Shown: one piece after another, positions 1 through 64,000 of the stretch
How positions within the stretch are numbered: the stretch's first letter is position 1
How the letters are laid out: every line of letters begins with the position of its first letter
Assembly: GCA_903875045.1 (NCBI GenBank)
Contig: CAIQUS010000194.1
Span: forward strand, 1-64,000
DNA: 64,000 nt
Direction of reading: 5' to 3'
Source of the DNA: an uncultured Bacteroidales bacterium
Lineage (GTDB): Bacteria > Bacteroidota > Bacteroidia > Bacteroidales > FEN-979
The notes under the pieces: generated by a model
The model's database searches: none
Told to the model about the DNA's origin: nothing
The model's input: only the letters and a program-made list of their open reading frames with translations
Program-made: the position numbers and the translations under genes

Positions 1-1
1 C

Positions 2-169
2 ACCTGGGCTTTTACCACCGGGCTTTCCGCCGGGGCGATGTACTGGACTTCGACATCTTCAGGTGTCAGGCAGGCTGTGGCAAGGGGACTTAATGAGTAT
101 AATCCGAGTGTATCAAGGTATGAGGCTGCAAGGGGGAATGCGTTTACGGCTAGATGTTTGATGGATTAG
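2..169 (+). CDS. C-terminal end of a FISUMP-domain protein (partial at left edge)
   Basis: Frame 2 is open from the window edge to a TAG at 167-169 and encodes about 55 residues. The segment contains a GAMYWTSTS stretch and ends in AFTARCLMD, matching the end of the Fibrobacter succinogenes major paralogous (FISUMP) domain, which usually closes with YWSST...G..VRCI(K/R)D. The same ending (YYWGSSE...LRCIR) closes the protein at the right edge of the window. These domains sit at the C-terminus of secreted or surface proteins of Bacteroidota; function is unknown. The N-terminus lies outside the window. The call rests on this short pattern only, so the domain is likely but not certain. Confidence 0.6.
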   Translation, partial: TWAFTTGLSAGAMYWTSTSSGVRQAVARGLNEYNPSVSRYEAARGNAFTARCLMD

Positions 170-298
170 GTCACAATGCAAAGAGCAAAAGTATTCCAGA
201 TGGGACCAATTATATAATTCTGCTCGAATGTATAACAGCAAGATCAGCAATAAATAGCATGATCGCCAGTATCTGTTCATGGGCAACCCTTGAATAGA

Positions 299-571
299 TT
301 ACTTGCTTTTTTTCTGCCATTGATTAAATCGCCTTTCATTCAGTTCTTTTGACTTTTGTGGTGTGTAGGTTTCCGATTTTTCAGCAATGACCATCAGCCT
401 TTCAAGTTCCTCATCAGTTGCCTCCCGTCCCGGCAATGCAAAATCAAATGTTTTCATTGGTGCCGTATTACCTTCCGGGGTTACTGAAACGACAAATTTC
501 AACTCTTCCATGATCCGGAGAAATAAGTCCTTATGCGACTCCTCATCAATAGTTACACTGAAAGTTACCAT
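299..571 (-). CDS. Small antitoxin-like protein without visible toxin partner
   Basis: A 90-residue acidic/basic mixed protein opening MVTFSVTIDEE and carrying a central PGREATDEELERLM helix and a Lys-rich tail (NQWQKKSK). The pattern, beta strand at the start followed by an ATDEEL helix, resembles small Bacteroidota proteins annotated as antitoxins of RelE/ParE-type modules. No RelE-like gene follows: the 129 bases after the stop contain no convincing ORF. It has its own well-formed promoter (590-619), so it is probably expressed. It could equally be an orphan DUF protein; the antitoxin idea is inference from general shape. Confidence 0.5.
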   Translation of the reverse strand: MVTFSVTIDEESHKDLFLRIMEELKFVVSVTPEGNTAPMKTFDFALPGREATDEELERLMVIAEKSETYTPQKSKELNERRFNQWQKKSK

Positions 572-589
572 ATTCTGCTGTCTTTCCTA

Positions 590-619
590 CAAAAATACAT
601 AAAACATCTTATCAGACAA
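590..619 (-). promoter_or_regulatory. Bacteroidota-type promoter of the antitoxin-like gene
   Basis: On the minus strand, TTG (619-617) is followed by 19 bases and then TATTTTTG (597-590), matching the Bacteroidota sigma-ABfr form TTG-N19-21-TAnnTTTG. Transcription would begin near 583, leaving about a 12-base leader before the ATG at 571. Confidence 0.6.
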
Positions 620-699
620 CGACAAATGTATTTTGACTATCTTTATTGTCAGAATTGTCAAGGCAGGAAGATTGCACCTTAACACCCAACCCAAACCCC

Positions 700-2703
700 A
701 TGAAAAACATTTTAATCTTTTCCCTGTCATGCCTGATTGGTTTTTCTGCTGTGGCGCAACGGCCCCAGGTTAATAAAAACATCTACACCCGGAACTGCCG
801 GATGGAACAGGCTGTTACGAGGGAACCTGTTGAAAAGGTCAGTGTTTCGCCTGTCGTATCCAGACACCGGGGGTTGAAAAGCGGCGACAATTCTAATATC
901 ATAACCGTGCTCGACCTGGGAACTTCGGCCAATGTGCTGGGATATTCCGGCGGAACCCGAACCATGCTCTGGGCCGACGATGATTTGAATGTGGTAGCCA
1001 ACTTCCACCGGATGGGACCCGGAGCCACGCCACCAAGTTTGTCGGGTTACCTGGGCATGGACCTTGGCCTCAATATGGGACTGACCCAAAGTGACTGGAC
1101 CTCCCAGATCCAGGTTCATTCAGCCACCATGGCCGCTTCACCCTATTATTATGATGCCAGCCGGTATCCTTCGGCTGCCATATACAACCCGGCCGGGAAT
1201 ACTTCGCTTGCTAATGCATACCTGGCCTATTTTGCCCCGAATTTCGCCAACCTGGCAGTGAGCGGCTTTGGCGGCTACAGTTTCGGCACCGCCAACCTGG
1301 CCGACCATGCCGATACCACCAAACACCTGCGATGGTACAATGCTCATCCCTATACCTATATCCCCGATGGCTTTACCATTTCCAAAACCGGTATTGCCCA
1401 TATTGTTGACCGGGATATGAATGTTGAATCGGGTACACCTGTCTACCAGGACAGCATCATCTATGGCAGAGGCGTTTGGAACACTGTTACAAAAGATTTT
1501 GATTACACCTTTAAAACGCTTGCATTTCCATGCGTGGGTGATGCTGCCGCATCCGATTGCAAAATAGCTGTCTCACCTGATGGCAATATTGTGTGGATTT
1601 CGGTTTTAACAAACTATCCTGGCGCGACCCCGCTCAACGATTCCAGTTATTACCCGGTGCTCAGAAGATCCTTTGACGGCGGTTTGAACTGGAGCCCGCC
1701 AATCGTGGTGCAACTTGACGGCCCGAATGGCATTGATGCGATTAAACAGCGATACAGCGATTATTTTATCCAGAACTTTTTCGCGCCTCCATATCCCACC
1801 CGTGATCAAATACCCTATACTACAGCATTTGATCATTCGCTGAGTGTTGACCAATGGGGCTTTGTACACATCGGCGTAGCCATTGGATATGCTCCCGGTG
1901 GTTATTCCATCACTACCGGGGTTGACAGTCTGATCAATGTAATTGATATTACCTTTTGTAATGCGAACAACATCCGTGGTGTACCCATGGGATATCTAAA
2001 GACTTTCCGCGGCACCTGGGCCACTTATACCAGCGATAACCGTGTTTATGTATCCAGAAACAAAACCGGAGATAAAATGTTTTTCACCTGGAATGATACC
2101 CGCATTGATGGTGAAATCAACAACCAGAGTCCGGAAGTTTATGCACGGGGATATGACCTCATCTCCAATAAATTAACTTCTGTTAACGGCACAGATCAGC
2201 CCACCAATGTTACACTTCTGAGTGACATTTCAAAGGAAGCCTACTGGCAATGCACATCTCCCATCGTTTTCACGGATAATAACAAATTCACCCTTCCCAT
2301 CTGTACCCAATGGTTTGCCGACCCAACGCTCGATGCGACATTCAAATACATTCCTGATTTTTCTTATGTACAGGGTGATTTTTCAATTTGGTTGAGCAGT
2401 TGGCCGTATGATCCATGCCCGGTCGGCATTGAAAATACCGAAATTGAACCGGAATCTTTATTGATTTACCCAAATCCGGTGGTTGATATGGCAAAGGTTT
2501 CATTGAATCTGAATCAGCCGGCAAATGTTCTGGTGGAAATAACCAATCTCATCGGGCAACGGGTTTTATCGCTGAAAAAAGGAAGCATGGATTCCGGATT
2601 GCAGCAATTCACCGTGGATGTGCGTCATCTTTCTGCCGGTGTTTATTTTATCACGGTGATTGTAAACGGAGAGAAATTTACGCGGAAGATGATCGTGGAA
2701 TGA
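700..2703 (+). CDS. Secreted protein with T9SS type A sorting domain
   Basis: About 667 residues. An in-frame ATG exists at 646, but the start at 700 is preferred because it directly begins a signal peptide (MKNILIFSLSC...AVAQ). The body is rich in Gly, Tyr, Asn and Trp and includes SPDGNIVW and RRSFDGGLNWSPP motifs typical of BNR/sialidase-like propeller blades, which suggests a propeller fold, but no catalytic motif was recognised. The last roughly 80 residues (LLIYPNPVVD to GVYFITVIVNGEKFTRKMIVE region) are a type A C-terminal sorting domain, so the protein should be exported through the outer membrane by the type IX system and anchored or released. No neighbour explains its role. Confidence 0.75.
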   Translation: MKNILIFSLSCLIGFSAVAQRPQVNKNIYTRNCRMEQAVTREPVEKVSVSPVVSRHRGLKSGDNSNIITVLDLGTSANVLGYSGGTRTMLWADDDLNVVANFHRMGPGATPPSLSGYLGMDLGLNMGLTQSDWTSQIQVHSATMAASPYYYDASRYPSAAIYNPAGNTSLANAYLAYFAPNFANLAVSGFGGYSFGTANLADHADTTKHLRWYNAHPYTYIPDGFTISKTGIAHIVDRDMNVESGTPVYQDSIIYGRGVWNTVTKDFDYTFKTLAFPCVGDAAASDCKIAVSPDGNIVWISVLTNYPGATPLNDSSYYPVLRRSFDGGLNWSPPIVVQLDGPNGIDAIKQRYSDYFIQNFFAPPYPTRDQIPYTTAFDHSLSVDQWGFVHIGVAIGYAPGGYSITTGVDSLINVIDITFCNANNIRGVPMGYLKTFRGTWATYTSDNRVYVSRNKTGDKMFFTWNDTRIDGEINNQSPEVYARGYDLISNKLTSVNGTDQPTNVTLLSDISKEAYWQCTSPIVFTDNNKFTLPICTQWFADPTLDATFKYIPDFSYVQGDFSIWLSSWPYDPCPVGIENTEIEPESLLIYPNPVVDMAKVSLNLNQPANVLVEITNLIGQRVLSLKKGSMDSGLQQFTVDVRHLSAGVYFITVIVNGEKFTRKMIVE

Positions 2704-2742
2704 ACGACACTAACTGACCGGAAGGAACGAGCCCCTTTTCCA

Positions 2743-2750
2743 TAATTTTG
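2743..2750 (+). promoter_or_regulatory. Possible -7 element for the 25-residue-repeat gene
   Basis: TAATTTTG at 2743-2750 fits TAnnTTTG, and a second match (TAAATTTG) lies at 2754-2761. No good -33 TTTG is present at the usual spacing, so this is a weak call. Confidence 0.3.
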
Positions 2751-2779
2751 GAGTAAATTTGTAAAAAAATGAATCTCTG

Positions 2780-3184
2780 GTGAAAACGCTCTACTACCCA
2801 GCAAAAATATGGATCGCTTTCGGTGAAGCCGTAGGCGGGAACGAAGGAATATCACAATGGCTCATGAAAAACGGCTTCGCGGAAGTTGCTGCACTGGCTT
2901 ATGCCATCAGGGGCAGCGAAGATGCGACGGAATGGCTGTTTCAGAATAAGTTCTATCACCTGTCGGCCCTGGATGCAGCCATTGATGAGAACATGGATGC
3001 ACATGCATGGCTGGTGAAGTTTAAACACCCTTTTCTGGTATTCTTTGCAGAAGCCTGCTGTGGTAAGGAGTCGGCAATTACCTGGTTCAGAACAAACCAA
3101 CTGGAATTCTTCGTGCTGATCGCAATGAAGATCAAACATTTACGCGACAACACCACCTTTGATCACCACAAAAAGAATTTTTAG
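2780..3184 (+). CDS. Hypothetical protein of four exact 25-residue helical repeats
   Basis: 134 residues from a GTG start; the same frame is closed by TAA at 2762-2764 and has no ATG in between, and an ATG at 2769 in another frame meets a stop after four codons. Residues 14-115 consist of four repeats: Trp at 27, 52, 77 and 102 and Ala at 17, 42, 67 and 92 recur with exact 25-residue spacing, in the pattern A..GG.E....WL......F..L. The repeats look alpha-helical, like a small solenoid that might bind a protein or peptide. There is no signal peptide, so it is probably cytoplasmic. It converges on nrdJ with three bases between the stops. Function unknown. Confidence 0.75.
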   Translation: MKTLYYPAKIWIAFGEAVGGNEGISQWLMKNGFAEVAALAYAIRGSEDATEWLFQNKFYHLSALDAAIDENMDAHAWLVKFKHPFLVFFAEACCGKESAITWFRTNQLEFFVLIAMKIKHLRDNTTFDHHKKNF

Positions 3185-3187
3185 CTG

Positions 3188-5863
3188 CTATCCGCATTTT
3201 GAGAAACCGCAACTCTTGCAAACCAGGCATCCTTCCTGGTAAACCAACCCGTTCAGGTCGCTGCATTTGGGGCAGGCATGTTCGGCAGCTTTGGTTCCGT
3301 CGGGGATGAATTTCTTGAGCGCACGCTCAATCCCGTTTTTCCAGGTGTTGATGGAATCAACTTCGAAGTGAAGTTTGGAAATGATATTCACCACAAACGG
3401 CAGCGGCATGCCATGCCGTAATATACCTGAGATCAGTTTGGCATAGTTCCAGTATTCCTTGTTAAAAGAGCGTGACAGCGCTTCGATGGTGATTTTATAG
3501 CCCTGGCGATCTTCAAACTGGAAGTCGTATCGGGAACCAACGCCATCGGGACGGGTTTTCACAATCCAGCCTTTCTGCACCCAGGTGGGAATCCAAAAAT
3601 CTTCGGCAACCCCTGTGAAAATCTCATACGGGCGGCCATTCAAAATACCAACCACTGCAATCCATTTTTCATGGTCGTTCTGAAAACGAACGATCTCAGC
3701 TTCCAAACGGTCGGGACGGTGCGGCGCTTTGGTTTCAACGAATTCGTCTCCCTTGTCTTTCTTTTTCTTATCCTTCCCCTCATTGTTCAAGAGCACTCCG
3801 GAACGGGAACCATCACGATAAACTGTCATGCCCTTGCATCCTACTTTCCATGCCGTTTCGTAGATGGTGCTGATCATCTCCTCTTTGGCATCGTTTGGCA
3901 CATTCACGGTGACACTGATCGAATGGTCAACCCATTTTTGTACGGCACCCTGCATTTTCACCTTGGCAACCCAGTCAACATCGTTGGCGGTTGCTTTATA
4001 AAATGGTGAATCCTTGATGATATTCTTCAGATCCTTTTCCGGCATTTTGGCTACCTCATCAACATTTATTCCGTTGACAATCATCCATTTTACAAAATTA
4101 TGATGGAATACATTGTACTCTTCCCATGTATCACCTACTTCATCTTTAAAGGTGATTTTAACATTTTTGTCGTTGGGGTTCACCTTGCGGCGGCGTTTGT
4201 AGTGAACGGCAAAAACCGGTTCGAGCCCCGATGTGGTTTGGGTAAGGATACTTACCGAGCCGGTTGGGGCGATGGTGAGCATGGCGATGTTGCGCCGCCC
4301 GTAGATGGCCATATCTGAATACACATCAGGCGCCGCATCTTTCATCCTTTGAATAAAAGGGTTATTCTTTTCACGCTCGGTATCGAAAATCGGAAAAGGG
4401 CCACGCTCCCGGGCCATCGTAACTGATGAACGGTATGCTTCAATGGCCAGTATTTTATGTACCTCCAATGAAAAATCAGTGGCATCGTCTGAACCATAAC
4501 GGGTGCCCAGCGCAGCAAGCATGTCGCCTTCAGCAGTGATTCCAAACCCGGTTCTGCGCCCCTGGATGGCTTTTTTCTTGATATTAAGCCACATGTTCCT
4601 TTCCCTGACTTTAACCTCTTCCCCCTCAGGGTCTTTTTCAATTTTAGCCAGGATGCGGTCAATTTTTTCAAGTTCAAGGTCGATGATGTCGTCCATGATC
4701 CGTTGGGCTTTATGCACATGGGTTATAAATAGCCCGGAGTCGAAACTTGCATCAGTGGTAAAAGGTTTATCAACATAATTGAACAGGTTGATGGCCAGTA
4801 ACCGGCAACTGTCATAAGTACATAGTGGGATTTCACCGCACGGGTTGGTTGAAACAGTACGGAAACCCAGGTCGGCGTAACAATCGGGGATGGATTCGCG
4901 GATAATGGTATCCCAGAAAAGGATCCCCGGCTCGGCAGATTTCCAGGCATTGTGAACAATTTTATTCCAGAGTTCACGGGCTCTCATGGGTTTTTTAAAG
5001 GAAGGGTCGGTTGAATCGACCGGAAACCGTTGAACAAACTCGGTATCATTCACCACGGCCTGCATAAATTCGTCGGTAAGTTTTACCGAAATGTTGGCGC
5101 CGGTTACCTTTCCTGCTTCAAGCTTTGCATCGATAAAATGTTCGGCATCGGGGTGTACCACCGAAATGCTGAGCATCAACGCGCCTCTGCGGCCTTCCTG
5201 GGCAACTTCGCGGGTTGAGTTGGAATAACGTTCCATGAACGGAACGATCCCTGTGGAGGTGAGTGCGCTGTTTTTCACCTCACTGTATTTCGGGCGGATG
5301 TGCGACAAGTCATGGCCCACGCCACCCCTGCGTTTCATCAGCTGCACCTGCTCTTCATCCGTTTTCATGATGGCCCCATAGGAATCGGATGCACCCTCGT
5401 TGCCTATCACAAAGCAGTTTGACAGCGAGCCAATCTGAAAATCATTGCCGATGCCGGCCATCGGGCTCCCTTGTGGGACAATGTATTTAAAATTCCGCAT
5501 GAGTTCAAAGAGTTCATCTTCGCTCATCGGATTGGGATATTTCTTTTCGATGCGTGCAATTTCGCGTGCTATCCGGCGGTGCATATCGTCGGGTGTCAAT
5601 TCAAACAAATGGCCTTCCGAATTTTTCAGGGCATATTTGTTGGCCCACACATTGGCGGCCAGGCTGTCGCCTTTGAAATATTCTGTTGATTTTTCAATAA
5701 CTTCTGCAAACGAATAAATTTTTCGTGCACTTTCCTCTGCTTTATTTTCTTTCATCTCGAATGCTTCATACGTAATTTTCGGACGGATCCTTTTTGCCAG
5801 TACCTCATTGTAATAGCTTGTTTTCTGATCTGTTTCCGTGTTTATAACCGTGTTTTTTTCCAT
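3188..5863 (-). CDS. nrdJ: Adenosylcobalamin-dependent (class II) ribonucleoside-diphosphate reductase
   Basis: 891 residues. It reduces ribonucleotides to deoxyribonucleotides using a cobalamin-generated thiyl radical. The active-site strand STNPCGE lies at 338-344 (Asn340, radical Cys342, Glu344), the partner redox cysteine is Cys150 in SLSNCFV, and the GRRTGFG and APTGS motifs expected of the ten-stranded barrel follow. The extreme C-terminus holds a CPKC...CLVC..CG zinc-ribbon-like cysteine cluster that carries the shuttle thiols in long class II enzymes. Length agrees with the long NrdJ subgroup common in Bacteroidota. No NrdB-like radical subunit is encoded nearby, as expected for class II. 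No B12 riboswitch was recognised upstream. Confidence 0.93.
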   Translation of the reverse strand: MEKNTVINTETDQKTSYYNEVLAKRIRPKITYEAFEMKENKAEESARKIYSFAEVIEKSTEYFKGDSLAANVWANKYALKNSEGHLFELTPDDMHRRIAREIARIEKKYPNPMSEDELFELMRNFKYIVPQGSPMAGIGNDFQIGSLSNCFVIGNEGASDSYGAIMKTDEEQVQLMKRRGGVGHDLSHIRPKYSEVKNSALTSTGIVPFMERYSNSTREVAQEGRRGALMLSISVVHPDAEHFIDAKLEAGKVTGANISVKLTDEFMQAVVNDTEFVQRFPVDSTDPSFKKPMRARELWNKIVHNAWKSAEPGILFWDTIIRESIPDCYADLGFRTVSTNPCGEIPLCTYDSCRLLAINLFNYVDKPFTTDASFDSGLFITHVHKAQRIMDDIIDLELEKIDRILAKIEKDPEGEEVKVRERNMWLNIKKKAIQGRRTGFGITAEGDMLAALGTRYGSDDATDFSLEVHKILAIEAYRSSVTMARERGPFPIFDTEREKNNPFIQRMKDAAPDVYSDMAIYGRRNIAMLTIAPTGSVSILTQTTSGLEPVFAVHYKRRRKVNPNDKNVKITFKDEVGDTWEEYNVFHHNFVKWMIVNGINVDEVAKMPEKDLKNIIKDSPFYKATANDVDWVAKVKMQGAVQKWVDHSISVTVNVPNDAKEEMISTIYETAWKVGCKGMTVYRDGSRSGVLLNNEGKDKKKKDKGDEFVETKAPHRPDRLEAEIVRFQNDHEKWIAVVGILNGRPYEIFTGVAEDFWIPTWVQKGWIVKTRPDGVGSRYDFQFEDRQGYKITIEALSRSFNKEYWNYAKLISGILRHGMPLPFVVNIISKLHFEVDSINTWKNGIERALKKFIPDGTKAAEHACPKCSDLNGLVYQEGCLVCKSCGFSKCG

Positions 5864-5941
5864 GCATGAACAGGATTAGCTGTTATGTTTTGTTTTTGTT
5901 AACTAATTGTTCTTACGAACTTTCCAATAAAATGTCGGGAG

Positions 5942-5973
5942 CAAATTTGAACCGGCAAGATACAACGATCAAA
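5942..5973 (-). promoter_or_regulatory. Putative nrdJ promoter
   Basis: On the minus strand TTTG (5973-5970) is followed by 20 bases and CAAATTTG (5949-5942), one mismatch from TAnnTTTG. The start site would be near 5935, giving a leader of about 70 bases before the nrdJ ATG at 5863. Confidence 0.4.
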
Positions 5974-6060
5974 GGGAGTAGTCCGATATAGTTATTAACA
6001 CTGAGGGAACTGACACAGGTAAACCATTGAATTAAAAAAACATATAACTTGATAATTCAG

Positions 6061-6555
6061 CTAAAGCCCATCACAGGCGGGTTTCCGGAATTCTTCGGCC
6101 ATCCAGATCAGTTTTGTCCCAAATCCAAGGCGGTTATCGGTCATTTTTATATAGTCGGGTGTCAATGACCAGAGATGTAATTCAGGCATCAGGCGGGCGA
6201 TGGGGAACCGTTTGAGGTAGCGGGCGCGGGCGTTCGCTGCAACCCCGTTGTGATCATCACCAGCACCCCCGTCATGAAGGGTGGGGACAAGAATCCCTGT
6301 AAACTGAAGGCCCCTGATCCTGCCGACAATTTTTGTTTCGAGGGCGATGGTGCCGGCAACCCTGTAGTTCTTTCCCTCCACCACATCGCGGATATGCCGG
6401 GTTTCGTAATCCGAGGAAAAAATAAACTGGTTTTGTTCCTTTAGATAGGCATAATAACAGGTAGCGCAATAGGGCACATTATCCCGTGCGATGGCAAGGG
6501 ATAAAATGTGATGTTCTCCGATGAAATCGATGATACGCTGATCAGGACAGTTCAT
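6061..6555 (-). CDS. YhbP/UPF0306-like pyridoxamine-phosphate-oxidase-fold protein
   Basis: 164 residues. The opening IIDFIGEHHILSLAIARDN and PYCATCYYAYLKEQNQFIFSS match the split-barrel fold of the PNPOx-like superfamily, closest to the UPF0306 (YhbP) group: a strand reporting A.....PY.A...Y, then F.SS....H......G..VAGTI. Such proteins bind FMN or a related cofactor, or act without known chemistry; no substrate can be stated. It begins two bases after the stop of the large outer-membrane protein gene upstream, so the two are probably co-transcribed. There is no signal peptide. Confidence 0.7.
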   Translation of the reverse strand: MNCPDQRIIDFIGEHHILSLAIARDNVPYCATCYYAYLKEQNQFIFSSDYETRHIRDVVEGKNYRVAGTIALETKIVGRIRGLQFTGILVPTLHDGGAGDDHNGVAANARARYLKRFPIARLMPELHLWSLTPDYIKMTDNRLGFGTKLIWMAEEFRKPACDGL

Positions 6556-6557
6556 GG

Positions 6558-9500
6558 TTAAAAATCGAGACTGAGTGAAAAATAGAAAATGGGTTTGCGG
6601 ATGCGGCCATCCTCAACACCCCAGGCAAGATCGCCGCGGAGAAAATAGCCAAATAACCGGGTACGTGCCCCAAACCCAAACCCTTCCACGATCGGATCTT
6701 TTTGCATCTCAACCTTTATAAACAACGGTTTGCGGTAAATATACCGGGTAAACAACTGGTTATCTGCCGACCACGGGGAAACTCCTGTCCATGCAGTTCC
6801 AACATCCCCAAAGGCCACAAGCTGGAAATTATTGATAAAATCGGACCGGATCGGGCGATTAAAAAGATACCGGAATACCGGCCACCGTAATTCAGTATTG
6901 TAAACGAAAAAGCTGTTCCCATTCCGTATGTTCTGCGCAAAACCCCTCATGTTGGTCGCAAGGGTCTGGAAAGCATAGTTCTGATCGTAGGCTACAGGTG
7001 TTGTCATATTGTACGATGGGAAAAGCCAGTTGTCAACACCTCCCATGTAATAAAGCAGTTTGTTATTGCCAAATGAAGTACTTGCAGCAAACCTGTTTGC
7101 CCACACCAGCGACCGGTGTATCTTTTGGTAATTGCGAAAATCCATGCCCAGCACAAACAGGTTGTTGCCCTTGCTGTTCAGCAACTGATAATATTCGCCA
7201 AAAAACTTGTACCTGGTTCCCTGGTAAAGATTCAATCCAAGATTGCGGGTATTGTCGTACGTCAACTCACCTTTGATGCTTCCCCAAACATCATGGATAT
7301 CGGGTTCCTTGAGGTTAACCTGATCGGTTGAAAGAAAAACTGCACGGTCGTAACGAATGGCAGCTGTTCCTTTGATATTCAGAACCGGGGTAAAAGGATA
7401 GGTCGCCACATAGTATAATTCATGAATTTTATGCCGGACAATGGAGTAGTAACCAGCCTCTTCAACCGCTTTGCGATGAAAAACAATCTGGTGGTCGAGA
7501 CGACGCTTATAATTCCCGTAGCTGAAAAGATACTCGTTATTGATGAGGTTCACATTCAGGCGTACCCCTCCGCTGATGCGGTAGTCCTCCATAAGGTCGG
7601 TAACCCCAACCATAAAGAGGGCATTCAAACCGGGATTGATAAAAACCGGTGACTGACTCCCTGTAAATGGCTGATAGGCAAAGTTGAGATAGGTAAAATC
7701 AATTTGGGTGACCATCTGGTCAATGTAGTATTCGACATTGTAATTTAACTGTCGGGCGGTTTTATACTTGTTTACCGAATCCTTACGGTTTGTTGTCTGG
7801 GGAAAATCTTTCTTTTGCAAGGCCTGGTAAAGGGTCCACCAGCGGTTCAGGGAGGTATCTGTTGCTGCCTGTACCCCGCCTCCTGAAACGGTCCTGCCCG
7901 ATTTTGCCGTATCGATCCTGGTTAATATCTGGCTCACAACCTCACTTTGCCTGACCACGCTGAAATGTTTTTTCCCGGATGTTTTAAAAGGTCCATCCAG
8001 TTGTTGCAGACTATCGGACTTTGGGGGTTCCTTTGCTTTTTCGGCGGTTTTTGTTTTCAGATCCTTGAAATAGGATGGCTGGATTTCAACTTTCTCAACA
8101 TGTTTTGGCAGGATCAGATCAGAGGTATACATTTTGAAATTGCGGTTCAGATAAATGATCTCTCCTGATTTTGCTCCTTTGGTCGAGACATCCTGCTCGA
8201 GGATGTTTCGTGAATAATTGGTAATCGGGTAAGCTGTGGTGAAATAACGATAATGAGTGGTGGTGTCGATAAAGGCAATGGTGCTGTCGTAACGGGCCAG
8301 GTAACGATTCACGATGCCACTCTGGTCGCTCAGGAAACAAAAATAGTTATCCCCATAAGGGAGCGGCTGTGTTTCGTTAGCATCCGATGTTTTTGTAAGC
8401 CGCTGAAGTACATTGCGTTTCGAAGAGTAGTTGTAGAGGAAAAGGTCGTTGGTATACTTCAGGTTTTCAATCTTCACCGGCTCATCAAAACGAATGGTAT
8501 CGTTTACACGGTTGGATGAAAAAATAATGTTGGTGGAATGATTGATAAACCGTGGGTTGAGGTCATCATAAATATCCTTTGTAAGCTGTTCATGTGAGCC
8601 GGAGGCTGGGTTGTAGACGAAAATATCAGACTGCCCCTTTATCACCGCCGAAAAAACCAGCAACGATCCGTCATCTGAATAAGATAAATCCAACACCTTT
8701 TGAAAATTCCCCAATAGCTGATGTTCCAGTGTTTTATCTTCCCGATTATAGAAATAGAGCCAGATTTCCCCTTTTCGTTCGACGAGGAAAGCGAGTACAC
8801 GGCCACTTGGGTGCCAGGCTATCAGCGGGAAAGAGTAATCGGGACGATCGGCCAGACGAAACCCCCCACGATAGATCCGTTTGCTTTTACCGGTTTCCAT
8901 ATTGTGAATGAATACCTTGTAAATTCCGAGCTGATGGGTAGCATAAGCGATCAAATCGCCATCAGGTCCGATTTTCATCGAGTGATAAATCCGGTCGGGT
9001 TTGTTCCGTTTGTTCACCATCGTACCCTGTGGCGGAGTGCGGCCAGATTCCTGGGATGTATACACATCCTTATAAAAAGCAAGCCATTCCTGGATGACAG
9101 TTGGAAAACTTGCCCCGACAACATATTGAAATCCACGCTCCACGTTGCGGCTGAGGCGTGCCATGTATACAATGTTGGGAATGGATGCGGCTCCATATTT
9201 CATCGCAATGTAGTTCCACAACGAGTGGCCGGCATAAGTAGCCTCCTCCCCGGTGAGTCCATTGAACCTTTCATACTTCCTGTTCAGAATAGCATCCCTC
9301 ACCAGGTTCTCGATTTCAGCGTCCCACTTGCGCGAAATAAAGGAAATAAGCCCATTCAGATACCACTCCGGAACAGAAAACAGGGCATTGTTTTTTATTT
9401 GTGCCCCTATGCCTGTGCCGTAAATCATGTTATTCAGGATTACCTGCGCAATTCCTGCGCGTATCTGCTGGTCGAAATGCTCATAATTTCCATCAAAAAA

Positions 9501-9923
9501 CAGAAGTACCCGGCCGCCAATGATCCGGGTGACCCCACCGGTGTTATAATAATCCCAATCACCAAAAAGGCCGATATTGCTTTGTTTCAGATCGGAAAGG
9601 CTGTTGAAAATAATGAACTGGACCTTTTCCTCCAGGTTCGACTGAAGGTCGAGTTCGATCTCCTTGATGTGTTTATCGGCATACTCGGCGGTATATTGCG
9701 CCAACTCTTTGCCATTGAGGTAAAAGTAGGTATCAAATTTATCGAACCGGAAGTTCAGCCATAAAAAATTGTTGTACTGAACCCTGCTTTTGCCAAAAAC
9801 AAGTTGAGAACCATTGTAAAACTGTGCCCTGCCGGTGGGTGAAAAAATGAGTACGGAGCTCAGAATAATCCACGCTGTGGTCCAGATTATAAATCCTCGG
9901 TTCACGCATGTATCCTTCGCCAT
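6558..9923 (-). CDS. Large envelope protein: gluzincin-like domain, TolB-type propeller, outer-membrane beta-barrel
   Basis: 1121 residues with an N-terminal signal sequence (hydrophobic stretch about 11-33). Residues about 60-290 resemble the peptidase MA-like (gluzincin) fold, including PEWYLNGL and GHSLWNYIAMKYG, but the place where HExxH is expected reads RAGIAQVIL, so zinc ligands appear lost. Residues about 310-620 hold WD40/PD40 TolB-like blades (IAWHPSGRVLAF, SYSDDGSLLVFSA, NPRFINHSTNIIFSSNR). After a low-complexity linker (about 640-720), residues about 780-1121 are a beta-barrel of the surface-antigen/Omp85 type ending in Phe (FYFSLSLDF), the signal for outer-membrane insertion. It probably spans periplasm and outer membrane; role unknown. 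Confidence 0.7.
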   Translation of the reverse strand: MAKDTCVNRGFIIWTTAWIILSSVLIFSPTGRAQFYNGSQLVFGKSRVQYNNFLWLNFRFDKFDTYFYLNGKELAQYTAEYADKHIKEIELDLQSNLEEKVQFIIFNSLSDLKQSNIGLFGDWDYYNTGGVTRIIGGRVLLFFDGNYEHFDQQIRAGIAQVILNNMIYGTGIGAQIKNNALFSVPEWYLNGLISFISRKWDAEIENLVRDAILNRKYERFNGLTGEEATYAGHSLWNYIAMKYGAASIPNIVYMARLSRNVERGFQYVVGASFPTVIQEWLAFYKDVYTSQESGRTPPQGTMVNKRNKPDRIYHSMKIGPDGDLIAYATHQLGIYKVFIHNMETGKSKRIYRGGFRLADRPDYSFPLIAWHPSGRVLAFLVERKGEIWLYFYNREDKTLEHQLLGNFQKVLDLSYSDDGSLLVFSAVIKGQSDIFVYNPASGSHEQLTKDIYDDLNPRFINHSTNIIFSSNRVNDTIRFDEPVKIENLKYTNDLFLYNYSSKRNVLQRLTKTSDANETQPLPYGDNYFCFLSDQSGIVNRYLARYDSTIAFIDTTTHYRYFTTAYPITNYSRNILEQDVSTKGAKSGEIIYLNRNFKMYTSDLILPKHVEKVEIQPSYFKDLKTKTAEKAKEPPKSDSLQQLDGPFKTSGKKHFSVVRQSEVVSQILTRIDTAKSGRTVSGGGVQAATDTSLNRWWTLYQALQKKDFPQTTNRKDSVNKYKTARQLNYNVEYYIDQMVTQIDFTYLNFAYQPFTGSQSPVFINPGLNALFMVGVTDLMEDYRISGGVRLNVNLINNEYLFSYGNYKRRLDHQIVFHRKAVEEAGYYSIVRHKIHELYYVATYPFTPVLNIKGTAAIRYDRAVFLSTDQVNLKEPDIHDVWGSIKGELTYDNTRNLGLNLYQGTRYKFFGEYYQLLNSKGNNLFVLGMDFRNYQKIHRSLVWANRFAASTSFGNNKLLYYMGGVDNWLFPSYNMTTPVAYDQNYAFQTLATNMRGFAQNIRNGNSFFVYNTELRWPVFRYLFNRPIRSDFINNFQLVAFGDVGTAWTGVSPWSADNQLFTRYIYRKPLFIKVEMQKDPIVEGFGFGARTRLFGYFLRGDLAWGVEDGRIRKPIFYFSLSLDF

Positions 9924-10003
9924 ATCCAGTTATACAAGGAAATTAAATGGAGGCGCTAAGGTACGATTATTTTCAACGTGCCGTTCATCAGGCCGCATTT
10001 TCG

Positions 10004-10011
10004 TACCTTTG
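10004..10011 (+). promoter_or_regulatory. -7 element TACCTTTG upstream of the MBL hydrolase
   Basis: TACCTTTG followed by C at 10004-10012 is a perfect TAnnTTTG. It lies 27 bases before the ATG at 10038, so the leader would be short. The -33 region is weak. Confidence 0.5.
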
Positions 10012-10037
10012 CAGCACTTGTTTAACAAAATATTCCG

Positions 10038-10676
10038 ATGATACAAATCCATAAATTTATCTTTAACAACTTTAAGGTCAACTCCTATCTTTTGTATGAT
10101 GAGACCGGTGAATGCATCCTGGCCGATGCTGCTTTTTACGGACAGGAAGAAGAGGAAGAGTTCACAAATTTTATTTCAGCACACAACCTGAAACTTGTTC
10201 GTAACCTGAATACCCATTGCCATATTGACCATATTCTGGGAAATAATTTCATCGCCCGGGTTTACGGGATCAACCCCGAATACCATAAAAATTCGGTGCT
10301 GTTTTTCCACACCCTGAAAGAGATCGGATCAAACTTCGGTTTTGAAATAGACCAGGTGCCTGAGCCAAGGCGTTTTCTGGAAGATGGCGAAACCATCCGC
10401 TGGGGAAATTCTTCCCTGAAGGTATTTTACACCCCGGGACATGCGGAGGGAAGTGTTTGCTTTTACAATGAACCCCAGGGATTTGTGATCACCGGGGATG
10501 TCCTTTTCAAAGATACCATCGGACGAACGGATCTGCCATCAGGCGATTTCGACCAACTGATGAACAGCATTAAAACCAAACTCTTTACATTGCCGGGTGA
10601 CACCATTGTATTACCGGGACACGGACCGGAGACATCGATTGGGTATGAGATGGTGAATAATCCGTTTATACGGTAG
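10038..10676 (+). CDS. MBL-fold metallo-hydrolase, glyoxalase II-like
   Basis: 212 residues. The metal ligands of the metallo-beta-lactamase superfamily are complete: HCHIDH (His60, His62, Asp64, His65), His135 in TPGHAEGS, Asp154 in ITGDVLF and His195 in VLPGHGPET. The FKDTIGRTDLPSGD loop is typical of the short YcbL-like hydroxyacylglutathione-hydrolase group, which is cytoplasmic and binds zinc or iron. The natural substrate is probably a thioester, but in an organism that may lack glutathione this is uncertain. It is followed by an 8-bp minisatellite and a GT9 gene in the same direction. Confidence 0.88.
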   Translation: MIQIHKFIFNNFKVNSYLLYDETGECILADAAFYGQEEEEEFTNFISAHNLKLVRNLNTHCHIDHILGNNFIARVYGINPEYHKNSVLFFHTLKEIGSNFGFEIDQVPEPRRFLEDGETIRWGNSSLKVFYTPGHAEGSVCFYNEPQGFVITGDVLFKDTIGRTDLPSGDFDQLMNSIKTKLFTLPGDTIVLPGHGPETSIGYEMVNNPFIR

Positions 10677-10680
10677 AGGG

Positions 10681-10760
10681 TGGACAAGTGGACAAGTGGG
10701 CGAGTGGGCGAGTGGGCGAGTGGGCAGGTGGGCAAGTGGGCAAGTGGGCGAGTGGGCGAG
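10681..10760 (+). repeat. Minisatellite, ten 8-bp units
   Basis: Ten consecutive 8-base units of consensus TGGGCGAG with variants TGGACAAG (units 1-2), TGGGCAGG (unit 6) and TGGGCAAG (units 7-8). It fills the space between the MBL stop and the GT9 start. The run of purine-rich 8-mers on this strand cannot be coding for either neighbour. Confidence 0.95.
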
Positions 10761-10790
10761 TAAACGGGTAAGAATTAAATTGAGGTACTT

Positions 10791-11813
10791 TTGAAAAAGC
10801 TTACAAAAATTCTGGTGATACGGTTTAGTTCAATTGGAGACATCGTTCTCACCAGTGCGGTGGTACGTTGTCTTAAAAAGCAATTGCGTCATACCGAAAT
10901 CCATTTTCTTACCAAGATAGAGAATGGGCCAATCCTGCGTGCAAATCCATATATCGACAAAATCTGGCTGTACGATCATAATTTCAGGGAACTCATCCCG
11001 CAGTTAAAATCACAGGAGATTGATTTCATTGTTGATTTGCACAAAAATTATCGTTCCTCATTTGTTAAACGCCAGTTAAAGCTGGAATCGGCATCTTTCC
11101 CAAAACTGAATGCGCGCAAATGGCTGGCTGTGCATTTCAAAATGAACCTGTTGCCCGATATCCATGTTGCTGACAGATATTTCAGGGCTGCTGAACCCCT
11201 GGGAATTAAAAATGACGGGCTTGGCCTCGATTATTTCATCCCTTCCGAAGATGAAGTTTTACCTGATACGCTGCCTTCTTCCCATCAGCAGGGATTCATT
11301 GCAGTGGTGATCGGGGGAAAACACAACACGAAGATCTTCCCTGATGAAAAAGTTGCCGGGGTATGTAAAAAGCTTTCACGACCGGTAGTCCTGTTGGGCG
11401 GACCGGAGGATCAGGCACGCGGAGAACATATTGCCAGCCTCACAGGCAACTATGTTTTCAATTCATGCGGCCGGTATAACCTCAATCAGTCGGCCTCGCT
11501 GATACGGCAAGCGGCTGCCGTGTTAACCAACGACACCGGGCTGATGCATGTCGCTGCTGCGTTTGGCAAGCCCATCGTCTCGGTTTGGGGCAACACCATC
11601 CCGGCTTTCGGAATGTATCCGTATCTGCCCGGGAATTCCGGTTCTGCATCCCTGATCGCAGAGGTAAAAAATCTCTCATGCCGCCCATGCAGCAAAATAG
11701 GTTTCGAAGAATGCCCGAAAAAGCATTTCAAATGCATGAACGAAATCGACCCAGCCCCGATCGTCGAATTTCTGCTTCACGAAACATCCCAAATCGTAAA
11801 TCCCAAATCGTAA
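10791..11813 (+). CDS. Glycosyltransferase family 9 (ADP-heptose:LPS heptosyltransferase-like)
   Basis: 340 residues from a TTG start (MKKLTKILVIRFSSIGDIVLTS). The N-terminal RFSSIGDIVLTSAVVRCLK motif and the C-terminal LTNDTGLMHVAAAFGKPIVSVWG motif, which binds the nucleotide sugar, define GT9 heptosyltransferases (WaaC/WaaF group). The protein would transfer heptose or a related sugar to lipid A core at the inner face of the inner membrane. A CRPCSKIGFEECPKKHFKCM cysteine cluster near the end is common in Bacteroidota members. Its stop abuts the tatD start with no intergenic base, so the two are coupled. The last nine codons lie in a 14-bp tandem duplication. Confidence 0.88.
   Translation: MKKLTKILVIRFSSIGDIVLTSAVVRCLKKQLRHTEIHFLTKIENGPILRANPYIDKIWLYDHNFRELIPQLKSQEIDFIVDLHKNYRSSFVKRQLKLESASFPKLNARKWLAVHFKMNLLPDIHVADRYFRAAEPLGIKNDGLGLDYFIPSEDEVLPDTLPSSHQQGFIAVVIGGKHNTKIFPDEKVAGVCKKLSRPVVLLGGPEDQARGEHIASLTGNYVFNSCGRYNLNQSASLIRQAAAVLTNDTGLMHVAAAFGKPIVSVWGNTIPAFGMYPYLPGNSGSASLIAEVKNLSCRPCSKIGFEECPKKHFKCMNEIDPAPIVEFLLHETSQIVNPKS
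11786..11813 (+). repeat. Perfect 14-bp tandem duplication at a gene end
   Basis: ATCCCAAATCGTAA occurs twice in direct succession (11786-11799 and 11800-11813). Because 14 is not a multiple of three, the second copy is read in another frame and supplies the TAA stop of the GT9 gene directly before the tatD ATG. Confidence 0.9.
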
Positions 11814-12590
11814 ATGGTCTTCACCGACACCCACACCCATCTCTACGCCGAGGAGTTCGATAACGACCGTGATGCCATGATTCATCGCGCCATTGAGCAA
11901 AACGTGTCGCATCTTTTTTTACCTGCCATCGATTCGAAGTATCATGATAAAATGCTGCATGTTGTTGGGAAATATCCGGAGATATGTTTTCCCATGATGG
12001 GGTTGCATCCAACCTCGGTGAAAGAGAACTATCAGGAAGAGCTTAACATCGTTTCCGATTACCTTTCAAAGCCGGGTCTTCAATTCAGGGCCATTGGCGA
12101 AGTGGGCATTGACCTTTACTGGGATAAAACCTTCGAAACGGAACAACGCATGGCTTTCCGGCAACAAATTGAACTTGCCTTAAAGTATAACCTTCCATTG
12201 GTCATTCACACACGGAACTCGATGGATATTGCCCTGACCATGATTGAAGCAAACCATAACCTAAATCTTCGGGGTGTTTTTCATTGTTTCAGCGGAAACA
12301 TTGAACAAGCTGAAAAGGCCGTGGCTCTTGGGTTTATGCTCGGCATCGGCGGAGTGATAACCTATAAAAATTCCGGATTGCAAACTGTTGTCGAACACAT
12401 CCCCCTCGAACACCTTTTGCTTGAAACCGATGCCCCATGGCTTCCACCGGTCCCCCATCGGGGTCAGCGGAACGAACCAGCTTATATTCCGATCATTGCC
12501 AACAAAATTGCAGAGATCAAGCGTGTTTCACTTGCAGAAGTGGCCGAAACAACCACCGGGAATGCGGTGAGGTTGTTTGGGGTTGGGTGA
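11814..12590 (+). CDS. tatD: TatD family metal-dependent hydrolase (DNase)
   Basis: 258 residues. Metal-site motifs of the TatD/YcfH family are all present: FTDTHTHL at the start, AIGEVGIDLYWD around 92-103, PLVIHTRNS, GVFHCFSGN and LLLETDAPWLPP. The enzyme is a cytoplasmic TIM-barrel with 3'-5' exonuclease activity in characterised homologues, acting in DNA repair or fragmentation. It directly follows the GT9 gene. Length is normal for the family. The paralogous group (YcfH, YjjV, TatD) cannot be resolved by eye. Confidence 0.9.
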   Translation: MVFTDTHTHLYAEEFDNDRDAMIHRAIEQNVSHLFLPAIDSKYHDKMLHVVGKYPEICFPMMGLHPTSVKENYQEELNIVSDYLSKPGLQFRAIGEVGIDLYWDKTFETEQRMAFRQQIELALKYNLPLVIHTRNSMDIALTMIEANHNLNLRGVFHCFSGNIEQAEKAVALGFMLGIGGVITYKNSGLQTVVEHIPLEHLLLETDAPWLPPVPHRGQRNEPAYIPIIANKIAEIKRVSLAEVAETTTGNAVRLFGVG

Positions 12591-12616
12591 GGAAATCGTT
12601 ACTCCTGATACAATTT

Positions 12617-12805
12617 AATGTGGCTAAAGCCCCGGAATACAATAACTTTTCCTTGTAACCGTCAGCTGAAGCTGACGGCAATAGATATACAGTTGACAGT
12701 CAGCTGAAGCTGACGGCAATAAATTTGCAGGATGCACCATCTGTTGCAGTTGGCTTTAGCCAACTGTTTATGTTATGATTGACATCTTCCGGCTTTAGCC
12801 ACATT
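12617..12805. repeat. Nested inverted-repeat element (REPIN/MITE-like)
   Basis: A 15-bp perfect inverted repeat, AATGTGGCTAAAGCC at 12617-12631 and its complement at 12791-12805, encloses three palindromes: 12659-12678 (CCGTCAGCT-GA-AGCTGACGG), 12699-12714 (same core, second copy) and 12747-12766 (CAGTTGGCTTTAGCCAACTG). The GGCTTTAGCC core recurs in the outer arms and the third palindrome. There is no ORF inside. It separates the convergent tatD gene and the pseudogene and may also terminate transcription from both sides. The nested arrangement is like REP doublets moved by RAYT transposases, or a small MITE; no transposase is in the window. Confidence 0.75.
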
Positions 12806-12858
12806 CATCCAGAAGCATCTTCCATGAATGAAGGAAGAAACTGAATCCCGGCTTAATT

Positions 12859-13647
12859 TTATTTTACCAGGATCAGCTTTATTGTCGAATGATCTGGTCC
12901 GGATGAAAGGGTACAGAAATAAACCCCACTGCCATAATTGCTGCCATCCCAGGTCACTGTATGCCAACCCTCGCACTCTTCATCATTCACAAGTTTTGAC
13001 ACCTCCATCCCAAGTGTGTTTTTTATTTGCATGGTAACAAATGATGTTTGCGGTAAATAAAATTTCAAGGTTGTTTTTCCGTGGAAGGGATTGGGATAAT
13101 TCTGCATCAGTTTGAGTGTTTCTGGCTGCAAATTTCCCGTATCATTCAACCCCACAGTTCCAGTAGATTTTCTTACCATGCGGAAGCCGATATGATACCA
13201 CGGATGGTTCGGATCCTGGGGGCCGCGATAGTAGGAAGGATTGCGGTTAGAAACCCTCGAATGACCGTCATTCACGCCATTCAGGGTATATCCGTTGTAC
13301 CAGTTGCCACCGCGCATCCCCCGGTAGGACTTGCCATCTGGCATGATAAATCCTGTTTCGGGGCCTTTTGGGTTATCGTAAGGACTGATGCTGTAATAAT
13401 TCTGACCGTACCAGTCGTTGAGGAGTTCCCAAACATTTCCTTGCATGTCATATAGGTGTTCATCGGATTCCAGGGTAAAAGTGAATGTACTTCCCGGGGC
13501 CCGCTGTGTATGAAAAGTATGTTCCTGACCCGCAGAAAAAGAGGCGCTGGTTCCGCCAGGCGTGTACCTGGTTCTATAATAATATTTTGTGTCAGGCAGT
13601 AAGGTTGTGAAATCAACTTCAAGAGGAACATTTTTGGCTGCAACATT
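12859..13647 (-). pseudogene. Chimeric remnant: phosphoesterase N-domain fragment fused to SUMF1 C-terminus with T9SS tail
   Basis: The frame is open from a TAA at 13650-13648 to the stop at 12859, but the first possible start codon is an ATG at 13446 in mid-domain. Codons before it spell LLPDTKYYYRTRYTPGG and EHTFHTQRAPGSTFTFTLES, typical of the Ig-like N-domain that precedes metallophosphoesterase domains. At codons LYDM the sequence switches to GNVWELLNDWYG, YRGMRGGNWYNG and GFRMVRK, the C-terminal half of a formylglycine-generating-enzyme (SUMF1) fold, and ends in a T9SS sorting tail (YPNPFHGKTTLKFYLP to GVYFCTLSS). Two truncated genes seem joined by deletion. Translation of the SUMF1 part from 13446 is possible but would give a broken fold. 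Confidence 0.7.
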
Positions 13648-13672
13648 TTAATACATCCTTTTCCTTTCCGTG

Positions 13673-13709
13673 ATCCGGATCCGGTAAGTTCACCGTAAAG
13701 GATCCGGAT
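13673..13709. repeat. Hairpin, 10-bp perfect inverted repeat
   Basis: ATCCGGATCC at 13673-13682 and GGATCCGGAT at 13700-13709 form a 10-bp stem with a 17-base loop, just upstream of the chimeric remnant. No poly-T follows on either strand. It may be a leftover terminator or a decayed element end. Confidence 0.6.
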
Positions 13710-13851
13710 TGGGGGATACCATATATAAAACGTTATAACATCGCACATAAAAGGTAACTTTGTATCAGGTTTCACCTGAAATATCAGATACAAGTGTGAA
13801 CATCCGGTTGTGTCCCGCCTGTGATGGTATTTACAATCTTGTGCTTGGCAG

Positions 13852-13859
13852 TACCTTTA
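13852..13859 (+). promoter_or_regulatory. Possible -7 element of the 882-residue sensor kinase
   Basis: TACCTTTA at 13852-13859, one mismatch to TAnnTTTG, 71 bases before the ATG at 13931. No clear -33 motif. Confidence 0.3.
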
Positions 13860-13930
13860 GAGGCTGAATATGAGCAAAATACAGCTCCTTCAACACTAAA
13901 AAAAACTGTCAACCCTTCAATTTACTGTAT

Positions 13931-16579
13931 ATGATCCCCAATGGAAACAGCGCTTGTAAAATTCTGATAGTCGATGATGATCCCGATCTGCTACGTATCA
14001 GCGAATGCCTTTTGCGCAGGCAAAATTATATCATTCTTACGGCAGTTAGCGGACAGGGGTGTTTGCAGGCCATTCGCCGGGATAAACCTGACCTGCTCCT
14101 TCTCGATGTAATGCTTCCCGATATCAGTGGGATTGAGGTTTGTAAAATAATCAAGGGTGAACCCGGATTATCAACGATTCATATTCTATTGATTTCCGGC
14201 ATGAAAACACAGTCCGAAATCATTGCCGAAGGATTGGATACCGGTGCAGATGGATATCTGTTAAAGCCATTAAGAAACAAAGAATTTCTGGCAAGGGTTG
14301 ATGCTGCATTCAGGACCATAAAAGCTGAAAAGGCATTGCGGGTTATGAACTGGCGAATGAATAGCATAATCGAAGCTACTCATGCCGGCACCTGGGAATG
14401 GAACATCCAGACAGGAGAAACTATTTTCAATGAGCGATGGGCAGAAATAATTGGCTATACTTTGGACGAAATTTCGCCGGTAAGTATTGACACTTGGACT
14501 AAATTTTCTCATCCTGATGATTTAAAAGTATCTGGTGAATTGTTGGAAAAGCACTTCAAAGGTGTGTCAGACTATTACGAGTGCGAAGCAAGAATGAAGC
14601 ATAAGAACGGTAATTGGATATGGATTCTCGACAGAGGAAGAGTTCAGGAGTGGGATAAGGAAGGTAAGCCGCTGCTGATGTCCGGCACACACACCGACAT
14701 TACTTTGCGCCATCATAATGAGGAAAGAACCCGTTATCAGGCCAATTTACTTGAAAATGTATCTGATGCCATCATTGCCACAGATATGCAATTCAATATA
14801 CAATACTGGAATAAAATGGCAGAAGAGCAATACGGTTGGACAGCCTCCGAGGTGATCGGTCAGCCATTCAGCCTGTTTATCACCAATGACTATCTCGGAG
14901 GCGATCTGAATGATATTCTCCGGAAAATTTCAGAAAGCGGGCACTGGAAAGGTGAGGTGACCCAGAAACGGCGAGATGGTACTAGTATTCCTGTAATTTC
15001 ATATCTTTCCATCATTACAAATAGCGCCAATAAACAGTCTGGTTATATCTCTGTCAATCATGATATTACCGCAATAAAGAAAGCTGAGGTTGATCTTCGG
15101 CTGTATGGCGAGATCCTGGAAAATATGGATGAGGGGATTTTTTTGGTCCGCGCCATTGACGGAGTGATTGTTTACACGAACCGGAAAGCATATCAAATGT
15201 TTGGCTATGATTCTGAGGAACTTGTTGGAAAACATATCAGCATTATCTATGCTCCCAGCGAAAAACATGCTGAGGAAGCAGCAATGGAAATCACTCGCAA
15301 ACTCAATATCGATGGGGTTTGGAAGGATAATATAAAAAATATCAGAAAAGATGGAATTATTTGCTGGTGCAATGCGATTGTTTCTTCTTTAGAACATGTG
15401 CAACATGGCAAACTCTGGATTTCAATCCATCAGGATATCACTGAACTCAAAATGGCAGAACAGGCCATGATCATAAGTGAAGAAAAATACAGAACAACCC
15501 TGGATGCTTCTCCCGATGGTGTATTTTTGATCGATATAAACGGTGTTATTACCGATATTTCTGAAATCGGGATTCAATTATTTGGTGTCAGTTCCAGGGA
15601 TGAAATGGTAGGCAAATATTTTTCACAATTCATTCCGGATGGTGAACAAAACATCATAAAAACAATCATTGAAAAGACAACGAATGAGGGGCTGGTACAA
15701 AATATTGAACTGAAAATCCAAAAAGAAAACCAATCCTTATTCTTGGGCGAGATCAGCTCAACTTTAATACAAGATCAGCAAGGAGAACCTTTATCATTCA
15801 TGATAACCATCCGTGATATTTCCCGTCGGAAAAAAACTGAGGCCCTGCAGTTTCATGCCGACCGTATGGCCAACATTGGGGAAATGGCTTCAGGCATTGC
15901 ACATGAAATTAACCAGCCATTGAATATCATTTCTTTGATCATGGATAAACTTTTATTTGAAGCTGCCAAAACCGAAACAATAGAAATCGATTTTTTTAAA
16001 ACCAAATCAGACAAGATTTTTGAAAATATAACCCGCATCAGGAACATCATCGATCATGTCAGGGCATTTTCAGAAAAACACGATGATTTAGTTCAAACAA
16101 CCTTCAATATTAATGCCAGCATCGAAAATGCCGTTTCGATGATCATTGAACAGTTTAAACCTCTTGGAATAAGCCTGAATTGTCAACTCGAAAAACAAGT
16201 TCCCCCCGTCAATGGAAATATTTATAGATTTGAACAGGTCATTATAAATCTTTTGATCAATGCCAAAGATGCGGTGATTGAAAGGAAAAGCAAAGAGGCC
16301 GGATACACCGATATGATCGTTGGGATTAAATCATCCTGTGATAATCAGTTTCTGATCGTTGAAGTTACAGATAATGGTATGGGCATCAGTAATGACGACA
16401 TCCATAATGTCATGCTCCCTTTTTATACTACAAAAGAAACAGGTATGGGAACCGGCCTCGGATTATCAATCTGCTACCAGATAATGAAGGAAATGAATGG
16501 GTCCATTGAAATAACAAGTGATGTATCTTTCGGAACAAAGATAAAACTGGTTTTGAATATTCAACAGAAAAATTCTTAG
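13931..16579 (+). CDS. Soluble sensor histidine kinase: REC-PAS(x4)-HisKA-HATPase
   Basis: 882 residues, no membrane segment. An N-terminal receiver (ILIVDDDPD at 11-19, phospho-acceptor Asp59 in LLLLDVMLP, Lys112 in YLLKP) is followed by four PAS/PAC units (about 140-262, 265-385, 390-508, 515-635) linked by DIT-type PAC ends. The phospho-histidine is His658 in GIAHEINQPLNIIS, the HEINQPL variant typical of non-orthodox kinases of the DctB/FixL branch, and the ATPase domain has NLLINAKDA, DNGMGIS and GMGTGLGLSI boxes. The receiver at the front suggests that the kinase is itself an output of a phosphorelay. It is a single gene with a hairpin terminator after it. Ligands unknown. Confidence 0.88.
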   Translation: MIPNGNSACKILIVDDDPDLLRISECLLRRQNYIILTAVSGQGCLQAIRRDKPDLLLLDVMLPDISGIEVCKIIKGEPGLSTIHILLISGMKTQSEIIAEGLDTGADGYLLKPLRNKEFLARVDAAFRTIKAEKALRVMNWRMNSIIEATHAGTWEWNIQTGETIFNERWAEIIGYTLDEISPVSIDTWTKFSHPDDLKVSGELLEKHFKGVSDYYECEARMKHKNGNWIWILDRGRVQEWDKEGKPLLMSGTHTDITLRHHNEERTRYQANLLENVSDAIIATDMQFNIQYWNKMAEEQYGWTASEVIGQPFSLFITNDYLGGDLNDILRKISESGHWKGEVTQKRRDGTSIPVISYLSIITNSANKQSGYISVNHDITAIKKAEVDLRLYGEILENMDEGIFLVRAIDGVIVYTNRKAYQMFGYDSEELVGKHISIIYAPSEKHAEEAAMEITRKLNIDGVWKDNIKNIRKDGIICWCNAIVSSLEHVQHGKLWISIHQDITELKMAEQAMIISEEKYRTTLDASPDGVFLIDINGVITDISEIGIQLFGVSSRDEMVGKYFSQFIPDGEQNIIKTIIEKTTNEGLVQNIELKIQKENQSLFLGEISSTLIQDQQGEPLSFMITIRDISRRKKTEALQFHADRMANIGEMASGIAHEINQPLNIISLIMDKLLFEAAKTETIEIDFFKTKSDKIFENITRIRNIIDHVRAFSEKHDDLVQTTFNINASIENAVSMIIEQFKPLGISLNCQLEKQVPPVNGNIYRFEQVIINLLINAKDAVIERKSKEAGYTDMIVGIKSSCDNQFLIVEVTDNGMGISNDDIHNVMLPFYTTKETGMGTGLGLSICYQIMKEMNGSIEITSDVSFGTKIKLVLNIQQKNS

Positions 16580-16667
16580 AAATAGCGCTTTAATGCGGAT
16601 TATATCCTTTTATGACCGATCAAATATTAATAAAATTTGATGTCTGGCCGGATAAAAATACTTTGAA

Positions 16668-16698
16668 GCCCCTCCGAAGAATGATTTTTCGGAGGGGC
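16668..16698 (+). terminator. Stem-loop after the sensor kinase gene
   Basis: GCCCCTCCGAA (16668-16678) pairs perfectly with TTCGGAGGGGC (16688-16698) around a 9-base loop. It lies between the kinase stop (16579) and the asparaginase promoter. It lacks a strong downstream U-tract, so it may be weak or act from RNA structure only. Confidence 0.6.
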
Positions 16699-16714
16699 CT
16701 CAGATTTTAAGTTG

Positions 16715-16722
16715 TAATTTTG
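16715..16722 (+). promoter_or_regulatory. -7 element upstream of asparaginase
   Basis: TAATTTTG followed by C (16715-16723) matches TAnnTTTG. It sits 38 bases before the ATG at 16761. The -33 box is not clear because the terminator stem overlaps that position. Confidence 0.45.
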
Positions 16723-16760
16723 CACGATGAATCTGAAACCTTGAACATTGAACCAGACTT

Positions 16761-17789
16761 ATGATAGGAAAAACAAGCATTCTTGTAATATACACCGGTG
16801 GGACTATCGGCATGGTACAGGATCCTAAAACAATGTCGTTGAGACCATTAACTTTTGATATTCTGTACAAATATCTCCCGGTTCTTGAAAATTTCAACTG
16901 CAACATCGATTTTTACACCTTTGAGCCACTGCTCGATTCATCGAACATGAACCCGGCTTTCTGGATTCACCTTGCCTCCGTGATCGAAGAAAAATATGAA
17001 GATTACGATGGGTTTGTGGTGCTTCATGGCTCCGATACCATGGCCTATACCGCTTCAGCATTGAGTTTCATGCTCGAAAACCTGAACAAACCAGTCATAT
17101 TTACCGGTTCGCAACTGCCCATCGGCATGGTTCGCACCGATGGCCGTGAAAATTTCATCAACTCGATTGAAATTGCTGCTGCAAAAGAGGTGGATACACC
17201 TGTGGTTCCTGAGGTCGCCATCTGTTTTGAAAACAAGCTCTACCGGGCCAACCGTACATCAAAACTCAATGCCGAGAATTTCAAGGCCTTCGTTTCGGGG
17301 AACTATCCTTTGCTGGGGGAAGTAGGGGTCCACATCAGATATTATCACAACCTTATCATGAAACCCAACTTTAAGAAACTGCGGGTTTTAAAAGAGCTGG
17401 ATGAAAATATCGCTATTTTAAAATTATTTCCGGGAATTTCGCCCAGTGCAGTAGAGGCAATACTCAACACAAAAGGGCTCAGGGCTGTGATCCTTGAAAC
17501 CTTTGGCGCAGGAAATGCTCCCACTGTTCAATGGTTTCTTGATCAGTTACAGGATGCCAACGCAAGAGGCATCATTGTTTTCAATGTGACACAATGCAAG
17601 GGGGGCGCCGTGGATATGGGAAAATATGAAACCAGCGCCGGGCTTGGTAAAATCGGCGTGATCGGCGGATCCGATATCACCACAGAGTCGGCGGTTACCA
17701 AGTTAATGTACCTGCTTGGCTGCGGTTATTCAACAGAAAGCGTGAAACAACTTTTGCAAACTTCTCTTCGCGGTGAAATGACTGTTTGA
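16761..17789 (+). CDS. ansA: L-asparaginase, type I (cytoplasmic)
   Basis: 342 residues without a signal peptide. The first catalytic threonine is Thr12 in YTGGTIG and the second motif HGSDTM at 89-94 supplies Ser91, Asp92 and Thr93. The FTGSQLPIGMVRTDGREN stretch is typical of the EcAI-like type I enzymes, which are cytoplasmic, low-affinity and often allosteric. The protein hydrolyses asparagine to aspartate and ammonia. The gene stands alone between a terminator and tRNA-Ser, and its stop codon overlaps the -33 element of the tRNA promoter. Length is normal. Confidence 0.92.
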   Translation: MIGKTSILVIYTGGTIGMVQDPKTMSLRPLTFDILYKYLPVLENFNCNIDFYTFEPLLDSSNMNPAFWIHLASVIEEKYEDYDGFVVLHGSDTMAYTASALSFMLENLNKPVIFTGSQLPIGMVRTDGRENFINSIEIAAAKEVDTPVVPEVAICFENKLYRANRTSKLNAENFKAFVSGNYPLLGEVGVHIRYYHNLIMKPNFKKLRVLKELDENIAILKLFPGISPSAVEAILNTKGLRAVILETFGAGNAPTVQWFLDQLQDANARGIIVFNVTQCKGGAVDMGKYETSAGLGKIGVIGGSDITTESAVTKLMYLLGCGYSTESVKQLLQTSLRGEMTV

Positions 17790-17814
17790 AGTCTGAATAA
17801 TTTTAATACCTTTG
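17785..17814 (+). promoter_or_regulatory. Promoter of tRNA-Ser
   Basis: TTTG (17785-17788) is followed by 18 bases and TACCTTTG (17807-17814) plus C, an excellent Bacteroidota promoter. Transcription would start near 17821, 65 bases before the mature tRNA. The TTTG overlaps the ansA stop codon. Confidence 0.65.
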
Positions 17815-17856
17815 CACTCCGAAATTCTGTATAGCCCTTTAAGCAAATTTCTTTAT

Positions 17857-17880
17857 TTCGCTATTTCACTATTTCGCTAT
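17857..17880 (+). repeat. Three 8-bp tandem units in the tRNA leader
   Basis: TTCGCTAT, TTCACTAT, TTCGCTAT follow each other directly, ending five bases before the tRNA-Ser. It is another short-period (8-base) tandem repeat like that at 10681-10760, but with an unrelated unit. Confidence 0.8.
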
Positions 17881-17885
17881 TTCCT

Positions 17886-17973
17886 GGAGAGGTGTCCGAG
17901 TGGTCGAAGGAGCACGCCTGGAAAGTGTGTGTACGCCAAAAGTGTACCCTGGGTTCGAATCCCAGTCTCTCCG
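17886..17973 (+). tRNA. tRNA-Ser (anticodon GGA)
   Basis: An 88-base class II tRNA. Acceptor arms GGAGAGG (17886-17892) and TCTCTCC (17966-17972) pair with one G-T, followed by discriminator G at 17973. The anticodon stem CACGC/GTGTG (17913-17917, 17925-17929) encloses loop CTGGAAA with anticodon GGA at 17920-17922. A long variable arm (GTACGCCAAAAGTGTAC) and T arm CTGGG-TTCGAAT-CCCAG are present. CCA is not encoded. Anticodon and long variable arm both say serine. Confidence 0.97.
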
Positions 17974-17976
17974 CTC

Positions 17977-18029
17977 ATAAAAAGAAAAAGAGCTGTAAAT
18001 TAATCGTTTACAGCTCTTTTTCTTTTTAT
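17977..18029. terminator. Bidirectional terminator, 23-bp perfect stem
   Basis: A perfect inverted repeat of 23 bases (17977-17999 and 18007-18029) with a 7-base loop. Its core is GAGCTGTAAA/TTTACAGCTC with flanking A and T tracts on each side, so a U-tract follows the stem in both directions. It serves tRNA-Ser on plus and the phosphoesterase gene on minus. Confidence 0.9.
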
Positions 18030-18052
18030 CACACCCGGAGTTACGGCCGGGC

Positions 18053-19966
18053 TTACCGTCTGCACCCGGCCTTCACCAAACGGATGACGGCGGTGGAATG
18101 CGCCCCCTTCAGCTGCAGGAAATAGATGCCCGGCGCAAACTCACACCCCGTGCCGGGGAACTCCAGTGTGTAACGTCCCGGATTCATTTCCTGGTCAACT
18201 GGTCTGCATACTGTCCGGCCATATAGATCTGTTACTGCAATGGCGATATGCTGAGGGGTCCTGACATTATAGTTCACCGTCGTGACACTGACAAACGGAT
18301 TCGGATGGTTCTGCCATAACATCAGGTCACCTGAAACAACGGCTGGCTTCCCGGCTATTCCGTTTGGATAGAATAGCTTTTCCTCCGCCCAGGGGCTCCA
18401 CTTCAGGTTCATGTCGCGGTAGCGTAACCGGAAGCCATGCCGGGCATTCGAATCCAGCTTCCCTTCGGGCACCGTGAAGGTGTAGAGGTTTATCCCTGCG
18501 TTCTTGTTGATGGGTGTGAAATCAGGCGATCCGGTGTTTTCGAATACATTTTCGATGTTCCTGACAGTATCCAGCACGGGTTGTGTGTAATTACCAGGCG
18601 TGCGTGTGATCTGAATTTCGGCAGACATGCACGAATCGGCCCCCGATATGGGAGAGGAATTCAGAACCAGGGGATTCCATCCGTTCACCTCGAACAACCT
18701 GGGCTGCGCCGGAGGCGGTTGGTTCATCCTGAAATGAAAAGTGTCGAACACCTGGTTGGCGATCGGGTGTTCAGGTTTGCCAAGTGTATAGGCTTCCGCG
18801 GTATAGGATTTCGCATCAACATCCACATCGATGATTGTATAGCAATAGTCATCAACCGCCTTGATGATCTCCGGAAAGTTCCTTGAATGGACACCGAAGC
18901 GGGTAAGTTCCGCCCCGCCTCCGCCCGACAGCAGCAATCTCATGTCGTGTTGGCGATTCGACGGGAGTTTGGTGAGCTCCCACACTCCCTGTTCGTAACA
19001 ATGTGCGTGACCACACGAGTACTGTACTACTTTGGAATATTTTTCGAAGATGCTGAAAAACACGATCTTGACTGAATCACCGTCACCCTCGGGCCAAACG
19101 GCCGACCGGTACGGATGATGGGAAAAAGGAAACACCAGATCCACAGCCTTACTGGTGTCGGAAATGGTCAGGACCTTCTCAAGCCATGCATGCTGCAGCG
19201 ACTCGCTGACCAGGCTGGAGTTCGAATTGAGTGCGATGAATTCGCAGTTCAGGATCCGGAAGGAGTAAAACCGCTGATTGAACCTGGTTGGCTGGATTTC
19301 AGGATCGGTGAAATCTGTGTATTTCATGTAATTGAAATAGTTGGGCGATTCATGCTCGTGGTTCCCGACGGAAACCATAAAGGGAACAGAACAGGAGAGG
19401 TTGGAGATCGGGGTGAAATATTCTGGTTCAAACCGGTGAATATCTTTTCCCGACCAAACCACATCGCCTGTGTGCATGACCATATTTACCGAGTTGTACC
19501 AGTCGGTCCCGTACTTTGCAACCAGGGTTTGCAGGATGTTTTCGCACACAACAGGGAGGTAAGTCGGAATTGTGTCATTATTTCGGGAATCACCAACGAC
19601 TACGAACCTTACATGCTGGCCCGGGGCCGATGATAAGGGTTGTGTCCGGAACGGAAAGACCAGTGACGAATCAGCGCCGCTGATGCACCGGTAATAATAG
19701 GTTGTGGCCGGTGCCAGCCCGGTGAGCTTCACGGTGTGCCATATCTTTCCGGAGTTGTTCAGATATGAGCCCTGTACCAGGTTGGTCAGGGTGGTAGCGG
19801 AACTACCGTACCGGATTTGTGTAAATGTCGTGTCGGTTGAATGCCAGCTGATGTAGATCGACGTCGGCGTTGGGGTTTGCAGGTAAGGTTTCGGCTGCGA
19901 AACAGCGAAATGGCCCGCCGTGGTGAACCAGATCACGGCCAGAATGATGTATAAGTGATTTTTCAT
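18053..19966 (-). CDS. Secreted metallophosphoesterase with Fn3-like N-domain and T9SS sorting tail
   Basis: 637 residues. A signal peptide (about 1-23) is followed by a purple-acid-phosphatase-like Fn3 domain (about 24-110, ending GLAPATTYYYRCISG). The calcineurin-type metal site is complete: GDSRN (Asp126), TGDVVW (Asp168), GNHEHE (Asn202, His203), FSHHPY near 286 and CGHAHCYE near 318. A second beta-rich domain and a type A sorting tail (WQNHPNPF to GIYFLQLKGAHSTAVIRLV) follow. It is thus an outer-surface or released phosphatase or phosphodiesterase. It has its own promoter and a shared terminator. Substrate is unknown. Confidence 0.88.
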   Translation of the reverse strand: MKNHLYIILAVIWFTTAGHFAVSQPKPYLQTPTPTSIYISWHSTDTTFTQIRYGSSATTLTNLVQGSYLNNSGKIWHTVKLTGLAPATTYYYRCISGADSSLVFPFRTQPLSSAPGQHVRFVVVGDSRNNDTIPTYLPVVCENILQTLVAKYGTDWYNSVNMVMHTGDVVWSGKDIHRFEPEYFTPISNLSCSVPFMVSVGNHEHESPNYFNYMKYTDFTDPEIQPTRFNQRFYSFRILNCEFIALNSNSSLVSESLQHAWLEKVLTISDTSKAVDLVFPFSHHPYRSAVWPEGDGDSVKIVFFSIFEKYSKVVQYSCGHAHCYEQGVWELTKLPSNRQHDMRLLLSGGGGAELTRFGVHSRNFPEIIKAVDDYCYTIIDVDVDAKSYTAEAYTLGKPEHPIANQVFDTFHFRMNQPPPAQPRLFEVNGWNPLVLNSSPISGADSCMSAEIQITRTPGNYTQPVLDTVRNIENVFENTGSPDFTPINKNAGINLYTFTVPEGKLDSNARHGFRLRYRDMNLKWSPWAEEKLFYPNGIAGKPAVVSGDLMLWQNHPNPFVSVTTVNYNVRTPQHIAIAVTDLYGRTVCRPVDQEMNPGRYTLEFPGTGCEFAPGIYFLQLKGAHSTAVIRLVKAGCRR

Positions 19967-20024
19967 AGGATAAGGGCTGTGGTTTTGATGGGTTGGATGT
20001 CTGTTTTACCAATTTTTCAGAGAA

Positions 20025-20056
20025 TAAAGGTATAATAAATATTAGTTGGTTGTCAA
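20025..20056 (-). promoter_or_regulatory. Promoter of the metallophosphoesterase gene
   Basis: TTG (20056-20054), 21 bases, TACCTTTA (20032-20025) on the minus strand. Start near 20018 gives a 52-base leader. Confidence 0.5.
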
Positions 20057-20136
20057 TGCAAAATTTCATCCGGGGTTATTTATCCTTTCCGGAAATTTTG
20101 ATGATGCGTTATTCAAACTTTTTTCCTTGCCTGGAT

Positions 20137-20168
20137 TGTGATCCATGATCTTTTCGTTTGTACCTTTG
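20137..20168 (+). promoter_or_regulatory. Promoter ahead of the 1023-residue hybrid kinase
   Basis: TGTG (20137-20140), 20 bases, TACCTTTG (20161-20168) plus C. The -7 element is perfect. The distance to the ATG at 20512 is unusually large (about 340 bases). Confidence 0.5.
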
Positions 20169-20511
20169 CCTTAGAACTCTTTATAGTTAATTCCCTTCCC
20201 ACCCGGTTACACTCCGGGATTTGAGGAAAATCTCAATGAAATTGAAATGATCTCATACTCCATCCCAAAAAAACAAAAAAGCCTTGCCAGAAATATTGGA
20301 GGCGTCAGTATAGGTTTAGAGAATCAGCCACCACCACTTTCTCAAATGGTTCAGTAGAAAACAGGATCTAAAACCAATTATCATATTCACCCCTGATTGT
20401 TAACAACTTACGGACATTTATATCATTGAATGTTTTACATTTGCTTTATCAAAAAATGGTTCTTCCGAACAAATCTTGCTTTTCTTTCATCGGTAAAAGT
20501 TCAAACCTCTT

Positions 20512-23500
20512 ATGAAAAAGAAACAATCTGCATCAGCTTCCCGGCTTTCTGAAATCGACCGCTCTGCACAAATTTCACTACTTGAGGTCCAGCTGAAAAT
20601 GCTGGAAATGAAGAATAAGGAGCTTGTTCTTCAGATTGAAGAGAAGGAAAAACAGATAGCCCAGATGCAGGATGAGCGCATGCTCTTCCGAACCATCATC
20701 GACCTGATTCCTGATGCCATTTATGTGAAAGACACGGAAGGGCGGAAAACCCTGGCCAACCCGAAAGAAGTTCATTTTGCAGGAAAAAATTCAGAAGATG
20801 AGGTTTTGGGCAAAACCGATTCTGACCTGTATCCCGAAGATCAAGCCGGCAGCGCGTTCAAAGAGGATCAATTCGTTCTTGAAACAGGCAACCCGGTTTT
20901 GGACATTGACGGCAAACTAACCGACAGAGATGGCAACTTTCATTGGATCCTGGCTTCAAAAACACCTTTACGCAATACCCACGGAACAATAACCGGAATC
21001 GTTGGGATAAGCCGCGACATCACCGAAAGGAAAAAGGTTGAAGAGGCGTTGCGCGAGAGTGAAACAAATTTTCACACTTTCTTCGAAACTGTTGATGATA
21101 TGATATTTGTAAGTAACGTTTCGGGAGAGATCTTTTATGCAAATAACGCTGTTACACACAATCTCGGCTATTCACCGGAAGAACTTAAAGGTATGCATAT
21201 ATTGGATGTGCATCCCGCGGCAAAACGGGCCGAGGCAGAGAAGATATTTGGCGAAATGTTAGCAGGGATTCAGAGTTCGTGCCTGCTACCCCTGGCAAAT
21301 AAAAATGGTATCCTTATTCCAGTGGAAACCAGGGTTTGGTTTGGCAAATGGAATGGCAAAGCATGTGTTTTCGGCATTTCAAAGGACCTTTCAAAAGAGC
21401 AGGAAGCCAGGGATAAATATAATAAAATATTTAATAGCAGCCCGGCGCTGATGCTGCTGCTCACTTTGGATGAAAGACGCATTTCAGAAATAAACGACAC
21501 ATTCCTTCAAAAAACCGGATTATCAAGAGGTGATATTATCGGCAGGATTATCACCGAGGTGGAATTGCTGAATTTCGCTGAAGATCAGAATGAGGTTGCC
21601 GTAAAGCTGATGGGAAAACAACGGGTCACCGGTTTGGAACTGGTATTGAAAACCAGGCAAGGTGGTTTGATAAACGGTGTATTGTCAAGAGAGATCATCG
21701 AATCAAATGGGAAGCTCTATTTTTTAATCGTCATTACTGACATTTCCGACATCAAGCAAGCGGAGAGAAACCTGATCGAAAGCAATAACCGGTACGATAA
21801 TCTCGCTGATCACAGCAGGGTGATCACCTGGGAAGTCAATGCCAAAGGACTATATACATATATCAGCCATGTTGTTTCAACAGTACTTGGTTATAAACCA
21901 GAGGAAATAACAGGCATAAAGCACTTCTATGACTTTCATCCCCGGGAAGAACGTAAAGGATTCAAGGCAGCAGCTTTCGAAGTCTTTGCCCGGAAGGAAT
22001 ATTTCCGTAACCTTGAGAGCGCGGTAGAAACGAAGGAAGGCAAAATTGTCTGGGTATCGACCAATGGCATTCCGGTATTGGACGATCAAGGTAATTTGGC
22101 AGGATATCGCGGAACCGACACAGACATAACGGAAAAGAAAAAAACAGAAATAATTCTTTTAAATGCAAAACGGGAGGCAGAAGCTGCCAACAAATCGAAG
22201 AGTGCTTTTCTGGCGAATATGTCACATGAAATCAGAACGCCCCTGAATGCGATTATTGGATTTTCGCAACTGCTAAACCGTGACCAGCTGATATCAGAAA
22301 GGCAAATGGAGTACATTAAGTCGATTACCCGTGCCGGTGAACATCTTTTATCGCTCATAAACGACATCCTTGAATTGTCGAAAATGGAAGCAGGACGCAT
22401 AGAATTACATCCGGCAAATGTCGATTTGTATGCTCTTTTTGACGACATCCAGCTTATTTTCAGCGAACGTTCCCAATCCAAACATCTTCAGTTTATTTTT
22501 GAAACATCTGATGATCTCCCACGTTACGTGGTTGTAGATGGCAATAAATTAAGACAGATCTTTGTCAATTTAATCGGAAACGCCATAAAATTCACCGATG
22601 AGGGTGGTATTGCCGTACGTATACGGGTTGACAGCGTTGGGGAGATGAAAAACCTCCTGATCGTAGAAGTCCAGGATTCAGGATCGGGTATTCCTGAAAA
22701 CGAAGCAGGCAAACTCTTCAAACATTTTGAGCAAACAAGTTCCGGGATCAGTAAAAGCAGCGGCACAGGGCTGGGACTTGCCCTGAGCCGCGAACTGGCC
22801 ATTTTGATGGGTGGCAATATCACTTTTACCAGTGAACCAGGTAAAGGATCGGTATTTACTTTTTATGTGGAAATAGAAGAAGGACAAACTGAAATTTATG
22901 AACCTGTGATCACCAAACGGGTGATCGGTATTAGTAACCCGCAAGAGATTTACCGCATATTGGTTGTGGATGATAAAGAAGAAAACCTGCAAGTGGTATG
23001 CCACCTGCTCGGTTGGGTAGGATTTGACACCCGGGAAGCTGAGAACGGAGAAGAGGCCATCGCCAAATTTCAGGAATGGAACCCACACCTTATTTTAATG
23101 GACATGCGCATGCCCGTTATGGACGGATATGAAGCAACCCGCCAGATCAAATCGACTGAAAAAGGAAAAAACACACCAGTTATAGCACTGACTGCCAGTG
23201 CTTTTGAAGAAGAGCGAGCCAAAATTGAACCGCTTGGAATGCACGGGTTTATTCGTAAACCATTTCGCGAAAATGAGTTGTTTGGCGCCATAGGAACTGC
23301 ACTGGGCATTGAATACCTGTATGAAGAAGGAAAAACACCCTCTTCACATCCAATATATCTGTACGATGACATGGCTATGGATGATGATATTGCCCGATTG
23401 CCCTCAACGCTTGTAATGCAAATGCAGGAAGCCATTGCGGTTGCAGATATAGACCTGTTTATTGAACTCACCGGAAAAATTGATACTGCTTATTCAGGGA

Positions 23501-23583
23501 TCGTACCTCATCTTTTGGCACTAGCCAATAATTACGACTATGATTACCTGAAACAAATCTTAAATCAAAAGGATATAAAATGA
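20512..23583 (+). CDS. Hybrid histidine kinase: coiled coil-PAS(x4)-HisKA-HATPase-REC-helical tail
   Basis: 1023 residues, no membrane segment. A coiled coil (about 20-56) precedes four PAS units (about 57-175, 185-295, 300-415, 425-540). The transmitter has His572 in NMSHEIRTPLNAIIGFS, N-box NLIGNAIKFT (Asn690), DSGSGI and GTGLGLAL. The receiver (about 814-930) has Asp864 in ILMDMRMPVMDG and Lys in FIRKPF. The last 85 residues form a helical HPt-like tail (LPSTLVMQMQEAI...LTGKIDTAYSG) with no phosphorylatable His in the usual place. The stop overlaps the ATG of the next kinase gene (ATGA), so the two are translationally coupled and probably form one pathway. Confidence 0.9.
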   Translation: MKKKQSASASRLSEIDRSAQISLLEVQLKMLEMKNKELVLQIEEKEKQIAQMQDERMLFRTIIDLIPDAIYVKDTEGRKTLANPKEVHFAGKNSEDEVLGKTDSDLYPEDQAGSAFKEDQFVLETGNPVLDIDGKLTDRDGNFHWILASKTPLRNTHGTITGIVGISRDITERKKVEEALRESETNFHTFFETVDDMIFVSNVSGEIFYANNAVTHNLGYSPEELKGMHILDVHPAAKRAEAEKIFGEMLAGIQSSCLLPLANKNGILIPVETRVWFGKWNGKACVFGISKDLSKEQEARDKYNKIFNSSPALMLLLTLDERRISEINDTFLQKTGLSRGDIIGRIITEVELLNFAEDQNEVAVKLMGKQRVTGLELVLKTRQGGLINGVLSREIIESNGKLYFLIVITDISDIKQAERNLIESNNRYDNLADHSRVITWEVNAKGLYTYISHVVSTVLGYKPEEITGIKHFYDFHPREERKGFKAAAFEVFARKEYFRNLESAVETKEGKIVWVSTNGIPVLDDQGNLAGYRGTDTDITEKKKTEIILLNAKREAEAANKSKSAFLANMSHEIRTPLNAIIGFSQLLNRDQLISERQMEYIKSITRAGEHLLSLINDILELSKMEAGRIELHPANVDLYALFDDIQLIFSERSQSKHLQFIFETSDDLPRYVVVDGNKLRQIFVNLIGNAIKFTDEGGIAVRIRVDSVGEMKNLLIVEVQDSGSGIPENEAGKLFKHFEQTSSGISKSSGTGLGLALSRELAILMGGNITFTSEPGKGSVFTFYVEIEEGQTEIYEPVITKRVIGISNPQEIYRILVVDDKEENLQVVCHLLGWVGFDTREAENGEEAIAKFQEWNPHLILMDMRMPVMDGYEATRQIKSTEKGKNTPVIALTASAFEEERAKIEPLGMHGFIRKPFRENELFGAIGTALGIEYLYEEGKTPSSHPIYLYDDMAMDDDIARLPSTLVMQMQEAIAVADIDLFIELTGKIDTAYSGIVPHLLALANNYDYDYLKQILNQKDIK

Positions 23584-24716
23584 TGTCAAAAGAAAAAGTA
23601 ACTGAACCGAAAATTCCCTACATCCTCATTGTGGATGATGTAGCTGCAAATCTTAAATTATTGAGCGACACCCTTAAGGCCGAGGGGTATAAAATCCGTC
23701 CAGTCCCAAACGGCGCTCTTGCGTTGCAGGTTGCAGAAAAAGAAAAACCCGCCCTTATTCTTCTCGATATCATGATGCCAGGAATGAATGGATACAAAGT
23801 TTGCCGGCAGCTGAAGGAAAATCCCAAATTAAAAGATGTCCCTGTTATTTTTATCAGCGCATTGAACGATACCAATGACATTGTAAAAGGATTGAATTTG
23901 GGGGGAGTCGATTATATTACCAAACCATTTCGACCCGAAGAGATCAAAGCCCGTGTGAGCACGCATCTCAAACTTCACCTGCAAAGCATTGAACTTCTCC
24001 GGAAAAATAGGGAACTTCAGGAAATAAATGTCACAAAAGACAAGCTGTTCTCCATTATGGCCCACGACCTGCGCAGTCCGTTTACTTCACTCCTGGGTCT
24101 GACAAAAATAATGACAGAGAACATTAAAACCCTCTCTCCTGAAAAGATTGAAAAAATGGCAGGAATTCTTAACAAGTCTGCCAGAAATCTTTTCAATTTG
24201 CTTGAAAACCTGTTACAATGGGCCCGAATGCAACAGGGCAATATCAGTTTTAATCCGGAGTCATTTTTATTGTTCTTTGAAGTTTCCGGGTGCATCTCCT
24301 CCATTTTTGATTCTGCCGAAAACAAGGGAATAGAAATAAATTTAAATATTCCCGATAATCTGGAGGTTCTTGCAGATATGCACATGTTCGAAACAGTGAT
24401 ACGGAATGTCATATTCAATGCGGTGAAATTCACCCCAAAAGGAGGCAGAATAACGGTTTCGGCAAAGACAACTGCAAACAACTTTGCAGAGATAAGCATT
24501 CGTGACACAGGGATTGGCATGAACAATGAACTGATGAGCAAATTGTTCAAACTCGATGAACAAACAGGACGTACCGGTACCGAAGGTGAACCTACCACCG
24601 GTTTGGGACTGATCATCTGCAAAGACTTCATCGAAAGGCATGGTGGAAAGATTTGGGTCGAAAGTGAGGAAGGGAAGGGAAGTACCTTCTATTTTACCTT
24701 CCCATTGAATAAGTGA
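23580..24716 (+). CDS. REC-HisKA-HATPase sensor kinase
   Basis: 378 residues. A receiver (about 13-130; Asp63 in LILLDIMMPGMNG, Lys115 in YITKPF) precedes a HisKA domain with His162 in SIMAHDLRSPFTSLLG and an ATPase domain with NVIFNAVKFT, DTGIGM and a GLGLII box. The HDLRSP motif is typical of soluble Bacteroidota kinases. The start overlaps the stop of the upstream hybrid kinase by four bases, so the receiver here is the obvious candidate to accept phosphate from that kinase, directly or through its tail. The gene converges with the polysaccharide locus 16 bases away. Confidence 0.9.
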   Translation: MMSKEKVTEPKIPYILIVDDVAANLKLLSDTLKAEGYKIRPVPNGALALQVAEKEKPALILLDIMMPGMNGYKVCRQLKENPKLKDVPVIFISALNDTNDIVKGLNLGGVDYITKPFRPEEIKARVSTHLKLHLQSIELLRKNRELQEINVTKDKLFSIMAHDLRSPFTSLLGLTKIMTENIKTLSPEKIEKMAGILNKSARNLFNLLENLLQWARMQQGNISFNPESFLLFFEVSGCISSIFDSAENKGIEINLNIPDNLEVLADMHMFETVIRNVIFNAVKFTPKGGRITVSAKTTANNFAEISIRDTGIGMNNELMSKLFKLDEQTGRTGTEGEPTTGLGLIICKDFIERHGGKIWVESEEGKGSTFYFTFPLNK

Positions 24717-24732
24717 CCCACTTCAACCCATC

Positions 24733-25422
24733 TCATTCACCAAATTTGCGCTCGGTTGCTGCAAAATCAGCAAGGGCTTCTTCAAAATCCCTGATGGTAA
24801 GGTCATTGAATAACAGATCAAAAAAACAAAGCCTTGCAAAAGCCGATTGAAGCGGCAGAAAATTACTCATTACACGAGCGCCTCCGCTTCTGAATACGAC
24901 ATCAACAGGTGTGCTTACCATCAAATTCCTGAATAACCGTTCAGGAACATCTGTTGTTTTTAAAGCTTGAATAATTTCATCCAGTGGGTTATATGCTATC
25001 AGAAGGTTCAACCGGCCCCCGGTATTATTCAAGGTTGATTTTTCAATGGAAATGACTGCTGCAGAAAGTGATGGGGGAAAAAACCTGTGGTCGCCTGTAA
25101 TTTTCACTGCAATATTTCGCTTGTTGGCAAGACTGCTGATCTCTTTTCTCAGTGCTGCCTCAACAACTCCGAGGTTTGCAGCCATTTCATCGGCTGTGCG
25201 TTTGAAATTGTCGGTGCTGGAAAGATAGATACTTATCTCCTTTACCTCTTTCTCATAAAGAAAACCGGCAATCTGAAACAGAAGAGATGTGGTGTAAATA
25301 TAAGCTTCCTGAAGGGTACACCCGTGTACTTTTGCCCAGCGCCTCCCTCCGTCGGGGATGATTCCGACATGGAACGGAATAGGTCCGGAAGATGGATGAA
25401 AACTATCAAACGGATTCATCAC
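24733..25422 (-). CDS. Atypical cis-prenyltransferase (UppS-like)
   Basis: 229 residues. Family features visible: HVGIIPDGGRRWAK near 18-31, corresponding to H..IIMDGNxRWA with the diphosphate-binding Asp kept but Asn replaced by Gly; YLSSTDNFKRTADE for the usual STENW.R...E; and RSGGARVMSNFLPLQSAF for R.GGE.R.SNF..WQ. The glutamate that binds Mg in E. coli UppS (WQ.AYAE) is Arg here, and the NYGGR.E motif reads AYNPLDEI. It therefore may not be a housekeeping synthase; it could provide or sense a special polyprenyl carrier. Last gene of the polysaccharide locus, overlapping the acyltransferase gene by four bases. Confidence 0.75.
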   Translation of the reverse strand: MMNPFDSFHPSSGPIPFHVGIIPDGGRRWAKVHGCTLQEAYIYTTSLLFQIAGFLYEKEVKEISIYLSSTDNFKRTADEMAANLGVVEAALRKEISSLANKRNIAVKITGDHRFFPPSLSAAVISIEKSTLNNTGGRLNLLIAYNPLDEIIQALKTTDVPERLFRNLMVSTPVDVVFRSGGARVMSNFLPLQSAFARLCFFDLLFNDLTIRDFEEALADFAATERKFGE

Positions 25423-26420
25423 TGAGTTGTTTTATAGGTAATCCGTTTCGATAACTCCATAAATGGTTTTTCAATGAATTTAAAGAACAGCCAGGCTGCA
25501 AAAACAGATATAAAAAGGGCAATGAAGACGAAAAGACTTCGTACAATTTCATTTTGAATGAAGGTTTCACAAAGATTAATGATCCTTCCACCGATTGGAA
25601 TGTGAACAAGATATAATGAATATGAAATATTTCCCAAAAATTTCGAGACCCGGTCATGAAATTCAAAATAGGTGATGAAGAAGTAAGGAAGGAGTGCCGC
25701 AACAAGATACCTGTTATCGAATTTTGAATAGATCAGGAGCAGGGTAATCAGTAAAAAAGATCCAAACTGCTTTTTGTTCAGGTAACCTATATGGAACTGG
25801 AACAAGAGGATTCCGGCAATAAAAAGGAATGCATAGTTGAATATGTAGTTGTGGCCGGAAAAAATAAGGCTTGAACAGCCAAAAATCAACAGGATACCAA
25901 AGGAATATTTCCTTTCAGTATGAATCAGCAGTGGAAAGATGAGTGCAATCAGGATATAGTATTGAAACTCAATAGCCAGGGTCCAGTAAACGTCGTTGAC
26001 CCATGGGAAGTTGAAAAAAGCATTCAAATAACCCAGATGAAGGGCAAGGGCCTCGAAATTGACAGAGAAAGCAGCACCACGGTAATATGGAGACAATGTA
26101 CTGACCCAGTTCAGCACTAAAACAAGAACAATGCTGGCAAGGTATGGCGGCTCGATGCGAACCAGTCGTTTCGTCAGAAACTTCCCGAAATTTTTAAATT
26201 GATATTTGCTGCGGTACATGGCATAAGGAATGACAAAGCCCGAGATGACAAAAAACACGTCGACTCCGAGAAATCCAAACCTTCCGGAAATATAGAGCAC
26301 ATTTTCCTTGCTTAAAAAATCGGGATTGCCATGGGTGAAGTGAAAAAAACACACCGCAACGGCAGCCAACCCCCGAAGCAAATCCAGTGATGATAAATAT
26401 CCGAGTTTACCGGTTTTCAT
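25419..26420 (-). CDS. Membrane acyltransferase family 3 (OafA/YrhL-like)
   Basis: 333 residues with about ten membrane helices. The start LSSLDLLRGLAAVAVCFFHF carries the catalytic-type R...A..V...H motif of acyltransferase 3, and FGFLGVDVFFVISGFVIPYAM is the family signature. Such proteins O-acetylate or succinylate surface sugars from the inner membrane. It lies between GT2 and the UppS-like gene at the promoter-distal end of the polysaccharide locus and so probably decorates that polymer. No fused SGNH domain is present. Confidence 0.9.
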   Translation of the reverse strand: MKTGKLGYLSSLDLLRGLAAVAVCFFHFTHGNPDFLSKENVLYISGRFGFLGVDVFFVISGFVIPYAMYRSKYQFKNFGKFLTKRLVRIEPPYLASIVLVLVLNWVSTLSPYYRGAAFSVNFEALALHLGYLNAFFNFPWVNDVYWTLAIEFQYYILIALIFPLLIHTERKYSFGILLIFGCSSLIFSGHNYIFNYAFLFIAGILLFQFHIGYLNKKQFGSFLLITLLLIYSKFDNRYLVAALLPYFFITYFEFHDRVSKFLGNISYSLYLVHIPIGGRIINLCETFIQNEIVRSLFVFIALFISVFAAWLFFKFIEKPFMELSKRITYKTTQ

Positions 26421-26462
26421 ATTAGTTGTTTGTTTGGTGCATGATAAATATATTCTGGGCTG

Positions 26463-27284
26463 TCAGCTATTCTCTTTTAATCCCGCTCCGGGTTTTAATC
26501 CATGCATCTGAAAAAGATATGCACCGGGTTCCTGAAAACAGGCTTCAAAAATCATGTCAAAGAGCCTGATCCGGAATGTGCTTTTGGACTTAACTGAATC
26601 CATTATGTTGCTTAATTCCGGTGCCGGATTATGTTTGATTACCGCAGACAATAACCCATCGATTTCCGGGATTTTCGTATTCAGTGCATCCGAGGCATGA
26701 TAAATGGCCGGGATTGGGACAAATCCGGTTGGTTTACCGGTTTTTGCATGCAGAATGATCAGTTCATATATGATTTCAAACCTCGACAGGCAATTGGTTT
26801 CAGGTATGGCGATGAGCTTCATGGCTCTGAAACCACAGGCGACATCCGGGAAGGTTAAGTTCAGAAATTTTTTGAAAAGCAGGATTGCAAACATATTGGA
26901 AGCCAGTTTACTTGCAGGGATTTCTGCAACATCTCCCAAGCGGTTGCCGGAAACAAAGTCGTAATGTTGCAATGCCCTGATAAACTCAGGAATATACCCC
27001 GGATCGTGCTGGCCATCACCATCAATGGCCACAAGGTGGGTATAATTGTGTTTAAGTGCATGTCTTTTTGCTGTTTCATAAAAACCTGCAAGCCCTATGT
27101 TTGATTCTCTTGAAAAACAATTAAACCCCATCCTTTCCACGATATCTTTTGTCTTATCAAGACTACCATCATCAATCACGAGGACATCCTGTTTCCATTG
27201 TTCAAGTCTGACAAGCAGTTTGGAAACATTTTGCGCTTCGTTAAAGGTCGGTACGGCGATGAGGGCTTTGATGTTTTTTTTCAT
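26463..27284 (-). CDS. Family 2 glycosyltransferase, dolichyl-phosphate-mannose-synthase-like
   Basis: 273 residues. The GT-A fold is shown by AVPTFNEAQNVSKLL, VIDDGSLDKT and the metal-binding DGDGQHDPGYIPE, all typical of DPM1-type transferases that load a sugar on a polyprenyl phosphate. No C-terminal membrane helices are present. The start overlaps the stop of the Wzy-like gene upstream (ATGA). With an UppS-like protein two genes on, lipid-linked sugar supply for the locus is a fair inference. Confidence 0.85.
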   Translation of the reverse strand: MKKNIKALIAVPTFNEAQNVSKLLVRLEQWKQDVLVIDDGSLDKTKDIVERMGFNCFSRESNIGLAGFYETAKRHALKHNYTHLVAIDGDGQHDPGYIPEFIRALQHYDFVSGNRLGDVAEIPASKLASNMFAILLFKKFLNLTFPDVACGFRAMKLIAIPETNCLSRFEIIYELIILHAKTGKPTGFVPIPAIYHASDALNTKIPEIDGLLSAVIKHNPAPELSNIMDSVKSKSTFRIRLFDMIFEACFQEPGAYLFQMHGLKPGAGLKENS

Positions 27285-28666
27285 GGCCGGAGAGGTTCTG
27301 ATTTAGTGTTTTTACTCATGCCAAGAATAATCCTGGTGGCATAGAATACCAGGAAAGTAATAAAGGCAGATTTCGTGAGGTAGTTGAAAACCGTGGCAAA
27401 GTCGGTTTCAGCTTTCATCACCTGGAAAAACAGGAAGGGGATCCATATTATCAAGGTCGGATTATTTTTTGACAATGCAACAACCTTGACGATTACCCAA
27501 TTGTACAGGAGAGAGAGCAGAAATATGAATATCATCCCTCCTGCATATCCAAAGTTGGCATAGCCCTCTCCAACAAGAGAAATGTCCATGCTGGTGGTTT
27601 CAGGCAGAGGAGTACCTGTAAATCTTTCGAAATTCGCTCTTCCTCCCGCCTGTGCCTTGGATGGGGCAAGAAATCTCGGAAGAAGGGAAGCATACAAGGC
27701 TGTTTTGATCGTTTCGCCTCTTACAAATGGTTGTTTTTTTGGCATATAGTTCATGATCCGGGCAATGATCCATCCCTGGTTCAACCTGGCGGCTGCATTT
27801 TCCAACGGAGATGATTTGAATAGCAGGGATGGATTAGAGAGCCTTGAAATAATGATTTCATTATAAATGTCCGAATTGGATTTCGAACTATTGGCATACC
27901 ATGTCGCCATCCGGTACTCCTCTTTTGTTGACTGCACGAGCATGATCAGAAAGACTCCGGCAGCAATGATGACCGTTTTACCCCACATAGGAATTTTTAT
28001 CACCATGGCAATGATGAGGAACGACAACATAAACCACTGAACCAACTCCCCAAACATGCCCTGGATAATGGCAGATGAAGTTGCCAATCCCATAATGCCA
28101 GCAAAAACAAGCCATTTAAACTTTGAATTACTGAACAGGATCATATACATTCCGACATACTGAAAGTTGGTGATCAGGAACATAAGAAAAGTCAGGCTCG
28201 ACGGAAGTCTGTTCCCTATAAACCCTGCAATCAGGCCGATTCCTGCTAAAATATAGCCAATATACGGATGCTCATTGAGGTAGACCTTCATACGGTCAAT
28301 ATCCTCCTCATTAATAACTCGTTCATCCGTTAACGGAAGGTAAAGCCCGAGAACCATAAAGTAACATACCGGAACAACAAAATTCATGTACGTTGCCTCA
28401 GGTACAGCCATGTAATAGAGTTCATCGAAGGGCAGTATATTGTAGGCCATAATGGGACCAATGATCCATTGCAGTACAGACATGAAGGCGATCATATCCC
28501 TGATTTCAATGCGCTTTCCCAAATCATCAATGAACTTCAGGGTAAGCCCGGTAAACAGGGCGACACCAAAGGCTGACATATAATAGAGTCCGGTGAAGAG
28601 TTCCAGGCAGGCTAATACCAGTAACCCGGCTGCCAGGAATCTGATCGTCCGGTGCGAAAAATTCAT
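27281..28666 (-). CDS. Multispanning membrane protein, Wzy-like polymerase candidate
   Basis: 461 residues, about ten to twelve membrane helices, with a long loop near 240-330 (EEYRMATWYANSSKSNSDIY...RPFV region) as in O-antigen polymerase-like proteins, and a conserved VGEGYANFGYAGG near the end that is typical of Wzy-like membrane proteins of EPS loci. It would join repeat units on the periplasmic side. The sequence family is too variable to be certain. It overlaps GT2 downstream by four bases and follows a GT4 gene. Confidence 0.6.
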   Translation of the reverse strand: MNFSHRTIRFLAAGLLVLACLELFTGLYYMSAFGVALFTGLTLKFIDDLGKRIEIRDMIAFMSVLQWIIGPIMAYNILPFDELYYMAVPEATYMNFVVPVCYFMVLGLYLPLTDERVINEEDIDRMKVYLNEHPYIGYILAGIGLIAGFIGNRLPSSLTFLMFLITNFQYVGMYMILFSNSKFKWLVFAGIMGLATSSAIIQGMFGELVQWFMLSFLIIAMVIKIPMWGKTVIIAAGVFLIMLVQSTKEEYRMATWYANSSKSNSDIYNEIIISRLSNPSLLFKSSPLENAAARLNQGWIIARIMNYMPKKQPFVRGETIKTALYASLLPRFLAPSKAQAGGRANFERFTGTPLPETTSMDISLVGEGYANFGYAGGMIFIFLLSLLYNWVIVKVVALSKNNPTLIIWIPFLFFQVMKAETDFATVFNYLTKSAFITFLVFYATRIILGMSKNTKSEPLRP

Positions 28667-28676
28667 TGTCGTTTAA

Positions 28677-29849
28677 CTATTTGGTTGATGCAATAATATT
28701 CTTTTCATAACTTTTACAGATTTGCTCGAATGACCAGGATTCAATAATTCTTTTGGAAGATTCGCCCATTTTCCGGGTGTGTTCTCTCGATTTCGTCATG
28801 GTGTCTAACAATGTTGCACACTGCACCTCGTTGCCGGAAGTGACCATATAACCATTTTCACCGGGAATTACCAGGTCGATGGCACATCCTGATTTATCGC
28901 TCACCAGGATTGCCTTTCCGCAGGCCATGGCTTCGTTGACCACCAATCCCCATGTTTCTCCAGGTCCCTGAGAAGGTAATGCAAGCAGGTCGGCCATGTA
29001 ATAAACAACAGGAATCCGGCTCTGGTTCTGGAAAGGCAGAAAATGAATGTTTGGATTTCCTGCAGCGAGGGTTTTCATTTGCTCTTCGAGAATTCCGTTT
29101 CCGACAAAAATAAAATGAAGGTTGGGTTTATTCAATCTTTTGGCGGCAACAAGCAGCAGCAGCGGATTCTTTTTGGCTTCAAACTTACCCACAAAAACCA
29201 CAACCATCTCTTCACTGCCAATCCCTATTTCTGATCGCCAGCGTTCTGCCTCCTGCCGCATTGTCCCGTCGGAATCACCGAACCGCCGGTTGTCGATCGC
29301 ATGTGGGGCAAAGAACAGCCGATCCTTACTAAAACCATGTTTCAGATAGTATTGGCGGTTGTTTTCTCCAACAAAAAAAGCGTAATCTGCTTTCCTGTAA
29401 ACATATTTCAATGTAATCCGTCGCACCGCCTGCCTGAGACCACCGGTTTCATCGAGCAGGGTCGAATCACCCCTGAACCAAACAGGGATTTTGCCCTTGA
29501 AATGTTTCATGGCATGGTAGTGGGCATGATAATTCCATCCATAAACCAGCAGGGCCTCAGCATCCCAGGCTTCGATCATTTTGTTTAACCCGGGACAAAC
29601 GATCCCCCGGTAACCAACCGGACCGGGATTTTTGGAAACATTTTCTGCAAATTCGTATGGATATCCCGCAAGCAGGGGAATATCCCACTGAATTGTTTTA
29701 CCGAAATCCTTGTCGAAAAGGGTCTCTCTGCTCTGGCTCCAGGTATAGAATACTTTTATATCGAGCACTTCAGACCTGGAAAGCAAGGCAAAAAGCGGGG
29801 CATTGTACTGAATCGGATGACTGGTTATGATGGCTAATTTCTTTTTCAT
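28677..29849 (-). CDS. Family 4 glycosyltransferase
   Basis: 390 residues with the GT-B fold. The N-domain begins KLAIITSHPIQYNAPLF, typical of a Bacteroidota GT4 subgroup, and the C-domain holds VVFVGKFEAKKNPLLLL and LLALPSQGPGETWGLVVNEAMACGKAILVS, the nucleotide-sugar-binding E-x7-E region. It adds one sugar to the growing lipid-linked unit in the cytoplasm. Donor and linkage cannot be read from sequence. Preceded by the deacetylase gene (11 bases) and followed by the Wzy-like gene (10 bases). Confidence 0.88.
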   Translation of the reverse strand: MKKKLAIITSHPIQYNAPLFALLSRSEVLDIKVFYTWSQSRETLFDKDFGKTIQWDIPLLAGYPYEFAENVSKNPGPVGYRGIVCPGLNKMIEAWDAEALLVYGWNYHAHYHAMKHFKGKIPVWFRGDSTLLDETGGLRQAVRRITLKYVYRKADYAFFVGENNRQYYLKHGFSKDRLFFAPHAIDNRRFGDSDGTMRQEAERWRSEIGIGSEEMVVVFVGKFEAKKNPLLLLVAAKRLNKPNLHFIFVGNGILEEQMKTLAAGNPNIHFLPFQNQSRIPVVYYMADLLALPSQGPGETWGLVVNEAMACGKAILVSDKSGCAIDLVIPGENGYMVTSGNEVQCATLLDTMTKSREHTRKMGESSKRIIESWSFEQICKSYEKNIIASTK

Positions 29850-29860
29850 GGGGTGCCGGG

Positions 29861-30913
29861 TTATGTTAAAGGTTTCCCGTCATTTCGCATCATCTGAATT
29901 ACCCCGAAACGCAAAAGGTCGAAGGTCACCTCATCCATCGACATGCCTACTGCAATACGGGGCAGCTGGTACATCATATTCTGATGCTCCCTGAGTACAC
30001 TGGCGGAAACCAGCGTAACTGCAGTGTCAAAGCCACATTGCCTGGCCATTTCATATTCGCGTAAGGATGCCTCCTTTTTGCCACCGAACGGGTAGGCGAA
30101 ATGCTTCACCTCTTTGCCCGTCTCTTGTTCAATTCTTCTCTTTGACTGGCCGATCTCTCCCAAGGCCCCTTCATCTGAGAGCCGGGATAAAACCGGATGG
30201 CTCACCGTATGAGCCCCTAACGTAACGAGTTTGTCATTACACAACTGTCGTACTTCATTCCAGCTTAAAGCCAGCTCTGTTATTGAACTGAATGGATCCA
30301 CCTTGAAAATCTGACAAAACATGAGGGCCCTGTCATAAATTGTCAGGTGGGTCCCTTCCTGGATCAGACTGTGTATCCTGCCGAATGTGTTATTCTTTTC
30401 GGTTGGCGAAGTACATTGAAAATGAATCTTTTCTCCAAACCATTCGAAGGTCAGTTCATCGTTCTGCAGGATAACATCCTCAACGATATTCCACCAAAGG
30501 ATGGTTTTTTTATCAATGAAGTCGGTGGTGATATAAATATTTAGCGGGACATTATATTTTCGGAGAATCGGGAGTGCGAAGGTGAGATTATCTCTGAATC
30601 CGTCATCAAAGGTAAAGATGACGAATTTGCGCGACATATTAAATCCTTTTGATACAAGATCATCCAGGCTTAAAAACTCAAAATTATTCGATTTGTAGTA
30701 CCTGATCACTTTTTCCAGATAGCCGGTTGTGACCTCCAGGTATGAATTTGACCAGATGCGCTGCCGGTTGCTTTCAGGGATTACCCTGTGGAAGGTGAGA
30801 ATCTGTCCGATTCCCCCATACATGCCCCTGAATGGAAATCCATTTACAGGTTTGAGACATGAAGCTGCCATCTGCATGGCAAGGTTTTTTAAGGCTGATT
30901 TTTCTTTCATCAA
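29861..30913 (-). CDS. Polysaccharide deacetylase (NodB/CE4)
   Basis: 350 residues. The CE4 motifs are present: FVIFTFDDGFRDN (metal-binding Asp-Asp), HTVSHPVLSRLS (the H-x3-H pair) and FAYPFGGKKEAS. It removes acetyl groups from N-acetylhexosamine residues. No signal peptide is clear, so it may act in the cytoplasm on lipid-linked units. With a WecA-type priming enzyme in the same locus, an amino-sugar-containing polymer is a reasonable inference. It overlaps the upstream GT4 gene by four bases (ATGA). Confidence 0.88.
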   Translation of the reverse strand: MMKEKSALKNLAMQMAASCLKPVNGFPFRGMYGGIGQILTFHRVIPESNRQRIWSNSYLEVTTGYLEKVIRYYKSNNFEFLSLDDLVSKGFNMSRKFVIFTFDDGFRDNLTFALPILRKYNVPLNIYITTDFIDKKTILWWNIVEDVILQNDELTFEWFGEKIHFQCTSPTEKNNTFGRIHSLIQEGTHLTIYDRALMFCQIFKVDPFSSITELALSWNEVRQLCNDKLVTLGAHTVSHPVLSRLSDEGALGEIGQSKRRIEQETGKEVKHFAYPFGGKKEASLREYEMARQCGFDTAVTLVSASVLREHQNMMYQLPRIAVGMSMDEVTFDLLRFGVIQMMRNDGKPLT

Positions 30914-32208
30914 ACACTGACTTTGTTAAGCGATAATACCTGTTCAAACAATTTCACCTGTTCACGTGTTTTGAAATCAGCTTTATATTCATAAAAATTC
31001 TCCCAATTTGTGTCAGGGCGGAACGGGAGCCTGTTCAGAATTTCTTTCAACTTTGGTGTGATCTTTAAACTCAGTTCTTCAACAGATTCGTCAGAAAAGG
31101 TGATGTAGTCTCCTGCCGAAAGGGTATCCATGATTTTTGACACATTGCTGTTTTTATGAAATATGGCTAAAATATTAATTTGCGCTAATATATAGGGATA
31201 GAGTTTTGAGGCGGTATAGTCAGTGTCCTGTGTTCCCGGAATAATGGCAAAATCGGCCTCCCTGATGATGGTAAGGGTTTCAAAATAGGGAAGTCTGACA
31301 GCCTCCTCAAAAACAATATCCTCAATTCCAAACTCCTTTGCAAGCGGCATGACCGTTTTTGCGGCAAGATTTTTCGGTGCATAACTGGTACCCAGGAAAT
31401 AAAATCTGATCCTGCTGAAAAGCTGGTCATTCTTGCGGTTATCGCTCACTGATTTAAACAAAGCCCTGATCGTGTATGCCATTGGTGGAGGAGTAACCCC
31501 CACATACACGATATTTATATTTTCACCTTTTTTGAAATAGATGTTCGGTATTTTAACGCTCTCCAGCACCTTGAAATCAATGTCAGCTGCCCCGAATGTT
31601 AATGTCAGAGAGGGAATTTTATCAAGTACGGGGTATCGTTTTTTCAGTGTTTCAATATAGCCGGGAGATACCGAAATCAACCCGCCAGCATGCGGCATCG
31701 TATAGGCCTCCATTTTCTTATTTAACTGGTAATCAAACCAGAATTTGGAAGGTCTTTCGCCGGGTTTAAATTGAAGATAGTAGTCATTCCTCCATGGATC
31801 CTGTATGTCAACAGCAAATGGAATCCCGTATCTTTTCTTCCAGTATCTCCCCAATGCGATAACAGGAAAAACTGTTGTGGAAAAATAGACCAGGTCGAAG
31901 CTTTTTCTGCTGAGATGTTGTTTACCCCACTGGTAATAATACCACAATGACCTGATCCCGAGGTTTCCCAAACCGAGTTTCCGGGTAAGATGCACCGGGA
32001 ATGCGCCGACATGGTGTACTTCGATTTCCTCCGGAATGGTTTTCAGAAGAACCGCGTCTTGCGCCATTTCTACATAACCGGGATCAACAGCCACTACCGT
32101 CGGGCTCCAGCCATTTTGCGCGAAAAAAGGCAGGCTCTGCCTAACCCGTTGCATATCAGCTGCATTCACAGGAGGAAAGTGGGGAGAGATGATCAGCAGT
32201 TTTTTCAT
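30910..32208 (-). CDS. Family 4-like glycosyltransferase
   Basis: 432 residues. An upstream in-frame ATG at 32259 would lie inside the previous gene; the start at 32208 is preferred because it begins MKKLLIISPHFPPVNAADM, the standard GT4 N-terminus, and shares one base with the upstream TAA. The N-domain continues with DLVYFSTTVFPVIALG and an AVDIQDPWRNDYY motif typical of the WcaI/capsular GT4 group; the C-domain holds ADFAIIPGTQDTDYTASKLYPY. Cytoplasmic, single-sugar transfer to the lipid-linked unit is likely. Donor unknown. Confidence 0.82.
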   Translation of the reverse strand: MKKLLIISPHFPPVNAADMQRVRQSLPFFAQNGWSPTVVAVDPGYVEMAQDAVLLKTIPEEIEVHHVGAFPVHLTRKLGLGNLGIRSLWYYYQWGKQHLSRKSFDLVYFSTTVFPVIALGRYWKKRYGIPFAVDIQDPWRNDYYLQFKPGERPSKFWFDYQLNKKMEAYTMPHAGGLISVSPGYIETLKKRYPVLDKIPSLTLTFGAADIDFKVLESVKIPNIYFKKGENINIVYVGVTPPPMAYTIRALFKSVSDNRKNDQLFSRIRFYFLGTSYAPKNLAAKTVMPLAKEFGIEDIVFEEAVRLPYFETLTIIREADFAIIPGTQDTDYTASKLYPYILAQINILAIFHKNSNVSKIMDTLSAGDYITFSDESVEELSLKITPKLKEILNRLPFRPDTNWENFYEYKADFKTREQVKLFEQVLSLNKVSV

Positions 32209-33446
32209 TAGATGATGGTTTTTATCCAATTTAATAACCAGTATTTCTGGACATCCCAACAGAAGTACTCTTCTGAAATCCGTGCTGCGTTTTCCTTTGC
32301 AAGCCTCAGTTTTTCCGGATCTGAAGCCAGCAGGGTTATCTGCCGGGCAAGTTGTTCCGGAGAGTTGTGTTCATACAGAAATACCGCAGCCGGTGCCCGT
32401 TTTGCAACCTCTTTCTGCCCTTCTGTGTCGGATGCAATTACGGCAATTCCGGCTAACAGATATTGCATGATTTTATTGGTGATGGTTAACTTTCTGTTTA
32501 TCGGAACATGCAATTCAGAGGCCAGCCCGATATCGTGTTCTTTGATCCGCGTGATCAGTTCCATGTGAGGTACCAGTTCATGAAAGAACAGTTTGTGACC
32601 TTTGTTAAACGGGAAAACCGACTCGAACTCCGCCTTGTAGTTCCCTGACAAACTCCCCCGCAAATGCAGCTCCACCGGGATGGGAACCAGTTCCAGGGCT
32701 GCTGCTACGATCTCCAGCCCACGGTCGGGTCCGATTGTTTGAGAATACCAATGTATGGTTATGGCCTGAAGATTGGCTTTATCTTTAACTTGCGGGCCGG
32801 TGAAGTTCCTTTCGGCCAGAGGGAATACATTATTAATTACGCGGGGTTGTTTTGTTCCGGCAAATTCAGCGAGCCCCCCGGCCAGACTTTCCGAGGTTGT
32901 ATAGCACAACAATCCTTTTTTAAGTGCATACTTCTCATATTTTGCCATAAGCTTATCAGGCCGCCTCTTTCCTGATTCACCCGAAAAGGCATGTGAATAC
33001 CAGTCCTCAATATCGAATGCCACCTTAAAACCGGCATCAATCAGCTTACACCCCAGCACCGTCGAAACCTCTTCGTGGCAGATATACAGATCTGCTTTTT
33101 CAGCTTTGGCCGCACGCAGACTGTGACTGAATCCATAGCCTAAAGCCGATTTGCTCTGAATGTTGAAACGAGCAGTCAATTCTTCTGCCAACCGCTTGAC
33201 GATCCTGTTTTTTAAAATGGACCATTTTGATGCCTGGCCTGGTATCAGGTTAATCACCCCGATATATTTTATCTCTTTCAGATTGATCAGCGTTCTGTCC
33301 TCTTCCAGCAGGGTATTCAGTGCAAAAGTGGTCATAATGGTCACATCGTACCCTGCTTCATTCAAAGCGTTCGTCTCCTTTACCACCCGGGGGTTACGAC
33401 ATAAGTGACTCTGCGTGAGTATACAGATACGTTTTCTTTCTGTCAT
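32208..33446 (-). CDS. Family 4-like glycosyltransferase
   Basis: 412 residues, GT-B fold. It opens RICILTQSHLCRNPRVVKETNAL, a typical Bacteroidota GT4 start, then CHEEVSTVLGCKL and FDIEDWYSH, and in the C-domain LTITNKIMQYLLAGIAVIASDTEGQKEV, the donor-binding region. It overlaps the GT2 gene before it by four bases and the GT4 gene after it by one base. Donor sugar and linkage are unknown. Confidence 0.82.
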   Translation of the reverse strand: MTERKRICILTQSHLCRNPRVVKETNALNEAGYDVTIMTTFALNTLLEEDRTLINLKEIKYIGVINLIPGQASKWSILKNRIVKRLAEELTARFNIQSKSALGYGFSHSLRAAKAEKADLYICHEEVSTVLGCKLIDAGFKVAFDIEDWYSHAFSGESGKRRPDKLMAKYEKYALKKGLLCYTTSESLAGGLAEFAGTKQPRVINNVFPLAERNFTGPQVKDKANLQAITIHWYSQTIGPDRGLEIVAAALELVPIPVELHLRGSLSGNYKAEFESVFPFNKGHKLFFHELVPHMELITRIKEHDIGLASELHVPINRKLTITNKIMQYLLAGIAVIASDTEGQKEVAKRAPAAVFLYEHNSPEQLARQITLLASDPEKLRLAKENAARISEEYFCWDVQKYWLLNWIKTII

Positions 33447-34432
33447 CTGGTTAAATGTTTATGTAAATGATAGCTCAGCCACCTGGCCGCTTTCCATCCA
33501 AGGAGTTGTTTTATGGTCTCAATTGTTCGACCGCCCAGCGGAGGGACTATCGGTGGTTGTCCCTGCTCCTTACATTTCTGCCATGCCTGTTTGAAAATAT
33601 CGGGAAACACCGGATAGGCTTCTACGGCAACTTGCATATACTGGCTGGCCATGGCCCGCCTGATCCTTTCATTATCTTCACGCTGAAGCACATAGCTGAA
33701 CTTCGTATCCAGCGCCTTCAGTTTACTTTTCAGGTTTTGGGGTTTGTGTGCCCGCGAGGCGATGTTTGCCCCATACACATATTTCCGGTAATAATTTACT
33801 CCCTGGCACATTCTTATCCCCTTGCCTGCCAGCATTACCCGTGCAAAAAACTCACCATCCTGGTCAAGCAGGATCGACTCATCCCACACACCTGCTTTGT
33901 TAATCACGGTTGCCGGGGCGAGCCATGCGCTGGTCTGAACCATCCAGGTTAATCCGTCGGCCCCCCACAGGCGGGCCAGAAATTCGGGAATGTCATCGGT
34001 GCTGTACAGGAAGTGAGACTCATCGGGTAGTGGAACTGACTCAGGATCTGTTCCATCATGAAAATGGACCGTTGTACATACTGCTATATGGTCGGGATAC
34101 ATCTCGAGTTCATTCACTTGTTCAGCTATTTTGTTCTTGCTAAGAAGGTCATCAGCATCGAGAAACTGAATGTATTTTCCCTTGCTGCGCTGAAGTCCGT
34201 TATTCCTTGCACGACAGGCTCCGCTGTTTTGTTGGGATACGACCATGACCTTATCCGTTCGATACTTTCCGGCTATGGCAACCGTATTGTCGGTAGAGCC
34301 ATCATCGACAACTATAATTTCAATATTGGGGTAGGTCTGGCAGATCACAGACTGCAATGTTTCTTCAATCTGCTTTGCTGAATTAAACGAAGGAATTACT
34401 ACAGATACCAGCGGTAGATCATTTTCAGCCAT
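33443..34432 (-). CDS. Family 2 glycosyltransferase
   Basis: About 329 residues from the ATG at 34432; longer in-frame starts (34474, 34483) extend into the preceding gene and lack family similarity. GT-A motifs: VSVVIPSFNSAKQIEETL, VVDDGSTDNT and the DxD-like FLDADDLL. A WMVQTSAWLAP acceptor-side motif is typical of EPS GT2 enzymes. It overlaps the acyltransferase gene upstream by eight bases and the next GT4 by four. Confidence 0.87.
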   Translation of the reverse strand: MAENDLPLVSVVIPSFNSAKQIEETLQSVICQTYPNIEIIVVDDGSTDNTVAIAGKYRTDKVMVVSQQNSGACRARNNGLQRSKGKYIQFLDADDLLSKNKIAEQVNELEMYPDHIAVCTTVHFHDGTDPESVPLPDESHFLYSTDDIPEFLARLWGADGLTWMVQTSAWLAPATVINKAGVWDESILLDQDGEFFARVMLAGKGIRMCQGVNYYRKYVYGANIASRAHKPQNLKSKLKALDTKFSYVLQREDNERIRRAMASQYMQVAVEAYPVFPDIFKQAWQKCKEQGQPPIVPPLGGRTIETIKQLLGWKAARWLSYHLHKHLTR

Positions 34433-35204
34433 CAGGATGTATCTTTTTGATGAATTTAGCTGGAATTCCTGCATAAATTTCACCGGCAGGTACCGATTTG
34501 GTTACCACGGATCCCGCTGCGATGACAGCATTTTTACCGATGATGATTCCCGGGAGCAAAGTAACCCTCGCTCCCACCCAGGCCCCATTCTCAATCACAA
34601 TCTTACCGGTAATAACACCACCTTTCCATGCAGCGGCTGGATTTGATTCATAATCGTGGTCGTGGGTGTACAAGATGCAGGCAGGTCCTACCGCTACCAG
34701 GTCGCCGATAATAACGTCATCACTTGTGTCGATAATGGTGTTGTCGCCGATATTGGAGCCTTCGCCCATTATAAACTTTCCATCGTAACCAGGTTCCCTC
34801 GGAAAAATATTACAATAGCTTGAAACAGAACTTCCTTTACCCATTTCAACGCCTTTGCCATTGCGCAACACAGCATGGGTAAGGACAGAACATTTTTCTC
34901 CAAGTTTTATGGTGGTATCTTTCCCTGCATGAATATTTGCATCACCATGTATCCGTACACCTTCTCCGATAAGGACCTGGCTTCCGGGCGAAAGACCGAT
35001 CGAAGAGCGTTTCATCAGTTCCGACCCCGAACCAATGGTAAGATGCCCTTTGCCTTCAATAATTACAGGGAAATTGATCCTGACCCCTTTTCCCAGGGTA
35101 GCCTGGGCCAGCCGAAGATTCCAATAGAAGAACCGTCCGGTCCTGCTGCCCAGGTATTTGAAATACATCAGTTTTATCCTGATCAGATTTACGATGGTTT
35201 TCAT
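34425..35204 (-). CDS. Left-handed beta-helix acyltransferase (WbbJ-like)
   Basis: 259 residues. Hexapeptide repeats fill residues about 45-245, for example IGEGVRIHGDANIHAGKDTTI and IIGKNAVIAAGSVVTKSVPAG, ending in YAGIPAKFIKKI. The C-terminal part matches maltose/galactoside O-acetyltransferase-like WbbJ proteins, including the YTHDHDY loop holding the catalytic-type His. It would acetylate a sugar of the polymer with acetyl-CoA in the cytoplasm. It overlaps a GT2 gene downstream. Substrate unknown. Confidence 0.87.
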   Translation of the reverse strand: MKTIVNLIRIKLMYFKYLGSRTGRFFYWNLRLAQATLGKGVRINFPVIIEGKGHLTIGSGSELMKRSSIGLSPGSQVLIGEGVRIHGDANIHAGKDTTIKLGEKCSVLTHAVLRNGKGVEMGKGSSVSSYCNIFPREPGYDGKFIMGEGSNIGDNTIIDTSDDVIIGDLVAVGPACILYTHDHDYESNPAAAWKGGVITGKIVIENGAWVGARVTLLPGIIIGKNAVIAAGSVVTKSVPAGEIYAGIPAKFIKKIHPDG

Positions 35205-35208
35205 TGGT

Positions 35209-36096
35209 TTAAAATTTTGGTTCTTTACGGGCTAATTTTAACAGCTGCACATAGGAAAACCGGGTTTGCTTTTTAAGTTCCAGCATTATTTTCAGGGAAT
35301 TGTTTTTGCCAACGCCAAGAATATACCGGGCCTGGTTCCAGTGGATCTTCTGCAGGGCTTTTGCACGATCTCCGGCCGATAACGGGCACTCCTTGCGGTT
35401 AATCATCTCTTCTGCACATTTAAGGTATTTGAATGGAACCGTAAAATCAGTGCGATTGTTCTGCATCTCCTGATCTTCATGTTCACGGTACCACACCACT
35501 CCATGCGGCATCAGCACAACCGGGAAACGCGCTGAAAGGAGATGCCACATTTCAAAGTCACCCAAAAACCGGCGACCGGTAAACCCGCCTACGGCATCGA
35601 AGACATCTTTGCGGATGATGGCAGATAATGGCGCTTTATGAAAAAGCTGTTCCTGGAAATAATGACGCTGGTAGGCCTCCTCCTGGTTCAGCATGAATGG
35701 GAACATCCTGAATTTATCCTGCTGCAGGGAACAAAGGCCAAAACCTGCTTCAGGAAACCGTTCCATACCGCTCACCAGTGTTTGCAAACCTGTTGGGTAA
35801 ATCAGGTCGTCGGCGTCCACATACTTCAGATATTTACCTTTTCCGAGACCAGCTGCTTTATTCCGGTTGGGATAATCTCCGAGGTTTTTCTCATTCAGTA
35901 CGACCTTTACCCGCGGATCTTTTTCGGAATATTCACGGGCTATTGCCAGACTCCTGTCTTTCGACTGGTCATCCACGATGATCAGTTCAAAGTTTTCGTA
36001 GGTCGAGGCAAGCACACTTTCAACAGCCTGTGCGAGATATTTTTCGCGGTTGTAGGTGGTCATCAGCACACTCACCAATGGTTTTTCATTTTGCAT
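35209..36096 (-). CDS. Family 2 glycosyltransferase
   Basis: 295 residues. Motifs VSVLMTTYNREKYLAQAVESVL, LIIVDDQSKDRS and YVDADDLIYP are the GT-A nucleotide and metal sites; FLGDFEMWHLLSARFP and VWYREHEDQ in the second half occur in many EPS GT2 enzymes. Cytoplasmic, with no membrane segment. It lies four bases ahead of the acyltransferase gene and eleven bases after another GT2. Confidence 0.88.
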   Translation of the reverse strand: MQNEKPLVSVLMTTYNREKYLAQAVESVLASTYENFELIIVDDQSKDRSLAIAREYSEKDPRVKVVLNEKNLGDYPNRNKAAGLGKGKYLKYVDADDLIYPTGLQTLVSGMERFPEAGFGLCSLQQDKFRMFPFMLNQEEAYQRHYFQEQLFHKAPLSAIIRKDVFDAVGGFTGRRFLGDFEMWHLLSARFPVVLMPHGVVWYREHEDQEMQNNRTDFTVPFKYLKCAEEMINRKECPLSAGDRAKALQKIHWNQARYILGVGKNNSLKIMLELKKQTRFSYVQLLKLARKEPKF

Positions 36097-36107
36097 CCTG
36101 ATACGGT

Positions 36108-37091
36108 TTATTTTGTTTTAACCTGAATACCCTGAGGAGGATATCCCACGAAATATTTTTGAGATGCTTCAACCCCCTTCATACCCGTGGTGATGGCTAT
36201 TGACGAAAAGATGATGGCTGCCGACCATGAAGCAATCACAAGGTTCATGTTGTACATGATCCATTTCCATTTCGAACTTAGCGGAATCTGTTTTTTTACC
36301 ATCCTCACAACAATCTGAGGCACTGTAATGAGTGGATTTTTCGGAAAATGGATATAATCGTAAAATTTATAGTTCTGATAAAGGATGATATAGGTACGCT
36401 TGAAATAAAATTTGAAATTCTGGTGATGGTAATGATAAACCCTCGCCCGGTAATCGTAAACTATCGCGTAGCCTTGCGAAAGTGCATCCTTGGCCCAAAG
36501 GGTATCTTCTGAAAACATCAGCTTCTTAAACGGTAGTTTTTCCTTCAGAGATTTACGGTAAACAGCGGTTACATCATCCCAATTAGAGTATTCATGCTGC
36601 TTCTTCCCCTTGAGGGATGTAAAAGCGGAGGGTTCATTAAACCGGATAAATCTGGGTTCCGCCTCACTTACCGGTGAAAACCACTGCAGCGGATTTTTAT
36701 CCGGATCGGAGCCAACGATCTGCTGACCACAAACACCGGCAACTTCCGGATTGCTGAAATGGCTTAGCATGATCTCGATCCAGTCGTCGGAAGCAGGTGT
36801 AGCATCCTGCACCGTCATTACAACAAATGTTCCTTTTGCCAGATTCACCCCGAGGTTACGTGTCTCGCCATGGTTAAATTCTTTCGGAGGTAGATTGTAT
36901 ACCCTCACAGGGTATTTTTTCAACAGGTCGAGTGTACCATCGGTCGATCCTGAATCGATGATTATAACCTCAAGTTTGTCACGGAGAGTCTGACCAAAGA
37001 TTCCATCCAGGCATGATGCAAGGGTATCGATCCCATTTTTCACAGGGATAACTACCGATACCAGGGGCTCATTCAACAGGCTCGTTTGCAT
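36108..37091 (-). CDS. Family 2 glycosyltransferase with C-terminal membrane segment
   Basis: About 327 residues from the ATG at 37091, chosen because VSVVIPVKNGIDTLASCLDGI follows within a dozen residues; an upstream ATG at 37166 adds 25 residues unlike the family. The GT-A site is VIIIDSGSTDGT and the second half has FSEDTLWAKDALSQGYAIVYD and a VYHYHHQNFKFYFKR motif typical of rhamnosyltransferase-like GT2 proteins. A hydrophobic segment near the end (NLVIASWSAAIIFSSIAITTG) may anchor it at the inner membrane. It overlaps the preceding GT2 gene by 23 bases. Confidence 0.85.
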   Translation of the reverse strand: MQTSLLNEPLVSVVIPVKNGIDTLASCLDGIFGQTLRDKLEVIIIDSGSTDGTLDLLKKYPVRVYNLPPKEFNHGETRNLGVNLAKGTFVVMTVQDATPASDDWIEIMLSHFSNPEVAGVCGQQIVGSDPDKNPLQWFSPVSEAEPRFIRFNEPSAFTSLKGKKQHEYSNWDDVTAVYRKSLKEKLPFKKLMFSEDTLWAKDALSQGYAIVYDYRARVYHYHHQNFKFYFKRTYIILYQNYKFYDYIHFPKNPLITVPQIVVRMVKKQIPLSSKWKWIMYNMNLVIASWSAAIIFSSIAITTGMKGVEASQKYFVGYPPQGIQVKTK

Positions 37092-38112
37092 GGTCTGGCG
37101 TTTTGGTATACCTGTGTTTGCCGATATTACTATCCTGACGGTAGTGCCGGGTGATTTGCCTGGCATACCTGTCGAGAAGAGGAATCTTGTTCAGCCTCAG
37201 AAAATAAAACAGCATTATCAACAACAATTTGAGTGCTGTTCCTGTTGAAAAGATCCTGTTTTGCAGGCCAAACCTGATGAGAGAAAGGCAAACCCCCGTG
37301 TTGAGCACTTTTGCTGCCCCGATGGCAATGTTCCCGCCCAATAAATGCAGGTCATCCCGAATTTCGCTATCCTTTGCCGGCAGCAGGGAGGTGGCGTGTG
37401 TAATAAAAATCTTTTCCCGGCTGAAGAGTTTGGCCGGTGAACTGATCTCCCCCTGGCTGATACTGTGCGTTTCATGCTGCCGGTATAATACATCCGGAGG
37501 AAGATGATAAAATTTCGTTCCTCTCAGCCCGGTTATCAATGCTTTAAGGTGAAAGTCAACATCCTGCCAGCAGGCGAGGCCTTCGGTAAATCCACCGATT
37601 TTCAATACAGCCTCTTTTCTCCAAATCGGGCCGGAGGTTTGCCATGGAGCATCAAGAACCAGAAATCGATGAAGATCGGACTTGCCGTTATCGATATTCC
37701 ATAATGTTGATGCATCCCTGGGATTGGTGCGAAACATCAGTATTGGGAAAACCCAGAAGTGGTATTCCGGTTCGCGGATGATTGCATCGGCACGCTGCGA
37801 TAATGCATTGGGGGTGAGCAAATCATCCGAATCGAGAAAGATCAGATAATTTCCTTTTGAGCGATCAATGCCGACATTCCGGCAGGTGGGGGCACCGGCG
37901 GGCATCCTGTCCCTCCTGAGATATTGAATTCTATGGTCTATGGCTGCATAATGATTTCCAACCTGATCACTGTTGTCTGACGATCCGTCGTCAACAATAA
38001 TAGCTTCCCAGTTTTTATACGACTGATTAACAATCGATTCAATTGTTTCACCCAATAAATTTCCACGATTATGGTTGGGAATGATAATCGAAATTTCAGG
38101 GGAAGAATTCAT
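37069..38112 (-). CDS. Family 2 glycosyltransferase
   Basis: 347 residues. ISIIIPNHNRGNLLGETIESI, AIIVDDGSSDNSDQ and IFLDSDDLLTPNAL are the GT-A donor and metal motifs; GGFTEGLACWQDVDFHLKA follows as the acceptor-side ED-like region. It is soluble. It begins 12 bases after the Wzt-like ATPase gene and overlaps the next GT2. Donor sugar unknown. Confidence 0.87.
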   Translation of the reverse strand: MNSSPEISIIIPNHNRGNLLGETIESIVNQSYKNWEAIIVDDGSSDNSDQVGNHYAAIDHRIQYLRRDRMPAGAPTCRNVGIDRSKGNYLIFLDSDDLLTPNALSQRADAIIREPEYHFWVFPILMFRTNPRDASTLWNIDNGKSDLHRFLVLDAPWQTSGPIWRKEAVLKIGGFTEGLACWQDVDFHLKALITGLRGTKFYHLPPDVLYRQHETHSISQGEISSPAKLFSREKIFITHATSLLPAKDSEIRDDLHLLGGNIAIGAAKVLNTGVCLSLIRFGLQNRIFSTGTALKLLLIMLFYFLRLNKIPLLDRYARQITRHYRQDSNIGKHRYTKTPDHANEPVE

Positions 38113-38123
38113 CCTTTTATCGC

Positions 38124-39413
38124 TTATGAAATTTTATTGATTTCCCATTTAAGTTTAGGGTGCAGTATCCCTTTGGGAATGCTGCCAAGGGAAATTCCCA
38201 TTTGATCATATTCCAGCTCTGAAATGGTAAAGCTGATTGTTTCTGTTTGCGGAATAAGCACTTTGTCTTTGGGAACGTCGATCAGGATCCTCACCAGGTA
38301 CTTATGAGCATTGAGGAAGTTACCAGGAATTTCGCAAATGCTTTCATATTTGCCGGCCGGCCTTGGCATTCCCCTGTCCCAGGTTACAAAATCACTCGAG
38401 TAAAACAATTCATCGCCCCGTGTCGTAAACAGCTGGGCGATGATACGCATACTTCTGATCTCTGTCAGCACTTCATAATTCACTTTGATGTAAACCGGAT
38501 TTCCATTCGACAAAAGTGATTCCGTGCTGTTGTTGGCATCGACAATTTTGATACTGTTAAGGATCAGTTCATTTGCTTCAGATTTCAAACCTCCTCCGTA
38601 ATTAATCGCACGGGAAACCTGGTTTGAAGCATCTGACAGATAGTATTCAATCACCTCCTCCGTATTGCCATCCAGGTTGACTTTCCCTCCTGACAACAGG
38701 ATTGAACGTTTGCATAATCTTCTGATAGCACCCATGTCGTGACTGACAAAAAGTACTGTTCTGCCTGATTTTGATACTTCATCCATTTTACCCAGCGCCT
38801 TCCGCTGAAAGTCTGCATCACCAACAGCGAGTACCTCATCAACAATCAGAATTTCGGGTTCGAGGTGCGCGGCAACAGCAAACGCCAGCCTGACATACAT
38901 ACCGGATGAATAGCGTTTAACGGGCGTGTTGATATATTTTTTAACTCCGGAGAACTCAACGATTTCGTCGTATTTTGAACTGATCTCCTTTTTTGTCATG
39001 CCAAGAATTGCGCCGTTGAGGTAAATGTTTTCCTTTCCTGTGAGTTCGGGGTGGAAACCCGTTCCAACCTCAAGCAAACTGGCAATCCGGCCTTTGATTT
39101 TAATCTCCCCGGTTGTTGGGGAGGTAACGCGCGACATGAGTTTCAGAAGGGTTGATTTTCCAGCACCATTTTTACCAATAATTCCGAGCACTTCGCCTTC
39201 GCAGATCTCAATGTTCACATCCTGTAATGCCCATACATACCGTCCGTCAACCGTATCAAGCCGGTTAACAACGCCTACTTTCATGGTAGGATCTTCTTTC
39301 CCCATGGCTTTTGCGAAAAACCGGTTCAGGTCATGGCTTAAAGTTCCGGTTCCTATAGTTCCCAACCTGTATTGCTTGGATACGTTTTCGAGTTTCAGGA
39401 CAACATTTGGCAT
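38124..39413 (-). CDS. wzt: ABC transporter ATP-binding protein for polysaccharide export (Wzt-like)
   Basis: 429 residues. The ATPase domain has Walker A GKNGAGKST (80-88 region, Lys86), signature YSSGMYVRLAFA and Walker B ILIVDEVLAVGD, with the long insert before Walker A typical of TagH/Wzt proteins. Residues about 270-429 form a beta-rich C-terminal domain like the Wzt carbohydrate-binding domain, which in O-antigen exporters recognises the chain terminus. With the permease gene next to it, this is the export ATPase of the locus. The gene symbol is by family, not proven orthology. Confidence 0.92.
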   Translation of the reverse strand: MPNVVLKLENVSKQYRLGTIGTGTLSHDLNRFFAKAMGKEDPTMKVGVVNRLDTVDGRYVWALQDVNIEICEGEVLGIIGKNGAGKSTLLKLMSRVTSPTTGEIKIKGRIASLLEVGTGFHPELTGKENIYLNGAILGMTKKEISSKYDEIVEFSGVKKYINTPVKRYSSGMYVRLAFAVAAHLEPEILIVDEVLAVGDADFQRKALGKMDEVSKSGRTVLFVSHDMGAIRRLCKRSILLSGGKVNLDGNTEEVIEYYLSDASNQVSRAINYGGGLKSEANELILNSIKIVDANNSTESLLSNGNPVYIKVNYEVLTEIRSMRIIAQLFTTRGDELFYSSDFVTWDRGMPRPAGKYESICEIPGNFLNAHKYLVRILIDVPKDKVLIPQTETISFTISELEYDQMGISLGSIPKGILHPKLKWEINKIS

Positions 39414-39461
39414 CTTGGTATATTTTTCGGAAAATAAACTTATAAATGAATAGAGAAATTT

Positions 39462-40340
39462 TTAAACAGTGTCCATGAAGGTCTTCTCCACTTTGTTGAA
39501 CGTAACAACGCCAATGGCAAGAAGAACCAATGAGAAACAAAAGCTGTATAAAAGCTGCAGGTAGTGGATCTGGCCGACTCCGAGCAAGGCTGTTTTGAAG
39601 GTTTCCACAACAGATGTCATCGGGTTTAGCATCACATATATCTTGTATTTATCGGGAATCTGGGATAAAGGATAGATAATCGGAGTGGCATACATCCACA
39701 GGCTGACCCCGAATGCCACAAGGTGTGAAAGATCACGGTATTTGGTAGTAAGTGAGGAGATGATGATGCCAAACCCCAGGCCAAGTGCGGCCATCAGGAA
39801 AACTAAAAATGGGAGCCACAACACGAGAATAGTCGGACAAACATCAGCTCCTTTGATCATGAACCAGCCAAGGAAGAAACAAAGGAAAATAAATTGAATG
39901 ATAAAGCTGACCAGATTTGATATCACAATGGAGATGGGCAGCGCCAGCCTGGGAAAATAGACCTTGCCAAACAGGGATGCATTCTTGATAAATGTTTGTG
40001 AGGTATCATTCAGGCAGGTGGAGAAATAGGTCCAGCCAACAATACCCGTCATGTAAAAAAGCATTTTGGGGATTCCGCTGGTTGAAATTCCGGCAATGTT
40101 CCCGAATATGATCGTAAACATGATCGTTGTGAGCAGAGGCTGAATGATGAACCACAGCGGCCCCAGGATCGTTTGTTTGAATTTCGAAACGAAATCCCGC
40201 TTAACAAACAACATGATCAGATCGCGATATTGCCAAAGTTCATGAAGGTTGACATCCAGCAGGTTACGCTTCGGACGGAGTATCAATGTCCATTCGGCAG
40301 GCAGGATGTTGGGAGATGCATTGGTGTCGGGTGTATTCAT
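39462..40340 (-). CDS. wzm: ABC-2 type polysaccharide export permease (Wzm-like)
   Basis: 292 residues with six membrane helices in the second two-thirds. The N-terminal YRDLIMLFVKRDFVSKFKQTILGPLWFIIQPLL and the later LTTKYRDLSHLVAFGVSLWMYATPIIYPLS match Wzm/TagG/KpsM-type permeases exactly in position. It forms the transmembrane part of the exporter with the Wzt-like ATPase 48 bases downstream. It moves the lipid-linked glycan across the inner membrane. Confidence 0.93.
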   Translation of the reverse strand: MNTPDTNASPNILPAEWTLILRPKRNLLDVNLHELWQYRDLIMLFVKRDFVSKFKQTILGPLWFIIQPLLTTIMFTIIFGNIAGISTSGIPKMLFYMTGIVGWTYFSTCLNDTSQTFIKNASLFGKVYFPRLALPISIVISNLVSFIIQFIFLCFFLGWFMIKGADVCPTILVLWLPFLVFLMAALGLGFGIIISSLTTKYRDLSHLVAFGVSLWMYATPIIYPLSQIPDKYKIYVMLNPMTSVVETFKTALLGVGQIHYLQLLYSFCFSLVLLAIGVVTFNKVEKTFMDTV

Positions 40341-40357
40341 GGTATATTCCTCAGGTA

Positions 40358-42730
40358 TTAAAATTTCCTTATCAGTTCAATGATGGCCTTTCTGGCCCGG
40401 ACGTATAATCTTGGAATGAAATATCTTCGTAAATTGTCTTCTTCGTTAAAATGGATGTTCTGAATTTTAACTTTTTGCCGGACATCGGTAAACACAATGT
40501 AGAGCCGCTTCATTTTATTTTCAACGGCTTCACCGATCTCTTTCGCGAATTGTTTTTTTGTTGAATGGTTTTGCCTGACCACAAAGAGCGTGACATCAGA
40601 AAAACGATTCAGCAGAAAAGCATCACCGACCAAACCTATGGGAGGCGTATCCATGATGATGTATTCATATCTTGAACGAAGTTCGGTAAAAAGCTGCCTG
40701 GTTTTCTCCGATTCAATCAATTCATCAGGATTTGGTGGAATCGGTCCGGAAAGCAGAATATCAAGGTTTTTAGTGTAGGTTTTTTGAATCACCTCATCAA
40801 TCGAAGAATCGTTGATCAGATAATTGGTCACACCTTCATTCCGGGTCAGGTTGAACATTTCAGCAATTTTTGGCCGCTGCAGATCATATCCCAGCAAAAG
40901 CGTGTGTTTCCCTGCCAATGCATATACCGATGCAAGATTGACAGCTACAAATGTTTTCCCTTCTTCGATAATTGAAGAGGTGACGGTGATGACCTGTTCG
41001 CCTTTCTGCGGATCAAGGTTGAGTTTGATTTTAATGATCCGCAGGATTTCAGTAAAGTAAGAATTGACATGGAGCAACAATTTTCCGGATCGCTTGTCTG
41101 TGTTCCTGATCAGTGTTCCGACAATCGGAACATCTGTAATTCCTTCAATATCATCCTGGGACATGATCCGGTTGTTAAACAGGACCACAATGAAAAGGAA
41201 AACGGCAGGAAGGAGCAATGCCCAGATAAATGCGTTGATATAGACTGTTTTAGAGCTGGTTGAAACGATCGCTACTCCGGTATCCCCTGCGTAATCAACA
41301 ATTTCATGATCGGGTGTATTGGCAGCCCGTTGAATCTCAACCTCCGATTTCCTTCTCAGTAAAAAATCATATAGATTATTGAAAACATTGTACTTCCGTT
41401 CGATCGTAAGGTATTCCCGTTCAATTCCCGGCAATGTCGCAAATTCAGCGTCTTTGTCGGCTAAACGCTTGTCTACATCCTCAATTTTTATATTCGTGGT
41501 CTGGATAATGCTCCGCATATTTTCAAGCAGTGCGGCTTTCATATTGATCATTTGTTCCTCAAGGGTTTGAATGTACGGATTCTGTCGCGATGAATTGGCG
41601 ATCAGATCCTCCTTTTCCAGCGTTACAGTTGACAGTTTTAAAACAAGGTCGGAAAAGAGCGGCAAACTGAGTCCAACTGTAGAAGGCATCATAATGTCCT
41701 CAAAAGAATTATGAGTCTGGATATAATCAAGTAAATATTCATAATACTTCAGGTCAGCAATCATATTGGCCCTGTTTTTCGACTCAGTGTTCATATCGCT
41801 GAGCAAGGCGGCTGATTTGGCTGAAAGTTGCATAAATTTGTTGGTCTTCCTGAAATCTTCCAGCCGTTGTTCAGCAGAATCAAGGTCTTTGCCCATCTGC
41901 AGCAACTGGCTGTTGATGAATTCAATGGTACTGATAAGGATCCTGTTTTTCTTTTCCAGATTTGTGGTTAAAAACACCCTGGTCATCTCATTGAGGTAAT
42001 CCTTTTCTTTTTCCTTGTTGGGCCCGGAAGATGAGATATTGATAACCGATGCGGATTTTTCTGTAGTGATGTCTGTCTTATTCCGATATTCAGCAGTAAC
42101 CTTGTTCATGTCGTTGACAACGAAACCGTAAACCTGTGCCGAGTAATCACCAGGATTAATGCTATCTTTCAATTTTACTGAAAACGAATAGCCATCGCTC
42201 TCAATTTGCTCGTTGAAACGATAGGTTTTGGGATTTTTAAAACTTTCAATATTCTCTGACCAGAGTTGAAATTTGTCCGGCCCAACGAATTTTAAATCAA
42301 GAAATGCCGACTTTACCTGCTTATGATTTGGCTTTAGGGTAACAACAAAGGGAGCCCGTTTGTAGATCTCTTCCCAAATATACTTGCCTCTGGCAAAGTA
42401 CGAGATCGTAAAATCAAGATTTTCAATGATGCGCCTGATCTGGGCAAAAGATTTCAAAATGGCAATCTGATTATCTATTAGCTTTGAATTAAGAAAAAGA
42501 GGATCGGCCGAAATTGAAGCCCGCTGGTCCAGCACTGACTTGTTGCTTTTATCTTCAATCAAAACGGATGTGGACAGACTGTAAACAGGAACAATATATC
42601 TGTTTTGTATTGTGGCAAAAAAGTAGGCAATTACAAGGGCAATGGCAAATAAATACCAGTTTTTGAGGTATTTATTCAATACTCTTCTGAAATCAATGCC
42701 TCCGGTAATACTTGAACTGACTTTGCCCAC
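40358..42730 (-). CDS. wzc: Wzc-type polysaccharide co-polymerase with tyrosine-kinase-like ATPase
   Basis: 790 residues. Membrane helices lie near 25-42 and 505-530 and bracket a periplasmic Wzz domain with coiled coils (about 240-330 and 370-440). The cytoplasmic BY-kinase part has Walker A SIIEEGKT, Walker A' LLLGYDLQRPK (first Asp of the usual LIDADLR replaced by Gly, a form seen in other Bacteroidota) and Walker B YIIMDTPPIG. The C-terminal tail has only a few tyrosines (RRYFIPRLY), fewer than the Tyr cluster of model BY-kinases. It would control chain length and act with the Wza lipoprotein. Located three bases after wza. Confidence 0.9.
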   Translation of the reverse strand: MGKVSSSITGGIDFRRVLNKYLKNWYLFAIALVIAYFFATIQNRYIVPVYSLSTSVLIEDKSNKSVLDQRASISADPLFLNSKLIDNQIAILKSFAQIRRIIENLDFTISYFARGKYIWEEIYKRAPFVVTLKPNHKQVKSAFLDLKFVGPDKFQLWSENIESFKNPKTYRFNEQIESDGYSFSVKLKDSINPGDYSAQVYGFVVNDMNKVTAEYRNKTDITTEKSASVINISSSGPNKEKEKDYLNEMTRVFLTTNLEKKNRILISTIEFINSQLLQMGKDLDSAEQRLEDFRKTNKFMQLSAKSAALLSDMNTESKNRANMIADLKYYEYLLDYIQTHNSFEDIMMPSTVGLSLPLFSDLVLKLSTVTLEKEDLIANSSRQNPYIQTLEEQMINMKAALLENMRSIIQTTNIKIEDVDKRLADKDAEFATLPGIEREYLTIERKYNVFNNLYDFLLRRKSEVEIQRAANTPDHEIVDYAGDTGVAIVSTSSKTVYINAFIWALLLPAVFLFIVVLFNNRIMSQDDIEGITDVPIVGTLIRNTDKRSGKLLLHVNSYFTEILRIIKIKLNLDPQKGEQVITVTSSIIEEGKTFVAVNLASVYALAGKHTLLLGYDLQRPKIAEMFNLTRNEGVTNYLINDSSIDEVIQKTYTKNLDILLSGPIPPNPDELIESEKTRQLFTELRSRYEYIIMDTPPIGLVGDAFLLNRFSDVTLFVVRQNHSTKKQFAKEIGEAVENKMKRLYIVFTDVRQKVKIQNIHFNEEDNLRRYFIPRLYVRARKAIIELIRKF

Positions 42731-42733
42731 CGT

Positions 42734-43543
42734 TTATAATTTGGTTAATGTCACTATCAATACAGCGAATGTTATAATGGTTGTGATTAAAGATAACGAA
42801 AAGGTAGGTGTGATCCCATATCCTTTTGCTCTCATCGGTTCTGCATAAATGATATCGTTTGGATAAACATAGAACATATTTTTCCCGATCTGGTTCCCGC
42901 TTCTTGTGTCGACCAGGTACATTTTCCTCACGCCATTTTCAGTCCGCAGGACTTTAATCTTATTGCGTTTGGCATAATCTGTAAATCCTCCGGCTAAGGA
43001 AATGGCCTCATATATCGAAAGCTTGTTTCGTGTCATGTTATATGTTCCTTGTTTTATGAACTCCCCTAACATATAAATGGTGTTGTTGATCAATGTTATT
43101 TCTATTCTGCATCGCCCGACAATTTTTACCACATTTGCTTTAACGGTATCCCGTGCCTGTCGCAATGTCAGGCCTCCCAGGCGGATAAGTCCGACATAAG
43201 GAAAATACACTGTACCATCGTCATAAACATGATAACCGACAAGTGCCTGGTTTTCACTGTTCAGGTAGTTGATTCCGGCCATTGGTTCGATAAACTGCGT
43301 TATCGGTTTTTCTACTGCGGTTATACTGATATACAGATAATCATTTGACTGGATACGGTATACCGTATCTTCAAAATGTTTCCCGGTAAAAGTTTTGGCA
43401 TAGGTACTGTCGATGAGTTTATCATACTGCATCAAAAGCATATTCTTCTGAGGGATGCATGATGAGAGAAAAATAACCGTTACAAAAAGGCTGTAAATAA
43501 AAAACCGATTTGCAAAAGGGACTCCTGATGATCTTAAAATCAT
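42734..43543 (-). CDS. wza: Polysaccharide export outer-membrane lipoprotein (Wza/BexD-like)
   Basis: 269 residues. A signal sequence ends in lipobox LSSC with Cys29. Residues about 60-140 are the polysaccharide export domain (YRIQSNDYLYISITAVEKP, DDGTVYFPYVGLIRLGGLTLRQAR) and an SLBB domain follows (INNTIYMLGEFIKQGTYNM...ISLAGG). The C-terminal hydrophobic helix (LSLITTIITFAVLIVTLTKL) would be an inner-membrane or outer-membrane helix as in short Bacteroidota forms. It is shorter than E. coli Wza. It builds the outer-membrane channel with Wzc. Confidence 0.92.
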   Translation of the reverse strand: MILRSSGVPFANRFFIYSLFVTVIFLSSCIPQKNMLLMQYDKLIDSTYAKTFTGKHFEDTVYRIQSNDYLYISITAVEKPITQFIEPMAGINYLNSENQALVGYHVYDDGTVYFPYVGLIRLGGLTLRQARDTVKANVVKIVGRCRIEITLINNTIYMLGEFIKQGTYNMTRNKLSIYEAISLAGGFTDYAKRNKIKVLRTENGVRKMYLVDTRSGNQIGKNMFYVYPNDIIYAEPMRAKGYGITPTFSLSLITTIITFAVLIVTLTKL

Positions 43544-43568
43544 GATAAACTTTTCTTATTCAGCGAAA

Positions 43569-43576
43569 CAAACTTA
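43569..43576 (-). promoter_or_regulatory. Possible promoter ahead of wza
   Basis: TAAGTTTG on the minus strand (43576-43569) matches TAnnTTTG. Start near 43562 would give a 20-base leader. The -33 box is poor. It lies in the 110-bp gap after the pseudo-kinase gene and could start an export/GT transcript. Confidence 0.35.
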
Positions 43577-43653
43577 CATAAAATTGAAACGAGAACACTG
43601 TATTTTTTTTTAATAACTATGTCCATCCAGGTATGAAATGAGACGTGGATGGC

Positions 43654-45225
43654 CTATTTCGTAAAGCGATGAACAAAACGGAATAAATCGCTGCGATTAA
43701 TCGGTTTCACCAAATATCCGTGAAAATTATTTTCCGTCAGCCGGTCAGTAAAACTTTTGGCGGTATAGGCTGTTTGAGCGAGAAATGGAACTTTCTGATA
43801 TTCAGGCCATCTTTTTTCTATTTCCGATTTTAATAATATCCCATCCCATGGTTTCGGCAATCCAATGTCCATGATAACCACATTGAAAATCACACCCTGA
43901 TTATATAAAATTTCTGTGATATTCAGCGCTTCATTCCCTGAGAAGGCGGTTGAAACTGCACAAATATTCTCGAAATACAAATTAAGCAGAGAGGCGTTGA
44001 ACTTGTCATCCTCCACGATCAGAATGTTCAGTGCCCTTTCCCTGATATATTTTTCAATCAGTGAAAGATCGTCCGGTTGATCATTTCCGGGGGCGACCGG
44101 CAGAATAACCTTTGCAATTTCCGCCATCCGTTCGCCGGATGAAAATGAAATTTTTCCGTCAATCAGGTTAAGTGAGTTTAACAATGATTTGATTTCCGGA
44201 TTTTGTAACAAAACCGGATTGTTTATATCATATAAGCTTTTCGTGTTCTCCCGTTTGATGAAATTTATAACGGCCTGTGGTATATCCTGACCGATGTTAT
44301 CAATAACAATCGCTGCTTTTTCCCGGGTTGCTTCAAATGAAATTTCAACAAGAACATTTTCGGTTCTGGTATACTGAAGGGCTTTTGTTAAAAGGAACTT
44401 TAAAAGTTCAAGCAATAGGAATTCATCCGTAAACACTGAAATTTCTTCAGCCTGCCTGATCTGGATTTGCATGCCATGTTGCCTGGCAACCGGATCAAGT
44501 AAAATCTGGGCTTTTTGAATAATCGGGGCAAGGGGGCATGAGGTACGTGTAACTTCATAGGAATCAGCTCCTCCGATACTTATTTTATTCAGGAGGGTTT
44601 TCATCAGGTTTCCACTTTTCATGATGGATTCAACATGGACAAGCAATTTTTTATCCATCAGTACATTCGGCTCCCTGGCAAGGAGGGTACTAAAACCCAG
44701 TATGTTGTTTAATATATTTCGAACCTGATGTTCAAAATCAATGGTCAGGTTGCTTTGAATATCCCCCTTATAGGCAGGAGGATCAATCGTAATCGTCTCA
44801 TGATGTGACAGATTCTTAGTTTCACTGGCTGCGGTTGCAATGTCACTTTCTTCAATCATCACACAGACGCCAAGAAATTTCCGTCCTTCAATTTCCTTAA
44901 AATCAATTAAAACCGGAATGAGATACCGTCTTGCATCAACAAGATAGATCCTGGAGGTAAATTCTGAAAATTGCCTTGCATCAAAAGGATTTTCATGATC
45001 CTTCACAGTCACAAACAGGTCTCTGACATGATATTCCCTGATTTCGTCCTCCGAATAACCGGTCATTAACTGGGCCTTTTTGTTGAGAAGGAACAGGTCT
45101 CCCTCTATATCAGCAAGGAATGCGGCTTCTCTCTTGTTTTCGATCAGCGTTTTATAATAATCTTTGTTCGCGAGTGATTTTTTATCACGGGTCTCTTTGT
45201 TCCCGAATACTGAACGAATAGCCAT
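43654..45225 (-). CDS. PAS, degenerate histidine-kinase core and receiver (pseudo-hybrid kinase)
   Basis: 523 residues. PAS about 23-125; then FEHQVRNILNNILGFSTLL aligns with SHEIRTPLNAIIGFS with His166 kept and Glu replaced by Gln; then an ATPase-like region about 225-378 in which the N-box Asn is lost (LLKFLLTKALQYT against NLI.NAIKFT), the D.G.G box reads DNIGQDI and no GTGLGL box is seen. The receiver (about 399-523) looks functional: VEDD at 404-407, Asp453 in VIMDIGLP, Lys in YLVKP. It probably cannot bind ATP normally and may act as a phospho-acceptor scaffold. It lies 27 bases after the LruC lipoprotein gene, inside the polysaccharide locus. Confidence 0.8.
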   Translation of the reverse strand: MAIRSVFGNKETRDKKSLANKDYYKTLIENKREAAFLADIEGDLFLLNKKAQLMTGYSEDEIREYHVRDLFVTVKDHENPFDARQFSEFTSRIYLVDARRYLIPVLIDFKEIEGRKFLGVCVMIEESDIATAASETKNLSHHETITIDPPAYKGDIQSNLTIDFEHQVRNILNNILGFSTLLAREPNVLMDKKLLVHVESIMKSGNLMKTLLNKISIGGADSYEVTRTSCPLAPIIQKAQILLDPVARQHGMQIQIRQAEEISVFTDEFLLLELLKFLLTKALQYTRTENVLVEISFEATREKAAIVIDNIGQDIPQAVINFIKRENTKSLYDINNPVLLQNPEIKSLLNSLNLIDGKISFSSGERMAEIAKVILPVAPGNDQPDDLSLIEKYIRERALNILIVEDDKFNASLLNLYFENICAVSTAFSGNEALNITEILYNQGVIFNVVIMDIGLPKPWDGILLKSEIEKRWPEYQKVPFLAQTAYTAKSFTDRLTENNFHGYLVKPINRSDLFRFVHRFTK

Positions 45226-45252
45226 GAGAAGAATATATTAAAAATTCAGGCT

Positions 45253-47292
45253 TTAGTGGCTATAAATAAATTGGTCGTTACGATAACCCGGCTTGGATTG
45301 AAACCAGTCATAATAAGTGGTCCCTGAAGAATTGCACCACGGAACAAATTTCAGGAACCCGTTCAGAATTGGTTTTTGCTCATAAGGATAGTCGAATTTT
45401 TCAATAATGTCAAAGGCCCAGGGCAGGTTGTTGGCGGTAGTATAATACCTGCCTGTTGCCGGATTGCTATTATCCTGCTGGGTACCGAAAAACGATGATG
45501 ATGCCAGGTCGGTAGGAGGATTGTTAATCAGGTGTACTTCTCTGCCCCTGGTTTTATTCACAATAATAAACGGGTTGTAGGGAGGGGTTCCCATCACGCT
45601 CAAAGCAACCGGAGTGGCAAGGGTGATGCTGACAAAGAGTGTATCAGGTGTAACATATATTGAACCCGGAGAAGTGTTAACCCCGACAAACTGGTCGTTG
45701 GGATGCAGGAGGACCGTATAACCGTTGTCGAACAGGATGATTGTTGCTTTTGACTGGCCGGCTTCAGTCCCGTTTGGTGAATTTGTTATATAATTATCGG
45801 TAAGATGGCTGCCGGTAACGCTGGTTACCGCTGCCGATGGAACAGGTAATTGTATCCCGAATCCATTCTTGAATCCGGCCCCCATTGCCCGGAGGAGATA
45901 CTTCCCATTAATCTGCACCACCTTATTCTGACCGTTTGTAACCTGATTGAAATTGTAATCAACCACGATGTCGTTCATATCATAATCGCCCTGCTGGGGC
46001 CATAGGTCCTCAAAAGCCAGGGTACCACAAACATTTTGTGATGGGTAAAAATTATTGAAGGCTTTGGCGGGATCATTCGGATAATCATCAAAGGCATTTG
46101 ATATGCCATCGCCATCAGAATCGGTTTGGGTATAGTTCGGCAAAGGAATATTAGAGGTAACAACCGATTGAATAGGGTCGGCGGTCACATAAAAAACCGC
46201 ATCATTAAAGTCATTATCCGTTGATCCGTCACGTCGCTGGTCTTCAAAACTCAAAAGGAATTTACCCCGTCCGATATCATTCAAAAAAATGGTGTGCTGC
46301 TTTTTATTTGCAGCAGCTTCCGGATTAAAATTCTGATCAGAATAGAGGATCCAATTACCATTGCTGATATTAGGACCCACATAACCATTGGCAATCAGAA
46401 CCCATGCAATTTCTGTTCCTGGCGTAAAGATACCCAGATGGACCCTGTTGCCTGAATTCAGGCCCCCTCCGCTTCCGGCAAAAGAAACATTGGGGAAAAT
46501 TATATGGATTGAGTCAATGTTTGCAGCAGTTGCAGGCGGGTTATTGGTGTTGTATTTATAGTACCCCAGAACATTTTTATAACCGGCTCCTTCATGAACA
46601 AAAGTCACCCATACATTGCAAGCCTGATCAAGAACGATATTAGGCTCATTGGAGGAAACAAAATACTGGGGATGACCTACAGTTGCATTAATGTACTCGG
46701 GTAAAGTTGCATTAATATCCTGAAGCATTGCCGCATCAATCTGATCATTTGGCGGAGCAAGATAGTTAGGCACCCCCTGGCTGTTCCATGTCCCCATTGG
46801 GAAAAAATTACTGGGACTTACAGAACCGCCAACATCAGCGTTTTTCACGATCGTTACCTGAGTTTTTCCACCAAGCGTACACTGGACACTTCCGTTAACG
46901 ACATCTACCGTTTGCATATTCACAAAACCGATGGCGGAGGTAACAACTGCAACCTTATTAAAAAATGTGGGGATTTTATAATCTGTTTCAAAGATTCCCG
47001 AGGCATCTGTTATCCCGCAAATCATTTTCGACCCACCGTTTTCAGGCAGGTCAGTATAAACTTCAACACGCATTCCCTCAACAGGAAAGTCATTGTTATC
47101 AAGCATTCGGATTCTGATATTCACATCCTTATTTGTTCTGAAAGTGAAAGAAGGATCAACTTTTAAATCGGCCATGGATGTTATGACCGGTTCGTAAGGA
47201 ACATCTGCATTTTTTTTATTGCAGGAAACGGAGAGAAAAGTAATTAATGCAAAAAAAAACGCTGATAACGGGAAGTTGGTGTAAGTTTTCAT
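45253..47292 (-). CDS. LruC-domain lipoprotein
   Basis: 679 residues. A signal sequence ends in a lipobox with Cys24 (SVSC). Residues about 55-140 form a carboxypeptidase-regulatory-like or Ig-like beta domain, residues about 270-370 carry a DUF4114-type motif (EDQRRDGSTDNDFNDAVFYV), then a Ca-binding-type DSDGDGISNAFDDYPNDP loop and the LruC domain (FEDLWPQQGDYDMNDIVVDYNF) to the end. LruC proteins are lipoproteins of Bacteroidota and Leptospira with unknown molecular role. Placed between a glycosyltransferase and a pseudo-kinase, it may be a surface partner of the polymer. Putative -7 element at 47352-47359. Confidence 0.85.
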   Translation of the reverse strand: MKTYTNFPLSAFFFALITFLSVSCNKKNADVPYEPVITSMADLKVDPSFTFRTNKDVNIRIRMLDNNDFPVEGMRVEVYTDLPENGGSKMICGITDASGIFETDYKIPTFFNKVAVVTSAIGFVNMQTVDVVNGSVQCTLGGKTQVTIVKNADVGGSVSPSNFFPMGTWNSQGVPNYLAPPNDQIDAAMLQDINATLPEYINATVGHPQYFVSSNEPNIVLDQACNVWVTFVHEGAGYKNVLGYYKYNTNNPPATAANIDSIHIIFPNVSFAGSGGGLNSGNRVHLGIFTPGTEIAWVLIANGYVGPNISNGNWILYSDQNFNPEAAANKKQHTIFLNDIGRGKFLLSFEDQRRDGSTDNDFNDAVFYVTADPIQSVVTSNIPLPNYTQTDSDGDGISNAFDDYPNDPAKAFNNFYPSQNVCGTLAFEDLWPQQGDYDMNDIVVDYNFNQVTNGQNKVVQINGKYLLRAMGAGFKNGFGIQLPVPSAAVTSVTGSHLTDNYITNSPNGTEAGQSKATIILFDNGYTVLLHPNDQFVGVNTSPGSIYVTPDTLFVSITLATPVALSVMGTPPYNPFIIVNKTRGREVHLINNPPTDLASSSFFGTQQDNSNPATGRYYTTANNLPWAFDIIEKFDYPYEQKPILNGFLKFVPWCNSSGTTYYDWFQSKPGYRNDQFIYSH

Positions 47293-47351
47293 TTTTTATA
47301 GATTATAGGAATTGGGCTAAAAACCACTTTATTTCGATACCAGGTTCAACG

Positions 47352-47359
47352 CAAAAATA
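47352..47359 (-). promoter_or_regulatory. Possible promoter of the LruC lipoprotein gene
   Basis: TATTTTTG followed by C on the minus strand (47359-47352) fits TAnnTTTG. Predicted start near 47345 leaves a leader of about 53 bases. No clear -33 box. Confidence 0.35.
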
Positions 47360-47433
47360 TGGTTTGGGTTTCAAAAAACCTAATTAAAAAACCATTATTT
47401 CAAATACAGGCATTACATTGCTTTTCAAAACCT

Positions 47434-48324
47434 TTATGAGGTAATTTGTTGCGGGGCAGCAGCCCCCTTTTGGTTCAAACAGTCATCGACAAGATCAAGA
47501 ATTTGCGCATCAATTTCAATATCAAACTTACGGGCAAAATGATTTTGAGAATTCACAATTTCCTGAAAATCGGTTTTTACTAAAATGTTTGGATGCGCAT
47601 TTTCCTTTACTTTTTGCCACTTGATAAACCTGAAATTATTTTTATATGCCCGGTCCTTAAAAGGTGAGTTCATCACAATGGTGTGAAAAAACATTTCGTC
47701 TGCATGAATCGTTTTTTTCATGAACCTTGCATAGCCTTTGTGGGCATCCGTAAAATTCAGGACGTACTGAATACAATCTCTTGAAAGAGTCCACCAAGAG
47801 GGGCCACCAAAAGGCTTCATTCCTTTGTAAAAACTTCTTTTCCAACGAATTTTATCACAAGAAAAAGTCAGGATGTTTCCTGCAAATCTTATTAAACGAT
47901 TGTTGTAGGAACCAAAATAATACCGCTCAAACCGGATACGGGCCTTATTCCATCCATCCTGGTCGAGGGTGGTAAAATCGATCATTTCCTTTCCCTGGTT
48001 TTCTGAAAGAGAATTCAATATAGCCTCAGGGGGTAAAACAGGGTAGTCCTGTCCGCTGATAAACGCCAGACAGTCAAAATCAGGTTCATTTGCCATGATT
48101 TCTCTTAATCCGTTGATTGTTGATTCGACCTGACTAAAAGTGCCCCAGGTAACATCCATGGAATTACGGATGATTTTTGCTTCAGAAAGAATATCAGCCG
48201 GATTGACCTTGCTTTTTTTATCGAGGTGAATGTAAACAGTGATATCAGGGTGCGCCAGTGCTTTAATCAAGCGATTGATCTGGGTTTCATTTTTATGGGC
48301 TGCTATGAATACGATCAGCTTCAT
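47434..48324 (-). CDS. Core-2/I-branching-type glycosyltransferase (GT14 family)
   Basis: 296 residues. The order IVFIAAHKNETQINRLIKAL, VYIHLDKKS, WGTFSQVESTINGLREIM, FISGQDYPVLP and GGPSWWTLSRDCIQYVL with HADEMFFHTIVMNSPF is the signature of GT14 enzymes, which in animals add beta-1,6-GlcNAc or xylose and in bacteria are found in EPS loci. It suggests a branch in the polymer. The protein is soluble. Its neighbours are the tail-anchored receiver and the LruC lipoprotein. Confidence 0.88.
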   Translation of the reverse strand: MKLIVFIAAHKNETQINRLIKALAHPDITVYIHLDKKSKVNPADILSEAKIIRNSMDVTWGTFSQVESTINGLREIMANEPDFDCLAFISGQDYPVLPPEAILNSLSENQGKEMIDFTTLDQDGWNKARIRFERYYFGSYNNRLIRFAGNILTFSCDKIRWKRSFYKGMKPFGGPSWWTLSRDCIQYVLNFTDAHKGYARFMKKTIHADEMFFHTIVMNSPFKDRAYKNNFRFIKWQKVKENAHPNILVKTDFQEIVNSQNHFARKFDIEIDAQILDLVDDCLNQKGAAAPQQITS

Positions 48325-48372
48325 TCAATTTTGCAAATTTGATTTTAACCGCTGATATAAGTAAAAATCAGT

Positions 48373-48882
48373 TTATGAATAGAAATAAAGGAGGATTATG
48401 GCGGTGATGGCTACCACCAGGGAAATTACCAGAAACCGTTTCCTGTATTTCATGATCTTCATCTTATTGACTGTCAATTCCTGGCGTAATTTGACGGAGT
48501 AGAGAATTTGTTGTATTGTTTTTTGGAGGTTTGGCAATAGATCATCGTCTTTGATGATAAAATCCAGGGCGCCCTGCTTTAGCAACGAGGTAGCTTCACC
48601 AATGTCAGTATTGGAAGTAAGTATGACGACCGGAAGGTTTTTGCTGATCCTTCTGATGAAATGCAGTATTTTATCACCGTTCATGGCGTCCCCATGCGGA
48701 CTCTCGAGATAATAATCCAGCAAAATGACATCGGGATCAGCCTCCCACGAGGAGATCATTTGTTCGCCCGACCGAAAAACATGAACGGTATAGCCAGTAT
48801 TGCTGAGAGATATAGCCAGTGTTTCGGCAAACATTTCATTATCATCGACAATGAAAATCGTGGCATTGTCAGTTTTTTCCAT
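48373..48882 (-). CDS. Receiver-domain protein with C-terminal membrane anchor
   Basis: 169 residues. The receiver domain (about 7-128) is complete: IVDDNE at 11-16, phospho-acceptor Asp56 in VILLDYYLE, Thr89 in VILTSN and Lys111 in FIIKDDD; a short insert (SPHGDAMNGD) follows beta-3. After a basic linker (KMKIMKYRKR, 140-149) a single hydrophobic helix at 150-168 ends the protein, so it should be tail-anchored with the receiver in the cytoplasm. No output domain exists. It overlaps the priming transferase gene by 14 bases, linking its synthesis to that membrane enzyme. Confidence 0.85.
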   Translation of the reverse strand: MEKTDNATIFIVDDNEMFAETLAISLSNTGYTVHVFRSGEQMISSWEADPDVILLDYYLESPHGDAMNGDKILHFIRRISKNLPVVILTSNTDIGEATSLLKQGALDFIIKDDDLLPNLQKTIQQILYSVKLRQELTVNKMKIMKYRKRFLVISLVVAITAIILLYFYS

Positions 48883-50053
48883 CTTTGTCTTTCATATTAT
48901 CAATTAAGAGACGGTTGTCGGCGTGCATCCTGAGCATTTTATTTTTCAACTTGCGTCTTTTAAGCCATGACTGCACCAGTTTGTAGAGGGTTAAAAATTC
49001 CGAGAAAAAGACCACTTCAAGAAACAACAACGGGATTACCAATGACAAGTGAGAGGCTTTCATTAAAAAACCCGTTGCAATAATGCTGATATTTGCGACA
49101 TAAAGAATTTTTGCTGACTTTGGATGGTTAAACCCCGTTTGCATCAGGATATGATGAATATGTGTTTTATCGGGACTGAAGGGGGATTTTTCATTCATGA
49201 CCCTTACGACAAAAACCCTCAACGTATCATAAACCGGCAACAGAAAAATGCTGTAAACGATAACAGCCGCTTCGCTGTAGGTAAAATGTGATGCCTGACC
49301 CTGGCTGGAAACCAGCGTGATGATCCCAGCCGCAGCAAGCAGATATCCCAGGAACATTGAACCTGTATCGCCCATAAAAATTTTTGCCGGGTGCCAGTTG
49401 TACTTCAGGAATGCCAGCAATGCTCCGCCAACGGAAGCAGTAATAAATGCAACGCCCAGCTCACCGGAAAGATAGAAGATGATGAAAAAACCTGTTACAT
49501 CGATAAATGCCAGTCCCCCGGCCAGTCCATCAATCCCGTCGATCAGGTTAAAGGCGTTGATAATACCGGCAACGATAAATACGGTAATCAAATACTGGAG
49601 GAAAACAGGTAAAACGGTGACCCCGAAAATGCCAAACATATTCTCAATCAGCAAACCGGCATGGGCCAGGAACAAGGCGGCAACGACCTGGCAAAGGAAT
49701 TTAACTTTGGGAGGCAACTCACGCAGGTCGTCAATGATGCCAACAATCATGAGGATAAATATACCGGCTAACAAATGGAACACCAGATAATTGTCGGTAT
49801 AGATGAACCACAGGGGAAAAGTTGATAAGGTTCCTGCAACGATCCCGAGCCCGCCCAGGCGACTTATCGGCACCTTGTGTACTTTACGTTCATTGGGCTT
49901 ATCCACCAGATTATACTGCATGGATAATTTGATGATTAGCGGAATTAACACCAGGCAGATAATGAAACTTCCTGCAAATGCAGCAATCAAAAACAAAATC
50001 TCGCTTGTTTCTGCTTTCCGAGCAACTTCCTGCACTGAATCAAGTATGATCAT
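48869..50053 (-). CDS. MraY/WecA-family sugar-1-phosphate transferase (priming enzyme)
   Basis: 394 residues, about eleven membrane helices. Motifs are KPNERKVHKVPISRLGGLG at the cytoplasmic entry, NAFNLIDGIDGLAGG (catalytic Asp), FMGDTGSMFLGYLLA and DKTHIHHILMQTG (HxHH). They place it in the WecA/TagO group that transfers GlcNAc-1-P or a similar sugar phosphate to undecaprenyl phosphate. It would start polymer synthesis in this locus. The C-terminal basic tail (LKRRKLKNKMLRM) is cytoplasmic. The receiver protein gene overlaps its 3' end. Confidence 0.92.
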   Translation of the reverse strand: MIILDSVQEVARKAETSEILFLIAAFAGSFIICLVLIPLIIKLSMQYNLVDKPNERKVHKVPISRLGGLGIVAGTLSTFPLWFIYTDNYLVFHLLAGIFILMIVGIIDDLRELPPKVKFLCQVVAALFLAHAGLLIENMFGIFGVTVLPVFLQYLITVFIVAGIINAFNLIDGIDGLAGGLAFIDVTGFFIIFYLSGELGVAFITASVGGALLAFLKYNWHPAKIFMGDTGSMFLGYLLAAAGIITLVSSQGQASHFTYSEAAVIVYSIFLLPVYDTLRVFVVRVMNEKSPFSPDKTHIHHILMQTGFNHPKSAKILYVANISIIATGFLMKASHLSLVIPLLFLEVVFFSEFLTLYKLVQSWLKRRKLKNKMLRMHADNRLLIDNMKDKDGKN

Positions 50054-50071
50054 AAACCGGATTTAAAGATT

Positions 50072-50839
50072 TTATAGCTGGCGATTAATCCATTCAGGAG
50101 GCATGAATTGTTTGAACTTTGATATATTCTTGTTAAAAAGTGCGGCAACGGAAACCAATCCATTCATTTGCATGGCGCGAAAGTCTTCGACACTTTTTCT
50201 GATAACATTCCTGATGCTTTTATTGCTTTCACCTCCAAATCGCATCCGAATGAGCACCAAAGGTATATAAAATGTGCTTATCCGAAAGCGCACCAGGAAA
50301 CGAAGAATCGACTCATAATCAGCCGAAATCCTGAAACTGGTATTGAAACCGCCATAATTCTCATAAACTTCGCGTTTTACATAGAAAGTAGGGTGCGGAG
50401 GCATCCAGCCGGTCAGGGCACGGGCGCGGGTGAATTTTCCGGAACGCCAGAAACGGATAATTTTATCGGTGTCATTCTGAGCGACATAAACCAAATCGCC
50501 ATAAACCGAATCAACATTGAATTTGATAAAGGCCTCCGCAATCATTTTTATGGTTTCGGTGGAGGCAAAAATATCATCGGAATGCAAAAAACCAACTACA
50601 TCGCCAGTTGCAAGCCTTATTCCTTTATTTAACGCATCATAAAGCCCTTCGTCTTTTTCTGAAACAAATGTTGAAATGCGCCCTTCATAGGAGCGGATGA
50701 TGTCGCAGGTGCTGTCTTTCGAATTACCATCTACAATCACATACTCTATGTCGCTATACGATTGGCTCAACACCGATTCGATGGTATCGCGAAGGGTTTT
50801 TTCGCTGTTATAGGTGATGGTGATGACCGAAATTTTCAT
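50072..50839 (-). CDS. Family 2 glycosyltransferase (WcaA/WcaE-like)
   Basis: 255 residues. ISVITITYNSEKTLRDTIESVLSQ, VIVDGNSKDST and VGFLHSDDIFAST define a GT-A enzyme, and DSVYGDLVYV with FWRSG, MPPHPTFYVKREVYENYGGF, is the hallmark of a colanic-acid-type GT2 subgroup. Soluble. It lies 18 bases ahead of the priming transferase gene and 59 bases after the WcaF-like gene. Confidence 0.9.
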   Translation of the reverse strand: MKISVITITYNSEKTLRDTIESVLSQSYSDIEYVIVDGNSKDSTCDIIRSYEGRISTFVSEKDEGLYDALNKGIRLATGDVVGFLHSDDIFASTETIKMIAEAFIKFNVDSVYGDLVYVAQNDTDKIIRFWRSGKFTRARALTGWMPPHPTFYVKREVYENYGGFNTSFRISADYESILRFLVRFRISTFYIPLVLIRMRFGGESNKSIRNVIRKSVEDFRAMQMNGLVSVAALFNKNISKFKQFMPPEWINRQL

Positions 50840-50898
50840 GATTTACGTGGAGTTGATTATTGGGTGCAAGTTAGCGAAAACCATGGAGTTATTTTATT

Positions 50899-51450
50899 TT
50901 ATGATTCAAATACCCGCTCTTTGACCTTTACCGCCGGATTTCCCTGGTATATACAAAACGGATCAAGATCGCGGGTAGCAACCGAATTTACGGCGAGAAC
51001 AGAATGAGATTTACATGTTACTCCCGGACAAACAATACTAAACGCTCCGATCCATGCACCATCCTCCAGGATGATTTTCCCGGTAATCAGGTCAAATGTG
51101 CTTTTTTTAAAATTATGATTCCCACATAACAACATGGCTCCCTGAGAAATACAACAGTTATTGCCAATTACAACATTGTCAAGGTTATCTATCCAGGAAT
51201 TTTCGCCGATCCAGGTGTAATCTCCAACAATCAACCGCCATGGATATTTGATATTGACACAAGGTTTGATATTGACGCCAATACCTATTTTTGCCCCAAA
51301 CGCTCTTAGTAAAGCACACTTCAGACCGCTTGAAGGAATCATCCCGGATTTGAAGAAAAGAATGTTCACATAATACCAGCCCAGGCGCTTCAACACATTA
51401 CCCCCGGGTTTGTAATGACTGTTGTTATAGCGGGAGATTTCTGTAACCAT
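50899..51450 (-). CDS. Putative acetyltransferase, WcaF-like
   Basis: 183 residues. Start YNNSHYKPGGNVLKRLGWYYVN and KYPWRLIVGDYTWIGENSWIDNL are typical of WcaF-type colanic acid acetyltransferases; hexapeptide repeats follow (VVIGNNCCISQGAML, DGAWIGAFSIVCPGV, SVLAVNSVATRDL) and the end reads YQGNPAVKVKERV. It uses acetyl-CoA to modify a sugar. It follows a GT4 gene by two bases. Confidence 0.9.
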   Translation of the reverse strand: MVTEISRYNNSHYKPGGNVLKRLGWYYVNILFFKSGMIPSSGLKCALLRAFGAKIGIGVNIKPCVNIKYPWRLIVGDYTWIGENSWIDNLDNVVIGNNCCISQGAMLLCGNHNFKKSTFDLITGKIILEDGAWIGAFSIVCPGVTCKSHSVLAVNSVATRDLDPFCIYQGNPAVKVKERVFES

Positions 51451-51452
51451 AT

Positions 51453-52592
51453 TTAAAGATTGAAAAGGTTAATGTTTTCTGCCAGCATTTCAGGATTTTC
51501 AATATACGATTTGGCGAATGCAAAGGCATTACCGGAATAAACAACGAAGGCATCCTGGTCAAGCGAGGCAAAACTGGCTATCGCTTCTATAAACCGTTCA
51601 GGATTTTCGAGGGGAATATCCAGCCCGACCCTCAAATTTTCCAAATCTTTCCAGGGTGTACGGTTGCTGATGATCACCGGACATCCCGCCATGAAACTTT
51701 CCAAAATCGTATGACCAAAATTTTCCCCCGTTGTTGGCAAAAGCATTACATCATACCCCTGCAGTTCTTCAAGAATTTTCTCACTGGGGATGCTTCCGCG
51801 GTACGAAACGGTTATGTTCGGTGGTATCGACCTGATAAGTTCTTTACATCTGTTCCAATAGGCCTCATCATTTACCGGCCCGATAATATCGTACCGGATT
51901 GCATGGTTTTTGCACCGGCCCAGAATTTCAAGCGCATATAACTGGTTTTTTTCAGGTGAGATGCGGGCAACCGTCACCATGGTCAATTGTCCCGGGGTTT
52001 TAAATTTACGCAAGGGAGGTTCTGAAACTTTCCTTGGCAATTCACGGGCTTCGGCAATTTTAACATTTTTTCCAATGTGTGCCCTGATATCGGAGGTTTC
52101 ATGGGCAATTACAGAGTGAAATACAGTTCCGTGATAAAACCGGATCATTTTCATCAGGGCAAGAAACATGTTTTTTCTGAATGATTTCACACCGAGTGCC
52201 CCCTGTCCGAGTACGCCATGCGAAGCGATGATGATACGCTTATGGCAATGAATTTTGGCTAACAACAAGGGTAAAAAAGAGAACCAAAACCCGAAAAGCA
52301 GATGAATATAAACCACATCATAGTCTCTTTCCTTTAACAACCTGTTCATCAGTCCAATTTTGCGGTTTGCTGCTGAAACATAATAGATATTTACATTTGG
52401 GGAGACGACGATCCAACAATCGGGTATTATTCCCGGATATGGAGTGTTTTCAGTGTAATCGGTATCACTTGTGACAATATAGAACTCAAAATGATCCTTC
52501 AAAAAGTCAACCTGGTTCATAAAAGCACGGATGGTGCCACCTGCCTTGTAACCCGGCCAGTAATAATCGGTAAAGGAGAGAATTTTCTTCAT
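51453..52592 (-). CDS. Family 4 glycosyltransferase
   Basis: 379 residues. N-terminal KILSFTDYYWPGYKAGGTIRAFMNQVDFL, middle HGVLGQGALGVKSFRKNMFL and C-domain MVTVARISPEKNQLYALEIL with LLPTTGENFGHTILESFMAGCPVIIS are classical GT4 motifs, the last giving the E-x7-E donor-binding pair. Related to galactosyl/mannosyltransferases of EPS loci. It is one base away from the upstream GT4 gene and two bases from the WcaF-like gene. Donor unknown. Confidence 0.9.
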   Translation of the reverse strand: MKKILSFTDYYWPGYKAGGTIRAFMNQVDFLKDHFEFYIVTSDTDYTENTPYPGIIPDCWIVVSPNVNIYYVSAANRKIGLMNRLLKERDYDVVYIHLLFGFWFSFLPLLLAKIHCHKRIIIASHGVLGQGALGVKSFRKNMFLALMKMIRFYHGTVFHSVIAHETSDIRAHIGKNVKIAEARELPRKVSEPPLRKFKTPGQLTMVTVARISPEKNQLYALEILGRCKNHAIRYDIIGPVNDEAYWNRCKELIRSIPPNITVSYRGSIPSEKILEELQGYDVMLLPTTGENFGHTILESFMAGCPVIISNRTPWKDLENLRVGLDIPLENPERFIEAIASFASLDQDAFVVYSGNAFAFAKSYIENPEMLAENINLFNL

Positions 52593-52593
52593 G

Positions 52594-53586
52594 TCATTTT
52601 TTTACTATCTGCTCGTAGATACCGGCAAATTGCCTCCCGATCGCTTCGGGTTGGAACCGTTTCACATTTTCAAACCCTTTTTGAATCAACCCTGCACGCA
52701 GGGAGTCATCTTTTATCAGTTGAGTCACTGCTTCCCTGATGGCATCAATGCTTTCAACATCAATAACCAGGGCGGCTTCACCTGCAACCTCGGGAAGTGA
52801 AGTATTGTTGCCGGTGATCACAGGCCTGCCGATGGCGTTGGCTTCAAGGATTGGAAGCCCGAATCCTTCATACAGGGAAGCAAAGAGGACGATATCGGCG
52901 TTGCGGTAGTGATCCAGAACTTCATTGTATGGCAGGTTGTAAAAGTTTTCATATCTGATACGGTGCTTTTCAAGAAGCAGGGTTTGTTCGTCAGTTAATT
53001 TTCCAATGATGACAAGGGTCACGTCAAGTCCTTCCAGCGCCGGAATGACGCGTTGAAGGTTTTTATTCGGTGTTGTGCCAATTTGGAGGATTACAGGTCC
53101 TGATGCAGTAAACTCACGCGGACATTGTTTAATATCAGAAGAAATGCAGTCATAAACCACCAGGATTTTTTCAGCTTTGATCCCGGTTTCCCGGATCAAT
53201 TCCTGTTTGATGAATTCAGATATCACCGTGATATACCTGACCCGCATGGCCGGCATGGTAAACCAGAAAAACTTCAGTACGGCGCGCCGTAAACCTGCTC
53301 CCATGGAAAGAATGCGGAGATCGTGAATGGTCAGAATTGTTTTGCTCTTTTTCATAAAGACAGCGATGTAGTGAACATCGCCGGTAATATGGTTCACTTC
53401 CCCCTGATGAAATGCAGAATCGATGGTATTATAAACCCTTTTCCAAAGACCCTGGCTGTTTTGCTTCATTACATACCTTGAATATTGAACCCGGACCGGG
53501 AGCGCAGCGATGATGGTATCGAATAACTCTTCAATGCTGTGATGCCAGGGAGCATTGGCTTTACGGAAAAAAAATACGGTTTGCAT
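52594..53586 (-). CDS. Family 4 glycosyltransferase
   Basis: 330 residues. The C-domain contains [22 protein letters not shown] and [28 protein letters not shown], the nucleotide-sugar site with E-x7-E; the N-domain has [14 protein letters not shown], close to mannosyltransferase-type WbpY/WbdB enzymes. First glycosyltransferase gene in transcription order, 52 bases after the receiver gene. Cytoplasmic. Confidence 0.9.
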
Positions 53587-53638
53587 GAACTTGTCTCAAC
53601 CTACATTACTTAGCTCATCAAAAGGAAGCTGACAGATG

Positions 53639-54079
53639 TCATTCATTGTCTGACAAAAAATTCTTGATCCTCTTAAAAGTCCTTTTCACCGGTGTATTGG
53701 CAGACCTATTCCTGATATCTGATTCTATCTTTTGTAACACCGGCAGGAGCTTCTCAAATGCCTTCTCATCCTTTTTAATATAGTCTAACGCTCCCTGTTT
53801 TATTGACTGTACAGCAAGTTTGACACTCTTTTGGCCCGACATGAATATGACTTTCAGGTCAGGTTTATACGCCCTGATTTTCTGCAACACCTCCACACCG
53901 TTAACCAACCCAAGTTGTTGATCCATGATGACAACATCGGGAACTGTTCCCTCATAAACCTGCAAGATACATTCGAGCCCATTGTCAACATGTTTCACGT
54001 TCTCATATCCGGCGCTCTTCAACAGTTCTAAAAGCATCGTGGCATAAAAGGGGTCATCCTCAACTAATAATATAAACAT
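53639..54079 (-). CDS. Stand-alone receiver-domain protein
   Basis: 146 residues. The domain is complete: VEDDP at 6-10, phospho-acceptor Asp53 in VVIMDQQLG, Ser81 in IFMSGQ and Lys in DYIKKDE; a basic tail (TPVKRTFKRIKNFLSDNE) follows without any known output. It resembles the tail-anchored receiver at 48373 (both QGALD[FY]I.KD and a helical end). At the head of the minus-strand polysaccharide locus and opposite to a hybrid kinase gene, it may relay to a protein partner. Confidence 0.88.
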   Translation of the reverse strand: MFILLVEDDPFYATMLLELLKSAGYENVKHVDNGLECILQVYEGTVPDVVIMDQQLGLVNGVEVLQKIRAYKPDLKVIFMSGQKSVKLAVQSIKQGALDYIKKDEKAFEKLLPVLQKIESDIRNRSANTPVKRTFKRIKNFLSDNE

Positions 54080-54132
54080 AGCATTGAATTTAACAGGTAA
54101 GCAAGTCAGCCCGGGTTACTCTTAAAAAACAG

Positions 54133-54140
54133 GAAAGATA
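54133..54140 (-). promoter_or_regulatory. Possible promoter of the receiver gene and the polysaccharide locus
   Basis: TATCTTTC (54140-54133, minus strand) is one base from TAnnTTTG. Start near 54126 would give a 47-base leader. The -33 motif is weak, so this is only a candidate for the head promoter of the locus. Confidence 0.3.
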
Positions 54141-54326
54141 CAAAAAGCCCCGATACTAATTGCATTTTAAAACAGAAAATTTTTCTCGCTGTCCTGTTTC
54201 AGGAGAATATTTGTTGGCTAAGTATCCACGGCATTGTTTTTTTGTCGAATTTTGGGTTTGTGAATAATACAGGGTAACTATTGCCTGCCTGTCGGCCTGA
54301 AATAAAATAATACGGGAGCAAATTAC

Positions 54327-56198
54327 ATGGAAAAGATTGACCATAATCTGGTTTTACTTGAACTGGCATTATCCGCAGGAAGTGGCACTGAAAATTCAAA
54401 TTTCGATCTTGCCAGGTTATTAAACATGTCAATACCCAAATATATTCAGAAACTTGGGTGTTGCGGGGCTTGTGTTTTGCAAAGCACTGACCAGGGTTTA
54501 CAGGTGGTTTACAATAACAATCTGGTCGAAAAGCCATGGTTTCCCCTGACCGGTATTGCCAACGGGCTGTTTCTGGCGCCAGATCAATCCGGGAGGGCTG
54601 AATCATGCCTTATCATTAAAAATGAGTTGATTCATTATGTTTTCAACCTGGAGAAATTTGGATTGCTGATACTTTCCCGTGAAACGCAACTTGACAAGGA
54701 ATTTCATTCCCGGCTGCTCCCGGTAGTTGCCCTGCTGGCCTTTTCATGTTATACTTATGTGGAAATCAGCAGGCAGCGGAAAATGGTTGAAAAGCTGAAA
54801 CCGGAGCAAAATTTGCCTGATCTTGTCATTAGAAACACGCCTGATGAGTCGTCAAACATTGAATCGGATCGTTCCGCCATCGAACAAACAGATTTTAACA
54901 TCCATGAGTTGTTCCTGAGGGTATATGCTGCCAATGAGTATTTGGCTGAGGGAAAAAACATACTTGTGCAATTCTCCGTTGATCCGGCTATTCCTGAGGT
55001 TTTAAATGGTGATTTTGTCCGCCTTCACAAGGCACTTCATCATCTGGTAAGTAATGCCGTCAGATATACACAGGAAGGGAAGATCGAATTACACGCAAAA
55101 CTTATTGAAAGCAAACATGGGACAAACAAAATCCTGTTTGTTGTTGAAGATACCGGCATCGGGATCAGTCCTGAAAATCAAAAAACAATGTTCAATGGTT
55201 TTCAGCGGGGTGATGAAGAAATCACCTTCACCCACACAGGAGCCGGCCCTGGTTTGGCTATCAGTAAGCAACTTGTTGAGATTATGGGCGGAAACCTTTT
55301 TATGGAAAGTACGAAAAACATTGGCAGCAGTTTTTTCTTCACCCTTGAAATTCCAACCAAATCTGTTTCAGCCAATGAAACAATTACAACTGCCGACGAA
55401 CCTAAGTCTGCACCATTCAGCGGATACCGGTTTTTATTGGTTGAAGACAACAAGTTCAACCAGCTCATCACCAAGTCAGTTCTGGAAATATGGGGTGGCT
55501 CAGTGATTATCACGGAAAATGGCCAACAGGCAGTGGACATCCTTTCCACCGAAAAATTTGACTTAATTTTGATGGATATTCAGATGCCGGTAATGGATGG
55601 ATTAACTGCGTCTCATATCATCAGAAACACACTCAATTTGTCAACTCCCATCCTTGCCATTACTGCCAATGTCGTAAAAGGGATCGAAGAAAGATGTGAG
55701 AAGGCCGGAATGCAGGGTTACCTTCCAAAACCAATAGATAAAAATAAACTGCGTGAGAAAATAATTACCATGATTCAGGCAGATCAGGGGCAAAAGAAAG
55801 CGCCGCGGGCGATTATTCCCGAAATTGAGGCATCAGCACCGGTGATGGATGAAATGATTATTGCCGACACGTCCAGGTTATTAAAAATGGTCGGCAATGA
55901 TAAGTCAATGCTGAATAGAATGATTTTCAAGTTTCTGGAAGTTACCCCGTCTTATATGAAAGAGTTATCTGATGCGGATTTGCATCATAATTCTGATGCA
56001 ATCAACAGGATGTCTCACAAGATGAAATCGAGCATCGATCTGGTTTCTGTAAACACCATGCGGGATCTTATCAAACAGATCAATGATGAGGCTAAAATAT
56101 CCGGCGATGCCGAAAACCTTCATGAAATGATTAAAAAATTTTCCGGGTATTTTGAATTGCTGGTCAGGCAGCTGAATGATATTGTAAGAATGAGTTAA
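54327..56198 (+). CDS. Hybrid ATPase-receiver-HPt protein lacking a HisKA domain
   Basis: 623 residues. Residues about 10-150 resemble a GAF-like sensor module. Instead of a HisKA domain there is a short linker (about 155-190). The ATPase domain (about 190-345) has N-box HHLVSNAVRYT (Asn243), DTGIGIS and a changed G2 box GAGPGLAIS for GTGLGLAI. The receiver (about 366-485) has Asp417 in LILMDIQMPVMDG and Lys468 in YLPKPI. A C-terminal HPt domain (about 515-620) has His564 in RMSHKMKSSIDLV. Without the helix pair carrying the phospho-His it cannot act as an orthodox kinase alone. Divergent from the receiver gene at 53639. Confidence 0.82.
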   Translation: MEKIDHNLVLLELALSAGSGTENSNFDLARLLNMSIPKYIQKLGCCGACVLQSTDQGLQVVYNNNLVEKPWFPLTGIANGLFLAPDQSGRAESCLIIKNELIHYVFNLEKFGLLILSRETQLDKEFHSRLLPVVALLAFSCYTYVEISRQRKMVEKLKPEQNLPDLVIRNTPDESSNIESDRSAIEQTDFNIHELFLRVYAANEYLAEGKNILVQFSVDPAIPEVLNGDFVRLHKALHHLVSNAVRYTQEGKIELHAKLIESKHGTNKILFVVEDTGIGISPENQKTMFNGFQRGDEEITFTHTGAGPGLAISKQLVEIMGGNLFMESTKNIGSSFFFTLEIPTKSVSANETITTADEPKSAPFSGYRFLLVEDNKFNQLITKSVLEIWGGSVIITENGQQAVDILSTEKFDLILMDIQMPVMDGLTASHIIRNTLNLSTPILAITANVVKGIEERCEKAGMQGYLPKPIDKNKLREKIITMIQADQGQKKAPRAIIPEIEASAPVMDEMIIADTSRLLKMVGNDKSMLNRMIFKFLEVTPSYMKELSDADLHHNSDAINRMSHKMKSSIDLVSVNTMRDLIKQINDEAKISGDAENLHEMIKKFSGYFELLVRQLNDIVRMS

Positions 56199-56220
56199 TG
56201 CGCAACGGGGCTTCCAAATC

Positions 56221-57003
56221 ATGAGTGAGCTTTATTTTATCTTTTACAAGACATTTTTGCAATTTTTGATGCCGCTAGGAGTCGGTTTTATCGGATTGGC
56301 GGCTGCACTGTTTTTACTTTTCAAAAGAGCTGAAAACAAAACCGGTTTCAGACTGTTTTTGTGTTCCTTTTTATGGCTTTGGCTTTGGAGCATGCCGGTA
56401 TGGAGTGATTTCATTCGTGGCAAACTGGAGACACAGTTTCATTACCTGCCTGCCACCATGTATCCCGAGGCAGATGCAATTGTGGTATTGGGCGGCGGTG
56501 TGAGGGGATTTGCAGGAACAGATTACCCAAATTTCGACCTTAACGGAGCCGCCGACCGTGAATTGTTTGCATCTCAACTATATCATGCAGGGAAGGCCAG
56601 CCTGGTCTTTGCAAGCGGAGGATCTGATCCGGTCATCAAAACCGGCACAGCTGCGCTGGCCATGAAGGACTTTCTGGTACTCCTCGGCGTTCCTGATTCT
56701 GCCATCCGGATTGGTGCCAACAGCAGGAACACAATAGAAAATGTAAAGGAGGTCGCAAATATGATGAAGAAGATTAAAGGGAAATCAATCTTACTCGTAA
56801 CTTCGGCGATTCACATGCCGCGTGCGATCAGATTGTTTGCTCATACCGGGCTGCATGTAGTCCCCGCTCCGACCGATTTCGAAACTATTTCCGTTCCATT
56901 CCGGCTGATCAGGTTACTACCGGATGCAGAAGCTTTGGAAAACAGCTCACGTGCAGCGAAAGAGGTTCTCGGATTATGGATCAATAAGCTAAATGGGCAT
57001 TAA
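56221..57003 (+). CDS. ElyC/SanA/YdcF (DUF218) family envelope protein
   Basis: 260 residues. Two membrane helices near 10-33 and 42-60 precede the DUF218 domain with ADAIVVLGGG, LVFASGGSDP, the NSRNTIENVKE motif and LVTSAIHMPRAIRLF. ElyC-type proteins affect envelope integrity and undecaprenyl-phosphate use during peptidoglycan and polysaccharide synthesis in E. coli. Location beside a polysaccharide locus fits a role in lipid-carrier economy, but this is inference. Its last codons overlap the convergent hybrid kinase gene by four bases. Confidence 0.85.
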   Translation: MSELYFIFYKTFLQFLMPLGVGFIGLAAALFLLFKRAENKTGFRLFLCSFLWLWLWSMPVWSDFIRGKLETQFHYLPATMYPEADAIVVLGGGVRGFAGTDYPNFDLNGAADRELFASQLYHAGKASLVFASGGSDPVIKTGTAALAMKDFLVLLGVPDSAIRIGANSRNTIENVKEVANMMKKIKGKSILLVTSAIHMPRAIRLFAHTGLHVVPAPTDFETISVPFRLIRLLPDAEALENSSRAAKEVLGLWINKLNGH

Positions 57004-60000
57004 ACCTTCGAAGGGTGATCGGCGACCCATTTTTCAAGTTGTGTGATCAGAATTGGGAATGTTGCTTTTAATTTTGTAAACAAACCCGGAAGCTGGTCGA
57101 GATTTTGTTTCTGACAGCTAAAGTTGCAGATGAGTTTAATTGGATCACTTATGGTTGGTGCTGCAATGAGATCGAGACTTGATTTAATTTTTTGAGAAAT
57201 CTTCTTCATCTCGTCTAAATTTTCGGTCTGATAAGCATTTATCAAAGCCTTGTGATTTTCCGGGATGTATTGCAGGAAATTGACAATCACATTACGTACC
57301 TGTTCCTGGTTGTAATTTAAAAACCGGGTAAGCCTGGCCAGTTCAAAGTGAACCTCTTCCTGAACTGCTTCTGCCGCGGAAATTTTCAGCGGGCTGATTT
57401 CTTTGACAAAGGCAGTTGGTTGAATGCCAAGAGCCTTCAATAATTTTTTATACAGATCTTCTTCATCAAATGGCTTGGTAATATAGTCGTTCATCCCGGC
57501 ACCATATGCTCTCTGAATGGCCTCTTTGGTTACATTGGCTGTGAGAGCGATGATTGGTGTGATCCTGGTGATTTCGTTACGGATAATCCTGGTAGCCGTA
57601 ATGCCATCCATGACAGGCATTTGCATATCCATTAAAATAATATCGTAAGTGGTTTGCCTGAGAAGATGAACAGCAATGCTCCCGTTTTCGGCAATTTCGG
57701 TTGATGCACCCCATTTTTCGATGATTGATTGAACAATGAACTGATTGAATTCATTATCTTCAACAATCAAAATCTTCTTATTCTCCAAAGCATGCAGGTC
57801 AACCGTTACCTTATCATCTGCTCTTTGAAACACTTTTTCATCACTGACTCCAAATTCCAGGGTAAAGTAGAAGCGGCTGCCTTTCCCTTTTTCACTTTCA
57901 ACCTGCAACTCCCCACCCATCAGGGCTACGAGTTGCTTGCTGATGGCAAGGCCCAACCCGGTTCCGCCGTATTTACGGGTTACGCTGTCATCTTCCTGGC
58001 TGAACTGTTCGAAAACATTGCTAAGGTTTTCTTTGGAAATACCGATGCCTGTGTCTGTCACAACAAACAGCAATCTTGCTTTTTCTTCATGGATCTCCAC
58101 AAGCTGGCATGACACCTCGACCTCCCCGGTTTGGGTGAATTTGATCGCATTGCTGACCAGGTTGGCAAGGACCTGCTGAATCCTTACCGGGTCCCCGATC
58201 AAGGCATTTCCAATATCCTGGTTTACCCGTGTTGTGAAGGTAATCATTTTTTCTTCAGCCGCATGCTCCTGGAGACTGTACGTCCGTTTTATAACTTCAT
58301 GAATATTGAACGGAATGGATTCCAATTCGATTTTTCCAGCTTCAATTTTCGAGAAATCAAGGATTTCATTGATGATTCCCAATAAATTTTCACCTGAAAT
58401 GATCAGCTTATCGTTGAGTTTTTTCTGTTCATGATTGAGGTTGGTTTGACGCATGAGTCTGGACAAGCCAATAACTGCATTCATCGGAGTGCGGATTTCA
58501 TGGCTCATATTTGCCAGGAACAGGTTTTTGGCTTTGGTTGAATCCTCTGCAACTTTTCTGGCTTCGATAAGTTCTTCCAGGTTTTTCTTCCGTTTGGTGA
58601 TATCAGAGACAGCAATGGTCAAAAAATGTTCATCATCTACCTGTGTCCGCTGTATTTTTAGTTCTATCGGAAAGGTTATCCCGTCATTTCTTTTGCCGGC
58701 CAGTTCTAATGGTTTTCCGAGAACAGAAGCCTCAGTGGTATCATTGATCAGGTTCACTGCACTGTCAAAGCTGTTCAGCTGTTCTTCGGGCATGAGCAGA
58801 TGGATGTTCCGTCCAATCAATGAATCCCTGGAGTATCCCCAAATGATGGTTACCTCATCATTGATCATTACAATTTTATTCTGCAGATCGATGGTAATAA
58901 TTCCTTCACCTACCGTGTTCAGGACGGATCTGAAAAGGTTCTCGGATTTTTCCAGTGCATATTCCGCCTTTTTCAGTTCTGTGATCTCCAAACCATACCC
59001 GATCAGCTGGATTACCTCACCTGCATCATTAAATATCGGGCTGACAGATCTGTGATAATACTTTTTTTCATTATTATTCTGGGGGAGAGCTTCTTCGAAG
59101 CTGATTTGTCTCTTTTCGTTTAGTGCTTTTGTGAGTAATTTTTGTCTTTGTTCGCCAACCGATTTCGCGATCCCATAGCGTTCACAGAACTGGAGATCAT
59201 TCTTGCCGATGACCCAGTTTCTGGCTTCCGCATCCGAGAGCCCGTCAGGATTCACATAAATGTAATTCAGCTGGTTATCAAATACTGCAAGGTGTCCCGG
59301 AAGATCCCCGAGTATCTGTTCATAGAATTTCTGTAATCTCACAATTTTGTCCTCAGCAAGTTTCCTTTCAGTTATGTCGCGTGCAACCGCCTGAAGTTCC
59401 CTGACCTGACCATTTTCGATGATCAGCCTGACGTTTTGGCCAAGCCAGATCTCTTTTCCGGTAGCGGTGAGGAATGGGAATTCAAAGTAGCTGTTTTCTT
59501 TTCTTTCTGCGATCTGATTGCGGTACACATCTTGCACCTTCTGATGGAAATCGCTCCGGATAAAATCAAGGTAATGCCTGCCAATCAACTGAGCATTGGC
59601 CGACTCACTGATTCGTTCACCAACCTGGTTGATGAAAGTGAAATAACCTTCAGGTGAAATAGCGTAAATCAGGTCATTGGCATCATCGACAATCTGCCGG
59701 TATTTCAGTTCGCTTTCGCGGAGTTTTTGTTCTGATTTTTTCCTGGATGTAATATCCCTGTATTGCCAGAGATTCCCGAGAAATTTTTCATTCAGAAAAA
59801 TCGGGATGTAATCCCGTTCAAAAACACGATCATCGGCAAGTTCAAGTTCTTCCCCGATCATGGTTTTTTTTTCAGCCAGGATTATTTCGATCCTTTGTAA
59901 AAAATGCTCCGGATCTTTAAAAAGATCTTTTGACTGTTGAGCCGAATTGGAACAATCGGAGCCTATCAAATACTCAGGCTCAACCGGGATCCCGAACATA

Positions 60001-60992
60001 TTACAGAATGTTTTATTTATCAGGGCGATATTCCGGAACTGATCTTCAACGAGAATTCCTGCATGCAGATTTTTAATCAGGGTAGACAAACGGGTTGAAA
60101 CCGATTCCATCTCATCCTTGACTTTATTTTGTTCAGTGATGTCACGCATGATGGAAATGAAATTGGTCAGTTCCCCATGGGCATTAAACACCGGCTGAAT
60201 TTGCAGCCTTACCCAATAGGGTTGCCCGCTTTTATGATAGTTAATCAGTTCTGTTTCAACGGGGATCAACTTTGCCTGTGCCTGAGCAATTTCACTGACA
60301 ATTTGCGGATTTGTCGCTGTTCCCTGCAGGATCTTGCCAGGTTTCAGTCCTTTCACCTCTTCAAAATTGAAGCCTGTGATGCGTTCAAAACTAGGGTTTA
60401 CCCATTCAGCGAGTCCGTCTTTATCTGTGATGATAACGGCGTTATCCGTTTCCTTGGCGATCATTGAAGCCAATTTCAATTCAGCCTGAGTGAGGATATT
60501 TCCGTAAATACCACCGGCAATGTTGCAAATAAATGACAAGATGGCAACCATTTCACCATCGAAATGGTTTTTCTTTCCACTAACAATTCCGAATGCTCCA
60601 ACAGCCTGCTCCCCGTTCATCACCGGGATATAAAGCCTTGAACGGACCACAAAACTTCTTGCAGACGAGACGGATCTGTGTTCAGGGTCATTTTCCGTGT
60701 CCGGAATATTTAAAATCTCCCGGGTGCGAAAAACATGGCCCGGGTGCCGCTCGGTTGCAGTGCGATCGGCTTCACTTTTTTCCATTTCATTGAACCCTTT
60801 GGCCACCAGCAGTTTCAAACGGTTTGTCTGGAAATCGTAAAGGTAAAGCCCTGAAAATTCAATATCCATGAGGTCATCAAGCACCTCCTCCACCGCAACG
60901 GCAAGTTCCTGCAAAGTATGAATAGATGTATAGGTGGCAGTAAACCGGTTCAGACGGTTTAACAAACCCAAATGATCATTTACCTTTATCAT
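57000..60992 (-). CDS. Hybrid histidine kinase: GAF-PAS(x5)-HisKA-HATPase-REC-degenerate HPt
   Basis: 1330 residues, soluble. GAF about 10-168; PAS units about 172-288, 298-415, 424-543, 552-672 and 680-800. Transmitter with His831 in NMSHEIRTPMNAVIGLS, N-box NLVSNAIKFT (Asn948), DTGIGIS and GGTGLGLAIS. Receiver about 1072-1188 with Asp1122 in IILMDMQMPVMDG and Lys1173. The tail (about 1205-1325) aligns with the HPt of the 54327 gene, but ISQKIKSSLDLI has Gln1267 where SHKMKSSIDLV has the phospho-His. So the chain ends at the receiver unless another HPt (for example His564 of the neighbour) receives the phosphate. Convergent with the ydcF-like gene. Confidence 0.9.
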   Translation of the reverse strand: MIKVNDHLGLLNRLNRFTATYTSIHTLQELAVAVEEVLDDLMDIEFSGLYLYDFQTNRLKLLVAKGFNEMEKSEADRTATERHPGHVFRTREILNIPDTENDPEHRSVSSARSFVVRSRLYIPVMNGEQAVGAFGIVSGKKNHFDGEMVAILSFICNIAGGIYGNILTQAELKLASMIAKETDNAVIITDKDGLAEWVNPSFERITGFNFEEVKGLKPGKILQGTATNPQIVSEIAQAQAKLIPVETELINYHKSGQPYWVRLQIQPVFNAHGELTNFISIMRDITEQNKVKDEMESVSTRLSTLIKNLHAGILVEDQFRNIALINKTFCNMFGIPVEPEYLIGSDCSNSAQQSKDLFKDPEHFLQRIEIILAEKKTMIGEELELADDRVFERDYIPIFLNEKFLGNLWQYRDITSRKKSEQKLRESELKYRQIVDDANDLIYAISPEGYFTFINQVGERISESANAQLIGRHYLDFIRSDFHQKVQDVYRNQIAERKENSYFEFPFLTATGKEIWLGQNVRLIIENGQVRELQAVARDITERKLAEDKIVRLQKFYEQILGDLPGHLAVFDNQLNYIYVNPDGLSDAEARNWVIGKNDLQFCERYGIAKSVGEQRQKLLTKALNEKRQISFEEALPQNNNEKKYYHRSVSPIFNDAGEVIQLIGYGLEITELKKAEYALEKSENLFRSVLNTVGEGIITIDLQNKIVMINDEVTIIWGYSRDSLIGRNIHLLMPEEQLNSFDSAVNLINDTTEASVLGKPLELAGKRNDGITFPIELKIQRTQVDDEHFLTIAVSDITKRKKNLEELIEARKVAEDSTKAKNLFLANMSHEIRTPMNAVIGLSRLMRQTNLNHEQKKLNDKLIISGENLLGIINEILDFSKIEAGKIELESIPFNIHEVIKRTYSLQEHAAEEKMITFTTRVNQDIGNALIGDPVRIQQVLANLVSNAIKFTQTGEVEVSCQLVEIHEEKARLLFVVTDTGIGISKENLSNVFEQFSQEDDSVTRKYGGTGLGLAISKQLVALMGGELQVESEKGKGSRFYFTLEFGVSDEKVFQRADDKVTVDLHALENKKILIVEDNEFNQFIVQSIIEKWGASTEIAENGSIAVHLLRQTTYDIILMDMQMPVMDGITATRIIRNEITRITPIIALTANVTKEAIQRAYGAGMNDYITKPFDEEDLYKKLLKALGIQPTAFVKEISPLKISAAEAVQEEVHFELARLTRFLNYNQEQVRNVIVNFLQYIPENHKALINAYQTENLDEMKKISQKIKSSLDLIAAPTISDPIKLICNFSCQKQNLDQLPGLFTKLKATFPILITQLEKWVADHPSKV

Positions 60993-61136
60993 GGGATTAC
61001 ACTTAACCTGATTGATTCAAAAAACCATATTCCTGCCTGAACAAAAGTTCCGGTAAAAAAATGATCTGCAAAATTGCGAAAAACCGCGGAACCTTTTATT
61101 GAATTCATCCGCAAATGATCTGACAGTCGCTTTCTG

Positions 61137-61144
61137 CAAAAGTA
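61137..61144 (-). promoter_or_regulatory. Possible promoter of the 1330-residue hybrid kinase
   Basis: TACTTTTG followed by C on the minus strand (61144-61137) fits TAnnTTTG. Start near 61130 would give a leader of about 138 bases. The -33 position is not convincing. Confidence 0.35.
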
Positions 61145-61216
61145 ATTCTTTTGACAACCGCTGAAGTAAAAAATGGGTTTGCCTGCCGGTATGTTTTTAG
61201 GAAGAGAAGAATGCTA

Positions 61217-64000
61217 TTATCGGATACATCTCAGCGTATTCCCGTCTGACTTTGATCCACAGATAATAGTATTCCCGGAATTGAAAAACCTGAGGTAACA
61301 TGCCATGTTTCCATAGGTTGAAGTGAGTTCGCTGCTACCCCAGTAATATCCGTAAGAACCCCTGCTGACCACCATCCCGCCTGATGAAAATTCAAGTCGC
61401 CCGGCTGCATGTAGTTTCAGAGCTGAACCCCAAGGGCCAGTCCAGTTGGTCCATGATCCGGCTGTAAGTATGTTTGTCCATTCTGCTTCTGTAGGAATTC
61501 TCCAAACTGAACCTAACTCAAGCGTACAGGGATCATTTTCGGCTATCCAGTTTGAGTTTTCATTGATCGGAGTACTGTTCCAGACCGGTGATAGGTTGGT
61601 TCCATCGTGCATATAACCTTGCTTCCGGTTGAATTGCCAGTACCAGCCTGCGGAAGGTTCGGTACCATCATCCACTGAAACTGCCTGGTGGCTGGCCCCG
61701 AGATTGCTGGTGATCCAGCATTTTGTGGCTTCACCGGGGATATTGGTCACAGTGGCATAAGTTACAGTTTTGAAGTCTGGCGCTACCAGACCTTTGATAT
61801 GGTTAACAGTAAAAGATGCCCCGCAAACCCATACAGTCTGTGCAGTGAGAATGGTTGGAGCAGAATTTCCACAGGAATTATAAGCCCACACATACCGGGT
61901 GAAGGAGGTTTCAGGATTTAATCCTGTTTCGGTTTTGGTGGTGGCAGTTCCCATGTTGACAGCCGTCGCAATGTTGTTGGTCGTATTCCATTTGTAACCG
62001 GTGGCGATAGGAACAGTATTCCAGTTCCAGGTGATCTGAGTCAAGGCAGTCACCTGGGTTCCGGCGGCGGGTGAGACAGGAGGCGTACAAGTTCCGCAAA
62101 CGTTCATCCACTGTCCACCAAGGAACATAGACATGGTTGTTGTTCCTTCGGCGCTGCAATCGGTGCAGATCACAATCAGTCCCTCGGCCGGGTTTACGAT
62201 GGCGTTGCGCTGAATGAACGTCATCCGGGGAGGCAGGAAACCTTTTGTAGTGGAGGTGACATCGAGCACCGCGGAAGGCACCGGGCTGCTGGTTCCAATC
62301 CCGACCTCTCCGGTTCCTTTCATCCGGACATTCTCGGTAAATGTTGCACTGCTCCCATAACCGAAGGCAATATCGCTGTTACTCGCATCGGTGAATATCT
62401 GCATTTTATAGTTCTGAATACCGAAACCATAATGGGTTGCACCTGCTCCGTGCAAAGAAATTTTTTCACCCAATTCATATCCGAAGTTGAGCGGATAAAC
62501 CGGATTTGACTCGCCGATGCCAACATGTCCGGTGTTGTAAAAAATTTTTGTGCCGTTATGTTGCCAGGGACTGAGGTTGATCGGTACGCCGTTCATCAGG
62601 AATAACCCGGTAGTGTTAACCGATCCGTTTACATCGAGCGGATACCCCGGAGTGGCGGTGCCTATACCGACCTGGCCGGTTCCTTTTATTCTGACAGACT
62701 CAATAAAACTGGCGCTGTTACCCCACCCGAAAGTAATGTCGCTGGTGCCGGCATCGGTATGTATTTGCAGTTTATTAGGCTGGATGCCAATTCCGTAATG
62801 ATCATCGGTGGTGCCAAAAAAAGAAATTTTATCACCCAGGGTGTTTCCGAAATTCAGTGGATAAACCGGAAAGGCTTGCCCGATGCCCACCGGTCCGGAA
62901 TTATAATTAATACCGGAGCCTGCTGCCAGCCAATAGCCGCTCATGACTGCCCAGTTTGGCACACCCGTGGATCCTTTGTTGACATAGCACTGATTGTTGT
63001 CGGTGCAAAATACCATCAACCCGTTGGCCGGGGAGACGATGGCATTCATTTGTGCCAGTGTCATCCGTGGAGGCAGGAACCCAAGCGTGGTTGAAGACAA
63101 TTCCAGCTGTGCCGAGGAGGCTGGTGTAAAGGTCCCGATGCCCATCCTTCCAAAGTTATCAAACCTGGCCGATTCAACCCCATTGTTTATAAACGAGATT
63201 ACTTGCGGAGCAGGGCTGCTGAGACCAGTGTTTTCAGCCCCGTTGCCAAACCGGTATGAAGCAGAAAGTGTACTTCCATAATCTGCGGCAATGTTGCCCT
63301 GGACCTGAAGTTCCTGGGAAGGTGAAGTGGTGCCGATGCCTACCTTTCCTCCGGTAAAGAATATGTCGCTCCCGAGTGATGTCCACTGACTTGATTTTAC
63401 AGGTACCCCACCAATACGCAGAGCGCCTGAAGCATTGATATCCCCTGCCACATCGAGGCGATAGGCCGGGGTTGGGGTACCAATACCGAGCGCACCACTC
63501 CAGTCAAACCGTGCACTTTCCACCCCATTCGTTATAAAACCGATGGCATAAACCCCCGGGCTCGAAAACCCCGTATTTTCGGCACCATCGCCAAAAACGT
63601 AGGTTGGATGGGTAGACGATCCATGCGCTGCACTGATCCTTCCGGCCACCTGGAGATTGTGTTGCGGGGGTGATGAGGTACCGATTCCGACAAATCCGCT
63701 ATTAAAATAGATATCTGTTCCGTTTGTATTTGTCAGCCACTGAGAACTCATCATCACCCAGTTCGGCGAACCGGGTGTTCCCTTGTTGGTATAATACTGA
63801 TTGTTATCGGTAACATACACCAGCAGCCCTTTTGCGGGATTACTGATGGAATTGCGCTCTGCCAGGGTCATCCTTGGTACAAGCATCCCTTTGGCGGTCG
63901 ATTTCACATCGAGCATGGCTGAGGGATCAGGGGTGCTGTTGTCGCTGTTGATCCCAACCTGGGCTTTGGTTTCAAGACTCAGCAAAATAAATATTGCCAG
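61217..64000 (-). CDS. Surface or fibre-like repeat protein with C-terminal FISUMP domain (partial at right edge)
   Basis: At least 927 residues; the frame is open to the window edge and the first visible residues (LAIFILLSLETKAQVGIN) are the end of a signal peptide, so the true start lies just outside and the TTG at 63985 is not it. Three copies of a roughly 40-residue module (ST.KG.L.PRMT....NAI..PA.GL.V..TDN) and many GVGIGT..P...L.V.G repeats alternate, as in phage-tail-fibre-like surface proteins of Bacteroidota. A fibronectin-like segment (WNWNTVPIATGYKWNT) leads to the FISUMP domain (EAEWTNIL to GNTLRCIR). Likely a secreted, rod-shaped protein; function unknown. Confidence 0.8.
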   Translation of the reverse strand: MAIFILLSLETKAQVGINSDNSTPDPSAMLDVKSTAKGMLVPRMTLAERNSISNPAKGLLVYVTDNNQYYTNKGTPGSPNWVMMSSQWLTNTNGTDIYFNSGFVGIGTSSPPQHNLQVAGRISAAHGSSTHPTYVFGDGAENTGFSSPGVYAIGFITNGVESARFDWSGALGIGTPTPAYRLDVAGDINASGALRIGGVPVKSSQWTSLGSDIFFTGGKVGIGTTSPSQELQVQGNIAADYGSTLSASYRFGNGAENTGLSSPAPQVISFINNGVESARFDNFGRMGIGTFTPASSAQLELSSTTLGFLPPRMTLAQMNAIVSPANGLMVFCTDNNQCYVNKGSTGVPNWAVMSGYWLAAGSGINYNSGPVGIGQAFPVYPLNFGNTLGDKISFFGTTDDHYGIGIQPNKLQIHTDAGTSDITFGWGNSASFIESVRIKGTGQVGIGTATPGYPLDVNGSVNTTGLFLMNGVPINLSPWQHNGTKIFYNTGHVGIGESNPVYPLNFGYELGEKISLHGAGATHYGFGIQNYKMQIFTDASNSDIAFGYGSSATFTENVRMKGTGEVGIGTSSPVPSAVLDVTSTTKGFLPPRMTFIQRNAIVNPAEGLIVICTDCSAEGTTTMSMFLGGQWMNVCGTCTPPVSPAAGTQVTALTQITWNWNTVPIATGYKWNTTNNIATAVNMGTATTKTETGLNPETSFTRYVWAYNSCGNSAPTILTAQTVWVCGASFTVNHIKGLVAPDFKTVTYATVTNIPGEATKCWITSNLGASHQAVSVDDGTEPSAGWYWQFNRKQGYMHDGTNLSPVWNSTPINENSNWIAENDPCTLELGSVWRIPTEAEWTNILTAGSWTNWTGPWGSALKLHAAGRLEFSSGGMVVSRGSYGYYWGSSELTSTYGNMACYLRFFNSGNTIICGSKSDGNTLRCIR

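Follow-up and report, generated by a model that had tools for sequence, protein, structure and literature searches.

The window, by which we mean the whole stretch of 64,000 nucleotides analyzed here, carries an exopolysaccharide cluster with genes for Wza-, Wzc-, Wzm- and Wzt-like export proteins (38124..43543, minus strand). At higher coordinates and on the same strand lie the gene for a protein with PAS, HisKA-like, degenerate ATPase and REC regions (43654..45225), a putative pseudo-hybrid kinase with an invariant His166, and that for a Branch-type glycosyltransferase (PF02485; 47434..48324), which is missing between the receiver and pseudokinase genes in four related loci (L039, L041, L042 and L043). 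They are followed by two overlapping genes, also on the minus strand, which code for a tail-anchored receiver, here called REC-TM (48373..48882), and for a WecA-like polytopic polyprenyl-phosphate sugar-1-phosphate transferase (PF00953; 48869..50053). The same run as the WecA-like gene includes genes for two group-1 glycosyltransferases, a hexapeptide transferase and a family-2 glycosyltransferase (50072..53586, minus strand), and is headed by the gene for a free-standing receiver without a membrane helix (53639..54079, minus strand). This soluble receiver occurs in the window and in four of the six loci read from the same family. Beyond it are a divergent gene for a hybrid kinase-like protein with HATPase, REC and sub-threshold Hpt matches (54327..56198, plus strand) and the gene for a hybrid histidine kinase with GAF, PAS, HisKA, HATPase and REC domains (57000..60992, minus strand), a candidate phosphodonor.

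REC-TM is a protein of 169 residues, and its ATG start codon is placed within the WecA-like gene. Residues 9-112 match Response_reg (PF00072; E 6.4e-18), and the acidic pair, the phospho-acceptor Asp (Asp56 by alignment), the Ser/Thr and the Lys that characterize this fold are all in place. A Pfam scan of REC-TM gave no output domain; the sole other match, nSTAND3, was disregarded because it scores under its cut-off and lies within the receiver, and REC-TM was therefore counted as lacking an output domain. The single hydrophobic segment (residues 150-168 of 169; Kyte-Doolittle 2.68) is preceded by a basic stretch, so that the protein has the hallmarks of tail-anchored proteins, namely one predicted membrane-spanning helix at the C terminus with hardly any residues beyond it. 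An AlphaFold2 model (mean pLDDT 85.5) has the receiver fold, and Foldseek returned receivers with it, including Spo0F, NtrX, DctD and NtrC1. The final helix of the model is continuous from residue 115 to residue 168, suggesting that α5, the linker and the membrane anchor form one rod. The nearest solved structures by sequence include NtrC1 and 2qr3, and a long β3-α3 loop is common to REC-TM and many free receivers; the NtrC-type and stand-alone receivers of the Bacteroidota, however, have AAA or DNA-binding domains or no tail, unlike REC-TM. Thus, REC-TM is a receiver with an intact phosphorylation site and is predicted to be tethered to the membrane, and the complete receiver, basic linker and single C-terminal helix without an output domain, as first read from the window, were all recovered by the Pfam scan, the hydrophobicity profile and the model.

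The WecA-like protein (394 residues) matches PF00953 with an E value of 1.2e-41 and has 10 hydrophobic segments. The catalytic DD, NAFNLIDGIDG and HxHH motifs are invariant or nearly so in the 11 WecA-like proteins compared. The protein falls short of the equivalog cut-off of TIGR02380 (ECA_wecA; 166.8 against 326.05 bits), and it is therefore described here only as WecA-like, with no sugar substrate assigned. Its reading frame overlaps that of REC-TM by 14 nucleotides (48869..48882, minus strand); the coordinates agree with the overlap at the 3' end of the WecA-like gene given in the preliminary description. Presumably, the two genes are translationally coupled through this overlap.

In a set of 61 genomes, made up of that of the window and those of its relatives, seven encode a full-length REC-TM, the window's own counted, and the other six copies are 57-74% identical to it; among 43 family genomes, seven have an orthologue at an E value of 1e-35. 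In all seven family members with REC-TM, a WecA gene lies directly upstream and a PAS-kinase-like-REC gene downstream, with two extra genes intervening in some. In total, a tail-anchored receiver directly behind WecA was found at 16 loci. The pairs outside the family are at L077, L078, L080 and L082 (genomes G137, G382, G398 and G132), L090, L095, L096 (a Saprospiraceae genome), L097 (a Lewinella genome) and L322 (genome G1029). The paired loci span at least five families (f1, f102, f6, f97 and f224), labels that are attached to nine or more of the genomes; L096 and L097 have no family label and could fall within these. Searching 393 genomes of the order gave, besides the window, four receiver matches above 115 bits. 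G137, G382 and G398 are pairs. G365 has a tail-less relative of 156 residues, and the 16 kb read around it (L079) gave no match to WecA. G132 is a further pair, with a lower score. In L077, L080 and L082 the WecA and receiver genes remain together despite rearrangement of the rest of the cluster. We conclude that WecA and REC-TM form a real and conserved two-gene unit. The expectation that genomes would contain receivers with a C-terminal membrane helix beside WecA genes, and that relatives would retain the linkage, was thus borne out. The pair does not accompany every WecA, an idea that we rejected given its rarity (seven of 43 family genomes and few of the 393 order genomes), and no fusion of WecA to a receiver was found among 157 WecA reading frames in 356 loci. 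A gene for a DUF1972/group-1 glycosyltransferase adjoins WecA in four distant pairs (L082:6439-7665, L096:4458-5555, L097:186-1283 and L356:5751-6965).

The residues D14, D56, K111 and S/T89, together with the hydrophobic tail, are present in all 15 complete WecA-linked receivers, down to about 28% identity, and position 13 is D or E in each of them. Conservation of the tail, on which the initial proposal depended, is thus the rule among the WecA-linked copies.

As a background, we used 116 unpaired WecA loci, 89 from the class and 27 from the order, with neither an overlap nor a length filter applied to receivers; 90 of 102 and 30 of 50 of the matches listed were examined. At none of these 116 loci does WecA adjoin a free or tail-anchored receiver, and three have a DNA-binding response regulator there. 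The latter are NtrC-like genes 91 and 190 nucleotides downstream of WecA (L231 and L275) and an OmpR-like gene 30 nucleotides upstream (L312). Conversely, among 84 distinct short receivers (115-215 residues) from 196 loci, 14 of the 20 with a tail are adjacent to WecA as against none of the 64 without, a count from which the G002 pair had been removed by the overlap filter. An enlarged set compiled without this filter contains 16 WecA-linked receivers, all tailed, 30 other tailed receivers, and 79 tail-less receivers that are not linked to WecA. Since the receivers are related, no p-value is given; the Bacteroidales pairs may derive from one ancestral pair, and the rows are not independent. 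These background counts (0/116, and 14/20 against 0/64) led us to reject chance adjacency of WecA and the receiver. We also rejected the long β3-α3 loop as a signature of WecA-linked receivers, as 59 of the 84 short receivers match it and only 14 are WecA-linked.

Tail-anchored receivers in general are common in the Bacteroidia and are not confined to the neighborhood of WecA. A search of 395 genomes of the class gave 29 new loci that were read, 24 of which have a tail-anchored receiver; one of these is the WecA pair of L322. Hence at least 23 of the 395 genomes have a tail-anchored receiver that is not beside WecA (L323-L339, L341, L343, L345, L346, L348 and L349), and 13 of these 23 loci have a gene resembling the hybrid kinases of the window within about 1.5 kb. 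Of all the tail-anchored receivers sampled, 30 of 46 are not adjacent to WecA. Two more from outside the class (L320 and L321), also without a WecA link, lie beside kinase-like genes.

The WecA proteins of the pairs share a second feature. In all 15 complete pairs, 26-35 residues follow the last transmembrane segment of WecA, against a median of 11 in the controls, although tails of 30 residues or more also occur in 8 of 88 and 7 of 26 controls. In the protein of the window the extension (about residues 361-392) is a predicted cytoplasmic helix with the motif DNRLL. A motif of the form N[RQY][FLY][LMFI] near the end of the extension, derived from the paired proteins themselves, is found in 14 of 15 paired WecA proteins, and in 1 of 88 and 2 of 26 controls. 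The exception, L322, a pair found after the motif had been defined, has NQFV and lies outside the strict pattern; a pattern widened afterwards covers all 15. In the model of the WecA-like protein (mean pLDDT 81.8, with lower values toward the C terminus) the last membrane helix extends onward and is continuous from residue 336 to residue 392. Together with the helix of REC-TM from residue 115 to residue 168, this means that, by prediction, each of the two proteins extends a helix of about 30-35 residues from the same membrane into the cytoplasm, and we infer that the two helices pack against each other. The distances among the WecA proteins and among the REC-TM proteins correlate with r = 0.973, a value reached in none of 2000 permutations, which in part reflects shared descent. 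The gene context across several lineages and the co-occurring extension of WecA strongly support a functional link between REC-TM and the priming transferase. A quick tree of WecA, which predates L322 and the order controls, places the pairs in two groups (12 Bacteroidales rows, and Saprospiraceae with Lewinella) and therefore does not support one clade for all paired WecA proteins; its branches are long and its support values moderate. In a tree of receivers, which used 35 of the 79 tail-less rows and has poorly supported deep forks, the WecA label requires three changes. The pair may therefore have had one or several origins.

The locus also offers possible sources of phosphate for Asp56. 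The protein encoded at 57000-60992 has intact HisKA and HATPase matches, and no HisKA match was found in the reading frame of the window at 54327-56198. The syntenic proteins of L041 and L042 are longer (1084 and 1225 residues) and carry HisKA, and the version in L039 is also short, with 590 residues. The WecA-receiver pairs of L077 and L095 each have a divergent neighbor that codes for a hybrid kinase, in which HisKA, HATPase and REC matches are accompanied by a sub-threshold one to Hpt. No membrane segment was found in the kinases of L038, L041, L042, L077 and L095, or in the protein encoded at 43654-45225, and only weak hydrophobic segments (1.64 and 1.73) in the window proteins encoded from 54327 and 57000, so that the presence of an anchor on the receiver is not easily accounted for by a kinase in the membrane. 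The PAS-HisKA-like-REC protein retains the phospho-acceptor His in all nine sequences (the window, L038-L043, L080 and L090), and the three scanned (the window, L080 and L090) gave no HATPase match above cut-off. At the position expected for the N-box Asn there is Lys instead, or Gln in L090, and the acidic residue that follows the His is present in L080 but not in L090 or the family of the window. This protein is a putative conserved pseudo-hybrid kinase and may serve as a Spo0B-like phosphotransfer step. A relay from a hybrid kinase to Asp56 would presumably be the simplest route for phosphate.

The reading that we regard as on balance probable, if only just, is that the phosphorylated receiver contacts the C-terminal helix of WecA and thereby gates exopolysaccharide priming. 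REC-TM would then be a phosphorylation-controlled accessory subunit of the exopolysaccharide-priming WecA-like enzyme. Its tail would retain it in the inner membrane, and its 35-residue juxtamembrane helix may lie alongside, in antiparallel orientation, the cytoplasmic helix that WecA has after its last membrane segment, which would position the receiver domain at the conserved tip of that helix. Phosphoryl groups from the hybrid kinases beside the locus would reach Asp56, probably by way of additional REC and Hpt steps, and the resulting change in the receiver could travel along α5, predicted to be one helix with the anchor, to alter the activity or the oligomeric state of WecA. The state of WecA would in turn set the share of undecaprenyl phosphate that enters this polymer. 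That REC-TM activates rather than inhibits WecA is a guess by analogy with EpsW (see below). The preliminary description had proposed direct, phosphorylation-dependent control of the transferase; the functional link itself stands on gene context and on the WecA extension, and physical contact and control by phosphorylation are inferred.

It is conceivable, but rather unlikely, that the receiver acts on other membrane parts, such as the Wzc-like kinase, the export complex or the ABC transporter, or that it scaffolds their assembly, WecA being a mere operon neighbor. The PAS-pseudokinase-REC gene lies ahead of Wza in seven family members, and G132 has a second tail-anchored receiver encoded directly ahead of Wza/Wzc-like genes (L081:3003-3476); this second receiver, however, differs from the WecA-linked protein, and in L077, L095, L096 and L356 WecA and the receiver are still together although the stretches contain no Wza/Wzc match near the pair. 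We think it improbable that REC-TM has no direct effector and serves the kinases of the locus only as a phosphate sink, or as a step in a relay, that is held at the membrane. Its lack of an output domain, the hybrid-kinase-like genes at 13 of the 23 class loci with other tail-anchored receivers, and the free receiver and the pseudokinase with an invariant His at the same locus are in keeping with such a role. Yet a sink requires neither an anchor nor linkage to WecA, tail-less short receivers are never beside WecA in our sample, and no kinase-like match was found in the 11.8 kb around the L356 pair. Finally, the occurrence of DNA-binding regulators beside unpaired WecA genes keeps mere co-location alive, and other glycosyltransferase genes lie near the pairs except in L078 and L090, which are short contigs, but retention of the gene in sugar-polymer loci only through shared expression seems very improbable, as the WecA-then-REC-TM order and orientation are constant while the neighbors change and the paired WecA proteins have a common C-terminal extension.

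Priming transferases spend undecaprenyl phosphate, which is also needed for peptidoglycan synthesis, and how they are gated is therefore an open question. The preliminary description, which favored control of WecA by REC-TM, knew of no system of this kind, a statement that no longer holds. In Myxococcus xanthus, EpsW, a soluble response regulator with a single domain, is reported to stimulate EpsZ, which primes the polymer, as indicated by proximity labeling, stimulated activity in Salmonella and a modeled 2:2 complex, and the article suggests a wider occurrence of such control in myxobacteria and beyond (PMC12802240, mBio, November 2025). EpsW and REC-TM are alike in that both are output-less receivers from exopolysaccharide loci, and EpsW acts on a polymer-priming enzyme, so that the principle is shared (PMC12802240). 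The construction differs: EpsW is soluble whereas REC-TM is predicted to be tail-anchored, and EpsZ is a large monotopic enzyme proposed to be dimerized by EpsW (PMC12802240), whereas the partner here is a polytopic PF00953 protein whose C-terminal helix is the candidate site of contact. In a word search of the same article, WecA turned up among the references alone, and words starting with Bacteroid were absent. Its discussion mentions small monotopic transferases with fused receiver domains (PMC12802240). These too couple a receiver to a priming transferase, as is proposed here, but they are fused and monotopic. As the window pair has neither a soluble regulator nor a monotopic enzyme, we did not file it as a member of the EpsW-EpsZ type. 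The PF00953 enzyme also belongs to another superfamily than EpsZ.

In the open-licence literature, we found no description of membrane-bound, -anchored, -tethered, -associated or transmembrane response regulators, and no paper that combines WecA with response regulators, receiver domains and Bacteroidetes. A single output domain anchored in the membrane, from an archaeon, is mentioned in the consulted portions of PMC5847659, and those of PMC1183210 and PMC10924467 contain nothing on membrane-anchored receivers.

The finding also suggests that receivers tethered to the membrane make up a larger group. We propose, tentatively and with somewhat less than even confidence, that tail-anchored receivers are a widespread class in the Bacteroidota whose output is neither DNA nor a second messenger but a membrane protein next to them. 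In its WecA branch, the pair would constitute a two-subunit priming transferase, gated by phosphorylation via paired juxtamembrane helices, and the first case of receiver control of a polytopic sugar-phosphate transferase. The pairing suggests that in some Bacteroidota a signal switches the synthesis of a surface sugar polymer at its first step. If true, this would be a second and differently built solution to gating beside that of Myxococcus, and WecA-type enzymes would be direct outputs of two-component systems. Two of the loci read, L289 and L290, have short WecA-like genes (341 and 336 residues) followed by a gene for a small protein (L289:2505-2942 and L290:2506-2946) whose only Pfam match is PF03951 (glutamine synthetase β-grasp), and which is perhaps another accessory subunit.
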